NCBI GenBank assembly: GCA_951230915.1
Contig: OX579634.1
Span: 13,170,725-13,234,724, forward strand
DNA length: 64,000 bases
Source: Antitrichia curtipendula
Taxonomy: Eukaryota; Streptophyta; Bryopsida; Hypnales; Leucodontaceae
Reading direction: 5' to 3'
Shown one piece after another: positions 1-64,000 of the stretch. Position numbers and translations under genes: made by a program. The first letter of the stretch is position 1, and each line of letters begins with the position of its first letter. The notes beneath the pieces are model-generated. The model was not told the DNA's origin. It did not search any database and saw nothing but the letters and a program-made list of their open reading frames with translations.

Positions 1-439
1 AGATTATGGCTCCAAGTTTGGGACAAGGAAGCATGGTCTCTCACTGGGAAATCTGAGTGGAGTAGCCCCTTGGACTAAACAGTTGAGGGGGCCAAACCAA
101 ATCAAAGTACTCCCAAGCTATTTGTAGCTTGACTTCCTGTGTCTTCCTATCTGGACTGAACTTCAAATGTAGCTTTGGCTTTTGGCACAATTTAAGGGCT
201 ATATTTTTAGCCCCCCCTCTCTTTTATTAGTGCTAGAGGGGGCTACATTGAGGGCTAAAACACCCAAGTCTACCCCGGGCTAAATGCTTCAAATTTCCCA
301 GTGTCTCCAATACTCCCAAAATTGTTCTTTTGACGTTATTTGCACTTTCCTACTTATTGTGATGCTATAAGCCTATAAAAGAGGAGCATTTGCAATACAT
401 CGAATGGACTTGTTCCTTTAGGTTGTTGGATAGGTGTCT
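1..439. other. intergenic, no gene seen
   Basis: AT-rich sequence without a convincing reading frame, splice-bounded exon or RNA gene. It runs up to the first foldback repeat. Confidence 0.5.
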
Positions 440-737
440 ACATCACAAAGTTTCCAACCCACAGTTTGTCAACAATTATTGTGTGGTAATTATTGTTTCA
501 TGGGTTTGCACATTAATTTAACAGTTATCGCATCGTTACGACCCATTACTGCACAATTTACCGCATCGTTACGATGCTGCAATTTTTGCAACTAATCATG
601 CATCGTAACGGTGCTGTAAATTGTGCAGTAATGGGTCGTAACAATGCGATAATTGTTAAATTAACATGCGAACCCATGGAACAACAATTACCACACGATA
701 ATTGTTGACAAATTGTAGGTTGGAAACTTTGTGATGT
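440..737. repeat. foldback MITE-like repeat, about 300 bp
   Basis: The two halves are long imperfect inverted repeats. The left arm starts ACATCACAAAG and the right arm ends CTTTGTGATGT. Inner segments such as CAACAATTATTGTGTGG and its counterpart CCACACGATAATTGTTG pair as well. The arms meet around GCATCGTTACGATGC. No coding capacity is seen, so this is probably a non-autonomous DNA element. A target-site duplication was not obvious. Confidence 0.75.
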
Positions 738-1310
738 ACATCCAAAGGACTGCTAATAGGTTGATCGGAAAGAATCGCCTCAAAAACTTTGGACATTGTG
801 AATAGTCGTTGAGGTGACATAGATGATTGCTCTTAGAACTAAAAGTTGACCTCTAGAAATAGAACTATTTCATAGCAACGAGCAAGTCAAATTGATACTT
901 GTGAACACATTTCAAATGTTTAGTACTTGGGGATAGTCAATTACACAAGCACTTTTAGAGCCTTGAACACATTATTAAACACCATTTGGACAAAACAAAT
1001 TATTTGTCACAATCCCCTTATTTTTCCCATATTGTTTCTTTATGCTGCGATATGTTGGACCGAGAATGCCTTTAGATCCCTTTGCAATTTGGGCAACTCA
1101 ACGAATGTCTAATCTTCACTATTGGACGTGACATTTGTAGCTTGGCTTGTGGAATATTTTTGTACAATCACCTCCAATGCAATTGTGACATGTAATACTT
1201 GTCAAGAGTTAGCAAGCGGTTCTACTTGATGTGGATTAAGTCTTGACTTGTGGCTTAGAAAAGTTGACCTTGTCCAACCAATAGGACTCACCATTCAATT
1301 CAATGGAGAT
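738..1310. other. intergenic, no gene seen
   Basis: AT-rich spacer between two related foldback repeats. Only short chance frames are present. Confidence 0.45.
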
Positions 1311-1798
1311 ATCACAAAGTTTAGAACTTGCAAGTTTGTCAACAATTATCATGTGGATATTGTTGTTTCATGGGTTCGCACATTAATATACAATTTATCA
1401 CATCATTATGATGCATCAAAGGTCCTATTTGTTATATTGAGACTTTTTGCAGTCTCATTTTTATCCTCAACTCGAGGATAAATCGCTTTATCTCTTTACT
1501 AGTGTTTTTTTATACATAGGTATCAATACCAAATTTAAAATTTTCATTATAGAATCATTATTTTAGCACTGTTTATTTTTGGTTTCAATTACAATTTTTT
1601 TAAATGAATTTTCAATAACTAGCATTCTGTCTCAAAATCTACAAAAAGTCTCAATATAACAAATATGGCCTTATTACTTGCAATTGAAAGTAATGCATCG
1701 TAACGATGCGATAAATTGTATATTAATGTGTGAACCCATGAAACAATGATAACCACATGATAACTGTTGACAAGCCGTAGGTTCTAAATTCTGTGATG
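1311..1798. repeat. second foldback repeat of the same family, interrupted
   Basis: The left arm begins ATCACAAAGTTTAGAAC and the right arm ends GTTCTAAATTCTGTGAT. The internal arms match the repeat at 440-737, sharing the words CAACAATTATC and GGGTTCGCACATTAAT. It is split near its centre by another inverted-repeat element at 1421-1670, so this copy predates that insertion. Confidence 0.7.
1421..1670. repeat. nested 250-bp inverted-repeat element
   Basis: The left end reads GTCCTATTTGTTATATTGAG and the right end reads CTCAATATAACAAATATGGC, forming arms of about 35 bp with few mismatches. It lies exactly at the symmetry centre of the older foldback repeat. It is non-coding, MITE-like and of unknown family. 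Confidence 0.65.
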
Positions 1799-4492
1799 GA
1801 GGTCAAGCTTGCATTTACTTTGAGATTATGATTGTAGGAATGTAGTGTTCATACACAGCTACAAACAAATATTCACCAATAAAAATCTTTAAATAAATAG
1901 TATTTTAGAAAAATGAAATAACTATACCTATACTTTTAGATTACAGGGACAACTAAATAGTTTACAAGTATAGAATAGCAATGTAAGTATCCTATAGTCT
2001 ATAAAATATAAACTATGTAGCAATTACTTTTGTATGGAGCCTCTACCATGTTTTGTCCAATTAGAGAGGGCTTTATATCCAAAGGGTAGGTTTTAATTAT
2101 AGAGTTCCTAAATCTACTCTATGAATTTGAAGTGACCGGTTGGTAATTGTTTGTATCCATACCCCTTGGTTTGTGGCTAAATGGTGAGTGGTGACCAACA
2201 TTTTCACTTGGAATTTGTGAATCCTAAACCTTTAATTTGTCACCTAGTGCTTGCACTACAATCTCAAATCGAGACAAAGTAGACTTCTAATCACTTTGGC
2301 AACCTTTGCGACGCTTGTTGAGCTACTCATTTATATGTATTGAATACTAACTATGAATTTTTAAGAACAAATATGAGATTCATAGGGATTATTGTTGAGT
2401 ATTTTCTACTTTGAATACTGTCCTCTTGCTTCTAGCCTTTGAGGGACTTGTTGGTGACAACACAAGGAATTAAAACTTATGTTGTTGTGTCTAGCTCAAT
2501 TGGCAAGGAGTGAATTTCCACAAGAAATTTGGATTGAAGGTCAAATGAGTTTGTATGTTGCATGAACTCCCTCATTAATTTGATCTTGACCCTTTGGATT
2601 GAATGAACCTCTCGGGGCCAATTAAATAAGCCAGCCATGACTTGGCCAATTTTTAGTGTTTTTTTTCATGATTTTTTAATTATTATTAATAAACATTTAG
2701 TTGTATCTATTTTTTATGACAAACTATCTTTTTTTTCAAGTAGCACTTTTTCAGTATTTGCAAGTAGTCAGCGGTAATAGTAACCATCAATTTTTCAGAT
2801 CAATGGCTAAGATTGTTCTATTTTATAGTACTCACAATACTTGTAGTATTGGACGCAAAAACTAGCAAAATGCTACCAAAATCATTCGGTCTTTCTTGCA
2901 ACCACCCTTGTAGAGACTTGATAGTGATCACATTTCAGCAAAAAATGGAAGTTGAAACCATCTTTAATGTTCAAAAGCGCCCATGCAAGGGAGCCCTATT
3001 TTTACAAATACAGAGGCCATAAAATAATGTATTTTTAGATTTCCTTTAATAGACACATGCTTCCCTATTATAGGAATAGACCACAAAAATTTCAGCTCTA
3101 GATCATTAATTTTGAGGTACTCCCAAGTACTAAAAATCCCTCACCTCAAAATGTGACAAATTAGCAAAATTGACTTTTAAATATAAAATGATTTTTTTTA
3201 ATTTCTAAAATAAAGGGACATAATTACAATCTAGTTAATCATTTCCAACTAAAATTTCAAGTTCACTGGGTTTTAGGTATCGTCAAAAGTTGCAAAAAAC
3301 AACCATCACTTTGCAAGTGATGCAAAATAGGACCAATTTTTCTTGCAATCATTTAGAAATAATTGCTTCCATATTTATAGGAAATCAAAGAAATTATACA
3401 AGAAAATCCAAGGAAGAAAGCAGCATACATCATGGAAAAGGAAAAGCCATCATGAATTCATTGCATCATGGTGTTCTAATTAATTAGTGGAAGTCATACC
3501 CTAAACCACAATGACATCATCATTTGCAATGCAGAAGTCTCAAAATTTTCTATTAATTCAGTGAATGCTTACTTGTTGTAATTAGGAGCATAGGCAATTT
3601 AATCACCCAATATTTATTATTTTTTTGGGGACATTACATCATCTTCTCAAAGCTACATCCATTAATTAACAGTGTGGCTTATGGTAACATCCTAAAAAAT
3701 ATAACTATTTTGTGCCACCTTACAAAGTAAAGAGCAGTGACGAGTCACTCATTCCATAGTAGACCCACAATAAAACCCAAGTCGCTCGGAATGTTTCTTT
3801 CCATCATGTCTTTCATTGTGGCCTTTTCTTTCGGTATTAAGTCGGAACTTCCCAGAAGTTTGTTGCGGGGGTCCTAAGAGTCATTTTTAGTTACCTTAGA
3901 GTGAAGCGCAATCACAATATATGACAACGTTCTACTCATTTTAACTAGGGCCTCTACAATGGAATTCACAATATCTACATCAAAAGGTCAACAACATTGT
4001 GAACAAAATATAGCAGATGAAGTTTTGACCTTATGAACTCCTCATCCCGAAGTCGTGTCAACGATTGTAAGATGACTCCAATATTGTGAATAAAGCAACA
4101 TTGATGCAATTAGAAAGCCCAAGTCATTCTATAGTCGTTTCGGACATCAATTTATTCTCTTGCAATCATATTTATGCCCATTTTCTTGTAGTGAAACATC
4201 TCTAATAACCTAACAATTGGATTGCCTTGTCTTGAAGCATTTGATTTGGAGTTTGAATAGAAATTTATCAACAAAACTTAAGTGAATTGAAATAATTGTT
4301 ATGGTATAGATGCATAGTAAAGAACACGTGATTTTGGCTACATGCATTATGTCATGTTTTACTTTGTTGAGATAAAGTTGGCCTTTTAGAAATGGTTTTA
4401 AGGTAGTTTAGGGGGTGAAATTTTCAATGCTAAGGGCTGGAAAATTTGAAATGCAAGGGCTAATAAGAGGCAACAAAAGTTATAGGTGTTAT
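1799..4492. other. AT-rich intergenic, no gene seen
   Basis: I found no reading frame with protein-like composition and no splice-bounded exon series. Short homopolymer tracts and scattered repeat-like words are present, but nothing I can name. Confidence 0.5.
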
Positions 4493-4993
4493 TTAACTCC
4501 TAAAGGACCAAGACCATTTTCTACCAAAAACTACTCAAAACTGCCATTTCTGCTACGTTCAATCAAGAAAATAAAAAAAATACTTTTTTAAAAATCTTTA
4601 CATGTTTGAAATCATGTGGTAAAAATTTCATGAAGTTTGACCATACACATTGAAAGATATTAGCATTCAAAATTGGGAATAAAAATTTCTTTTAAACACT
4701 AGCTTGCAATACCTAAGCATCTTTTTCTATCTTATCTTTTGAAGAACTATAATCTAAGCATCTTTTTGAAAAAATAACTTATAGGATTCATTTTAGAGAT
4801 TTCAATTGGAGGCAATCTAAGCATCTTTTTGAGAAAGCCTCCAATTGAAATAAAAATTATATTTCTTCAAAACTATTAAATTTTTCTATCTTATTAAAAA
4901 GTTTCAAAAAGTTTCATCAAAAATTGAAGTCATAAAAACCTGCCCAAACTCCTTATAGTCCCCCAAGGGGACTCTTGGCCCTTTAGGGGTTAA
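4493..4993. repeat. TTAA-flanked repeat family, copy 1
   Basis: It begins TTAACTCCTAAAGGACCAAG and ends CTTGGCCCTTTAGGGGTTAA, giving inverted termini flanked by TTAA. The interior words (CTACCAAAAACTACTCAAAAC, and a segment read as a 'toehold' to fatty AT tracts) recur at 22.5, 31.9 and 38.5 kb. TTAA flanks suit a piggyBac-like or Harbinger-like (TAA) non-autonomous element. The family assignment is an inference. Confidence 0.6.
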
Positions 4994-7900
4994 ACTTCTC
5001 CTTTTCTCAAATTTTAACCTTCAACTTTTGAGGAACTTCAATCCATTGAAAAATTGTTTAAAACATGTCTTAGCTAAATTTTACCTTTTAAATTGTGTTC
5101 AAATATCATCTTGTATTTTTGTTATATGGTAGTATAAATTTTTCTATCACTATGAAAATTTCAATTTACTATTTTATTTTTTACACCCAAACATTACTAG
5201 CAATGACCTTCAAGACAAATTTTACTATCATGCTAAATTTATCCTATTATACAATTGATATGTAAAAACCTTTATATTTTTTACTTGTAATTTTTTGGTT
5301 TTTTCTTGATATTATTTTTTCATAAATTTTGATGAAAAAATCAAATAGTTGTGATTTAAAAAAATAAAAGGTTGCAATAAAATTACATCAATTAGAATAT
5401 ATATTAGAATAATTTGGAATCTTTACTATAAATTAAGGTTAGAATAGAAAACACAAATTTGTAATTTCAATTAGAAAAAAATTTAAAAGAAAAATGAAAA
5501 TGAACACACAATATTGTTTATATTAGATTTGACTCAATTGCAATAAATAAATTCTTTCAATATTTGGAGTTTTTCAAAGTTTTGAAATGCAGTAGAGTAA
5601 TAATTTTTCAAGCTTCACGTTCTTAATTTAAAACTTTTACCAAAAATGAATACTTTGAAAGTTACAATCAAGGTTAACCAAAGCACATTTATTTTTGGAT
5701 GTGTGGACCTTTAGGGATTAAAGAACATTTCATTTTTGGACGTCATCAAATTTCATTATTTTTTAATGTTAAAATATACATTTCAAAATTTTGATACATA
5801 GTGATAAACATCATGGTGTAATTGATGTACCCCTTGAGCTTGCATGAAGAATCTCCACCATTAGAAGGTTAGCATGACAATGAGTTTCAAATCACAAAGC
5901 ACAAATTCATTCAAAGATGAGTTTTTAACATTTGAAAATCATTTTCTACTTCCTTGAGTGAATGAACTTCCATCGTTAGAAGAATAATTTCAAAAAAATG
6001 CAAGTGCACCACATAGATTAAGGTTCCATCCAATTCACAAGGGCACCTTCAAATGCACCATTGACCAAACCCGCCACATCACTTTGGATACATCTCTCAA
6101 ATCAATATATACTTTTGTGGATAAAAAGTTTTAGAACCTTGCTAAAAAAACTTTGACCCTTCATAACTTTTGCATAGGGTATCCAAATGTCATGTTCTTT
6201 GATGCATTGCAAACTCCTTTCACTTCCCAATAGAAAAATATGAAAATTTGACTAGTCTAATAAAGTAATTGGGCATAACGGGAAAAAAAAGTGGCGGTTT
6301 GGAAATATCCACCTTATGCATAATCAAATTGGTAAAGCAATTGTGATGTGATCTCTTGACTTCCTGGAGTCCAATCAATGTCACCCAACTTGTGGACTAG
6401 GGCTTTTTTTTCATTTTTGAAGAAGTGTCAAAGAGGCGATATAAAATGTTATAGTGGTGCTCCAAATTTCAATATTCATCCACATAATAGATAGAAACTA
6501 TCACATTAGCACAAATCACATGTCTATAACTTGGTTTTCATCCATAATTTGATGATTTCATCCAACTTTTTGGCATTTTTTAAACCTTTTTTTAGCCAGA
6601 TTATTTTTTCTAGTGCAAAATGGCACCAAAAAGCCAGAAAAAAAAAGCCTTCTTGTGGACTAGAAGAGGCTTCCACAACAACAAAACTACATACCTGCTT
6701 TCCTGGATGGCAAACCTCACTTGGGTCAACATGGCAAGAATTATTAACATCTAAATTTGTTGTAAGGTAGGAGGTTGTTAAAGCAACCCTTTAAGAGTTG
6801 ATTGCATTTTCAGGGAAGCTAAACTCCTTGAAATAATTTTCAGTAAATTTTACTAGGAAGAAAACTGGAATTGGCATCTGATCCAAGTTGTTTCATATTT
6901 TTTGGACCTTCGTGGAATTAGTTATAAATTTTTGAAGTTGAAACGCAGTGGTTTCTAAAAGCACCCCCCTCTTGAAATGTACAACGTTGGTACATTGAAG
7001 AAAGTAAAATGTACCTCTGTTTTAGAGGTCGCTTTTAGAGGCAGTGTGTTTTTACAGACCCCTACCTTATAGGCAAAATTCAGAGTGTAAAAAATGTGAC
7101 ACTCAACTGTTTGCAGAAAGCTCTGTAAAATAGAGGTCAATAAGTGCAGATTTACATTTTAGTGTGCTCGCTTTTTAAAGTAGGCAATGTTGTGAATTTC
7201 TGCCAGTTTAATCCCTTTAGGATATTCGATGCCAAAATTGGTCTACAATAAATCAACATACATGACCATGTGAGTTTGAGTACTAATGAGATCTTTGACT
7301 AACTAATGTGGGATATTATTATTATAGATTTGATATCCTCCACTTGGTTGTTTTTAATTGGAGGCAATTGATTTTGTTCCGTTTAGTTTTGTTCTATAGG
7401 TGTCAAACTATTTGATAGGTAAGGATGGTGTGCAATTACACGTAACCATCACATTTGCCATTTTAGTCAGTCAAGAGTTGCAGGTAGATAATATTGGGAG
7501 GTTGCTCATGCAACACTCTTGAAACCACGACAAGGCAGAATGTATGTAGATTTTTTGTATTGTAAACCATAGGCCAATTCTGGCATTGAACATCCTAATG
7601 GGATTAACAAAATTGAAGTTTATTGAAGTAAGCTAAAGGAGTTTGATGCAACTCTTCAACCCTTGCCAATCAACTCTTAAAATGTTATTCTTTGAAAGAC
7701 CAAGAAGTCATAATTTGGTCACTCTCTTAGAAGGAGTTTTGAGAAGTCCATACACATTATATCTTTGTTTCAATAATTATCTTTACAAACCACCACATAG
7801 ATTGTTCTTCCTACATTCTGGAGATGTAAGAAAGCATTCTCACTTACATTGTCATTTTTGAGAAACATTGTGCCACACTCTTTCAAATGCAAAGTCCAAA

Positions 7901-8880
7901 TATGAGCATTTTTTTCTACGTAAATATCTACACTATTAAGATGACATCTCTTTTGTTGTTTGATGTGATGACATTAGGATCTCAATGAGCACCGGGCTAC
8001 TATGGGTGCATTTGGTGTCATCAGAAAGCCTTCAGGGAAAGTGTATGCACAAAAGAGAGTTTATAGCATTTTGAACGATGGAGCAAAAGATATTGAATTC
8101 CTAAGTTTCAATCTCATTAGAATTTAGGAAATTGTATAGAAATTAGATGATTGGTTGTGGAGAGCAACTGGGCCACCAAGCTTTAGTTGTTGGGAGTATA
8201 GAACACTTCGCCCACCGTGACATTGAGTCAATACTATTACTTTACTTTTATTTTTAAAAATTTGTTTGTTTGTCAATACTTTACTTTTACCTTTAATTTG
8301 CTTTTCATTTAAAATTTATTTGCAGCAATACTTTGATATTTTTCAAATGCCTAATAGATTTTAAAAAGAAAAAATTTGTAATACCTAAATTGATAGAACA
8401 CGTGATTTTAAATGCTAGTGCTATGGATGATTTGTCATATTTTAAGGATTTGAAAAATGAACAGGAAAGGAGATTTAAGGAGGGTTTAGCTGTCACATTT
8501 GTAGCAATTACAAATGACATACTTTTTTAAAATTTGTTTGTTTGCAATACTTAACTTTCATCTCAGTTACTTTGGTGGTTGTAGCAACAGCAACAGGGCA
8601 TACCAGTGATCCCTAAAAACAACATCATGTTTATGTTTGCATACAAATGTGGAGTCCAGCTTCGAAGCAACATCACCGCAACCATACCGACATGCACCTA
8701 AAATCCAAGTACATCTTGCCGAATCAGTGAGTGTAGCCTTACTCACAACAGTGTTACGATAGTGGAATGAAGTCTCCGCACCAGTCAGATTCGCCAACAC
8801 TCTCAGCTACGGAAAAACTTAGGGTTTGGAAACACACTGCAACAATTTCAACATTTCAACTTCACTCTCACTCAGTTTAC
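4994..8880. other. AT-rich intergenic, no gene seen
   Basis: About 3.9 kb with no supported gene. Short frames of 60-80 codons occur on both strands but overlap, have low complexity and lack splice context. Confidence 0.5.
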
Positions 8881-9091
8881 GTGATCATGTGCACAATCAG
8901 CATGATGTAACTTACGTGATGTCCACATTTATGACTTTGACATTCAAATGACACTTTTGGAATAATTATCCTGGACGCATAGGTGCTACACTTAGTACAC
9001 TATCCTTGACTGTTGCGGACCAGGGTCCCAAGCAGGCAGAGGAAAGAGGATAGGGTGTAAGTTGCATCATGCTGATTGTGCACATGATCAC
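8881..9091. repeat. inverted repeat, 35-bp arms around a 141-bp loop
   Basis: The arms at 8881-8915 and 9057-9091 are reverse complements with one mismatch. They start GTGATCATGTGCACAATCAG and end in its complement. The flanks AGTTTAC on the left and AGCTTAC on the right are near-identical and may be a decayed target-site duplication. It is probably a MITE. It could also form a long hairpin RNA if transcribed. Confidence 0.65.
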
Positions 9092-10189
9092 AGAGCTTAC
9101 TGCTGTAGTGCTGTTGCTTTAAAAGGGCAGCCGTCGACCCCTAAAATTTGACAAAAAACATGATGTACAAATGTGAGGTTTCGTGCTTGAAAATGAAACT
9201 TTGGTTCGCATGTGACTGTGAGTGGGATAGAAACAGGATTTATTTGCACTAGGACTGATAAGAAAGGTTCACTGGGTACTCAAATCGCCCAATGTGCTTC
9301 ATGTTCGTTGGTAGCTTTGTGTGTCATGATGTCAGTCGCTGGTTCTTGTGTGGGTCGGCTTCTATGGGGCGTTGGCTACTGGTGTGAGGCTTTTTGTACT
9401 TGAATCTTGCAATGAAATCCTTCACTTGCGGGAAAAGAAAAGAGAAAAAAACAAAAAAAACAATTTGGTACGTACGAACAGCACTTCCAGCATTTTTGCC
9501 GCCAAGCAGAAACTGCTTATGATTCAGAGTGCTGCTCAAACACACCAGTGTCTGTCCTGTAAAGAGAATGCACCCTTTGTGTACAATGGTTGGTGTCCCT
9601 GAGCAGCACTCGTCGCTGCCCTAAGCATTTGCAATCTTGAGAGACCCTAGGCATGGAACATTCTTCACGCTGCAGGAAACGTACTATGACCGTTCTGGCA
9701 CACACTGTGATCGAAACACAAAGCATTCGCATTTCTTTCCTAACCAATGCAAACCAACCAGAAACATATTTGTTGACTACGATTTGTAGCTGCAGTGACG
9801 AGACCCTAATCCTAACACGGCTCTGCCTAACCTGCACAAATGGTTCACCAGATGGGCTCTCCCAATGACATCTAGAGCGTCTGTGACAATACAATCAGTG
9901 GTCTCATTCTGCCTCTAATTAATCCATACAATCTGCAGAAAAAAAAATTAATACGCTAGGAATGCAACTAATCACCAACCTCTCTAACGACTACCAAAGA
10001 ATGCAATTTGTTCAAGTAATGACCTACCAATGCGCACCTACTCACCTGAGGCCAAATTCAGGAATGCGCCCAAAGAGCACGTTCTCTTCACGGGGACATA
10101 GTTGCAACAGCTGCTGTCTCTTCTTCTGTACAAATGCTGTACATAGACAGCATCGGATCGTGTAAAATTGTGGAGAAGATACAAAGTAT
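9092..10189. other. 3' flank of the AP2/ERF-like gene, no second gene seen
   Basis: Base composition rises toward the gene at 10.2 kb. Frames of up to 125 codons exist on the minus strand at 9517-9894 but show no recognisable domain and are cysteine/arginine-rich in a non-protein-like way. Part of this stretch is probably 3' untranslated region. Confidence 0.4.
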
Positions 10190-10831
10190 TTACGCGCCGT
10201 GTTCCTCGCGACGCATATCGCGTCGCCGCGAGCCCGTCATCTCCCCGAAGTCTCTCGCGGCCGCGGCTCTGTCCGCGGCCCTCTGCGCGAGCGCCTTGGT
10301 CCTCGTGCACCTCGTTCTCTCATCCAAGGTGTCTCTGTTGGGCTCCAGCACGCGCAGAAAGTCGGGGGAGTCCGCGAAGTTGAAATTCTCCAAGCTCTGG
10401 TCGTCTTTCCACATGTAGACGCCCACGTCGAACGCCCGGGCAGCCTCCTCGGGTGTGCCGAAGCTGCCCAGCCAGATCTTCTTCTTCTTCTGTTGGGTGT
10501 ACAAGCCCACGGTGGGACGAATCTCCGACACCCAGCGCTTCGTTTTTTCAAGCTGGCGGACGCCCTTGAAGCGAGGTTGCTGGCGACGGCGCTCCGGAAT
10601 CTCGTCGAACATGATCAGGTTGACCTCGCCTGGAAGGCCGACTGAGATCAGACTCTCGAAGTGCTTGATGCGAAGGGCGTAGTAGCCTTCCTTGAAATTC
10701 TTCCATGCATTCGTCACGTTCGAGAGCTTCCCCCACTTCGAGCCCTTCTTCTTCGTGCCAGGGGTCCTGTCCATCCCAGGTTCTTCCTCCATCTTGGATT
10801 CTGTCTCTTCCTTCATCTTCGTCTCCTCCAT
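10190..10831 (-). CDS. AP2/ERF-type transcription factor, 213 aa, intronless
   Basis: The product carries an AP2/ERF DNA-binding domain at about residues 88-152. It reads FKGVRQ, then WVSEIRP, IWLGSFGTPEEAARAFD and ending NFNF, matching the three-strand plus helix signature (YRGVR, EIR, WLGTF, EEAARAYD, LNF). The loop between EIR and WLG is about four to five residues longer than usual and lysine-rich (QQKKKK), so DNA-contact strands 2-3 may be atypical. The N-terminus is acidic and lysine-rich, and the C-terminus is an arginine/alanine-rich helix that may serve as nuclear localisation. I took ATG at 10831; an upstream in-frame GTG is not credible as a start. The gene is much more GC-rich than its surroundings, as single-exon ERF genes often are. 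Subfamily cannot be fixed; DREB versus ERF is uncertain because the usual diagnostic residues are replaced. Confidence 0.85.
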   Translation of the reverse strand: MEETKMKEETESKMEEEPGMDRTPGTKKKGSKWGKLSNVTNAWKNFKEGYYALRIKHFESLISVGLPGEVNLIMFDEIPERRRQQPRFKGVRQLEKTKRWVSEIRPTVGLYTQQKKKKIWLGSFGTPEEAARAFDVGVYMWKDDQSLENFNFADSPDFLRVLEPNRDTLDERTRCTRTKALAQRAADRAAAARDFGEMTGSRRRDMRREEHGA

Positions 10832-11588
10832 TGCAGTCCCCACTACTTCACCCGCAACTTTCCAAACTAAAAACTCTCCAAACTAGAAAATGTGTTCCTA
10901 AAAACTTCGAACGGTTCAAGAGCGACTGAGAATCCCACAACCAAACCTCGGAATCCACACTCAAAAACAGGTGCACAGATCACCCTCACACCCAAAACCA
11001 CTGGATCCCTGCTGATCCGCAATTCTAGCGCAAACTAGCTACCTGAACGATACCAACAAGAACCATCCCGACGTCTGCCTTTCAAGAACCCCGCCACCAA
11101 TGACGGAAAACCTCCGACCTGGCAGTACCCCCAAATTAGCAGCAAGTGCGCAAATCTACAGGAAGATAAGGCCATTCAGGGCAGGCATTTGGCACATTCC
11201 GCGAAGAAGCGAGAGTACTCGCTTTCCGTATCATCAGCGCCTTCTTGGTCAGGTTCTCCAGTGTCCCCAGCTCTCGATCCAGTTGATGACTGATGAACCA
11301 ACGCTATTGTACAGTACTGTACAGTACGGTACAGATCGTTTGAACTTCAGAAACCAGGTCAAGTTAACGAAGGGGAAGCACATTCCTTGAGTATAACTGC
11401 GTCATTGCATTCTCTCCTTGCGCTCCGTGCGCACGCGGGAATGGCGGACCTCGACCGCGTGGTGGCAAGCACGCCGCTTTCGCAAGCAAGCAAGGGCGAA
11501 TGTCTGTCAGATGTCCTGCAATTGTGACTTGCATGGTGTCAGATAACTCCCCTTGAGAGCTGTGATGCAAACTTATTTTGCACTTACT
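10832..11588. other. upstream region of the AP2/ERF-like gene
   Basis: Presumed promoter and 5' untranslated region. It contains a GTAC-rich palindromic run at about 11308-11337 (GTACAGTACTGTACAGTAC). GTAC cores are bound by SPL proteins in plants, but no role is shown here. No gene is seen. Confidence 0.4.
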
Positions 11589-11762
11589 CATAACCGGTTG
11601 TTGACTTTTTCAATGCTAGCGTGGCATCATCCCATTGGCAACCCGTAACCATTGCCATTACAAGTTGCAATTCATAACTTTCTTTCCTTTCAACTTGCTT
11701 CCTACACTCTTGGATCAAGAAGATCAAAGGTTGTGATTGAAAAATGTACAACCGGTTATGGA
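11589..11762. repeat. small inverted-repeat element
   Basis: The left arm is CATAACCGGTTGTTGACTTT and the right arm ends with AATGTACAACCGGTTATG, pairing as an inverted repeat of about 25 bp with a few mismatches around a ~120-bp interior. It is MITE-like and non-coding. Confidence 0.5.
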
Positions 11763-13019
11763 TGAGAGAATGGCCTCCTTGTACTGTACAGTACATTACT
11801 GGTCACATAGACTCACTGAATCGAAAAGTTGAGGGCTTTTTCCACTTTGAAGAAAAACAGTGGAATTAATTAATTACCACAAGATTATCTGAATTAATTG
11901 AAAATTTGGAATTCATATTTGGAATCAAAGACTTTGAAACAACTAGAGGAGTCCACAAAATGCAAAAGTAATGGTTCTTGAATAGCTGAGGGGGGGGATT
12001 CTTACATTAATTTGACATGGTGGAAAAATTGGAGGTTTTAGCTATCAACTTTTTTTTATTCTTTGTGATCAATATAGGGAAGTGAGAGAAAGTTGTCATT
12101 CTTTTTGTAAGCTTTGGGAGAATGTTCTTCCCTACATACTTGAATTTCTCTTTAAGTTAAATGGGACCTCTTTACAACTTGTGTAAATTGTTATGTTAGT
12201 AGCGACTTAAGCTAATATAAATCACATTAGGAAATTTTATCCTCATTTGACTATAATTATGTGATTAATTGTCTTATTCTCACCTCCACCCCCTCTTTGA
12301 AACAAAAGCGGCTAGCCTATTGTTTAAGAAAATGAATATACAACACCAATTCCAAAACCAAGTTTGGCTTTAACAAATAGGCAATGAAGACATACCAAAT
12401 TAAACACACAACTAAAGTAGAAGTATCTAAAATCATTGATCCTCCAATTTTTTCATATAAGGATCTTTTAGGTTTATTATTTATATAACCTTGACTCTAA
12501 AACAATGGGCTCATCACTGTGGACATCAACTTTCACCTTCTAACCAAATGAATATGTATATTCCTTGTCTCTACACAAAGCTTGAAAGCATAGTGAAAGT
12601 CATTCACTAGACATTTTTTGTTCTTTGCATCTTTACAAATCACTCATTGTGGAAAGTCTTCAACTTTACACTTGGTGCTAGTGGACATAAAGTAATAGAG
12701 CCTAAAGTTAGTGAATGGTTTTGAGTATTTATGAAGACAAATCAAAGATACACATGTATGACATTTTGAGGTTTCTTCAAATCTTGACTTCAAGAATTCA
12801 CAAAAATAACAAAAATTCTCCACAAAAATTTACAATTTCATTTGAGAAGATTTTTTTATTTGAAATTGTGTTGAAGTAAAAGTTAAAACTCTTAATCAAC
12901 TAAAATTAATTGTTTTACATAGTTCTACTTTAACCCATCACCACAAGTCGTGAAAATAAGGTCTCTAACAGCCTACGCTTCTAAATGATTTGCACGCCTT
13001 TCCTATAACCAATTACTCG
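11763..13019. other. AT-rich intergenic, no gene seen
   Basis: No protein-like frame is present. Composition is similar to the AT-rich spacers elsewhere in the window. Confidence 0.5.
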
Positions 13020-13560
13020 CCTCCTAAACCACAAGCAATGGAGAATTGCTTACTCATCTCCAATTTCTATTTTCAATTGTCTCTAGTACCGCTTCAGTCC
13101 AAGAAATTTTGCTGTACTCAATGGGGTGCCGATTGGCAATCAAACGTAACCGAGCCTGCTTATTAAAGACCCAATCATTCCGGTGAATCCTAATGAACCA
13201 CAAAGCTCATAACCGGATTTGTTTGAATTCTGCAAAAATATGCCTGAATGTCTTCATCAAAGATGCCTTGCTTCTACAAGAGTGGTTGCCATGGGGGTCA
13301 GGTGACCTCCCCTAGTTCAACGCTTGTTCACGATTGATATTTGCCCACCCCAACATACATTGAGCGTGTGGGCAATGCCAAAAACGATGCAGGATTGATT
13401 CTTCGACCGTTAAGACGAAAGCAACAATCGCCATCAAACTCCATCAAAAATATGCTTCTCCCATGCGTGATAGCTACGCCTTTGTGCCAAATTGCCCACA
13501 TGAGTACTCCTTTGGTGTTCTCATCCTGTCTCATAAGTTCGATCTTTCCATTTGAAAGAG
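13020..13560 (-). pseudogene. fragment of a non-LTR retrotransposon (zf-RVT end of ORF2)
   Basis: The reverse strand encodes pieces typical of the zinc-binding region after a plant LINE reverse transcriptase. First comes WAIWHKGVAITHGRSIF, then after a frameshift ESILHRFWHCPHAQCM, then WFIRIHRNDWVFNKQ. The order (W..H..VA...GR, ES..HRFW.C, RNDWVFN) is that of the C-terminal zf-RVT/RNase-H-like tail. Frames are broken, so it is a dead remnant. It is a different lineage from the LINE at 25.0-31.7 kb, whose zf-RVT reads CKLCPTAPLETKQHAF. Confidence 0.6.
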
Positions 13561-13890
13561 TACCGAGGTGGGAGAATGCCTGACCATTTGGAGGAGGCTA
13601 AGTCCGTACTAAGGTAGAGGATACTAAAAGCGTTTGGACATGATCCCGTCTCCTGTGTTGACCATAGTACTACTGCCAACTCATTCTATTCATCCCCAAA
13701 GTCAGCTCTCCAAAGTGATCACTCGAAGTCGTGTACCCGAAGTGATCTCTCCAAAGTCTTGTACCCGGAGTCATCTCTCCAAAGCTCTATATTCCCAGAA
13801 TTCACACTCCAGTATATGCTAAAATGCTTTCATTGAGCAAGAGTATCCTACAACTTGGTGCATCAAAGAGGAACAATTCAGATGAATCAC

Positions 13891-15873
13891 TTACATGGTT
13901 GAAGCAGACGAAGGGAAGAGAGGCTTCCCGCAGTATTGCGAATTTATACCCTCTAATCTGTCACTGTAGTATGGGTAGAGGATTTTTATATGTTGTAGCC
14001 TTGCCATTCGACGTCTTGATCCATCTCCATCCAAGCACATGATTTTCACATAGTCCTGTGAATCTTCCCGTAGTGTTTCCAAAAATTTGAGTGCCGTGGT
14101 TTTTGCGTGGGTAGGATAATTCTCTCCAGTTGTATCAGCGCCGGCGGGCTTGTTATGTATGCATAGTTCAGTGTCTATGAGTAGAGTGACACCTTTGCGA
14201 ACATATATTGATCCAATGAAACTGCCAGCATTGAGAAATCACGTATTCAATATCGCTTCCACAGTTCGTATGAAGCCGCTAATAACATTCTTGAAAGGAG
14301 CTGCAAACAGCGAATTTAAGTAAGAACCAGGATATCCAAGGTGCTCAAATCCTTGGACGTCTTCTTTCCTTCACACAGATCCCCTTGCATCTTGAGTTCA
14401 AGAATGAAAGGGTTGGTACTCAGGCAAATATTCTAGTTAATTACAACTGCTACCACCACAACGCAGCAGCAGTGAAAAGAGTGGACAGCCAACAATCTCT
14501 AGAATGTTATGCGTTACATGGTAAACATTACTAGCTTCAAAAATGAATTACCAAATGTGAAATCGTAAACTTAAGTAGCCACAGAACGCGCAATTGGCAT
14601 AGTGTTCCTCACCACTTACCAAGGACGTAGTCGAGGATAAGAGTCGTCGTTGCAATCTTCATCCTGCAATATGACAACGATAAATAGCACTTATATTGAA
14701 TAAGTTGTCACGTTAATAGGCTACAATGCAAACTTGTGCTGCCAACTAACTATTTGAAGGATTAGACCGTCATAGTCTTTGTCAATTGGTCACATTTTTT
14801 ACTCCTATCATAATTTCACCCAACTCAAAGTTCTACATACTTTCCGTGAACTTTATCCACACATCTGCACGATATGTCACCAAGTTCCAGCATTTCAATT
14901 AATTTTTCCACATGAAAGTGAATCCTAAACTCAAAAGTGCATTCAAACGGGGTTATTCGCAATGATATCCAAGCATTGAAAGTTCCGATCACCTTTGGTC
15001 CCAAACAAAAAGCAAGTTGAACGGGAACAATCGCCATCTGAACTTGAACAACCGTTCAGTGCATCTGCACATCCAAAAATGGAGGCAATACAGGGGTAGC
15101 GTGTGAAATTCACGAGCAGATCACGCATTTCAGAAAATCGTCGAGAGTATAATGGAACGTTGACATCCCAGACATCTGGTACCGACACATGCAATGTTTA
15201 AAAAATAACCAATGCTACATTTCAAGGCTAATTACACAAAAGTTCTAAGGCCACAGTGTTTTCAAACCATACCTAATACGACCAAACTTGTGCAGTGATG
15301 CCAAACTTCCACCGACTTGTTATCGATTCGTAGAAAGAGAAGAAAACTAAATCAGGCACGTACCAAAATTACGGAAAATTCGGTGATACTCCTTCTCCAT
15401 CTCGTCTAGAGGCTCCTATGCAGCAATAAGCCCTTAAACATCTATTGAAATAATGTTGACAATGAAAAAGATAAAGGCGAGCCGATTGAGATATCATGGT
15501 ACTCCATTCATACTGAACACCAAATTCCGCACTGTGAAATGCAAAATCCTAAACCCTAAACCCTGAACCTGTCATTAAAGCATACACTCTCGTTTAGAAC
15601 TTGACTAGAAAACAATCTGCAAGTCCAGAGTGCAAATCGGTTATGAGGGTGCAGCTACAAGTCGGCAAGCCTGCGGTTCAAGTAAGTTGGAGAACAGTGA
15701 CTATTTTGGTGACTTTGCCATTATGATAGCGGACCGCTTCCAACGGAATGAAAGAGGTTGAACTTAAATAGTCAAAGACACCAATGACATACCTTGGTCA
15801 CTGTTATGCCTGGCGAAGCAGAGTTATTAGTAGTTGAGATGCACTGCTGCAGGATTTTCTCACAAACCATGAA
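13891..15873 (-). pseudogene. unidentified multi-exon gene, possibly decayed
   Basis: A chain of splice-bounded segments runs right to left. 15873-15793 encodes FMVCEKILQQCISTTNNS onward. 15415-15364 encodes EPLDEMEKEYHRIFRNF. An exon from 15176 encodes DVWDVNVPLYSRRFSEMRDL onward, and about 15065-14993 encodes RLFKFRWRLFPFNLLFVWDQ in another frame. 14924-14841 encodes IHFHVEKLIEMLELGD onward, 14663-14620 encodes MKIATTTLILDYVLG, and 14300-13891 encodes APFKNVISGFIRTVEAILNT onward. Borders are good GT/AG sites and most phases match, giving a protein-like product. However, the frame between the third and fourth segments cannot be joined cleanly, and TGA at 14239-14241 interrupts the last exon (a CGA-to-TGA change would explain it). 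I do not recognise the family. It may be a young pseudogene or a gene I have mis-spliced. Confidence 0.4.
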
Positions 15874-16565
15874 CTGCAACACACACGCATCCCTGAGCTG
15901 AGAGTCTCAGCGAAGATCTCGGCTGGTCAATGAGTCTTCAACGCAGGATATCCATGGCACCATACAGAAATAATGCCTTAGCTTTCCCTACAAGAAAAAG
16001 GGAAACTGTAATAATTAATACAACAGAGCATGATTGCAACTCTGAGATCTCGTCCTCGCTCACACTTTGGTGTTTCCTCTGCCGTGGCGTCCGATAAGAA
16101 TGTTGCTCGAGTCTCGAAAAGCTGGCTCCTCTCACAGTCTATCGACATTTCAGTCAGTCGGTATCACTTTCAGTATTAATTTTGAACAAAGCAATCGGGT
16201 TCTCGTATTGAATCCGTCAAGCACCTGAGCTTCGATGAAGGCCAAAACAGATCCCAACTGACATGGAGGAAGCTCCCTATTACGGAGTCACTTATTACAG
16301 TGTTTACTTACTAAATTCTTTGGAGCTAATGTCATTGAGATGACTCGGGCCGTGATTTCTCGCAATCCACAAACACTTGAAACTAGTTTTAACACGAGAC
16401 ATTAATTATGGAAGAAAAATTACAAATCGCCTTCGGTTGTTGCCACTGAAGGCCCAAAAGCTAACCAGGAATTCAATTTAGTTATCCAGTAGAGAAATGC
16501 AACAGCAGAATGTCCACCGAAAAAATTGACAGGATTCATCAGTCCAGGAATTACAAAATGTACGC
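15874..16565. other. region upstream of the unidentified gene
   Basis: A further protein-like minus-strand segment at about 16030-16120 (RTPRQRKHQSVSEDEISEL) may be an earlier exon of the unidentified gene, but I could not place its splice sites. The rest includes the 3' flank of the HCF164-type gene. Confidence 0.3.
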
Positions 16566-18340
16566 TCAACTTTCACTATGGCTTCGAGGACCAACAAGTT
16601 GGGGAGCCTGCCTATTATCAGCTGACGAAAAACTACCGACAACACTAGAATGAGGAATAGTGGCATCACCCTTGGACATAGCCATGACATTCTCACGAAG
16701 AATTTTGGGTGGTAGACGGCCAACAATGTTTCCTTCTTCGTTTCCTTTCCTGTCCAGAAATGCAAAGTGGGGTATCCCCTCAACTCCGAACTCATCCAAC
16801 TCGGGTTCCCATTTTGGGTTGTCCACGTTCAGCATCACAAAGTTGATCCGATCTCTGCATTTTGATCCGATCATCAATAGCCGCAGTTAGTTCAAACTCA
16901 ATGAGGACTCGCCAAGGCAATCCACAGAAGGATACAAGCAGAGTACAACGAAGCAGCACATGCGCAGATCATAAAGCACAAGGTAGAGGATCATATTCGA
17001 TTCGTTTTATGCATTTTAATGTATGGAGGGGCGTGATTCATGGGCCCTGAATAAGAGGAGAGCTCGGGTTGAGTACTGAGCTTCACCCCAACCTGCAGTG
17101 TCGAAGTTCAGATGCAAGTACACATGAATTCATTTACAACTGAAGGACTAGGCAGATAGTTGTGGAAGATAAGGGCGAACACTGGAGATGAGATTGCCAT
17201 ACCTATACTCCTCCTCCACTTTATAAACATCCTTGGCCATTTCACGGCAGACTTCACACCAATCAGCGTAGAACTCCACCACTGTAGGTCTTCCGTTCGC
17301 TAAAGCCTGAACACCAACATCAAACCTTGTGTTAAGGTAGAGGATACTAAAACCGTTAGGGACCTCCTATACTATCACCTGTTACTAATCTACTGATACA
17401 CTCGGTTGGACTGATCAGCAAATGGTGCACGCATGAATTGACTTAATGACTATGGCCACTGATTTTTTATTAAAACAGGGTTGTCTATTGTCTTTTTTCG
17501 TAATCCTCAACCTCCCATTTTAAAATTGCATAAGATATTTACACACAGTGAAAAACTTTGATCTCAACAGATTTGACTCTTGTAACCAAGTTGATCTCTC
17601 ACAACGCTATACATCTCTCTATTATTTTCACAATATGATCGATCAAATTGGTCATTTTAATACCGTGAAATCTTAGTCCATATGGGTTAATAACTACTGA
17701 TATGAAGAGAAGACCACCACGGGCCCTTTCAACTTGAAGCTAACATACTCTGATTTCTAGAAAAGCGTCAAATTCAAATTACAACTAGAACGGAGTGGAC
17801 TCAAACCTCCTCGTAAGGGACGGCAAGAGCAGTGAGCTGGCCTAACCCCGGTCTAGCCGAACCGTCCAGCCTCCCAGAGGCGAAGAGACCGACCGCAACA
17901 AGGACGGACCCTAACGCAATAACACGATTGATTTGCTTCGTAGGTCCAATTTGCTGAAAATTTACTCCTGCGGATTTGGCCTCCTCTTTCACAGTCTCCG
18001 GGGCAGCCTTCATCACTTCTTCAATTTCTTTCTGCCAAAGCCAAAGTCCAGCAGAGCATTACACACATACTCCTACACAGTCGTAGCCCTAATCAAACAG
18101 TAATTTAGGGTCTCGTGATTGCCATACCTGATTACAGCAGTCTGCTGGGGGCGGAATCAGTGGCTCCAATTCTTGTTGCTCTTCTTCCGCCTTGGACATA
18201 CACCTCCATGTTGAACGTTTCCTGACCACTAACACCGACGATGATCTAGAATTGAAAATGGAGCGCGCTCTCGGAGATACCCCAGCTGCTGGCATGTAGC
18301 GCAGCGTTGATGTACAACATGATGTGGCCACTGCGGCCAT
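16566..18340 (-). CDS. HCF164: HCF164-type thylakoid thioredoxin-like protein, 276 aa, 4 exons
   Basis: In Arabidopsis HCF164 is a thylakoid-membrane thioredoxin-like protein whose redox domain faces the lumen. It passes reducing equivalents for cytochrome b6f assembly. Exons on the minus strand are 18340-18128, 18031-17807, 17306-17203 and 16854-16566; all have GT/AG borders and phases join without stops. Residues 1 to about 60 are Ser/Arg/Ala-rich and look like a chloroplast transit peptide. A membrane segment lies at about 105-125 ([18 protein letters not shown]). The active site WCEVC is at residues 162-166, and the cis-proline is in [32 protein letters not shown] closely matches the family. 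Start ATG at 18340 has good context (GCCATGGCC). The C-terminal tail after the thioredoxin fold is short and serine-rich. Identification is strong and the gene looks intact. Confidence 0.92.
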
Positions 18341-21300
18341 GGCGCACCTCTGAAGCAAAGCCCCTGGAAGTAAATTCTCAATCGTAAATTGCAATCTCCC
18401 AAAAGCAACAGATTGCTCTTTTTCCTCTGCTAATCAACTTACTCAAATTGCTGCAGTTTCGGAATTGGATTGTCAAAATGGACTTGTAGCCCAATGGGTG
18501 TCACCATATCCAGACGAAATTGGAACGACGAGCGAGTCCAAAAGCAACGAAAATCTACATGCGGAAGTTCAATCTCCATGGAATGCATACCTCAATTACA
18601 GTTCAATCCACGGAATGCGGGATATGAATCTCTGATGTCGCAATTGAACCGGGGATGGGTTTCAGGTGAAATCGAAGTGCGATGGTCCTCCGCCACAAAC
18701 ATTCCAGCCAAGTCGACAAGAGACACACAGTGAGGCAAACACACACACTTCCACCATGGAACCAGGGGTGTACAACACGGAAACTGCCTTACTGGGTCAT
18801 GTACCGTCGCTCATGTCCACCGGTAGGAGGCAACTGCATCACCATCCATGTACACTCAACCCTGTAGCGCTTCAATCCTTTTTTGACTTTTTGGAACATC
18901 TTCGGTCAAATGTCTGACCAGATACATTATTTATCTTAATTTCATCAAATTATCTGGATTTGGCACAAAGAGGAGGAGACTTTTTTGCATTAAAAAAAGC
19001 TAAATATGAGGAACTTTGAGTAGGATCTTTGTGGAAGAGAGAGTAAGTGTTACAAGGATATAGCCTTTGGTAGTGTAGCTATTTTTTATAAAAGAAAGGT
19101 TATCCTTTTACCATTTGAATGTTCTTTGGATGAATGAGAAGTTATTTGGACAAAATATTACCTTGAAATACTCTATTCTAAAATATGGACTTTGAAATGC
19201 TTAGGATTTAATGGCAATCACTTCTATTTTACATTTCTAATAAAGTGTAGACATTAAAAACTACCACTTTACTTGTTGATGTATTTAAATATTAAACTAA
19301 ACTAATTTTTATATGTTCTACATAACAATTGGAAAAAATGTTCAATGCACCAAATTAAATAATGATTCTTTTGATTATTATATGCAAAATATCTCACAAG
19401 TCAAATTAAAGTTTTATTAATTGATGTTGAATACACATGATTTGTCAGCTTTTATAGCATGCCAAAAAATAATTGCATGTGAAATTTAAACTTATTTGTA
19501 CTGTGAAAGTAGTGTCACTACACCAAATATTCTCATTAGGTTACCCTACATTATTTTCTTTACATTTCACACTAATTTATGTAATCAACAAAATGATGAT
19601 TAAGATACTTTTTAATTTCTATTATATAACCATGTTGTAATTTTTTAAATCTATATTTTCATCATGTACCTAGATCTATTAGTTTGGACAACCAAATAAG
19701 GAAGGCAATCAAATGAGAGTATTTAGCATTGAGATAGATGAGTATATAACTTAGTATTGTAAGTGTAAAATTGCAATTGACTTTGCATTTGAATATTTCT
19801 CATATAAATATACTATAATCTTTATCTTTTAACATCATTGATAAAAACAAGCACTATTGCATATGCACACAAAAAATATAAATAGAAAAATTTGAATTCT
19901 TGGTAGAAACAAAACAAAAAATTATGATGCAATACTATAGAGTCATCTCTATAAATTTGAATAAGAAAATTGCATCACCATTCATTTGTAGTTCTTTGTG
20001 AATAAGTATAATTTTTCTTATAATTGAATATATTTCATAAAAATACATCACAACTCATATTTTTCAGTACTATTGATAGAAGTCAATATTATGTATAACA
20101 AACAATATTGAAAGAGGAATTGATCTAGAAAAATGAGAGAAAGAAAAAAATAGGTATGTGGTGACAATACTATATATAGAAGCATCTCCGCTTTAGTCTT
20201 GAAACAACTACTAGGTACATCACCATCCATCCTTAGAACAATGATAATAAATGACAAATATAATGTAGTTGAAAAATACAAATGTAACCTTTTAGAGATG
20301 ATTATTTGACATAGCATGTATTAATTTCCAAAAATACTATAATTTTACATTGCTATGTATTGATCAAATATAGTAGTTGTAAGATATTTTTAATGATAAA
20401 CAAGTATAACATTAGATGCCAAAATTTTAGAAAATATATTTTTTCAAAAAAAGTAATAATAAAAAAGTAATATTAGAAAGAAAATTGTATTTCTAGCAAC
20501 CCTTATTTGGGAGGGGAGTTTTTGGCAAAGAGGTACCAACTTAACTTGCCCTACATTTACAGTAGGAAAGTATATGCTTTTGAAAGAATATCATAATGGC
20601 ATAAGTTTACACTTTTATCGAGAACATTTAGTTATATTGTAGATAAATTTTATTTGAGTGGAAGCCAAATTTTTTACAATGTTAATGGAGATGGATAAAA
20701 TGATGGATAAAATTCTTTCAAGGTGTTTCTGGGGGTATTTCACTAATGTTGTAACATTTAGAATCAAGAGATGGAGTTCCCCTTCAACTTATTTAAAATT
20801 TGGTTAAAGACAATGGCAAAGGTTTAGCTTAATTTATTTCATTATTGAAATGAAAATTTGCCTCAAATTTTTATAGAATTTTGTCATGAAAATTACAATG
20901 CAAATTTTAGTAGTAGATTATTTCATTTAACTTATTTATGATGTCGTTCATTGAATATAAATTAATACTATTATATACTATTTGATTTATTGCATTTAAC
21001 CCCTAAAGACTTTAAAGCTACGTACAAGTTTTGAAGTCTTATTTTATTTATAAAGTTTTTCAATTTTTAGATGTTTAACATAAAAGACACATTATATTTA
21101 GACCTCCCTACTTTCTAAGACCACTTCTATTGAGCCCCCATGAAAAAATCTATCTATTGCATAAATCTCACTCTAAGGCTAGTTACAAGAGAAATCAAAC
21201 TCTACTAACCCTCTTAGAACAAGATAAAAAATTCTAACCTCAAAGGCTATAATAGTGCATTCTATGCAATCAATGTTTTATAAAAAACATTTACATATTC

Positions 21301-22499
21301 TAAATGATTGGCTTCATATTTTTACCATTTAGATTCAAAATAAATCCTCAACATTTGCATAAGAAACAAATGAATCTGAAAATGGCTAGTGTATTACCGG
21401 TTTGTTTGACTCCTTTGTATTGCAAAGCGATTTAGGATAAGGTTTACCTCTTATTTGTTCTTGAAACATAATACACATTTACAAGATTTTGTACTCAATA
21501 TTACAAGTGTAGCCCTATGCATTGGCCCATGATACATACTCCAAAAGATCTATAATTTAAGGATAATTGAAGATTAAAAAATAGCTCAAAAATCCATAAC
21601 TTTCACACTATATGCCTATATGTCCAAACACCACAAAACAAAGTCCGTGCACCCCTCTTTAAAGAGAGATTTCTAACAATAGCATGAACATAATTTGGCG
21701 GTGCAGAATCTAAGAGATCTCATTGTAACAAACAAAACAAACAAACAAACTCATTTAAGATGTAGATAGAGATTCAATTGTGTATAGAGCCAAAATCTGT
21801 CTTTCAAAGGATTTGAAGTGTTGACCTAGTTAGATAAGGCTGAAAATTAAAAAAAATTCTATTCACTTCAAACATTGTAATCTTGCATTGGTATGGTTAT
21901 ATAAACTAATTTTTTTCTATACATTGCCATGGTAGTCTCATACACTTATTGAATGGTTGAAATTTAACAATAGATTTATAATTCCAAATTTTATCAATAC
22001 ACCAAGGAATTTTTAAATAAATAAATAACAAGGTTGCATTATCTTTAAATTTAATCTCAGTGTTAAAATTAATTTTAGATGGTTTTAGAATTCTTATCTT
22101 GAGTTATTATCAATTTTTTTGTTTATGTCAAAATTGTATCAATATTTCATGTGAAAAAAGTTAAAAACATTAGAAGGGATTTGAGAGCATGGGAGGGTTG
22201 TTTAGGCATGTTGTGAACCAATCATAATATTTTAATTTCAATTTTAATTTTTAAAAATTTAATTCAATTTTTAAACATCTATAATAACATTTTAAAAACA
22301 TTTTAAATTCAATTTAATTATATTATATGATGTGGTACGATTGCACCTATGTTAGATGGCTGTTTGGTGAAGTTCCCACAATCTGGGAACTCTGCAAACT
22401 CTTGTCTTGTTTTGGCCCAAAAAACCTTTTGATGACATTTCATGTATTCAAACATGAAAAAATAAATATCTTCAAAAAAACTTGAAGGTTCTTAATTCT
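18341..22499. other. promoter side of HCF164 then AT-rich intergenic
   Basis: The first ~600 bp upstream of the HCF164 start are of mixed composition and probably hold its promoter. Beyond 18.95 kb the sequence is very AT-rich, with no supported gene. A lone TTAACCCCTAAAG word at about 20.99 kb may be one end of a TTAA-flanked repeat whose other end I did not find. Confidence 0.5.
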
Positions 22500-23444
22500 T
22501 TAATCCCTAAAATCCCAAGGGTGTTTTCTGCCAAAAAACACTCAAAACTACCACTTCTGTTGTATTCACTTAAGGAAACCAATTTTTTGTTTTTTTGGAA
22601 ATTTAACCATATGATCTTGTACTTAACTTGTCTGAGATCATATAGTAAAATTTCATCAAATTTGACCGTACGGATTGGAAGATATTAGCATTCAAAGTTG
22701 AACAAAAAGTTTTTTTTCAAGAAGATGCTTAAATTGCCCGAAAAAAATAAGATTGTCCATAACTTTCTCATCCCTAGTTCAAATAGAATGAATCAAAGCT
22801 TCACGTATAGGTAAGAACATAATATTTTAGGAAAAAAACTCAAAAAAAATTATTTTGACTTTTTGTAATTTTTTTTGGGCTGCCCGCCAATCTCCATTTC
22901 TTGCTCATTGTGCCATAAGTTTTTCATCCAGCATCCGATTGAAACAAAAATTATATATCCACAAAGCTCTTGCAAAGCTACATCTCAAACTTGGGGGCTA
23001 CATACTTGCGTACAATGATCGTACTGATTCAGTGGCTTCATACCTTCATACTATAATCGTACATATTACGTGTATTTAGACGCACTGAATCAGTGTCATT
23101 AAATTTTTTTCCAAAAGCGTACGATTGATGTACTTTAATTATACAAATGTGATATCCAAAATGCACCTAAACTATACTGATAATAGTACAAAAATCATAC
23201 GTATTGATATTCATTGTTTTGGCACTGATTCAATGTATCCAAATACACGTAATATGTACGATTATAGTACGCAGGTATGAAGCCACTGAATCAATACGAT
23301 ATCTGTTAAAAAATTGTCCTTCCTTAAGTTTGAGATGTACACAGCCTTAAAAATCTCAATAAAATTCATTTCAAATTGAGACAATAGGAACTTACCCGGA
23401 CCCAAATTGTCCCCCGAGGAGACAAGCAGGGTTTTAGGGGTTAA
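22500..23444. repeat. TTAA-flanked repeat family, copy 2
   Basis: It begins TTAATCCCTAAAATCCCAAG and ends GGGTTTTAGGGGTTAA. Internal words shared with the copies at 4.5, 31.9 and 38.5 kb include CTGCCAAAAAACACTCAAAAC and CAAGAAGATGCTTAAATTGC. It contains a younger nested foldback element at 23018-23300. Non-coding. Confidence 0.65.
23018..23300. repeat. nested foldback element with ~90-bp arms
   Basis: The left arm begins ATCGTACTGATTCAGTGGCT and the right arm ends AGCCACTGAATCAATACGAT. The arms share further long complementary stretches such as TATAATCGTACATATTACGT. It is MITE-like, lying wholly inside the TTAA-flanked copy 2. Confidence 0.7.
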
Positions 23445-24429
23445 AAAAATCATTATGTATTATTAGTCTATTTGAAACGTTTTATTCCTTCTAGAACTTT
23501 TTTGACACTCATTTTTTGGAAAGTACTTTAAAATGAAATATTTAGAAGTCAAAATTTTAATATCTTCTAAAGTATTGGATTGAACATGAATTATATTTAC
23601 AATCAAAGTTGGGATAGATATTGGTCAAGCAATCATTAAACAAAGAGTTTTGCAATTCAAAATCTTTAAAAAATCACATACTATTCATAAACTAAAATCT
23701 AAATTTATGATCAACATTTTTTAATACAAGTCTCAATACAAGTACATGACTCATTGCATTTTTGTTGTATTAATAAATGCTATATATCTTAAGAATTGAT
23801 TTAAAAAGATTATTTAAATATTTAAAAAAAATTGCAACCATTCTTGCAAAAAATTAAGTAAATTTACCATATCAAGATCACAAAAAGTTTCATTCTTCAA
23901 TTTGTCTGAAGAACACATTAACATTCAATTTTTTTATCAAACCATAATAAGACATTTAGAATCGTTGATATTCTATTCTAAATGCCTTTGCACAATCTAC
24001 TTAAAAATTTCACCTAAGGTTGAAGTTTATATATTTGTTTCACTAACTTAAGTTGAATAAGACACAAGCAATATATTTGCACTTGACCTTGTTTTTTAGA
24101 CTTCTATTGATCTTGCTTTCACCACTTTACTTAACATGTCTTAGAATACTTGACCTAATTCAAGTTTGAATAAGGTGGACTGAATACTAAAATAGACATA
24201 TATGTGACTTCTTATTTAGAATTGTATCTAATTTCTTAGTTTAGAATTTTTTTTAATATGAACTAACATATCCAATTAATGTTGAATTTAGGTTGGACTA
24301 ACAACTTGGCACTTACTTTGTCTATTTAAATTTACTCCAACCTAATCTGATCAACTTTATCTTCTAAAGCTCTACCAATCAAAGTCTAGAAGATCTCTTT
24401 ATAATATTGTCTTTTGAAACTTTATCAAT
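23445..24429. other. AT-rich intergenic, no gene seen
   Basis: No coding or RNA feature is supported. Toward the right end, degenerate copies of the tandem repeat described next begin to appear. Confidence 0.5.
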
Positions 24430-25010
24430 CTTGTCTTTTAAAACGTAAAGATCAGGTTTCTTAGATATCTTCACAATATTGATGTTTGTAACTCATACTA
24501 ATGTTGTCTCTTAAAATGCTACAATATGTTCTAGTAAGCTAAATCTCCTTTTGATATTGATGCTTAGAACTTTGACTGATGTTATCCCTTGAAGAGCTAC
24601 AATATATTTTAATATGTTAGATTTCCTTTTGATATTGATGTTTAGAACTTTGACTGACGTTATCCCTTAAAGTGCTCTAGTATGTTAGGTCTCATTGTGA
24701 TATTGATGCTTATAACTTTGACTGATGTTGTCCCTTAAAGCTCTACGATCTATCCCAGTATGATAGATTTTCTTGTGATATTGATGCTTAAAACTTTGAC
24801 TTGACGTTGGCTTAATGTTGTCCCTTTAAGCGCTCCAATTTGTCCTAATATGCTAAATCTCCTTGTGATATTGATGCTTGGAAGTGTGACTTAAGTGGTT
24901 TTTTAAAGCGCTATAATCAATCCTAGTATGCTAAATCTCTTTGTAATAATGATATTTGGAACTATGACTGACATTGTTATTTAAAACATATAATATGTCA
25001 TGGTATGCTA
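24430..25010. repeat. degenerate tandem repeat, ~80-90 bp units
   Basis: Six to seven diverged copies of a unit containing TGTGATATTGATGCTTAGAA, then CTTTGACTGATGTTGTCCCT, then a CTACAATNTGTCCTAGTATG-like end. The array resumes at 31722 after the LINE, so the LINE inserted inside a unit. Confidence 0.7.
24992..25010. repeat. left target-site duplication of the LINE (19 bp)
   Basis: AATATGTCATGGTATGCTA here is repeated exactly at 31722-31740. Both copies are parts of the tandem-repeat array, which is the expected sign of target-primed retrotransposition. Confidence 0.85.
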
Positions 25011-25029
25011 GTAAAAGTTGGAGAAAAAA

Positions 25030-25830
25030 GAAGACATTGCAGACGAGGGCGCCAGCCAATCAACCACCATTTACGCAAGAACCAGGAGGACAGGTACATG
25101 AAACATGCTACTGCAAGTAGGACATGCCCTTGGGATTTTTCCAAGCCCTGGGCATCCAGCCATCGGAGGAGCGAAGCTGGACCTGCAAAGTAGCCCCGAT
25201 CTATGTCCGCAAGATACCTAGCCCTAGACTTGGAAAGGGGCATTTCAATACATTCTACTTGGTGGACATGGCAACGAAGCAGCGACGTGCCGTGAAGCTG
25301 CTCACCATCACTCATGACGCCACCGTAGCAACATGGACAAGCACCCAAGGCAGAGAACATCTATTAGACCAAACGGCAGAGGGGATGAGATCAATCATGT
25401 TGCATGACATTAAGTACAGTCCACTATGGCAGTGGATAGATGATGTCTGGTACTACACATGGAGCGCTCCACACTCTTGCTGCCTATTTCTCCCGTACAT
25501 CGAGATTGCGTAGGACAATATAAGGGTCCAACGACCAACACACTATTCATGGATCAAACTGCCCACACACTTGGGGGTTATGGTGACTCAGGGGACAAAA
25601 GGAGCACTTTGGCATCTCGACCTACAAGAACCATTCAAGAACAATCTAATTCAGTTAGGGCACATTGATAAAGAAGCCTCACCGTCCAAGATAATAAGCA
25701 GGAAGCAACGAGACAACAACATCCCCATACACATCAACATAAAACTGCAAACAGGTTCCCTATCAAGAGAACTAGCTGACCGGGCGCAAGGCCTCTTCAG
25801 TGATACCTTAAATTTCACGACATGTTGAGT
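25030..25830 (+). pseudogene. LINE ORF1-like region, broken
   Basis: The longest piece (about 25124-25513) reads GFFQALGIQPSEERSWTCKV and on to DDVWYYTWSAPHSCC, resembling the N-terminal part of plant L1 ORF1 proteins in position only. Frameshifts separate it from a second piece at 25571-25828. No zinc knuckle was seen. The ORF1 assignment rests on its place between the LINE start and the endonuclease. Confidence 0.45.
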
Positions 25831-28800
25831 CCTCTTACCATTGTAACCTACAACATTTGTAGCCTTGGGCTAGGCAAGCATGGCGCTAGGAAGCGTTGCA
25901 ACATACATCAATACATCAACAATGCGGACCCTAAGCCAAACATCATAGTTCTACAAGAAATGCACATGAGCTCCACAGATTGTGCCGCTAACTCGTCACA
26001 ACTCCATCTCAAAGGGGGAGAACAATTCTGGAATGGGGCCAGATTCTTGGCCAGCTCGGGCAAGTATACAGGAGGGACAGTGATACTCATAGCGCATAGG
26101 CTAGTCCCGTTTATACAGGACCATGAGATAATACTTAGTAGTAGGGTGCAATACCTAACTCTCCGGTTCTCCTCAACAATAACAATAGGCATTGTCAATA
26201 TCTACGGATTCAACCAGCCGGTGGCCCGCGCCAGAATGTGGCGCACCCTCAGTCAGTTCGAGCTCCCACATGCGGATTAGTTGTGGGGTGGGGATTGGAA
26301 CATGGTCGAAATGAAAGCCAACCAATCCGTCGGCTTCAATGGAACAGCAATGACCCAAAGCTAGAGGACTACATGGAACACCATGATGCTAGACCATGAT
26401 CTCAAGGACATTTACTACATAGGAGACTTTTCCAAGACTACGAAAAAGCACTACATCTGGCAAGGCAACAAAAGAAGCGATACCATCTTCTCTAGAATTG
26501 ATAGGTTTTATGCCAACTAGGGAATACTCACTTTAGGAGGCAGCACGGGAGCGTGGACAACCTTGGCTACTATTTCTGACCATGCACCGGTCCATTGCTT
26601 GATAGACAAGGTTATGCGACTCCCAAAATCAAAGGCAGCGTTCCACACCCCGATGCTACACACACAGGAAGGCCAAGTGCTACTTAGGAATGTCTGGTCA
26701 AAAGGTCTCCAACGGAGCCCAGGGAACACTTGGTCACGCAAAATACAGCACGCCGTCAATAACACAATGAAATGCAGCGACACTCACAAGAAGAAGGATA
26801 GACACGCAAGGAAAATAGCCTACAGCAAGCAATTCAAGGCAATTGGGGCAGCTGAGATAGCCCTACAGAACAACTGGGCAGATGAACAGGTCCGTCAAGT
26901 CCTAAGCCTAGTTCAATAGACGATGCATCAATTCCGCATGGAAAAACAGGACAAGTGGCGTTCAGAGCTTGACACGAAATGGAACACAGTGGGAGACAGA
27001 TGCTCTAGGAAATTCTTCAAATTTCACTCGAAGCAAAGAACAAGAAGCTACATAAAGAGGATTCAACACAAAGGAACATATACAAAGAATCCAATGGACA
27101 TCCGTAAAGCAATGATGGCCTTCTATACGTCCTTATACGCTAGGGACGAGACAGTCGACGTAAATAGCACGGCCAGGGAGAAATGCCTCATGAGCGTGCC
27201 AAGATGTGTAACTGAGGAGCAAAACCAAGAGCTTACCAAGGACATAACACCGGAAGAGGTACTACAAGCAACTAAGTAACTACCAAACCACAAGGCGCTA
27301 GGGGAGGACCGTTTACCTACAAAGTTCTTCAAAGACCTACCAGACCTCACGACAACAGCATTAACCGAGTTGGCCAAAGAGATGAAGTCAACAGGGAACC
27401 TTGACACCGACATTAAGAGGGATAAGATTGTTTTAATCTCGAAGCAGGGCGATCTGCAACTCATCACCAACTACAGGCCAATCACCCTCTTCAACTTGAC
27501 ATACAAAATGCAGGCCAAGTTGATTGCGGCAAGACTCAAACCTATGCTGCTAGCCCTCATACAGCACTTTTAGACTAGATTTGTGCCCGGGCGGAGTATC
27601 CTTGACAACATCTTCATCGCTGAAGAATCGTTGGAATGGGTAGTGGAATCAGGCCAACAATTAGTCTTGATGCTATTAGACTTCGAGAAGGTGTTTGATC
27701 GAGTTAACTGGGCCTTCCTTCAGGTAGTCATGGTCAAAATGGGATTCGATGCAACCTTTATAAAGTGGACAGCCTCTCTCTATGAAGAAGCAGAATCATC
27801 AGTGATGGTTAACGGGGAATGAAGTCCAACATTCACATCGGAACGGGCTGTGTGGCAAGGTTGCCCTCTGGCGCCGTATCTCTATTTGCTAGTAACGGAC
27901 GTCCTAGGGTACCTGCTGCACGACCTCTACTACGGAGTCCAAGGACCCCGGGGAGATCACTTAGAAGGTCCATTAGGAACTACGTGCGTTAAGATTTTAG
28001 ACCCCCTATCTTATGTTCTAAAATTTAAATAAAAGTAAAAATAAAAAATATGAGCAAATTTTACTACTTTGAAAGTTTATGTTTTGAATTATTGATAATT
28101 TTATTTGTTAATTATAATTAGTTACTAATTTTTGAAATAAAAAGATACACTGCAAAGCTGAAAATAACTTTCACACCCCTATTTTATATAAGAAAAAATT
28201 GTATAAAAAATACACAAAAAATTCTCAAAAATAAATCTCTATTGAAAGTTCCTATTCCTTGAATATTGATGCAATGGTCATCTAAATGCATTCTCTATAA
28301 ATATTTGAGTTGAAAACATGCCATTTTAGTTTATCTTTCAACGTTCTCTAGAAATCATTTAGTATGTTATTTGAATTAGGAGTTTTGGGCAATAGAAACC
28401 TATAGCCTTTATTAAACAATACTTAAAATTATAGGTCGAAATCAAAGTTCATTAAAAAGTAAATAGGGGGGCAAAAAATCACTTGAACACACGTGGTTAG
28501 TTATAGATACACTAAGTGATCTCCCCGGGCCAAGGACTTAGGCTACCAAACGGAGAGACGAGCTTAGAAATGCTATTTGTAGATGATACTTCGCTCTCCC
28601 TACTAGGTACTCAGGCCAACCTCGACAGGGCAATGACGGTCCTACAACTCTACTGCTCCACCTTGGGAAGCGGGATCAATTGGCGAAAAACATATTTGAT
28701 CTGGGCAGCGTTAGAAGAGAGATTGTGGGAATGGGGGGAAGAGATAGGAGTTAAATGGCTAAGGCAAGGTGAGTATTCTTGATACCTTGGGGTTCCCATG

Positions 28801-30640
28801 GGATCCAGAGTACCACAACAAATACAGAACAAGAAAATCCTTACTTCCGTTCGCGACGCAATTATCTTCTAGAATTCTCGAAACCTGTCACAAATGGGAC
28901 AATTATTAGTAGCAAATCAAGTAATCCTAGCTTCCCTCTAGTACTTAGCCTCCACCGCATACCTGGGCCTCAAAATCCTAAAACTCACTCACGGTCTGAT
29001 TAGGGATTACCTTTGGTCGGGGAGGAAGGAGGGCCGCACTCGGGCCCGCATGGTGTAGGATGCAGCGATGGCGCCGACAACACAGGGGGGGGTCAAAATT
29101 ATTGACCCATTCATACAAACACATGCCTTTCTTGCAAAATTCCTCATCAGGGGACTTCAGGGCACAAGAGGAGCCTGGAGAGCGCTCCTACAGCATCGTG
29201 TTAACACAATTAGGCTAGTAGGTTCAAAAAGATAGCTTCTAGGGAACAATTGGCTGATGACAGCAATCCAAATCAAACAAAGTAGTTCTACGCTTTGGGA
29301 TGCAGTGTGGCATTCCTGGCGCATGGTTAGGTCAGGAGTGACGCAGGTGCAACTGCGAACCATGGATGAACTATTGTATCAGCCTCTATTTGGGAATTTT
29401 TGGATCTCAAGCTCCAACGGACAGCCTTTAGGAGCCGAAAAGGGCAGTGCATTCGCTAACTGGGCAGCCAAGGGTCTCCAGAGCATCCATGACATATAGA
29501 GCCCGTAGGACAACGACTGGAAATCTACGCTGGAATTACTCAGGACGACGAGGTCTTGGAAGACAAATCAACAGCGCTTCAAATTCATAGCCAGCATTCC
29601 TCGGGCCCCCAGCGAAGCACAATTGTTAGGGGCTAGCCAGTGGATTAAACTGCATGACATTGAGGGACCTCGGAAAATATATCACATGAGCACAGAAGTA
29701 GAAAGGATATGGACAGTTGATGGATACAAATTGCAAAAGCCGCAAGGAGAGCTGATCGCAACAAGCTTGCTAAACCTCCAAGCGAGATAGGGCTACCAAG
29801 TCCGAGTGCAACACAGAGATAAGTCCCACATATTAGGGTATAATCCCTAGCATCCAGTCCCCCTCAACACAACCTTATGGATCCACAACCCCTGCAGGGT
29901 AGCCCAACTCACTTGGAATCCAGGGGGATGGTACTAGAAGCCACAAGGGAGACACCTGCCATCACACTTATTCAACTATAAAACAAAGCAAGGTTACAAA
30001 GAAGGCTCGCAGAAGAAAATCTAGCCCACAAAGTACGAGCTCTCACTCCAGCAGCGGGAACTACAGGCTAAAGAGCGCCGGGAGATCTACGACAGAATGT
30101 GACACCAGTGGCTTCTTTGCCGAATCTGCACCTTCATATGACTGCTACATAACGAAGGGCGTCCACTTGGCTACTGGTTGGCTACTATGGAAATCGACAT
30201 CGCATGCAAACTATGTCCCACTGCTCCATTGGAAACCAAGCAACATGCATTTTTGGATTGCCTACAAGTCTACAAGGGATGGCAACATTACAATGATCTC
30301 TGAAGGCTACATAATTTAACACCATTGCTGCTCACCCCAGCAGACATTCTGGAAGGCGAATCCTTCAACAACCAAGACCTCATCCAAATGAAATTCAGCC
30401 ATTCCTGCATAGTAACACAAGAGTCGCCCTTGGACATCCTACGTTGCCTCATTCTACGGAACATATGGTGCCAAAGATGCGCCATGGTGATGAAAAACGA
30501 GCCTTTTCACTTAGGCACAGCCCTTCACAAGGCAGGGCGCACGTTGATCTAAATCAGGATGGCGACATGGAGATCTATTTGGAAGAACCCATGAGGTGCT
30601 GAGGACAAGATCACCACATGGGCAACCACCACGGCTTTCT
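25822..30640 (+). pseudogene. LINE ORF2: APE endonuclease, reverse transcriptase, zf-RVT
   Basis: Endonuclease motifs in order: VTYNICSLG, IVLQEMHMS (catalytic Glu), GIVNIYGFN, GGDWNMV, SRIDRFYA and ISDHAPVHC. Reverse transcriptase motifs: NYRPITLFN, FVPGRSILDN, LMLLDFEKVFDRVNW, QGCPLAPYLY, then after the DNA insert LRLPNGETSLEMLFVDDTS (FVDD in place of the usual YADD). The zinc tail reads CKLCPTAPLETKQHAFLDC. The frame is interrupted by stops at about 26278, 26518, 26920, 27277, 27571 and 27820 and more downstream, plus the DNA element. It is a dead copy whose domain order is fully preserved. Confidence 0.85.
27947..28529. mobile_element. non-autonomous hAT-like DNA element, 583 bp
   Basis: Perfect 18-bp terminal inverted repeats CCCGGGGAGATCACTTAG lie at 27947-27964 and 28512-28529. 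They continue imperfectly inward for about 70 bp (e.g. CTACGTGCGTTAAG against CCACGTGTGTTCAAG). It is flanked by an exact 8-bp duplication CCAAGGAC (27939-27946 and 28530-28537). Removing element plus one TSD copy restores the LINE frame across the junction (GVQG then LRLPNGE). An 8-bp TSD is typical of hAT elements. The interior is AT-rich and non-coding. Confidence 0.9.
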
Positions 30641-31721
30641 ACACAATGGACAGCCAATTGGCATGGCAATTCATCCCTAACGTTGCATATCTCCCTCAGG
30701 ATCTTGCTTCAAGACCTTCCATGACGACCCAACGCCCACATATCCCTATCTTCAGCCCAAGCCCAAGTCCATCTACCACAGCATCTTCGCTAGATTCCAG
30801 CATCAACATGACAACAACTAGGCAGGCCTCTTGGAGAGACACACAACAACAGAGACGGCAAGGTGAAGAGAACAATAGAGTAGTTGCTACGAATCTGGCT
30901 GCAAGGGATTGAGAGTGGAGCCCCATTAGCTCTGACCCTTCAAAGGAGTCAGGAGGAGACGACACCTCAAACAGGCAATTCGCCTCTACTATTGTCTACA
31001 GGCAAGGCAATTCAGGTAGCCCCAAATTCACAGGAGGAGCACCAAAATCCAAGACCAGAGGCGGGACGCTTCTCAACTCACAGGGCGCATTCTTCATCAG
31101 ATTCTCCTCGATATTGGACAGGAGGTGATCATCCCGACAAATGACTTAGATTTTGCTCACGGTTTCGAAATTCAAGCCACTTTCACCTCCATCTATCGGG
31201 ATCTCGGAGTTGATTAGCGGGGCTGAAACTTGGCGCCGATTAGTGGAGCCCTGCACTGCTTAGGGGTGCTGGTCCGGGCTTTGCTAGTTGTGGTGTTGTG
31301 TTGATTAAGGGGGATTAGAGGTGGTTAGTGCTGATTAGGGGTGATTTGTGTTGTTTGGGGGTGCTTTTTCTTCTGTTGTCTGATTGGATGCATGGTCGGT
31401 TGTTGCTACTCACCTCTACCCTTTCGGGCTTTGTCTCTGGGCTCTGACCCCGCTCTCATCCCCGTCGTTACTAGCTCTGCTCCCTTTTCCTCTCATCCCT
31501 GCCTTTGGTGGTCAGCCTGGCCGTCGCTCCATCTATCCTCCCCCGCCTCTTGGTGCCCTCTTGGGTCTGCTCTCATCCCCGCTCGCCTCGGGTGCCTCCG
31601 TTGGTTTTTTCCCTTGTTCCTTTTGCCTTCGGGCGGCCTCTCTTCCTTGCCTTCGAGTATGTACTGCCTCTAGGCGTTTTTCTTTTAATATGACTTTACC
31701 CTAGAACGGGTTTCTCTCTAA

Positions 31722-31770
31722 AATATGTCATGGTATGCTAAATCTCTTTGTGATATTGATGTTTACAAAC
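31722..31770. repeat. right TSD of the LINE and remainder of the tandem repeat
   Basis: AATATGTCATGGTATGCTA at 31722-31740 duplicates 24992-25010 exactly. It is followed by AATCTCTTTGTGATATTGAT, the next part of the interrupted repeat unit. Confidence 0.8.
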
Positions 31771-31898
31771 CTGTTCACTACACAATCATGTACATAACAA
31801 TGTCGCTTAGAACTCTAGCAAATTAGTCCTTATCCGACCTAGTCTATTAGAGCCCCACTCAATATTCCCTTTGAGAACTTTGGTCAACCTCGTCCAAG

Positions 31899-32650
31899 AA
31901 CCCCTAAAGGCCCAAGGCCTTTTTTCTGCCAAAAAACATTCAAAACCGCCATTTCTATAGCAAAGAATAAAAGTATTTGAAAAATGTTTTTCTTGCATAT
32001 CTAATCATAGGATCTTACACCTAACTAGCATAAGAATGTGTGGAATTTTTTATAGAAATTTTGACCGCACAGATTGCAAGATATCTGCATTTAAAGTGAA
32101 AAAAACAAGTTTTTCAGTAGATTGCGGTACTAGATTTCTTGACTTCAAACATTTTTAACTTAAAATTTTTGCACTACAGCATTTTGAGCTTTAAATCTTT
32201 ATAGTAGAAAATTGAGTTGAGAGCCTACAGGGGGAAAACAAATTTCAAATAAACATAATCATCATTCTTAAAAAAATTGTTAAGTAGAAGTAGGTACAAG
32301 ATAGAAGGAAAATCTAAAATATTCATATATTTCAGATGGAATAAAAATGCACTAATCCCAATGGTGAGATTGTTCTAGCAAGTAAACTAAACCATGCAAA
32401 AAAAGAAAAATTGAAAAATTTGAAAATTTGCATTCAGAAATTAATCCTACAAGTTATTTTTTTCAAGAAGATGCTCTAACTGCCCGAAAAACAAGAATGT
32501 CCATAACTTTCTCATAACAAATCCAAATGAAATGAATCAAAGCTTTCCAGATAGAAAAAAATATACTCTATGAGAAAAAAAATATTAAAAAGAAAATTCA
32601 AATTTTTGCAATTTTTTTTTGCTGCCCTTTGGGGGACAAATGGGATTTTG
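31899..32650. repeat. TTAA-type repeat family, copy 3 (right end unclear)
   Basis: It starts with ACCCCTAAAGGCCCAAGGCC and shares internal words with the other copies (CTGCCAAAAAACATTCAAAAC, CAAGAAGATGCTCTAACTGC, GTCCATAACTTTCTCAT). The right terminus is not clear, so the copy may be truncated. Confidence 0.5.
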
Positions 32651-33394
32651 GCAAATAGAATAATAATACCGGAGCCAAATAGAACTTGTAAATATTTGAA
32701 TTTTCAAAAATTATAAGGGCAAATAAGGCTCCGATATTATTATTCTATATCCCTTCATATCTTTTGCTTACCAAGTTTGCGACTCTTAATCTCCCTAAAA
32801 AATCCATTGTAACAATTTTACTGAATATTAAAATATACAAATGAAACTCAAATGAATATGTATATTTATTATTTTTTACCTAAGGCACTCTTGTGACTAA
32901 GAGCTCGATTGTAAGCTTACCCTATCCGACCTGAATTTGAAAAGCAGGACAAGAGTGGGAATGTGGGATCATGGGGAAGGGGTTCAGTACTTCATCAGTC
33001 ACATGCCGCGAGGCCATTAATAATGAAACTAAAGCCAGGTCACACGTTTGACCAAACGGAAATAATGAATGGGCCCCCCCCTGTGAAACCGTCCAACGCC
33101 GTTCCCCGCGCACTCTCGAGCGCGTTCGTACGCGCGCTTGCCCGCGGTGGGCGTCGTCGAACCATAGAAGAAGGAAGGCCAGCCCAGCTTCGTCTCTTCC
33201 TCGCCAGTAATCCTCTCTGACGCACTCACTTTTAGAGTTTTCCATGTCGCTGCCGCTGCTCTAGCCAGCTTGTCACCATTCTAAGTTCGTAAGTTTAGCT
33301 TCATCGCCGGCGCTGCTGCGTCTTCCTTCTGCAGGGCGTGCTCTCTCCGACTCCCCTTTCCTTTTCCACCCCTTGCGTTCGCCCGCTTCAGTTT
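32651..33394. promoter_or_regulatory. upstream and 5' untranslated region of BZW copy 1
   Basis: Composition switches from AT-rich to GC-rich near 33.05 kb, as expected of a housekeeping promoter and leader. The start codon lies only five bases before the first intron, so nearly all of exon 1 is untranslated. I saw no certain TATA box. Confidence 0.4.
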
Positions 33395-36284
33395 ATGAGG
33401 TAACTAGGGCTTCGGGATGGCGCTTCCTCTTCTCGGTGCTTGTTGCGAAGCTTGCTTCGGAAAATGGTTTCTCGTGTGATCGTGTTGGTTGTGAGTTTTC
33501 GTAGTTCGCTATTCATGACCGTTTTGTGTAGTTTCTGCCCTCGGATCCATTTCCAAGGTCGGGATTTGGGTTTTTACCCTTTCGGGCTACGTCCTGTGTG
33601 TTGCGTCCGGCCCCAGGCATTGTTTATGGTGCTTGATTGCTCAATATTGAGTGGAGTCACCTTTCTCAGTTCTATTCGTTCACGGGAACTTCGTCAGGTT
33701 TCACGCTTGAGACATGTCTACTGATGTACTCTTTCACTGTAGGTGATGCGATCCGTACACTACTAGGATGCTTACTTAGATTGCGATGCATGCCGTTTGT
33801 GTTTTGAGGTTCTCGGTCTGGATCTACATAATTCGACCATAAGGGATAGCTTTGATAAGATTTTGGGAATACAATCTAGGGTTTCTTGTACTATTGGATG
33901 ATTAGGTCTTTTCCTCTGAACGAATATTCGTCACAGTGATTAGGGATTAATGAAGTACGATTCTACCAGATAACCTAGATTTTTGAGTTAATTTTTTATG
34001 CCTTAACCATTTTGGTTCAGTTCTTCCTAATTCTTCGGGTGCGTGTGTGTTCTCGTTATGCAGCTCGAAGGAGAAACCGACCCTCGGGTAAGTATCTTAG
34101 CTTTCACGCTTCCAGGTGTAAGACTTGTGGTGTTCTTGCACATTTTCGACTTTTGTTTCACGTGGATTCTGCTTTGTCGTTTCTAGGTCTTGCCTAGTCA
34201 TGTTAAACTTATCTCTTCACTGTCGTTTGCAGTGGCACGCGGATCAAAACCCGCAAACGGAACATAGCAGTTCCGTTGGACACAGCAACATTTGCAGATG
34301 CTGTTGTCCAAATCTACAACGAGCATAAAGGAGACTTGGTATGTATTTTCCCCTCCTACTCATTTTCTTTCTCATGATCTGTTTGCTGCGTTGGTTCCGT
34401 GAAAATGACCAGTATTGCTTACAGAGTTTGAATGATCAATCTGTCCAGGAACTCATCGCCAAGGATGTCGATGCCTCGGACCTCGACTTCTCAAGATATG
34501 GGGAAACCTTCTTCGAGGTGCGTTGTTGTTAAATTTGAAACCTTGAAATTATTCATCAATGTTGTGAATGCCTGCTACATAATCTCCGGTTGTTATGTTC
34601 AGGAGTGACTTCCATCCTGTGCGGAGATTGATGAATCACCCCGTCTTGTCACAGGTTGTTTTCACTGGAGGGCGCAACCAGCCGGGAACCACCAAGCCCG
34701 AGGAAGGGGATCGTCACCCCTACTCGGTTCTGAACTGTGAGGACACGCGGGAGAGCATTCTTCCGATTGTGCTTTTCTTGCAGAAGATCATCAGGCGTCG
34801 GCCGTTCATGATCAAGACTCTTGAGAATGTGATGAAGCGGCTGTTGCAGTCCTTGGTGAGCAGATGAATATTACTCGATGTTTTACTTTGAGGAGCCCCA
34901 TGATCTGACGGATTTCTCGAGTGATTGAATTTAGCGAGAGCGGTTCATGGACAACTTTTGATAGTTCTAACGAGGCATGGGCTCACAGTGTGTTTGCTTG
35001 TTTACTTCCATGTTTGCAGGAGTTGTATGGTCCTGAGGATCGCAAGAAGCTGGCCATCTTCACTGCCTTGACATTCTCTCAGAAGCTATCTGGACTGCCA
35101 CCTGAAACGATTTTCTCTGCGTTGATGAGCGATAGTCTGATCGCGAAGGGCATCGTGTTGTTCTTCGTGACCGACACATTCAAGGTGTACTTGGTGGAGA
35201 ACAGTTTGGACGACTTGGTGAGTCTTCTGAAGCGTGCGAAGATGGACGACCGTCTCCTGGACCTTTTTCCGATGCAGAAGCGTTCAATCGAGGGCTTTGC
35301 GGAGCACTTCAAGTATGTCCATTGCATTGACTGAGTGCTATCCATGTTTGTTTCAGTGACTTCCTGCTTTTCTTTTGTCTCATGATGCAAGTAGGTTCCA
35401 ATGCGTGACTGGTTGTTGAGAAGCAGTGCTGATGTGTAAGGTTGGTGTTTACAGCAAGGAAGGTCTGGGTGTACTGGTGGAATACAACACCAAGAAGGTT
35501 TTTGAGGTGAAGCTGAAGGAGTTACGCACAGCTATGACGGACCAGATTGCTGAGAACGTAAATGTGAACGAAGTGATTGAGATGGTAAAGCTGAAGCGAA
35601 GAGAAGCAACCTTGCCAGATGTGGATGTTATTCGCACAATCTGGGATTCCATCATGGATGCTGTTCAATGGTCCGGCAAGAATCAGCAGCAGAACTCTAA
35701 TCTTGCTCTTCGCCAGGTTAGCTATTTTGGGCACTAGCACTTATTTGGGCACTTCTTTTGTCTCTGCAGTACGATCTTGCCCTGCACAGTTAGTGCAGAT
35801 CGTATTTTGTTGATTTACTGATGATAGTGCTTTGCTATTTAGATTGCTCGTCTCTTACATGCTTTCATACTATGTGCACAGGTCAAGCAGTGGGGCAAGC
35901 TTTTGGGTGCTTTTTGCACGACTGCTAAACTGGAGATGGACTTAATGTACAAGATCCAGATTCACTGTTATGAGGATGCAAAGCTGATGAAGCTTTTCCC
36001 TGAGATCATTCGAGCTTTGTATGACCAGGATGTTTTGGCCGAGGACACAGTTTTGAACTGGTTCAAGAAAGGGTCTAACCCTAAGGGCAGGTGAGTGGTC
36101 TCCGAAACCCTCTGTGGATTATGAACGTGGTGAATTTCTGATGTATTATTATTCAATGTGATTGGAATCAATGTAAGGATCTGATTTTCTCATGATATTT
36201 CTTTCTTTCCTGGACAGGCAAACTTTTGTCAAAGGTCTGGAGCCATTCGTCAAATGGTTGGAGGAAGCTGAAGAAGAGGAGTGA
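33395..36284 (+). CDS. BZW/5MP-type eIF5-mimic protein, 411 aa, 9 coding exons (copy 1)
   Basis: Homologues (BZW1/2, 5MP, kra) have a W2 domain like that of eIF5 and eIF2B-epsilon. They bind eIF2/eIF3 and tune start-codon choice. Exons: 33395-33399, 34064-34087, 34233-34338, 34449-34517, 34655-34855, 35020-35312, 35455-35716, 35882-36090, 36218-36284. All borders are GT/AG and all phases join. The product starts MSSKEKPTLGGTRIKTRKRN, the plant family N-terminus. It then shows HEAT-like helices (FFEVVFTGGRNQPGT, LAIFTALTFSQKLSGLPPET) and the W2 region from about residue 250 (VEYNTKKVFEVKLKE, WSGKNQQQN, KLMKLFPEIIRALYDQDVLA). It ends with the W2-typical acidic FVKWLEEAEEEE. Length matches the plant family. 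The second coding exon is a 24-nt microexon. It is paralogous to 59386-62702 and looks intact. Confidence 0.95.
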
Positions 36285-37049
36285 TTGGTTCTCTGTGAAT
36301 CTTTGGGATTCTTTGTAGCTAGTTTGCCTGGTTATAGTTCCTTTGCCAAGAAAAGTGGAGAACTTTTTGTTGTTGCTTTGTTATCAATTGTACGGTAAAT
36401 TATGAAAGTTTCGTTGCAGACACATAATTTAGGTTGTGTGCTCTGCAGCTTTCTCTTTCTGTTTCTTTACATTTTATGGAGGCTCTCTTTGTATGGTTTG
36501 AAGAGTTGTCTAAGTTCTCATTTACTAGTTTCCGTTCATCCTGTATACACGAGTTTTTTTTTAAATCCTCGTGTAGGTGGTCATGGTGTTTGGTTGTGCT
36601 CGATATTGTTACAGAAATAACAGGAGTAGGCTCCGGATGTCGATCTTGTTATAGAGAGTACTCCTTGTAGATGAGAGTGATCTCATAATGAACTACTTAT
36701 TGTTGTCTGACTAGTTCCTATCGTCGTACGCATTGTGAATGACAATCTGGATCTGCCAAAACGAGTTCTTTTACCAAAACTTCAATTCACTCCACTTGGT
36801 GGCAAAAGAATATCTCTTGTAATTAGGTGCAGTCTCTCACCTGACAACATTGTCATAGTTTGTCATTAGAACTGCACTTGGGATTGGGAGTGTTCTGCAG
36901 AACTTGCTGTGGTCAACAAGTCCAGCAAAATAATGCTGAAATAGGGGCCAGAGAAATTTGAGATAGCCCTGTCGGAGTGCTTTCGGTTACAAGTTTGATT
37001 ATGTAAATGTCAATTTATGTGCATGACGTTTTCTTTTTGGCTTATGGCA
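36285..37049. other. 3' region of BZW copy 1
   Basis: Probably 3' untranslated region followed by spacer. Short chance frames only. Confidence 0.4.
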
Positions 37050-37312
37050 GAACCACCCATAGTCGACGAACAGGGTGAATAGACCCCCTCATTGCCCCGC
37101 AGGGAAAACACTGGAATTTTATATTTGCAACATGCGATAATATTTTGAATTTCTGAATTCATATAGGTCCCAAATTGGGTGAGAGAGGTGGAAAATTATC
37201 AGTAAACGTGGCACAAAATAGGGTGGCACAAAATAGGGGGCAGTAATTTTTTTAATTTACCCTTGGTTGGGGAAATGAGGGGGTCAATTCTCCTTGGCCC
37301 ATAGTTGACCAC
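37050..37312. repeat. MITE-like inverted-repeat element, ~260 bp
   Basis: The left side contains AGACCCCCTCATTGCCCC and the right side contains GGGGAAATGAGGGGGTCA, a good inverted pair, with outer words CCATAGTCGAC and CCATAGTTGAC. Non-coding. Confidence 0.55.
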
Positions 37313-37592
37313 TTTAGTGATTCCACACATGTTTTGGAGCATGAGAAGGCAATGTTAATTTATTGCCTCTTAGAAAGATAGAAATGACGGGCATTGCCAA
37401 ATTTTTGTGATTTTTTTCTTTAAATTCAAATTACTATGAATTTTGGAAGCCAAAAGATGGCCTCAACCCATACCCAATATATAGAGTCTTCCAATTCCAA
37501 TCATTGCATAACTACTTTTCCACTCACTATTCCTAATTTCTTGCTCACTACATTAGGACATGGGTCATGACCTTACAGTTCCAAATTCCAAC

Positions 37593-37921
37593 CTTGCAAA
37601 GGAAAAAAAATCACATTCCAAACTTTGGTTGGAAACTTATTCCAGCCTTAGTTAGAAATAGTTGACCCTGCAAAGGAAAAAAAATCACATTCCAAACTTT
37701 GGTTGGAAACTTATTCCAGCCTTAGTTAGAAAGAGTTGACCCTGCAAAGGAAAAAAAATCACATTCCAAACTTTGGTTGGAAACTTATTCCAGCCTTAGT
37801 TAGAAATAGTTGACTTATTCCAGCCTTAGTTAGAAATAGTTGACCCTGCAAAGGAAAAAAAATCACATTCCAAACTTTGGTTGGAAACTTATTCCAGCCT
37901 TAGTTAGAAATAGTTGACCCT
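37593..37921. repeat. 74-bp tandem repeat, four copies
   Basis: Copies start with TGCAAAGGAAAAAAAATCAC at 37595, 37669, 37743 and 37847 and are almost identical. A 30-bp partial duplication (CTTATTCCAGCC to AGTTGA) is inserted after the third copy, consistent with slippage or unequal exchange. Confidence 0.85.
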
Positions 37922-38156
37922 ACAGGTTGGATATGGATGCCTGGTTGGTGATGAGTGTTTTTGCTATGGGTCATCATTTAACTAAGACTTCTTAGAGTTT
38001 TTATGTCTTCAAATTTATCAATTAAGTTTTGTAATGTTGTTGTTGTTTTTTGGGGGGGGAATAGGGGGTGATGCTTCGTTAGGGCTAAGTAGTGTCTCTT
38101 GTGGACAAATGAAAGTTTGGGTAGGTACCTATTATCTCAACTTTTGGCATGAATTT

Positions 38157-38163
<7 letters not shown>

Positions 38164-38227
<64 letters not shown>
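38164..38227. repeat. (AT)n microsatellite with a short (AC)n end
   Basis: An uninterrupted TA dinucleotide run of about 50 bp is followed by ACACACACAC. Confidence 0.95.
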
Positions 38228-38471
38228 TCAGTGTGCCTTATGTTGTTGCTTCTTTCAAAATTATATAAATAAAAGTAATTTTCTAAATTATCTAATTCAT
38301 AAAAAATTTGAAAATCAATAGGGAATATATTTTCTTCCATGAGTCAGAATGCCACGAGACCTAGCCCATACACTCCTCCTTGTAGACACATTTTTTACGG
38401 TACCAAGAATGCAATTGAGGGGTACAAGGTCCAAGTGATATCAACATAATAGACAAAACAAAACAACTAAT

Positions 38472-39341
38472 TTAACCACTAAATAAAATCTCAAGGCCTT
38501 TTTCCCATCAAAAACCACTCAAAACTATTATTTCTATAGCAAAGAGCAATGTGTGGAAGAAATTTTACAAACTTTGATTGCGTAGATTGCAAGTTATTTG
38601 TGTTTAAAGTGAATAAAACAAGTTTTTTTGCACCTTGTACAAGTACATTTCAACTACATTTTTTGGCTTTGAACTTTCATAATTTATAATTTTTGTTCTA
38701 CCAATCTTGAGTTTCTAATTTTATATGATAAAAATTTGAGTTGAGAGTCTAGAATTTTTTTTAAAAACACACACTTAGTTTTCACTAATTAAAAATTTAT
38801 TAAGTAGATATAGGTTTAAGATTGAAGGAAAATCTAAATTGTTAATAGCCGTCAAAGATGGAATTGAAATATACTAATGTTAATAGTGAGATTGTTCTAA
38901 CAAGAGATCTTAACCTTGTTAAACTTTTTTTTCTAAATTGTGAAAATTGAGGTCAGAAATGAATCCTACAAGTTATTTTTTCAAGAAGATGTTTTGATTG
39001 CCTAAAAAACAAGATTGTCCATAACTTTCACATAACAAATCTGAATGGAATGAATCAAAGTTTTCCATGTACATAAAAGTATGATATATACAAAAAATTA
39101 ATTATTTCTTCACATTAAGCTTTTTTTTAAAGTTTTTTTTGCTTGTAAAATTTAAAAAGGACTTTATGTACCATAACTTTTGCTCCCGGACTCTGATTGA
39201 AGTAAAAACTATATTTTACAAAAGCTAATGTGTTTTTCTAACTTAAAAAAAATTAAAAAATATTGAAAAATATTGAGTCCATAGGAGCCTTTCCAGAATT
39301 CAGTTTGTCCCCTAAGGAAATAATGGGACTTTAGGGGTTAA
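38472..39341. repeat. TTAA-flanked repeat family, copy 4
   Basis: It begins TTAACCACTAAATAAAATCT and ends GGGACTTTAGGGGTTAA. The interior follows copies 2 and 3 (CATCAAAAACCACTCAAAAC, CAAGAAGATGTTTTGATTGC, GTCCATAACTTTCACATAAC). Non-coding. Confidence 0.65.
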
Positions 39342-40355
39342 TGGATGACTTCTCACAAGTGTATTGGAGCAAAAGTTATGGGAAAAACAAAATAAAAGTT
39401 GAACTTGGGATTTGTATCTCATAGATTATATTTTTATCTATATAGAAAGGATTGATTCATTTCCATTTGCATTAGTAATGAGAAAATTATGGAGCATGGT
39501 GGTATGAAGATCAAATCATCTAGACTTTAAGTTATTTTGTTTTGTTTTATTTTGTTTGTTTTATTTGATACATTGAGCTCTTTGGGACCATGTGTCCCTT
39601 AGTCGCATTCTTGGGACTGTTAGAAAGCCCTCAGTGATGAGGGGTGCATGGACTTTGTTTTGTGGTGTTCCAACTCATGACCCAAAAAATATTGAATTTG
39701 GAAGATTTATAAGTTAAAAAAATAGAAGATTACTTTTACTTTTATTTTGACTGTGTCAACTACACAAAGCATACTAATCTTCTTGAAAATATAATATATT
39801 GGTTTGTATTTTAACTCAATTTTTTTTTAAATTTAAATTAAATTTTTTTTTGTAGGTTGTAGTTTATTTCTACACCAATCTTATTGCTAGATTAGTATAT
39901 TTCAATAAGTATATTTCAGTTCTATCTTAAAACCATTCATGATTTTGTTTTTCCTTCTAAATCCTACATGCTTCTACTTAATAATGTTCAAAAGAATGAA
40001 AATCAAATTTTATTTTTGAAATTTGTTACATATATACATATATACACATACAAGAAAAATAGAGCATACAACATGAAAGACTACGAGGTTTTGTGTGCAT
40101 AGTTATAGATTATTTTTTTAAGGCTTTGTTATAGGATAAAAAGAAAGGCTTTCAAAATAAGGTGTAGGTGCCTACTCTTTTTAGAGTAAGAATTATTATA
40201 TATCCGTATATCAAAGGTCAAGATTGAATTTTATTTGTTACACACCATCACATATAATTCCCATTAGTTGCGAGTAAAATAAGTAGACACTACAAGAATC
40301 TTATTTCCTATAGCAAATGTTAGCATGCTTTTCAATTAAGATAGAGTCTCAAACT
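39342..40355. other. AT-rich intergenic, no gene seen
   Basis: No coding or RNA feature is supported. Confidence 0.5.
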
Positions 40356-40560
40356 TCCTCATAATAGCTTTGTCAATACAAAGCTTCCTCCGTTCTAGTG
40401 TAAAGCCTATTTTTTTTTTTTAAATTCCTCATAATAGCTTTGTCAATATAAAGCTTCCTCCCTTCCAATGTAAAGCCTATTTAAATTTTTTTTCCCCTCA
40501 TAATAGCTTTGTCAATACAAAACTTCCTCCCTTCCAGTGTAAAGCCTATTTTTAAATTTT
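40356..40560. repeat. ~70-bp tandem repeat, three copies
   Basis: Units start CCTCATAATAGCTTTGTCAA at about 40356, 40427 and 40496 and end in a T-rich tract after GTGTAAAGCCTATTT. Confidence 0.8.
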
Positions 40561-41080
40561 TTTCCATATATGTTTTGATAACAAGAGTGCCTCTCCCTTG
40601 GCCAAATTATGTTTGGTGAATTCTCACCAAAAATCAATGACTTCATTTTGACACTCACTACTTTAATTCCTAATTAACCTTTAAATATCTTAATATTTTT
40701 TCAAAATTTGGCACATATTTGCTTATATTTTTTTACAAGAATATCATTCACTAGAGTTTCATGAAATTGGTCATTAAGGAAGGTTTACAACATTCAAGTA
40801 TTACATTGGATGAATGAGAAGTTAGTTGGACTAAACAAGCTTTTGTTCATCGTTCAAAAAGAAGAACTCTCCTAATATGATAAATCATTGTAGTTATATG
40901 ATTTATTAATTAGTTGTGAATACAACAATGGAAATATGAGTCCTTTTGTATAGATGGTGGAGCTCCTCAACTCTAATGAAGAAAAACTAGATAAGCTTCA
41001 CATAAAAGTGATTGAAAATGTGAATCAAGTGAAAAGAATTGTTGGCTATCTAACCTGGCTTCATTGACAAGGAAGGGCGA

Positions 41081-41345
41081 ACAAGTCTTCACACTTATCA
41101 CTTGTCTAGTTGTCGTGTGTAGTCCTTTCCTTGAACCAAATAATGTATTGGGAGAACCAACTAACAAGTAAATGTGAACAAGTCTTTACCCTTGTCACTT
41201 GTCTCATGTAGTCCCCTTCTTTAACCCAGACAATGTATAAGAAGTACAAATTGACAAGTGAGTGCAAATGAGTCTTTACACTTGTCACTTGTCTCAAGTG
41301 GTCCCCTTCTTTGACCTAGACAATGTAATGGGAGACCAACAACTA
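41081..41345. repeat. ~90-97-bp tandem repeat, three copies
   Basis: Units contain CAAGTCTTTACACTTGTCAC, then a TAGTCCCCTTCTTTGACC-like stretch, then AGACAATGTA. The copies are diverged. Confidence 0.7.
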
Positions 41346-41663
41346 ATATATTGTAAGATGAACCAATTTATTTTTCTAAACTGTTGGGTCAAAATTCAAA
41401 CTTAAGTCAAATTCTGGTTTATATTTTAGAGAATTTTCTGTTAAAATGTAGATATAAAAGGAATGTTTAAAGAACATCAATAAAAAACCAATTCATAACA
41501 AAAATAAATTTCAAATATTGGTTGGTTGGTTATAAATTTATCCCCAACCATTGCATAGTAAATATCAATTGATTTTATTATTTACCACCAATGACCAAAT
41601 TTAAAAAATGGATTGCATATTTGAAATTTTCAAATTATATGCAAAAGTTTTAGAAATATACAT

Positions 41664-41981
41664 GGGCAATTTCGTTAAAATGGCAGTATTCCACTACTTT
41701 GGCAGTTTTTATAGTTCAGACCGTGTGATGTGAAATGCATAGTGATTCTAAATGTTTGAAATCTATAACAGCCCTAGATGTCTGAAATCTACATCCTTCC
41801 TAGATGTCAGTTTAACAATTCACATTGCGTGGTTTGAAATCTATAATTATCCTAGATTTACGAAATCTATTTAAACCCAATATTTTTGAAATCTATATCA
41901 GTCCTAGATGATACTTTCAGAGTTCAGACCGGGCGGACTGAAAATGGCAAATGGAATACCGCCATTTTAACGAAATTCCCC
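41664..41981. mobile_element. MITE, 318 bp, with ~30-bp TIRs and near-perfect 8-bp TSD
   Basis: The left end is GGGCAATTTCGTTAAAATGG and the right end is CCATTTTAACGAAATTCCCC. Flanks ATATACAT (41656-41663) and ATATACAA (41982-41989) match in 7 of 8 bases, compatible with a hAT-type duplication. Non-coding. Confidence 0.7.
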
Positions 41982-42780
41982 ATATACAAAGAACTATCCA
42001 CTAAAAATTGGGGACAAAATTTGCATTTATCTCCAATAATCTAAAATAGGCACTTTCCAAAGTGCACCATCTATCTACATCCATTGAAGATCTTAAGCTT
42101 GAAATCTTGGACATGTGTAGATAGGTGGCGCAATTAGGAGAGTATTTCCGTTCATTGTGGGCTTGCAAGCCCTCCGTTCATTGTTTAGAATATGAATGTC
42201 AGAGCGCTTAACCCTGGACCGCCCATGGCCGTTTTGGATTAAAAACATCCTAGCTTTTGAAGTGCTATAAATCTAAATATGACTAAGTAATAAAGATCTT
42301 AACCGTACAATCATGTAGTACACATGTTGTAGATGTCATGGATCAAATTTGAAGTCATTTGACCGTGTAGATTGCAAGATTATAATGTTTTAGTGTTGAA
42401 AAAGAATGCTGAAATTTTTCTAAAAGCACATTTAGAGGCCAAATTCGATTTCTAAACCTAATAAAATGAAAAAAACTTTAAGCTACAAAGTGATTCAAAA
42501 CCAGGATACAAACACATTGGTGAAAAAAATATCATTCAATTGACTCAATGTGTTTGCAAAATGGCTTGCAAATGTCAAAATTAGGCAAGAAAAGTTGCAA
42601 AAAACACATCTAGGGTTGAACCTCCTTCTACTAAAATGCTTCTCAGTCATTCATAAATTATTGGATTGATATGAAACTTTAGACACACAAACTAGACTAG
42701 TATGCGCAACTTTTACAATTTTTTATTTATTGAAAATGGACATTTTATGAAGAAGATACAAGCCGCCGAAGTTCACTATA

Positions 42781-42790
42781 GTCCATAATG
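42781..42790. repeat. left target-site duplication of the 15-kb transposon
   Basis: GTCCATAATG is repeated exactly at 57723-57732, directly outside both inverted termini. Ten bases is within the 8-11-bp range of Mutator-like elements. Confidence 0.85.
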
Positions 42791-42841
42791 CAACGACGCT
42801 AGCAGGCGAGCTTGAAGCAGTGAGCTTGTGAGCTGTGAGCG
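42791..42841. repeat. left terminal inverted repeat
   Basis: It reads CAACGAC then GCTAGCAGGCGAGCTTG, followed by GTGAGC motifs (CAGTGAGC, TTGTGAGC, TGTGAGCG). It pairs with 57664-57722 over its length with scattered mismatches and one 8-bp gap. Another CTCGTGAGCTTGGAGC follows at about 42848. Confidence 0.88.
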
Positions 42842-43004
42842 TGGATCTCGTGAGCTTGGAGCCCCCAAACTTAAAAAAATTGAAAATTCGGACTCCCAAA
42901 TTTTTTTTCCCGATTTTGTTGGGAAAAAAGAGGAAAAATGTCAATTTTTTTACCTATTACCGTGTACCCTATAACCGTGGATTGTGTGAAATTTTATTTT
43001 TGAT

Positions 43005-43325
43005 TGGGAGGCAATTCCATCACTCACCATATTTATTTTCCTAGAAGTTGTGAAAGCCAAGCTGCACTGATGAACAGAAATTCATCGACAAAATTTAATG
43101 GGGGCCCAATTCCATCACTCATCAATTTTTTTTTCCTACAGTTTGTAAAAGTTAGGCACCATCGGTGAGTAGAAATTCATCTACAAATTTCAATGGAGGG
43201 CAACTCCGTCACTCAACATATTTTTTTTTACTATAGATTGTGAAAGCCAATCACCACTAGTGAACAAAAATTCATTCACAAATGGTAATGGGGAGGCAAC
43301 TCCATCACTCACAATTTTTTGTGCC
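43005..43325. repeat. subterminal ~96-bp tandem repeat inside the transposon
   Basis: Units begin GGCAATTCCATCACTCACCA at about 43009, with variants at 43104, 43200 and 43297. Each contains AGAAATTCATC.ACAAA. They lie between the left terminus and the transposase 3' end, where Mutator-like elements often hold subterminal repeats. Confidence 0.7.
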
Positions 43326-43908
43326 CAAATACAAAGTTGCCTGAATACAAAATACACATGACGTAATTTGTCTTGAACAAAATGCTAGAGGACCGTTGGG
43401 AATATAATATGCCACACAATTACGGCCAAGGTCTATTCCCCAAACAGTCCTCCCGCAATGATTGTTCATTGAACGTAACTACGTATATAGTGACTCATTT
43501 CCAAATGCCAATCGTTATGGGACAACTGAAGACTTAAAAGTGACCTCTGAACATGTGTTGTGGGACACTTGAATAGGAACCTGGACATTGGTCTTGTCAC
43601 TCTTCCCCATTTTCAGCTTTCATCAGTATTGTACGCTCATGTATTAGCAAAGGCCGCCTTGTATTTGGGTGTGTAGTATTACAGTAAAATATAAGGTTGG
43701 AACTCATGCACATGCATTTTAATTATCCACATGTATTCTTACATATGAGACATGCTCCTCTATTTTCTGATACCAATAACTTCTTCTATGCCATGTACTT
43801 CATATCATTTCAATGTATGAAGGCCATTACAATACTTTGCACTACATAAAAAAAATAGCCATACTTACTCTGGCAATATGATAATCCTTGCCCGCACTAG
43901 GAGTACCT

Positions 43909-46900
43909 TCACTCATTGTAGCTATAACTAGGTGCATGAATGAATTTGTCTTCATGAAGGTCCATCTTGCAGAAATACCTATACAAGTAGTACAAGTGCT
44001 TACAATTTACGTATTGTTGGCGACCTCCAACAGCGGACACAACCATATTCACAAAGTCCGGACATGTGCATGTAGGAAACATACCAACAGTAATTCGGTA
44101 TATATGGTTGTTGGAGTCCACCCCACTCTCGAGTACCACTATTGCTCCAAGGCCTGGAAAAGGGAGAAGGGTCACTCTTAAAATTTGGCCTCTAACATTC
44201 CGAGCACTCTCCCACTTGTTCCGTTGCTCTGCAGTAGGGGCATTTGTAGCTCTTCTAATGGTCCGGTTGTTCCTCACTATTGGATATGCATCCGGATTTG
44301 GTGGAGATGCTTGGTCAAACAATACAGGCTCAAAAATATTAGACATGGAGAAGAGCTGACGTGGCGACAATGTAGGCCGTTCTTGGAGGCGGAAGCCTGC
44401 ATGCTGCAGCAACAATGTCTCTTCTCGATCCAAGTTGGTTCCAGCCAACACTTGCCAAACTTTCGGCACCTCACGCCAATCTATGACCCACTTACGCTTT
44501 GTACCTTGCACACATCGTTCAATATCATCCCAACAAAACCAAAAATCGGCCACCACCTCACGCTTACTCCCGTACTCTTCTTTTCTACCACGGTAGGTGG
44601 GAGCTGGAGTTCCCTTTCTTCCTTTTGCAATTTTTGCGGTACACTTGATCTTTGACATTCGCTGCTGAGCTTGGCATCTTGCATTTGATTTGTGACTTAT
44701 CCTTGCAATGTGCCACTTTGATGTGTCGCAGTCACTTTCAAATGTGATTGGCACATACTGGTGTGGAGTGACCTCGCTGTGTGATTGGTTGACTTCCAAT
44801 GGCTCCGTGAAAACCTTGGTTGACCTTGTTCGAACTCGAGGTTGAGAAAAGTTGACCTTGTCGGGGCGATGTGAATCTCCGGCATCACCAATAGGTATGT
44901 CCAACTTTCTCTTCGTGCTTCCAAATATTTCTTCTCCTTCCAAATGTGGTACTCGAGTTCCTACACCATGTGCTTCCGGCAATGTAATCAATGCCTCCGC
45001 AATTTTTTTTGGGCATCCGCTGCGTCTAGCAGCTCTCAACTTCAATTCTCCCTTGAATGGTCCTGAACCAGAAGTGTGACCTCTCAAATATGCACGGTAG
45101 TTTGTCATTTGCATCCAAGCACAAATACTATCATCACAAGTGGCGTCAAACAAATTGTTTGCACGTTTACCGGACATTTGAAGCCACTTGTTATGAACCG
45201 TTTCGGACAAATTACAAAAAGGTAAATCTGTCATCTCTTCCAAACTCAAGCCCTACAAATTCAACCGAAGCAATTAGAAACTATTCTAAGCATACATGAA
45301 ACATTTGTATGAGAAAAACGAATTCTAAAAATTCACACTGTACAACTACGATACCTTGTAAGGAATATTGAAAATGTGAATTCTTAATTTAGGACCTTTC
45401 AAATTCCTTGCAACTAATGAATACCCAAAATAGGAGTAGTACCAGACAACATATGAACATCCATCGGATCCGACGGATGTTTAAGTATTGCTTGGTACTA
45501 CTCCCATTTTTGATATTCATCAATAATTCAAAGAAATTTACTAGTCAAAATTTGTTGTTGTCATGTACAGAAACAATAAAAACAAAAAGCCATTGACAAT
45601 TTTTTCTGGTACAAAGTATAACTCTATTTTGCAACACTTTGTAATAAATAAAAAATGAAGCTAGAAACAAAAATTCTTAGTTGAGCTTACCATGGTCATG
45701 AAGCCTCCCCACTGTAAATATCGAAAATGCCAAAATGCGAGCCAGTGGTCTAGGTGATGAAGTGCTTCTTCGGTTGCAGCTCTAGACAAAAGCCACCATG
45801 AACAAATTGCAAGGTACCGACTCTCTGCTTCATCCACGGTCTTTGATTCTTTGTATTGCTTGCATAACATAATGTGTTGTTGTTGAAATGCATGCTTGAT
45901 GTGCTTCTGTGTGTGTTTTATAAGAGAAGTACTCCAGTGTAGCAAACACGTCCTTTCACGGTTCTCCATTACCTCATCGGGTCTGCCACTACCGTACACA
46001 ATACGAACTGCGTTCCAATTGGCCATGGCGCTATCTGCCATAAATCCCTTGAAGTTCGGATCAACCAATCCATGTCGTGCCATGACCAAATTCAAACTCT
46101 TCCAAAACTGTACTTGGACTTCGGTATCTTCAGATTGCATGTCACACATGGCAATGGTCATCACTTTTTTGTACTGTGCATCATACACGTGGCAAGCCAT
46201 TGTGGTCCAGTCCTTCACGCGCTTTACGTGGTCGAACATCATCCACGTGTTTTGCAGATCACCACCTGATTGCATACACCTTATCAAGTCCACTCCACTT
46301 CCAGGTCCTTCAGTGAGCATTTTGAAAATGTACACCTTCTCTTTGCCTTGGCCTGGGAAGACGCTATCATGTATAAATTCGAACTTTGATTCTTTCTTCA
46401 TGGTCATAATGTTGTCAATGACTCCTCCTCGGTTGTTTGAGCGAAAAGAAGAGATGACGTTTCGTATACTTGGACTGCTCAGAAACTGGAAGCGGTCCAT
46501 GACCTCTTTCATTTCTTCTCCCTTCAACATTTCCTTCTCTCCGACTCCGTGATGAAATAGGTGATTTTGTAGGAAATCTTTGCTAGCAGATAGCGCAATG
46601 GCAGAGTTGGTGGCTGTGGGGGTTCTAGACACCTGCTCTGCAATGAGATCACTAATTTTTTTTGCGGAGTCCCTATACAAGCCCATAGCTACTGGATGAA
46701 TATGATTACCGAGGTGAATAGCAGCCCTACTCATCTTTGCATCATCGCTGTAGCAGTAGTAAATTCTAGCGCCGCATGAGCTCACGCACGTAGGTATTGT
46801 TTTGCAAACCTTACAAACTAGCCTACAATCTTTAGGAGGACCCTCTCCTATTGCAAAAGGAAAAACTGTAGAACCGCTCCACTCTGTCTCATTCTTTCTG

Positions 46901-47958
46901 GAAGCCCTCTTCATATACTCACACTCAGTATTTTCACAAACAAGATGACTAGCGCAGTATGACTTACGGAACTTTAAGTTGTCGGAGTTGTGGATGTTTG
47001 TTGTCATCAACTTGCACCAAGGATGTCCGTCGTATCGCTTGTCCATTCCTTCCAAGTTCTTTGCACAAGATGAATAAGATTGTGGTCCACACGGAGGTAA
47101 TTCGAAGATGGTGTCCCCATTGTATGTAGGAGGCAAAAACTTCACTTCATGGTGTTCCACAGTGTCAAAGTCCATTGTAGACAACTCACTCCTAGAACGA
47201 TGAAGCTTAGAAAGGCTCCTCAAGCACTTCATTATACTCGGTTGGTGGAAAGGCCTTGGGTGCAATGGAGGACGGGACAACACAGAGCGCACATGACTAC
47301 TAGATGGGGTATTGGATTCAGAGTTCCCATTTCCCTTCTCCTCTAAAGCATTGTTAATTGTAAGGGGGTTCAGTTGAAGGGTTAAGGGTGGAGAGTCTTC
47401 TTCTGAATCGCTAGCCAACTCTATGATAGAATCCAAGTTCTCTATCTTCGGTATAACAAGAATTGGACTTCTAGGAAATACTGAGAGACGTTCACGACAC
47501 GGACCTTCTGTAGTTGCCTCTCTCATGAATGGGATATCCACTGTTGAATTCACTGATTGCCGACTTCCTATCTCAAGAGAGGAGGGTACCATTGATAGTG
47601 AGATACCATAAACTCTAAAATTCCCAGACGCTAGGTACCAACAGAAGCCCTCATCACACATGGACTTTAGTATAGGAACTGATTGTTGCAATTCACCTAA
47701 CTCAGACCTTCTTTCTTCCTCTACATAGATAGTCGATTCAACAAATTTGAATCTCACATGAAGCAAATGATTCAGTACTTTAGCTCGCCCTCCTTCATCA
47801 AGTGGAAACACTAAGGGTGCCTCCTGACCATCTACACGTATGCAGGTCATGCTTCTATCAATAGACAAGTAGATACTGAAATCCAAAAGAGTCACACTGT
47901 ATATGAAGGATTCACAGGTTACTTGGCTGTCTCCATGTTTTATAGTGATCCATGCCAT
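43909..47958 (-). CDS. MULE-like transposase with WRKY/GCM-like zinc region and SWIM finger, 1203 aa, 2 exons
   Basis: Exon 1 is 47958-45691 and exon 2 is 45252-43909; the 438-bp intron has GT/AG ends and phase 0. Residues ~335-423 form a Cys/His-rich region (LVCENTEC, CRLVCKVCKTIPTCV, IHLGNHIHPV) like the WRKY-GCM1/FLYWCH DNA-binding modules of MULEs. The catalytic core spans ~570-735: FDHVKRVKDW, CDMQSEDTEVQ, the Asp in GFMADSAMANWNAV, and the C..H pair in RTCLLHW, in Mutator order. The third acidic residue is probably in DEAESRY. The C-terminal SWIM finger is CTCPDF followed by NCKHLYYLY at about 1147-1184. The N-terminal ~330 residues match no fold I know. The frame is fully open, suggesting a functional copy. 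It would act in the nucleus on the element's termini. It is divergent from the cargo gene across ~600 bp. The KDZ/Zisupton group also has SWIM-bearing transposases, so superfamily placement needs a profile search. Confidence 0.85.
45418..45523. repeat. palindromic hairpin repeat 1 (transposase intron)
   Basis: Arms AATAGGAGTAGTACCAGACA and TGCTTGGTACTACTCCCATT surround the core CCATCGGATCCGACGG (GGATCC at 45466-45471). It is one of five related hairpins, all in introns of this transposon. Confidence 0.75.
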
Positions 47959-48558
47959 TCCCCATTATGGACAAAGGCGCCACAGGTAAATTTGATTATA
48001 ATTTTTACTTTCATCATTAATGACGATAGATGCCATCCTTTTGATGTTCTTCAAGTTCATAAGCGCCAGCATTTACTGAATATTTCGGGAAGGGACAACT
48101 GCTACAATACGGTCTCATCATCATTGTAGTGCATTTAGGTATGAAGTGAAGGAATCACTGCAGATAGATTTGATTTAAGATATGTCCTAAATTTCTTTTT
48201 GAGATATTTATCCTCTTCTGATTATATGACACACAATCCACGCTTGTACTATGGCATGTGCAGAATTTCACATTTACCAAAAAAGTACTGTCAAAATTGA
48301 TGTTGTTCTTCTTAACTGTCATAGATGTTGACGGCACCATCAAGCGCCGTGACGCGGCACGCTTTTGCAACAATAACAAGTATAAATGGCAGACCTATGC
48401 TATAGCACAACTTGTGTGAAGTTATGGAGGCCAACGTCCATTTTCAAAGAGTACTTATAGTCTTTTTGAGGAGGAGGGATTCATTTGTACATCATGTTTT
48501 TGGTGTGTTAGTGCTTGCTCTCTGAGGTAGTTGTTCTCATTATCCTTTCTCTTAGCAC
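47959..48558. promoter_or_regulatory. divergent promoter region of the transposon genes
   Basis: A 600-bp spacer separates the two divergent start codons. It must carry promoters for both genes or a shared one. No clear TATA box or operator was recognised. The 10-mer CATTATGGAC at 47963-47972 is the reverse complement of the target-site duplication word and is probably coincidental. Confidence 0.5.
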
Positions 48559-51500
48559 ATGCTCATAGAAGACCGGGGAGATTTGTTTAGCTTGCCATTG
48601 CAGGGTAGAAAGAGGAAGAGGCGATCTTCATTCTATTTTTCTTCTTCTAGAGCATTGAGTAGAGCTAGAATGAATCGATCCAAGAGGGCTATGTCAAAGT
48701 CCGGAAATTCTGGAGCTGGCGAGCTTCGGAAGACTTTTCACTTCGAGGTGGGAGAAAGTGGGGATGCAATGGGTGTTGTAGGCCAGGAGGTTGGCGGAGA
48801 AGGGGAAGAGTCTCAGCAAAATTTCACGTATGACGAAGTTTCAGCTCATCACGTCAACACTAATGTACGATAATATCTATTCTTTCTATTCTCAAGAGCT
48901 TGTTGTTTTTATCCAGTGCTCATTACGCAAGCGCCATATGTTTGAATGCGATATTCCTTGAGGCCAGACATTAGTTTAATCATGTATTGCTAATATACAT
49001 ACAAGCACAAAAAGGACACCAAATTGCATATGTTTTAGGATACAAATATATAGGGCCCTTTATAGTTTGCCAACTTGGAACTGCAGTAGTTGTGAGTACT
49101 CAAATGAAATTCTAAGAAGAAAGTGAAGCTATGTTCAAGTATTGATGTTGTGATCTGAGTAGAGTCTAATGACAAGGGATCAATAATGTTTTCAATGTCT
49201 CTACAGTGAACATTGTTGTGCTTGAGGACAAGTGCATGCATCACATTACAAGCTGTGCTTTAACCATGACTCCCCAAATCAAAAAATGAACCGTATTTAG
49301 AATAAATTAATGATTATCCTTTCTTTTTGGTGAAATGGTAGAGATTGATTTATAGATTGACACTTCGTACTGAGCACTATAAAATAATGAGTGGATGGTC
49401 TCTGGTAGATGCAAAATGATAAACAAATTAGTTGCTTTGCAGGATTTTTGAAAAGATGGATATCTTTGACTTTAGTGGCTTTTTTTCTTTTTCGAAACTA
49501 GCATTCAATCAGTCTAGACTTCAATATTACTCTTCATACATATTGTACCTTCACTTTGGTGGCTTCAAACTTGGAAATTAGTATTCCAAATTCCTGGACC
49601 ACAACAGAATACATCTCACTATCCACAAAGAACAACATATAAGTAGTCCTAGATTTAAGTCGACTTCATTGTTGCTGAGAAGCTATGAGAGCGTGCGCGC
49701 CATGTCATGCATCTGTCAAGTTCACCGAGACATTCGGGCAGCTAAAGTTGATACATTTAGGCAGTAAGGGAACAACCATTCATGAACCACAAATCACGCA
49801 AGTAAGTGAGGCCACTAAACCGCAACTGAACTCTTAAGCGCAAGTGGTGTTAAGTACAGAAAGTAATTCCGATTCAAGAATAGAAAGAAAAATCTCTTTT
49901 GAACATGATTGCGTTCCTTAGATAATATTTGCATGGATGAGGAATTGAGGATTCGTGGAAAAAGTATCCATGCAATCGGGCCTGCATTCAATTTGCCACC
50001 CAAAGATTTCGCTGTCACGAAGGCAAGTCAGCCGAGCAAAAAGCTCCATCGATCACGGCCTGTGACGAGAACTGCGTGTGGTTGAGGAAGCACTGAACTC
50101 CGATACTAAATTTTCCTTGATCAGTCCCATATCCATCCGAGCTTGCATATCGATTGAATCTCTGAGGGACTGCGCAGGAACAGGGAGCGATGAGGAGGAG
50201 TATGCGGAGCCGATCCAGGCAGGGCAACTTTGGAAACGAAGTTGGGAGCCACTCGGAGCCAGCCGAATCAACGAAGGTATGTGCTTCACTTTGATCTCGT
50301 TTTGCGTGCATGACCGCGAGGGTTCTGTCACCTACACTTGGACCTGCCTTGGACTTGTGAGAAGCTTGGGCCTTGTGGCGCAACGCTCGGGTTGACGTGT
50401 ATCGGGTTTGTGCGTGGTCTGCCGCATCATGCGTGGCGCGTCCGCAACGAGGTTCCTGGACGGTGAGTGTCGCGCGTCAAGTGAGAAGCTTGGGTCTTGT
50501 GTGGCGCGCGACTGGTGCGTCGCTCGAGTTTGTGCGTGGTCTGCCGCATGCCGCATCGCGCGTCCGCAACGAGGCTTTCGACCGGTGAGTGTCGCGCGTC
50601 AGGTGAGAAGCTTGGGTCTTGTTGTGCGACGCTCGGGTTGACGTGTCTCGGGTTTGTGCGTGGTCTGCCGCATCATGCGTAGCGCGTCCGCAACGAAGCT
50701 CCCGGCCGGTGAGTGTCGCGCGTCAGGTGAGAAGCTTGGGTTTTGCGTGGCGCGCGAATAGTGCGATGCTCGGGTTGACATTTCTCGGGTTTGTGCGTGG
50801 TCTGGGTTAACGTGTCTCGGGTTTATGCGTGGTCCTCAAATTCATACCGAACCTGTCATTCAAAATGTGTCGTTGGGATGTCAGCGGTCCCCTTTTCTGG
50901 GGTAGTAGCAAGTAGCCAAAAGACAGGTGTCGGATCCAACGCTACTATTTCAAGTGGCTGCTACTACCCCACCAACTGGAACAACAACCAAATTTGGTGA
51001 CGATCTGTTTCGTTTCCGACCGCAACTGGCGTCTCAATATTTCTTTGACAAAGAAGATTCCTCCGAGGTTCGAGCTCAAATGAGTATAGGTTTTATTTGC
51101 TTCATAAGTTGAATCGCCTCTGACTTCCATTCGACCGAAAAATCATGTCCCTAGTTAGTGCTGCTCGCTTCTGCAACCTGTCAATGCTAGTCCCAAGCAT
51201 ATTTCATTTCACAGATCGAAATAATGTTTTTGGTGATGATCGAGATTCTGGTGTAGCTTTATTCACTTCTCCGGTACTTGACGAGGATCAGGGAGTCTCA
51301 AATGGTCAGTACTTGCAGTCGGATTCTTGGAAACATTTAACGTGTCTTTCGATTTCTGGGGTACCAGCAAGGAGCCACCGAATGGCCGTCGGATCCGACG
51401 TAGTCTTAGCTGGTGGCATCACTGGCATGAGGTACCCATGGAACTGGCAACTTCAGCAGTTCTGTAAAAAAAAATTTAGCACTTGATCGATTATAGGACA

Positions 51501-54500
51501 GACAGAGGACAAATTTACATGTCGAGCTCCGCGAGGGCACGGTGAAGCCATGATTTCCAAGATAGTGAGACCAAATCGGATTTTCCCTCGATATATTTGC
51601 AAAGTTTCTGGTTTTTTTGTTTACATATCTGATTCCAAATTCTATACAATGCAGGCAAATGATGCATCTCTGGGAACTGCCATGGAAGCTCAGAGAGAAG
51701 GTGAACAGGTAACTCACAAAATCAGCAAAGTCTTAGGCGATGATATGTTGTGATATTATCAAATTTTGATAAAATATTGTTACATAATTTAACGGTGGGA
51801 TTACTCACTTTTTCCATAAGCAGATTGTTTCGTATATTCTTCATTCACGTTCTAGATAATTCGAAATTGGTCAGTCACAAGGACCCGTTTCTGGGGTAGC
51901 TACAGATACCCAGGAAAGGTCCTTCGGATCCGACGGGTATTTCCTGGGTACCTCGAGGTACCCTGTAAATTGATACCCTGTAAGAAAGAATCCTTGAGGT
52001 ACCCCTGAGGGAGAGTTTCCAGGGGGAACACCTGATATCCGATACCCTAATTGATGTTCCTTCAAATCCTATTATTTTTGTCATTGGATGGGCGACAATC
52101 CATAAATATTATTTGAGGGGTACCTAACTATACTTTCAATGGGTCCGTTTTATCCGACGGTCCTTCTTGGCACTTCTTGAGCTACCCCACAAACTAGATT
52201 CTTTACCTAAGCTCTATTGAAATTTTGAATTCGATTTTGCAATGTCATAGGCGTTCACATTGAGACATATGATGCCTAGACCCAGATGATCAATTAATTT
52301 AATTCTTACTTTGTTCTTGTGTAGGTGGAGGGACGCAAAGGCAAGCGTGCAAAAGCTACTTTGGGGACCCCAAAATCACCTGAGATAAAGGGTTTCCCAG
52401 CCCTTCAGATAGGTGCGCCTTCAAATACCAAGAAGTGGCCTCAACCAGGCGTGGACCTCTCAAGCGACTCAAGTGATGAGGAAGACACATTGGTGAGTTT
52501 TGCAGACATCATGGATGCCGCTGAGCGAGCGGCAGATGCTTTTGAGGGCGACCGTGTTAGTCAGACACGTGAGCCTGTCCCTTGGTGGTTGTCACCAGAG
52601 AGCTCTAATACAGAATTTTCCTCTTCTATTGAGCTCTCTAACTCTCCGTGTAGTCCTTAGTTTGAGGGTGGATGTGAGTCAATGTGTGAGTGCCCGCTTA
52701 ATGGTAGGGTTTATTCTAACGAGGTCATCATCCTTAGCTCAGATTCAGATGAGGACAATGAAGTGGACGTGGTAGGATAGGATATGTCTTGGTAGTGATC
52801 TTCTTGAGCAGCATGTTATTAGAATGCCCCATGAAGGCAATCATTTTTTCAATCATGTATGCAGATATCTACCTATCTATCATTAAAGATTTGTATTTTT
52901 TTGGCATAAGCAAAGCATTGTGAATTTCAACTCAAGTGAATGCTTTACATCATTCGTCTCACATGTTTATAATCATGAGTTCAAAATTTATCATACATGA
53001 ATTTGTATATGCAGATGGACATATCGCCGGTCAAAAAAACACAAGAAGAAACTCTTCGAGAGACTCCTGGAACGGATGATACTATGCAGCCGGAGATTGA
53101 AGAGGGGGACGAAGGAGAAGAAGGCGAGTTCATGCAGGAGGATAGTGTTGAAGACGAGGAAGAAAAGGGCTTGTTGGAAGACGATCTGCGGCGTATTCAC
53201 AAAGGAGATTCGGTGGAAACGCTCCGTGGCTTGCGGATGAAGCCTGAAGAACTCTTTCGCCTACACATTCCATTGTGTAGGCTTGTAGCCATGCCCATGG
53301 TCCGGCCTACACTCTCTTGCGACATCAAAAAGTTAGAGCAAGAATTTGCTGGAGGATATCGTGATGGAGCAGCGGTGTTCTACGTTTCAACATCAAATGA
53401 GCAAGGAGAAAGCTCAGAATTTACGGAGGCTGAGATGAGCGAGTAGGATGCACTCTGGAAAGAAAAAAATGAAGTCTTCACTAAGTATATGGAGTCCAGA
53501 CCCGAGCTCAAGTTCATGAAGAACTTGAAGTTCTACATATGCGATGGAAACCACCGTCGGATTGCTTGGATGAATTTGATTGGCAGGTGCTACGCATTGG
53601 ATCCAACATGGCATTGTGCCATCGATTATATAGTGTTGGACACCAAAGGTCGGATTGAAGTTGTCATGCAAGTGATGCATGACATCAACAAGTGAGTTAT
53701 CTTTGTATTTTTTGTTTAATTTTTAATTTTAATTTATTATATATCTTTAGAAGATTTAGGCAAAAAATATTTATTTGAATACTGGTTTGATTTCAGATCG
53801 GTTGAAGACTCCCATGTCAAGACTAACTTGGTACACACTCTGTATCAAGTTCAGAAGTATGGACTTCTGCCAATTCAGCGATTTGCTGATCTGCTTAGGC
53901 TATTAGAGAGGATGAGATGTCTTGAAAACACTGTTTCCAAGAAATGGTACTTCATACCAGTGCAGGTCTTCACATCATTTCTTTTTTGGATAAGATATTT
54001 TGTTTCACATGAGAGTTCACATTCCTTGTCTTCTCATGCTTTTGAATCTTATGAGGTGATTACCTAAAATTGGGGTGCTTGTGTAGCAAGACATTTCTCA
54101 AGCCGTAGATGCTGCTGTGCGGAAGTATACCGAGGTCACGCCTGAAAGTGAGAGGAAGGCAGAAGATTTGGCACTTGCCATGAAGGCTGGAGCAAAAGAG
54201 AGAACTAAACATTTGAGTGTGAAGATGGGCAAACTGTTGGCAGTGGCGAATCCTGCAAATGGGCCTGGATTTCTAGAACAAGTGAGTAAAGTTTCTCAAA
54301 ATTGAGTGATTTACATTTTCCACATGTTATGTTTAGTTGGAAATTGATCTTCTATTGGTGTAGGTGGAGAGGCATTGGAGCACGAATGAGATTCCCGAAA
54401 TGACCTTGGAGAAGTTGCAGATGGTAGCCACATGCAACATGACAGCCGCACAGAAGATCAAGATTCTGAAGTGGTGGAACTCCTCTGCTCCATCTCGTGA

Positions 54501-57369
54501 AGCGAGGAAGTTCCCACAGAAGCCTGTTTCCGAAAACTACCTTTCTCCTTTTCTTGCCAAATGCGTTTGGTATGCAGGCGTAAGTGAGCAATATTTTTTA
54601 TGTTCATGTAATTGAATTTGTTGATGGTTTGTATTGAATGCTTGATTCATGACTTTGGAAAAAACTTTGTCATATCCGAAATTATGGAATTTCATAGTCT
54701 GGCATTTTTTTTAGATCAAAGATGCAGCTGTGGAGTACTTCGATTTAGTGGTGAGGCAAGACAACATCAACATCAATTACAATGTACCGCAGCAGCCACA
54801 GTATTTGCCAGAGTACATTGAAGGATGGAGGCAGAAAATATGGGATCATGGCTTCATGACGTACTTCAAGGGACAAAACTATTTCAAGAAGGGAGAGTCT
54901 TTTGTGGCTCACGAAGGTTCAGGCTCCGCAGTTCGTAGAGTTCTCTTCCGGTAAGTACATTGAACTTATTTCTATAAAAATGTAGTTCACTATCAAGTAC
55001 TAATGTAATTTGTCTTTCATCACTTCGAATAAGAACTTAAAATTATTGCTATGGTTCTACACACTTGTGTTTGTGAAATAATTTGTGAGAGACAAAGTGA
55101 GGGTATAAACCTTGTTCAACCTTACTTGGATTGTTCTTCTAATATTTTAGTTAGTCTTTTATTGTCCTCGTAATATTTTTCTTATGGAGAACTGTAATTG
55201 TGTTGCAGTTATTTCAAATTAGAGCTTGAAGCCAAAGGGGCCATTTCTCGCTTGGACCTTCCTCCATTCATATCGTCATTTCTTGACCGCACCTCAACGG
55301 CTTGTATGTTCAGTCCGCATCAGCTACGCACCTACACCACAACTCATCTCAGCAGTGGAGGATGGTATTTGGACTGTACAATGGCCTTCACTCCTCCTTC
55401 AGAAGTAGAATTGAGGAGATCTTTGGATGGCAAAGGTGCTGTCGATTTGGACATTGACGAGTTTGCCAGCCTGGATGATAAAGCAAGAACAAAGGCCATT
55501 AGGAAGAGAGATGCTCATGACAAAAAGAAAGAAGCACGAGCGCAAGTGAAACTGGAAACCTCGAAAAAGAGGGAGGCTGAGCGAGCAGCAAAGAAGGCGG
55601 AGAAAGAGAAGGATGATAAAGCCAAGGGCAAGGGTAAGAAGAAGGACGAAGCACCATCTCTCATAGTGGATTATGATTTGGAAATTGTCAGCGGAAGGAA
55701 GCGGAAGGCCACTCTATTGCAGCTCACGGAAGATGTCATTATTCACGTGACCCAAGCGATGGTCTTCACAGAGGATGATGTGGTGAAGACCGAGGATTTA
55801 ATCCTCAACGTCTCAATTGAAGACCTTGTGGTTGACATGGAGGAGAAGAAGCCGACTTCGTACAAAGACATCATTGTCTTTTTGAAAAAGGTGACCATCT
55901 TTCTCTTCATAGTAATAAATGATTTATTTTTTTTGAGTGACATTATCATTGTTTGTATTCATTCTCTCAATTTTAATGCATGACATGTTTGCAGTCTATG
56001 TCAGCTGGAAAAGCTCGCAAGTTCGAAGGGGTGACAAACGCTAAGCCAGGGGTGGACGTCATTTTTATTGATTGCCCAGAGAACTTGCCCGTGCCAGGGG
56101 TCTCTTCTCCAACAGACGAAGTGCCGGAATGGAATGCAGACGAAGATGTTGAGGCCCTCCAATCAGCATGCAGCTTTGCCGCCGAGCATCTACAAGACGA
56201 CGGATGCATCATAGTGTTTCACTCGTACAGCATCAAAGCGAAGGAGGACATTGCTGGAGTGTGTGAGACATACCAAATGGTGAAGAAGAAGGAGTGGATG
56301 GGAATGAACCGTATGCACTTGACCTCGGCTGTAGGCAAAACAAAGACGGTAAATTTCATTCAGATTTTTTGGGGCTTTCATGAGCAATTCACTTTGTGCT
56401 CTACTAACATTCAATGCATTCTAATATCCATTTTGCTTGGCTCCTGCAGACACAAAAGTTTGGAATCACCCTCCTTGTCAAGGACCTTGGCGCCAAAGGG
56501 AATTCCAAATTCTCTTTCAAGCGCACTAACACCATGATCAAAGCTGGTGTTGACATAGCATGTGATGATATGTTGATGAACTATACCCATCCGGATGACA
56601 TGGCGATGAATGGAGAAAAGCCATGGCAAGGCGGGCGCAAAAAAGATCCAAGGTTTTTTACAATCCTCCTTGAAGCGACAAGCATCGAAGGAGATCTGAT
56701 ATTGGATTGCACTGCATCTACAGGTGAATGCTCAATTAAATTATGTTACATTTTAATTGTAATCTTCAAATCTAATCAAGGAACTAAGGTATTTCAATTT
56801 TTTGGCCTGTAGGTGCATGCATTACAGCTTGTCGTGGCACCGGTCGCCACATTGTGGCCTTGGAGGGGAATAGGGACATTTATAACGCGATCTTGAAGCC
56901 GATGAGGAAGTCAACAGGGACTGTGGTGGCAGCATTAATGCCGATGTCGATGGAGGTGGTTTTAGAAGATCCGGATGATATGCCCATGGTGCCTCGTAAA
57001 TTCGCTCGCAAGGGGAAATTTAGTAAGTAAGTTGACACTTTTTAAAATCTTCCATAACATGGTGACTCACATTTCAAAACCCTAACATTATTTTGTTCAT
57101 TTTGCAGGGATCAACGATTGATGGCAGCAGGTGCTATTACCCCAAAACCAAGTCTTCTCATTAGTCCGGAGAAGCCTTTTGACCTTCCAGTCTATGCCGA
57201 GCAAATGGCAAGTGCCTTCGCGGAGTTTGGTTGCTCCAAAGCAAAACGCCGTAAAGACACATATGCTCTAAAGGTTTTGCAGTACATAGATGGGTCTGCA
57301 TCCGAGGGTAGAGAGTCCTCAGAATCATCTACGAGTTCCGAATCTGCACCTGAGTTCATAGCAAATTAG
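48559..57369 (+). CDS. ParB-like domain fused to beta-class DNA methyltransferase-like domain, ~1361 codons, 13 exons
   Basis: Exons: 48559-48864, 51655-51708, 52325-52771, 53015-53691, 53797-53965, 54087-54281, 54364-54579, 54715-54950, 55209-55890, 55995-56348, 56450-56723, 56813-57026, 57108-57369. All borders are GT/AG and all phases join. An alternative start is ATG at 48670. The N-terminus has a basic GRKRKRRSS and long acidic tracts (DLSSDSSDEED, EEGDEGEEGEF). A ParB/sulfiredoxin-like domain lies at ~350-475, with RLHIPLCRLVAMP and the signature ICDGNHRRIAW. A lysine/glutamate helix spans ~858-920. A methyltransferase-like domain lies at ~1000-1245, with motif IV-like VDVIFIDCPEN, HLQDDGCIIVFHSYS, then motif I-like GDLILDCTASTGACITA and GRHIVALEGN. 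Motif IV before motif I is the beta-class order of N6-adenine/N4-cytosine DNA methylases. DCPE and TASTG replace DPPY and FxGxG, so catalysis is doubtful. Two in-frame TAGs (52658-52660, 53444-53446) break the frame. The first could be spliced out as a 168-nt intron (52493-52660). Confidence 0.75.
50050..50275 (+). other. possible alternative exon or captured fragment in cargo intron 1
   Basis: A GC-richer block carries a protein-like frame (VEEALNSDTKFSLI, GSDEEEYAEPIQAGQLWKRS) and ends at a good donor, CAACGAAG followed by GTATGTGC. No matching acceptor or domain is clear. It could be an alternative first exon of the cargo gene or a captured host fragment, as in Pack-MULEs. Confidence 0.3.
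50355..50830. repeat. GC-rich ~123-bp minisatellite in cargo intron 1
   Basis: The word GTGAGAAGCTTGGG recurs at about 50357, 50481, 50603 and 50728. Each is followed by CGGGTTTGTGCGTGGTCTGC and CGCGTCCGCAACGA variants. It is strongly CpG-rich against an AT-rich background. Confidence 0.85.
50895..50986. repeat. palindromic hairpin repeat 2 (cargo intron 1)
   Basis: Arms CTGGGGTAGTAGCAAGTAGC and GGCTGCTACTACCCCACC flank the core GTGTCGGATCCAACGC. Confidence 0.75.
51355..51440. repeat. palindromic hairpin repeat 3 (cargo intron 1)
   Basis: Left arm CTGGGGTACCAGCAAGGAGC, core GGCCGTCGGATCCGACG, right arm with GCTGGTGGCA and GAGGTACCC. It follows the same plan as repeats 1 and 2. Confidence 0.7.
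51888..51975. repeat. palindromic hairpin repeat 4 (cargo intron 2)
   Basis: TTCTGGGGTAGC and GATACCCAGGAAA pair with TTTCCTGGGTACC around the core CCTTCGGATCCGACGGG. Further CCTGAGGTACC-like words follow to about 52050. Confidence 0.7.
52113..52188. repeat. palindromic hairpin repeat 5, diverged (cargo intron 2)
   Basis: GAGGGGTACCTAAC and GAGCTACCCCAC flank a core reading GTCCGTTTTATCCGACGG, which has lost the GGATCC centre. Confidence 0.5.
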
Positions 57370-57663
57370 ATTCATGAGGTTGACAAATCTCTCGGGTCAA
57401 ACTATTGTCTATTTCATTTCTATTATGATTGGATTTGTGTGTTTTATGGCTACATCTCGGATATTTTTCATTTCCTATTTTTTTTAATTGCTTCACTTTA
57501 TTTACAGCCCTCATATTTCACTATTGTTGCCTAGAAAGAAATGTCAATAAATACAAATAGGCATGTAACATCCAAACAAAAACCTTATATTTTTCACATT
57601 GCACTACGTATGTCATCCACGGTCATAGGTCCTTTACACTAATTTTCCAAATTAAATTTTTCC

Positions 57664-57722
57664 CGCTCACAGCTCACAAGCTCACCGGCTCACCGCTCCA
57701 AGCTCGCCTGCTAGCAACCCTG
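57664..57722. repeat. right terminal inverted repeat
   Basis: It reads CGCTCACAGCTCACAAGCTC at its inner end and CAAGCTCGCCTGCTAGC then AACCCTG at its outer end. Compared with the left terminus it has one extra GTGAGCCG unit. Confidence 0.88.
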
Positions 57723-57732
57723 GTCCATAATG
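57723..57732. repeat. right target-site duplication of the 15-kb transposon
   Basis: GTCCATAATG is identical to 42781-42790. Confidence 0.85.
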
Positions 57733-58125
57733 GCGGGATTTTTAATTTTTAATTGCTCCCAAACATTCAAAACAACTTGGATTGACATGAAAATTTCACC
57801 ACAATAACTAGAATTCAAGGGAATCACAACCCAACAAATTCTATTGAAATCAAACACTGGATGAAGGAGATACAAGACCCTGAAGTTGCAGCCATGAAGT
57901 GCACTTTGGTGAATCAAATTGAGCGTGTGAACTTTGATTGGCTTCCAGAAAATCATTACCTCTTGGATTGATTTGAAAATTTTATCACACAAACTAGAAG
58001 AAAAGGCTCAACTTTCCCAACAAGTTTTATTGAATTTGGACATTGGATGCAAAAGTTACAATACTTTGAATTTAACTTAAAACTATGTGAGGACACTTTT
58101 GTCCTCTTGGGCGGTCTAGGGTTAA

Positions 58126-59385
58126 GGGTTAAGCGTTCAAGCATCCACTAGGTGAATGATGAATGTTGTAAAAACTACAAATCATCCAATTAATATTTAT
58201 CGAGGAAGCTTGAAGAAAAATCATATTATACATCAATAGAAAGGAAAAAAAACATTCTACATGTAGATATTTTGTTCTAGTATAATTCTACAAGCTGGAT
58301 ATTTTGTTAGAGCTCTAAGTATTTTTTATAAATTTCTAAAAGTAATTTTACAAGACTTAGGTAGAGCACTTGGGGATTAATACTAAGTAAAATGGCTGAA
58401 AATGGATGAAATAGTCAAATATTTCTTAATAAAACATTAGAGTCACCAATATTTGGATGAAAGTTACAAATAATAGATAATTTTGTGGATGAATATACTT
58501 GTATGATGGTTCTATTGATTTTATCTAGGTTTTTTCTTTGCCAGCATGTATTCCAAAGTACAAGTTGTTCTACCAACAAAAAAAGAAAAAGAAAAGAATT
58601 GGTTGTTCCTCCTAATACATCAAGGTCAAAAAGTCTAATTTCTTCACTTAGCAAATAAATGTAACAATTTTTCCCTTGTTGTAGAGTTGTCAATTTTGCA
58701 ATTTGCAACATCTTCACATTGATTATTAACTCAAAATACGAATTGAATATTTTCCAAATCTATCATTTGCTATGGATAAAAAATTATTGCATTTTGCGAA
58801 GGGGTAAAAGTTCCAAAAGATCTAGCCAACCCCAAAAAATTTGATAAATTTTTGGCAGGATTGTACTTCATTTGGGTACTAGCTCCTTTATCATTAAGCA
58901 AAATGGATAATAAAAATGGATGAAAACATCAAACACTTCTCCCCCAATACTAGATTTGTCAATATTTGGATGAAAGCTACTACTACTTGATAATTTTGCG
59001 TATGAATGTACACATGTGGGTGATTCTACGCATTTTTCCCTTGGTTGCAAATCTACCTACCAAACAAAAAAACAAAAAAATTGCCTTAGTCTAACCCTGG
59101 GTCCACATCTCGGTAGGACCGTCCAACTATCCGCAACACATGAACAGGACCAATCAGGATCATACGCCGCGAGGTGGGTCCCCCCCACCCACGCTCCTCA
59201 GGCTCTCGCGTGGGGCTCTTGTGCTCCAGGGGCTGTGAAATTTAGGTCATTTGCAGTTTTCCTAACAGCCCACGCAGCCGTTTTGCGAGCAGGAGCGTTG
59301 GTTCGTCTCCCAAGCGTTGCGTTGCGTTGCGTGTTCTCTTGCGGGCACCTCTTTAGTCACCCCATTCGTATACCCGCTTTGGTTT
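58126..59385. other. spacer and upstream region of BZW copy 2
   Basis: AT-rich to about 59.08 kb, then GC-richer, consistent with the promoter and leader of the downstream gene. No separate gene is seen. Confidence 0.45.
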
Positions 59386-62300
59386 ATGAGGTAGGTGCTT
59401 GCGCCCTTTTCTTTTTGGGATTTTGGTGTTGTCTTGGATTGGATTCGGGGGTTTAGGGTTCCATCGCTGGTGAACTTATGTGGTGAGAACATTCACTGCC
59501 ATGGCTGCTATTCCGCAGCTTCTGCTTCTTTCACGGTCTTCTTTCTGGTCAAGCAAAATCAGTTTCTTTGCTGTCGTTCGCATGTCGATACGCTTGAGTT
59601 CCTTGGCTTGGTGGGCTGCGTAGTGCTGGATTTGCGAGTGAGATGCTTTCGTTTTTCGAAACCCTAGTATGGTTTGTTTGCGAAGTTCATTGAAACGGCG
59701 GAGTCTATGTATGGTAACCTGTTTGCTGTCGCTTTGGCAGTGCACATTTGAATTTTGATTCTATGTCAGTGCTGCAATTTTGTGGAATAGGAAAGTCGGA
59801 TGCAATTTTGCTGCACATCCTAGTGGTTTTCTCTGAGCTAGATGGTGTTGAGAGTTTGCTGTGATTTTATAGTGAATCAGATGTTTATGACGTGTTTCCT
59901 TGTTCATGTAATGATTGTTGGTTTGTTGCTTCTTTTTTTGCAGCTCGAAGGAGAAACCGACCCTTGGGTAAGATGACTACCTTCTGTTATTCATCAATTT
60001 TGGTTCTGAAGTTGAAGTCTTTGATAGTGCAAAATATAAAATGTGATTGTGGACGATTATCAAATTGTTTGGTTTATGCGGTGAAGCTGAAAGCTGTTAT
60101 TTTGAAATTGCTTGCAGTGGTACGCGGATCAAAACCCGCAAACGGAACATAGCAGTTCCGTTGGACACTGCAACATTTTCAGATGCTGTGGTGCAAATTT
60201 ACAATGAGCACCAGGGAGACTTGGTATGTCAAGCATGCACCAAGGACTCTGTTGTTTTCATGCGTTCTGTTGACATTTTCTTCGTTCTACAATTGCCATG
60301 AGAGTCATTACGTCAAATTTTATCTGCTCGTGCTTTCAGGAACTTATTGCCAAGGACATTGATGGATCGGAGCTCGACTTTTCAAGATATGGCGATACCT
60401 TCTTTGAGGTGGGTACCTTTTCCAATGTAATTCCATTCTCTGCCTATTTCAGTTTGATAGTGTTCACCATCATAATAGCTTCGTATTTGTTTTTATATCT
60501 TGGTTTCATCTTTATTGTCTGGTATTGATGAAACACTCCCGTCTTTGTCTCAGGTTGTTTTCACTGGAGGGCGCAACCAGCCGGGTACCACCAAGCCCGA
60601 GGAAGGCGATCGTCACCCTTACTCGGTTCTGAACTGTGAGGACACGCGGGAGAGCATTCTCCCGGTTGTGCTGTTCTTGCAGAAGATCATCAGGCGTCGG
60701 CCGTTCATGATCAAGACTCTTGAGAATGTGATGAAGCGGCTGTTGCAATCCTTGGTTAGCTTCTTTCCTGTTTACAACCTAATGCTTACAATGTTATTTA
60801 TCTGAACTCGACCCACTTCTTGAAAACAAGGATTGCATGACCTACATTTTAACCCCTGAAGGACCATGAAGCCCAAATTTGGGTCTTGTGTTTGTTCAGC
60901 TGTTTTTGAGTCATATCGGGACTTTCCTGTTTGCAATATTTTACATTTTGGAACGACACATGATATAATATCGGGTCCCATATATTTTATTTTTTTAACA
61001 ACACGATCAACAGAAGTCGTCATTTTAAAACCTGGAATCCTTGGTACTGTAGGGCTTAATGATCTTACTGCTCTCAGTGTTTAGAGGTTTCCTACAGATG
61101 GATGTACAACTGGGTCCATTCTCTTTACGAAGTGGACTGACGCTGGTTTCATTTTCTCTCGTTCCTCACTCAGCATCTAATTATTTTGTTTGCGTGTAGG
61201 AACTCTTTGGACCTGAGGATCGCAAGAAGCTGGCCATCTTCACTGCCTTGACATTCTCTCAGAAGCTATCTGGACTGCCACCTGAAACGATTTTCTCTGC
61301 GTTGATGAGCGATAGTCTGATCGCGAAGGGCATCGTGTTGTTCTTCGTGACCGACACATTCAAGGTGTACTTGGTGGAGAACAGTTTGGACGACTTGGTG
61401 AGTCTTCTGAAGCGTGCGAAGATGGACGACCGTCTCCTGGACCTTTTTCCGATGCAGAAGCGTTCAATCGAGGGCTTTGCGGAGCACTTCAAGTATGTCC
61501 ATTGCATTGACTGAGTGCTATCCATGTTTGTTTCAGTGACTTCCTGCTTTTCTTTTGTCACATGATACAAGTAGTCTGTTTTAATGGCTTTCATGTATTG
61601 AGGTCGGCGTTGAAGTTGAGAGTTAGTGCTGATTGGAGAATTCTATGTTGTTTGCAGCAAGGAAGGTCTGGGTGTACTGGTGGAATACAACACCAAGAAG
61701 GTATTCGATGTGAAGCTGAAGGAGTTGCGCACAACCATGACCGACATGATTGCAGAGGATGTGAATGTCAATGAAGTGATTGAGATGGTGAAGATCAGGC
61801 GGAAAGAAGTAACCTTGCCAGATGTAGATGTTATTCGCACAATCTGGGACTCCATCATGGATGCTGTTCAATGGTCCGGCAAGAATCAGCAGCAGAACTC
61901 GAACATGGCCCTGCATCAGGTTAGGATTCTGGAATTTTATTTTGCGTATGTAATAATTGCGTATGTAATTTTTTGTGCTGTTCACTTGCGGGTTCTTACT
62001 CTTTTAAACCCTAAGTGGGCAATTCCATATTCTTAGGAGTTGAAATAAATCATGTGGGAAATTTCAAAGAAGGGAACAGAAAGAAAGAAGAACATATATA
62101 CTTCGTTTTTAAACATAGATTTATGTTTCGAAAGTTGCTATGTTTAACGATTAGCTTCCGATGTGGACTTTCTATTTTGGGTTTGACACTTTGGGGTCAA
62201 ATAACTATTTTGAAGGAGAGGGGTTCACTTGCTGTCAATGTGTGTCTGCACAGGTCAAGCAGTGGGGCAAGCTTTTGGGTGCTTTCTGCACGACTGCTAG

Positions 62301-62702
62301 GCTGGAGATGGACCTAATGTACAAGATCCAGATACATTGCTATGAGGATGCAAAGCTGATGAAGCTGTTCCCTGAGATCATTCGAGCATTGTATGACCAG
62401 GATGTTTTGGCAGAGGACACAGTGTTGAACTGGTTCAAGAAAGGTTCCAATCCTAGGGGCAGGTAATTGTTCTTTTCCTTGTCACGGAGATGTATATTTT
62501 AGTACATTATCCTGTTTCTTTGACTGCTTCGGTATTAGGATTTGTCTTTGTCGTTGGATTATTTTTCTCTTTGTCCAGATCAGTTTTGTACTTGATTTTC
62601 GTATGTACTGATTATTTATTTATTTATTTGACCAGGCAAACTTTCGTGAAAGGTCTGGAGCCATTTGTTAAGTGGTTGGAGGAAGCGGAAGAAGAGGACT
62701 GA
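59386..62702 (+). CDS. BZW/5MP-type eIF5-mimic protein, 411 aa, 9 coding exons (copy 2)
   Basis: Exons: 59386-59390, 59944-59967, 60118-60223, 60340-60408, 60554-60754, 61200-61492, 61658-61919, 62254-62462, 62636-62702. Every exon has exactly the length of its counterpart in copy 1, and all phases join. The protein differs from copy 1 at about 20 positions (e.g. DIDGSELDFSRYGDT, KVFDVKLKELRTTMTDMIAED, ending EEAEEED). It contains the HEAT-like part and C-terminal W2 domain expected of 5MP proteins that bind initiation factors in the cytosol. Most introns are unrelated to those of copy 1, but exon 6 and the start of intron 6 are almost identical in DNA. Intron 5 carries a TTAA-flanked repeat (60849-61059). 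Both copies appear functional. Confidence 0.95.
60849..61059. repeat. short TTAA-flanked repeat in BZW copy 2 intron 5
   Basis: It begins TTAACCCCTGAAGGACCATG and ends CCTTGGTACTGTAGGGCTTAA, so its termini match those of the ~0.5-0.9-kb TTAA family. It is absent from the shorter intron 5 of copy 1. Confidence 0.5.
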
Positions 62703-64000
62703 GTACTATTCCTTAATAGTTTTTAGATCTGTGGAATGAGTTCCTGGCCTGCAGTTTCTTTGCCTTGATAATCAAGGAGAGATTTTTCTTATCTGGGAGC
62801 ATATTGCAAGACGTAATGTTGTAGATTTACATGAGATCAATTATTACTGCTTTATCCAAGTTATTATTAGACGATCGACTTCCATGGTCTACATTTTGTT
62901 TCTTCTAGTGTTGATTGAATGTGTTATGAACTCCCTGTTACTTGGTTAGCCTGAAGATTAGTTCCAGTGTCTTTCGGTTCATTCTGAGTTTCTGACTCAA
63001 GTGGGAGCTTGTTAACTCGTGAGTGTCGACTTAAATTCTTTTAAGCGCCAAGACACAGAAATAAGAAATCAAGTCAATTGCTCACGAGTTTTACTGGTGT
63101 ACAATTTCTGTTGTCTCTTGTTGGAGATTGAAAGGGGAATCCAGAATCCGTGAATATGCCTTAATAATCATAGAATGAGTAAACTATGAATTTTAAAGTG
63201 TAGAAAATAGGTGTGCTTCCCCTAAGCCTTTGATTCTGGAATCCTTTCTTGAATTTTTGCATACTTTTGCTTATATGTGTGTATATATATGTACATGTGT
63301 ATATGTATGTATAATTTATTTCAATTTTCATCAATTTCATCATATAGAAAGTGTGGTTTCAAATAGTCAAGTATTAGTTTGGATGAAAGAGAAGTTTTGT
63401 GGTCTGAAAAGCCCTTAGTGAAACCTTTCGAGTTCAAAACTGTGGCCTTTTTGTTGATATGTCTGTAATAATGTGCTTCCGCAATTTCGAAACCTCTGTT
63501 CATTATCCAAAATTGGGATTTTGGATTGCTAAGAGCTAAGCACTCAATCATCTATTACAGATCCAAGTGGATTTTGAATGTTGTGAAAAGTGCACTTTAT
63601 TCAATTAATATGTTCATTGAGGAAGCTTTGAGGAGCTTTATTTGGTTTTTTAAAATTTTGAAAGTAATATTACTATCTTTAGACCTAGCATGAAGGTTTT
63701 AATTGACCCAAGCAAATTTAGACTCCTGTGCATAGAATTGGTAAATTTAAGGCAAAGTTTGTAGAGGATGGTATTGGAAACAAATTAAATACATGGTGGA
63801 CATGCCAAGAAGGGGCAATAAGTGGAAGTATGCAATGTGAAATAGTTTTGTTGGGTGAAATTCAAACTACAAAAAATTTAACTTGTCTACTCATTGAGAA
63901 CAACGAATTCAACAACTAGTTCGCATTGCTTCAAGAGTATTTTCAACTTACCTTGAGTTCTCAATTGGGAAGAGAAACTCTTTATACTCATATGGGGTAG
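62703..64000. other. 3' region of BZW copy 2 and AT-rich spacer
   Basis: Probably untranslated region then spacer, with a GT/AT-rich simple stretch at about 63270-63315. No further gene is supported before the window ends. Confidence 0.45.

Follow-up and report, generated by a model that had tools for sequence, protein, structure and literature searches.

The locus studied here raises two questions: does a moss transposon carry a gene which joins a ParB-like domain to a domain of the DNA methyltransferase type, and what might such a gene do for its carrier? The window analysed is a stretch of 64,000 nt from Antitrichia curtipendula (contig OX579634.1), and all positions given below refer to it. 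The explanation which we find best as a whole, and hold with slightly more confidence than doubt, is a two-gene Mutator-like transposon (MULE) with this gene as a cargo whose protein would act on its own element. Its structural part, the description of the cargo gene and of the element, we consider very probable.

The element covers 14,932 bp (42791..57722): it has inverted ends, immediately flanked by exact direct repeats of 10 bp. The terminal inverted repeats lie at 42791..42834 (plus strand) and 57679..57722 (minus strand). Within them an arm of 37 nt (42798–42834) pairs with 57679–57715 at 89%; apart from AT repeats it is the longest inverted pair in the region 38000–64000. Outside this pair we find the identical 10-mers GTCCATAATG, at 42781..42790 and 57723..57732, and the ends of the element which they leave are equally long. 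As a background for this duplication, identical 10-mers appear in 46 of 2,000,000 random position pairs in the window. The motif GTGAGC has four copies at each end, with opposite orientation: at 42820, 42828, 42835 and 42850 on the left (42820..42855, plus strand), and at 57665, 57672, 57680 and 57688 on the right (57665..57693, minus strand). Inside these limits a transposase gene and the cargo gene are placed head to head. The region between them (47939..48386) may be a divergent promoter, with TATA-like sites at 47939 (minus) and 48381 (plus). The terminal repeats, the target-site duplication and a transposase of MULE type show that the two genes form one mobile unit, in agreement with the original prediction, which had described the gene as the cargo of a transposon.

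A GC-rich tandem array, with about three copies of a unit of 122–124 bp, is found in intron 1 of the cargo gene (50357..50776, plus strand). Another array (43005–43320), with 3.3 copies of a unit of about 95 bp, lies between the left end of the element and the 3' end of the transposase gene. There are also four stretches of about 100 nt which can form hairpins and have TCGGATCC in common (45415–45520, 50885–50985, 51345–51445 and 51880–51980). Their folding energies are -47, -36, -39 and -42 kcal/mol, and all of them are placed in introns of the two genes of the element.

MULEs are characterized by target-site duplications of 8–11 bp, terminal inverted repeats and a DDE transposase with a CxxH motif; SWIM fingers and extra genes are common, and in mosquitoes subterminal tandem repeats have been found, as described in the available text of PMC6446971 and PMC5225508. 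The transposase of our element is encoded on the minus strand by two exons, 45691..47850 (720 aa) and 43909..45252 (447 aa), and its 1,167 aa are free of stops. Its predicted fold is of the RNase H type, with ISCth4 as the nearest structure. The model indicates two putative catalytic aspartates, D540 in the first strand of this fold (46231..46233) and D606 (46033..46035), both invariant in the transposase alignment A1. The catalytic glutamate is probably E737 (45202..45204), judged from its sequence context SETVHNKW; relative P0008 has AETVHNKW. This is the pattern of a DDE transposase of the IS256/MULE type, with a CxxH motif (C635–H638, 45937..45948) between the second aspartate and the glutamate. 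A SWIM-like zinc finger CxC...CxH is located at 43996..44070; the Pfam SWIM matches (E 0.25 and 0.092) are both under the cut-off. The exact duplication of 10 bp falls within the 8–11 bp range given in the available part of PMC6446971. Thus the element resembles MULEs such as MuDR, VANDAL and Muta1, as far as they are described in these sources, by its duplication size, inverted repeats, subterminal repeats, CxxH motif and extra gene. It differs from them by its inverted ends, which with 37-nt arms at 89% are short for a MULE, and by a transposase which no Pfam model recognises: the Pfam MULE profile was found in none of 35 transposase members at E ≤ 0.1.

Some further features of the transposase may be mentioned. 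A SUMO-interaction-like stretch, defined by a loose pattern, is found at 47395–47430 (minus strand) and is present in 31 of 35 aligned transposases, which include 34 relatives from P0001–P0057. Just ahead of it 32 of these 35 have a psi-K-x-E SUMO-acceptor-like site, which is absent from the copy in the window. A degraded second relative of the C-terminal part of the transposase lies at 761–1331 (minus strand), with 34% identity over its larger piece.

The cargo gene starts with an ATG at 48559 and ends with a TAG at 57369, on the plus strand, exactly as predicted. Splicing by hand gives 13 exons; the 12 introns between them are all GT-AG, with phases which close exactly, and at least 12 introns had been anticipated. 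The reading frame has 1,361 codons ahead of the final stop. A single spliced frame contains the three motifs on which the prediction was built: CDGNHRR at residue 445, VDVIFIDCPEN at 1014 and GDLILDCTASTG at 1193. The first two are separated by 569 residues, where about 550 codons had been estimated. Exons 1 (48559..48864) and 2 (51655..51708) are followed by exon 3 (52325..52771), which is acidic and includes the SUMO-interaction-like VIILSSDSDEDNE, and by exon 4 (53015..53691), where the ParB-like domain begins at about 53267. The block of exon 5 (53797..53965) carries on in relative P0128. Exons 6 (54087..54281), 7 (54364..54579) and 8 (54715..54950) lead to exon 9 (55209..55890), with a lysine-rich stretch. 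The methyltransferase-like domain has its first half in exon 10 (55995..56348), continues in exon 11 (56450..56723), which ends in motif I (from 56690), and finishes in exon 12 (56813..57026). Exon 13 with the stop occupies 57108..57369. Two in-frame TAG codons are present in this copy, at 52658–52660 in exon 3 and at 53444–53446 in exon 4, so that it encodes no full-length protein as it stands. The one in exon 4 occupies a column of the alignment where 103 of 106 relatives share one residue.

The C-terminal domain has homologues among the beta-class N6A/N4C methyltransferases of phages: in sequence comparisons with four of them (L001–L004), none of 500 shuffles reached the score in any case. 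Motif IV lies ahead of motif I and the homology extends along the domain, as is characteristic of the beta class. The profile phrog_498 matches at its positions 224–427 of 633. When exon 10 was used alone, PHROGs gave no methyltransferase family in 15 members; the assignment therefore needs the full domain. A methylase of the MT-A70 type was rejected for the cargo, since the motif context of the cargo is, as we presume, that of N6_N4. The catalytic motif [DNS]PP[YFW] is found in none of 14 exon-10 relatives and is also absent from exon 10 of the window, where DCPE (56070..56081) takes its place. All 15 sequences have D[CF]xx at this position: the aspartate is always kept and the NLPV after it is invariant. 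Because the catalytic motif is missing, we classify the cargo as a methyltransferase relative and not as an active methyltransferase; its methylase fold is probably non-methylating. A working DNA-modification gene is not supported, given a non-canonical motif IV in 15 of 15 sequences and two stops in the copy of the window.

The N-terminal domain has a ParB-like fold according to structure prediction: for the model of one of its relatives, ParB/sulfiredoxin structures rank first. Sulfiredoxin is the commonest eukaryotic member in a survey of ParB proteins, in its available text (PMC12704722). The GxxR motif of Box II is present as GNHR, and the DGNHR of the cargo (53543..53557) recurs unchanged in 93 of 106 relatives. 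The profile PF02195 gave no match in the protein of the window and is not among the 20 Pfam families found for 85 exon-4 members, so we speak of a ParB-like fold, supported by the predicted model, and not of a PF02195 member. Sequence searches gave no significant match of this domain to ParB, and the comparisons with YbdM and N15 ParB failed to identify it by sequence alone. The commonest PHROG is the ParB-like phrog_1033, in 25 of the 85 exon-4 members and with a best E of only 0.03. In these 85 rows Pfam gives scattered sub-threshold matches, including DUF1015 (7), KMP11 (7) and DndB (1); the DUF1015 match covers or adjoins DGNHR in P0113 and P0099. A PDB sequence search had KMP11 at the top (E 0.043). 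We rejected this identity: the match precedes DGNHR and we take it as compositional. The Pfam check proposed with the prediction thus has a divided outcome. In the protein of the window PF01555 remains, with 19.3 bits, under its curated cut-off of 26.7, and PF02195 is missing from the matches listed; profile, pairwise and fold evidence goes further and favours the two domains.

Is this gene found elsewhere? A split-exon query, made of parts of exons 4 and 10, detected 244 homologous proteins at E ≤ 1, and on this basis a chance match of motifs was rejected. In the best 120 of these 244, the match is to the exon-4 part in 106 cases and to the exon-10 part in 14. Some of the relatives lie on ENA contigs longer than 100 kb, others on short contigs from metagenomes. 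Matches of the ParB and methylase parts have the same largest-contig size in three cases: 327,815 (P0060, P0121), 619,392 (P0076, P0064) and 425,079 (P0163, P0084). A transposase and a ParB-part match also coincide, with 583,271 (P0050, P0079). These coincidences are suggestive of domain fusion and gene linkage among the relatives. The spliced cargo from exon 4 onward, used as a protein query, found nothing in 8,000 scored candidates, probably because exon-sized predictions lie outside the length filter. Scans of viral contigs and prokaryote genomes, which depend on short patterns, confirmed no relative: pattern-matching stretches in viral contigs were 0 for the cargo, 132 for A1, 151 for the exon-4 alignment A2 and 28 for the exon-10 alignment A4, and in prokaryotes 17 for A2 and 54 for A4. 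The cargo family seems to be widespread in public sequence and is apparently undescribed. The available text of the 2025 survey (PMC12704722), based on PF02195 with gathering cut-offs, has no description of it, perhaps because it lies below curated profile cut-offs.

The separate components are already known: MULEs, their second genes, phage ParB-methylase fusions and transposons carrying modification enzymes. The available text of PMC12704722 reports that fusions of ParB with N6_N4 methyltransferases are frequent in phages and prophages and have a GxxR Box II motif. The cargo has the same domain pair and motif. It is different in its 1,361 codons, 12 introns, long linker, non-canonical motif IV and an apparent insertion in the ParB part. 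The bdelloid N4CMT, according to the part available of PMC8885841, is a captured bacterial N4C methyltransferase tied to transposons; the cargo is likewise of bacterial N6_N4 type, eukaryotic and transposon-associated. However N4CMT is a host gene which marks and silences transposons, with an intact SPPY and a chromodomain, whereas the cargo is transposon-borne, has a ParB-like fold and lacks SPPY. DNA transposons carrying TET/JBP, SET or methyltransferase genes, as partly available in PMC12730594 and PMC3627910, also have a DNA- or chromatin-modifying enzyme aboard; these are other enzymes in other hosts (fungi, oomycetes, Mariner elements of viruses). There is also a parallel in arrangement with VANC of the Arabidopsis VANDAL MULEs, described in the available text of PMC10398659: it is the second gene of a MULE, and its target regions form noncoding tandem repeats in the element. 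Here the counterpart would be the array in intron 1 of the cargo together with the subterminal clusters. In that text VANC is not described as a ParB or a methylase, and the likeness drawn here is one of arrangement; the action of VANC on its own copies has been demonstrated, while for the cargo such an action is only proposed. Judged by title and start of abstract, none of the papers listed by our searches of openly licensed literature describes a ParB-methyltransferase gene carried by a eukaryotic transposon, and the combination of such a cargo with a MULE is likewise absent from these listed matches. The words ParB and methyltransferase are absent from the main text both of the MULE survey of 2019 (PMC6446971) and of a gene-capture review, and a survey of 6mA across eukaryotes includes neither ParB nor mosses.

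We propose that the cargo is an accessory protein of the MULE which acts on its own element. It would bind nucleotide through the ParB fold and, gated by NTP, load on the DNA of the element, with the inverted GTGAGC subterminal clusters as candidate sites. The methylase fold would serve for binding of DNA or SAM rather than for ordinary N6/N4 methylation. By analogy with VANC in VANDAL MULEs, the protein may help transposition or block host silencing. Its ultimate source may be a phage or bacterial ParB-methylase fusion, as the shared pairing of domains suggests. This functional account, with NTP-gated loading, a binding role of the methylase fold and a part in transposition or anti-silencing, is tentative, and we would rather expect some of it to fail. 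A more general version, in which a eukaryotic MULE lineage standardly carries the phage-type fusion as an NTP-gated clamp on its own ends, and the methylase site has been re-purposed for new chemistry or SAM sensing, we consider unlikely as a whole. Few transposons bring their own tools for modifying chromatin or DNA, and cases such as VANC, TET/JBP and SET have opened mechanisms. With a ParB-type switch fused to a methylase fold, a MULE would introduce the DNA-clamp principle of prokaryotes to the biology of transposition or silencing in eukaryotes; if true, a self-specific clamp would represent a new class of counter-silencing systems encoded by transposons. In view of the conserved non-canonical motif IV one may also ask whether methylase folds have taken on a different task.

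Other explanations have to be weighed. The cargo could be active as an N6-adenine or N4-cytosine methyltransferase in spite of its unorthodox motif IV, and mark the DNA of its own element. With an aspartate present in all 15 sequences and an invariant NLPV after it, the site is constrained and not drifting, and the window retains the motif I-like GDLILDCTASTG and the context following it. We nevertheless find this quite unlikely: [DNS]PP[YFW] is missing from all 14 relatives and from exon 10 of the window, and in the bdelloid N4CMT a change of SPPY to APPA abolished activity (PMC8885841, available part). A decayed relic, with similarity and no present function, would account for the two TAG codons, one of them at a position where 103 of 106 relatives agree in their residue. 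This applies at most to the copy in the window, where splice junctions, phases and the remaining frame are intact and the transposase has no stop; the relatives keep open frames, with the bias that they were called as such. We hold a relic to be very improbable.

The origin of the gene also allows several views. MULEs often carry fragments of host genes (PMC5225508, in its available text), and a single copy could have captured the cargo from its host in the manner of a Pack-MULE, in which case the gene would be no standing component of a transposon family. A many-exon gene placed divergently to a stop-free transposase does not fit well with this, and the 244 diverse relatives, with a good part of the best 120 on short metagenome contigs, indirectly favour a repeated mobile family; such a capture is distinctly improbable. 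The two domains might instead have been joined within eukaryotes, with no capture of a ready-made phage fusion. The 569 residues between the motifs, and the protein length of the four phage enzymes inspected (L001–L004), which indicates that they stand alone, agree with such a joining. Still, it appears doubtful to us: the match of phrog_498 at 224–427 of 633 leaves room for an N-terminal domain, and the frequency of ParB-N6_N4 fusions in phages, reported in the available text of PMC12704722, makes it plausible that a ready-made fusion was captured from a phage or bacterium.

The sequence around the element has other features. Two similar 5MP/BZW-like gene copies are found about 26 kb apart, at 34050–36284 and 59930–62702, each with a HEAT_5MP1_2 match (E about 1e-28), and the element is located between them. 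An AP2-domain gene at 10193–10882 on the minus strand (E 1e-9) gives the chief indication, within the window itself, of a plant host. A LINE-like endonuclease fragment lies at 25804–26277 on the plus strand (Exo_endo_phos, E 2e-4, below cut-off).
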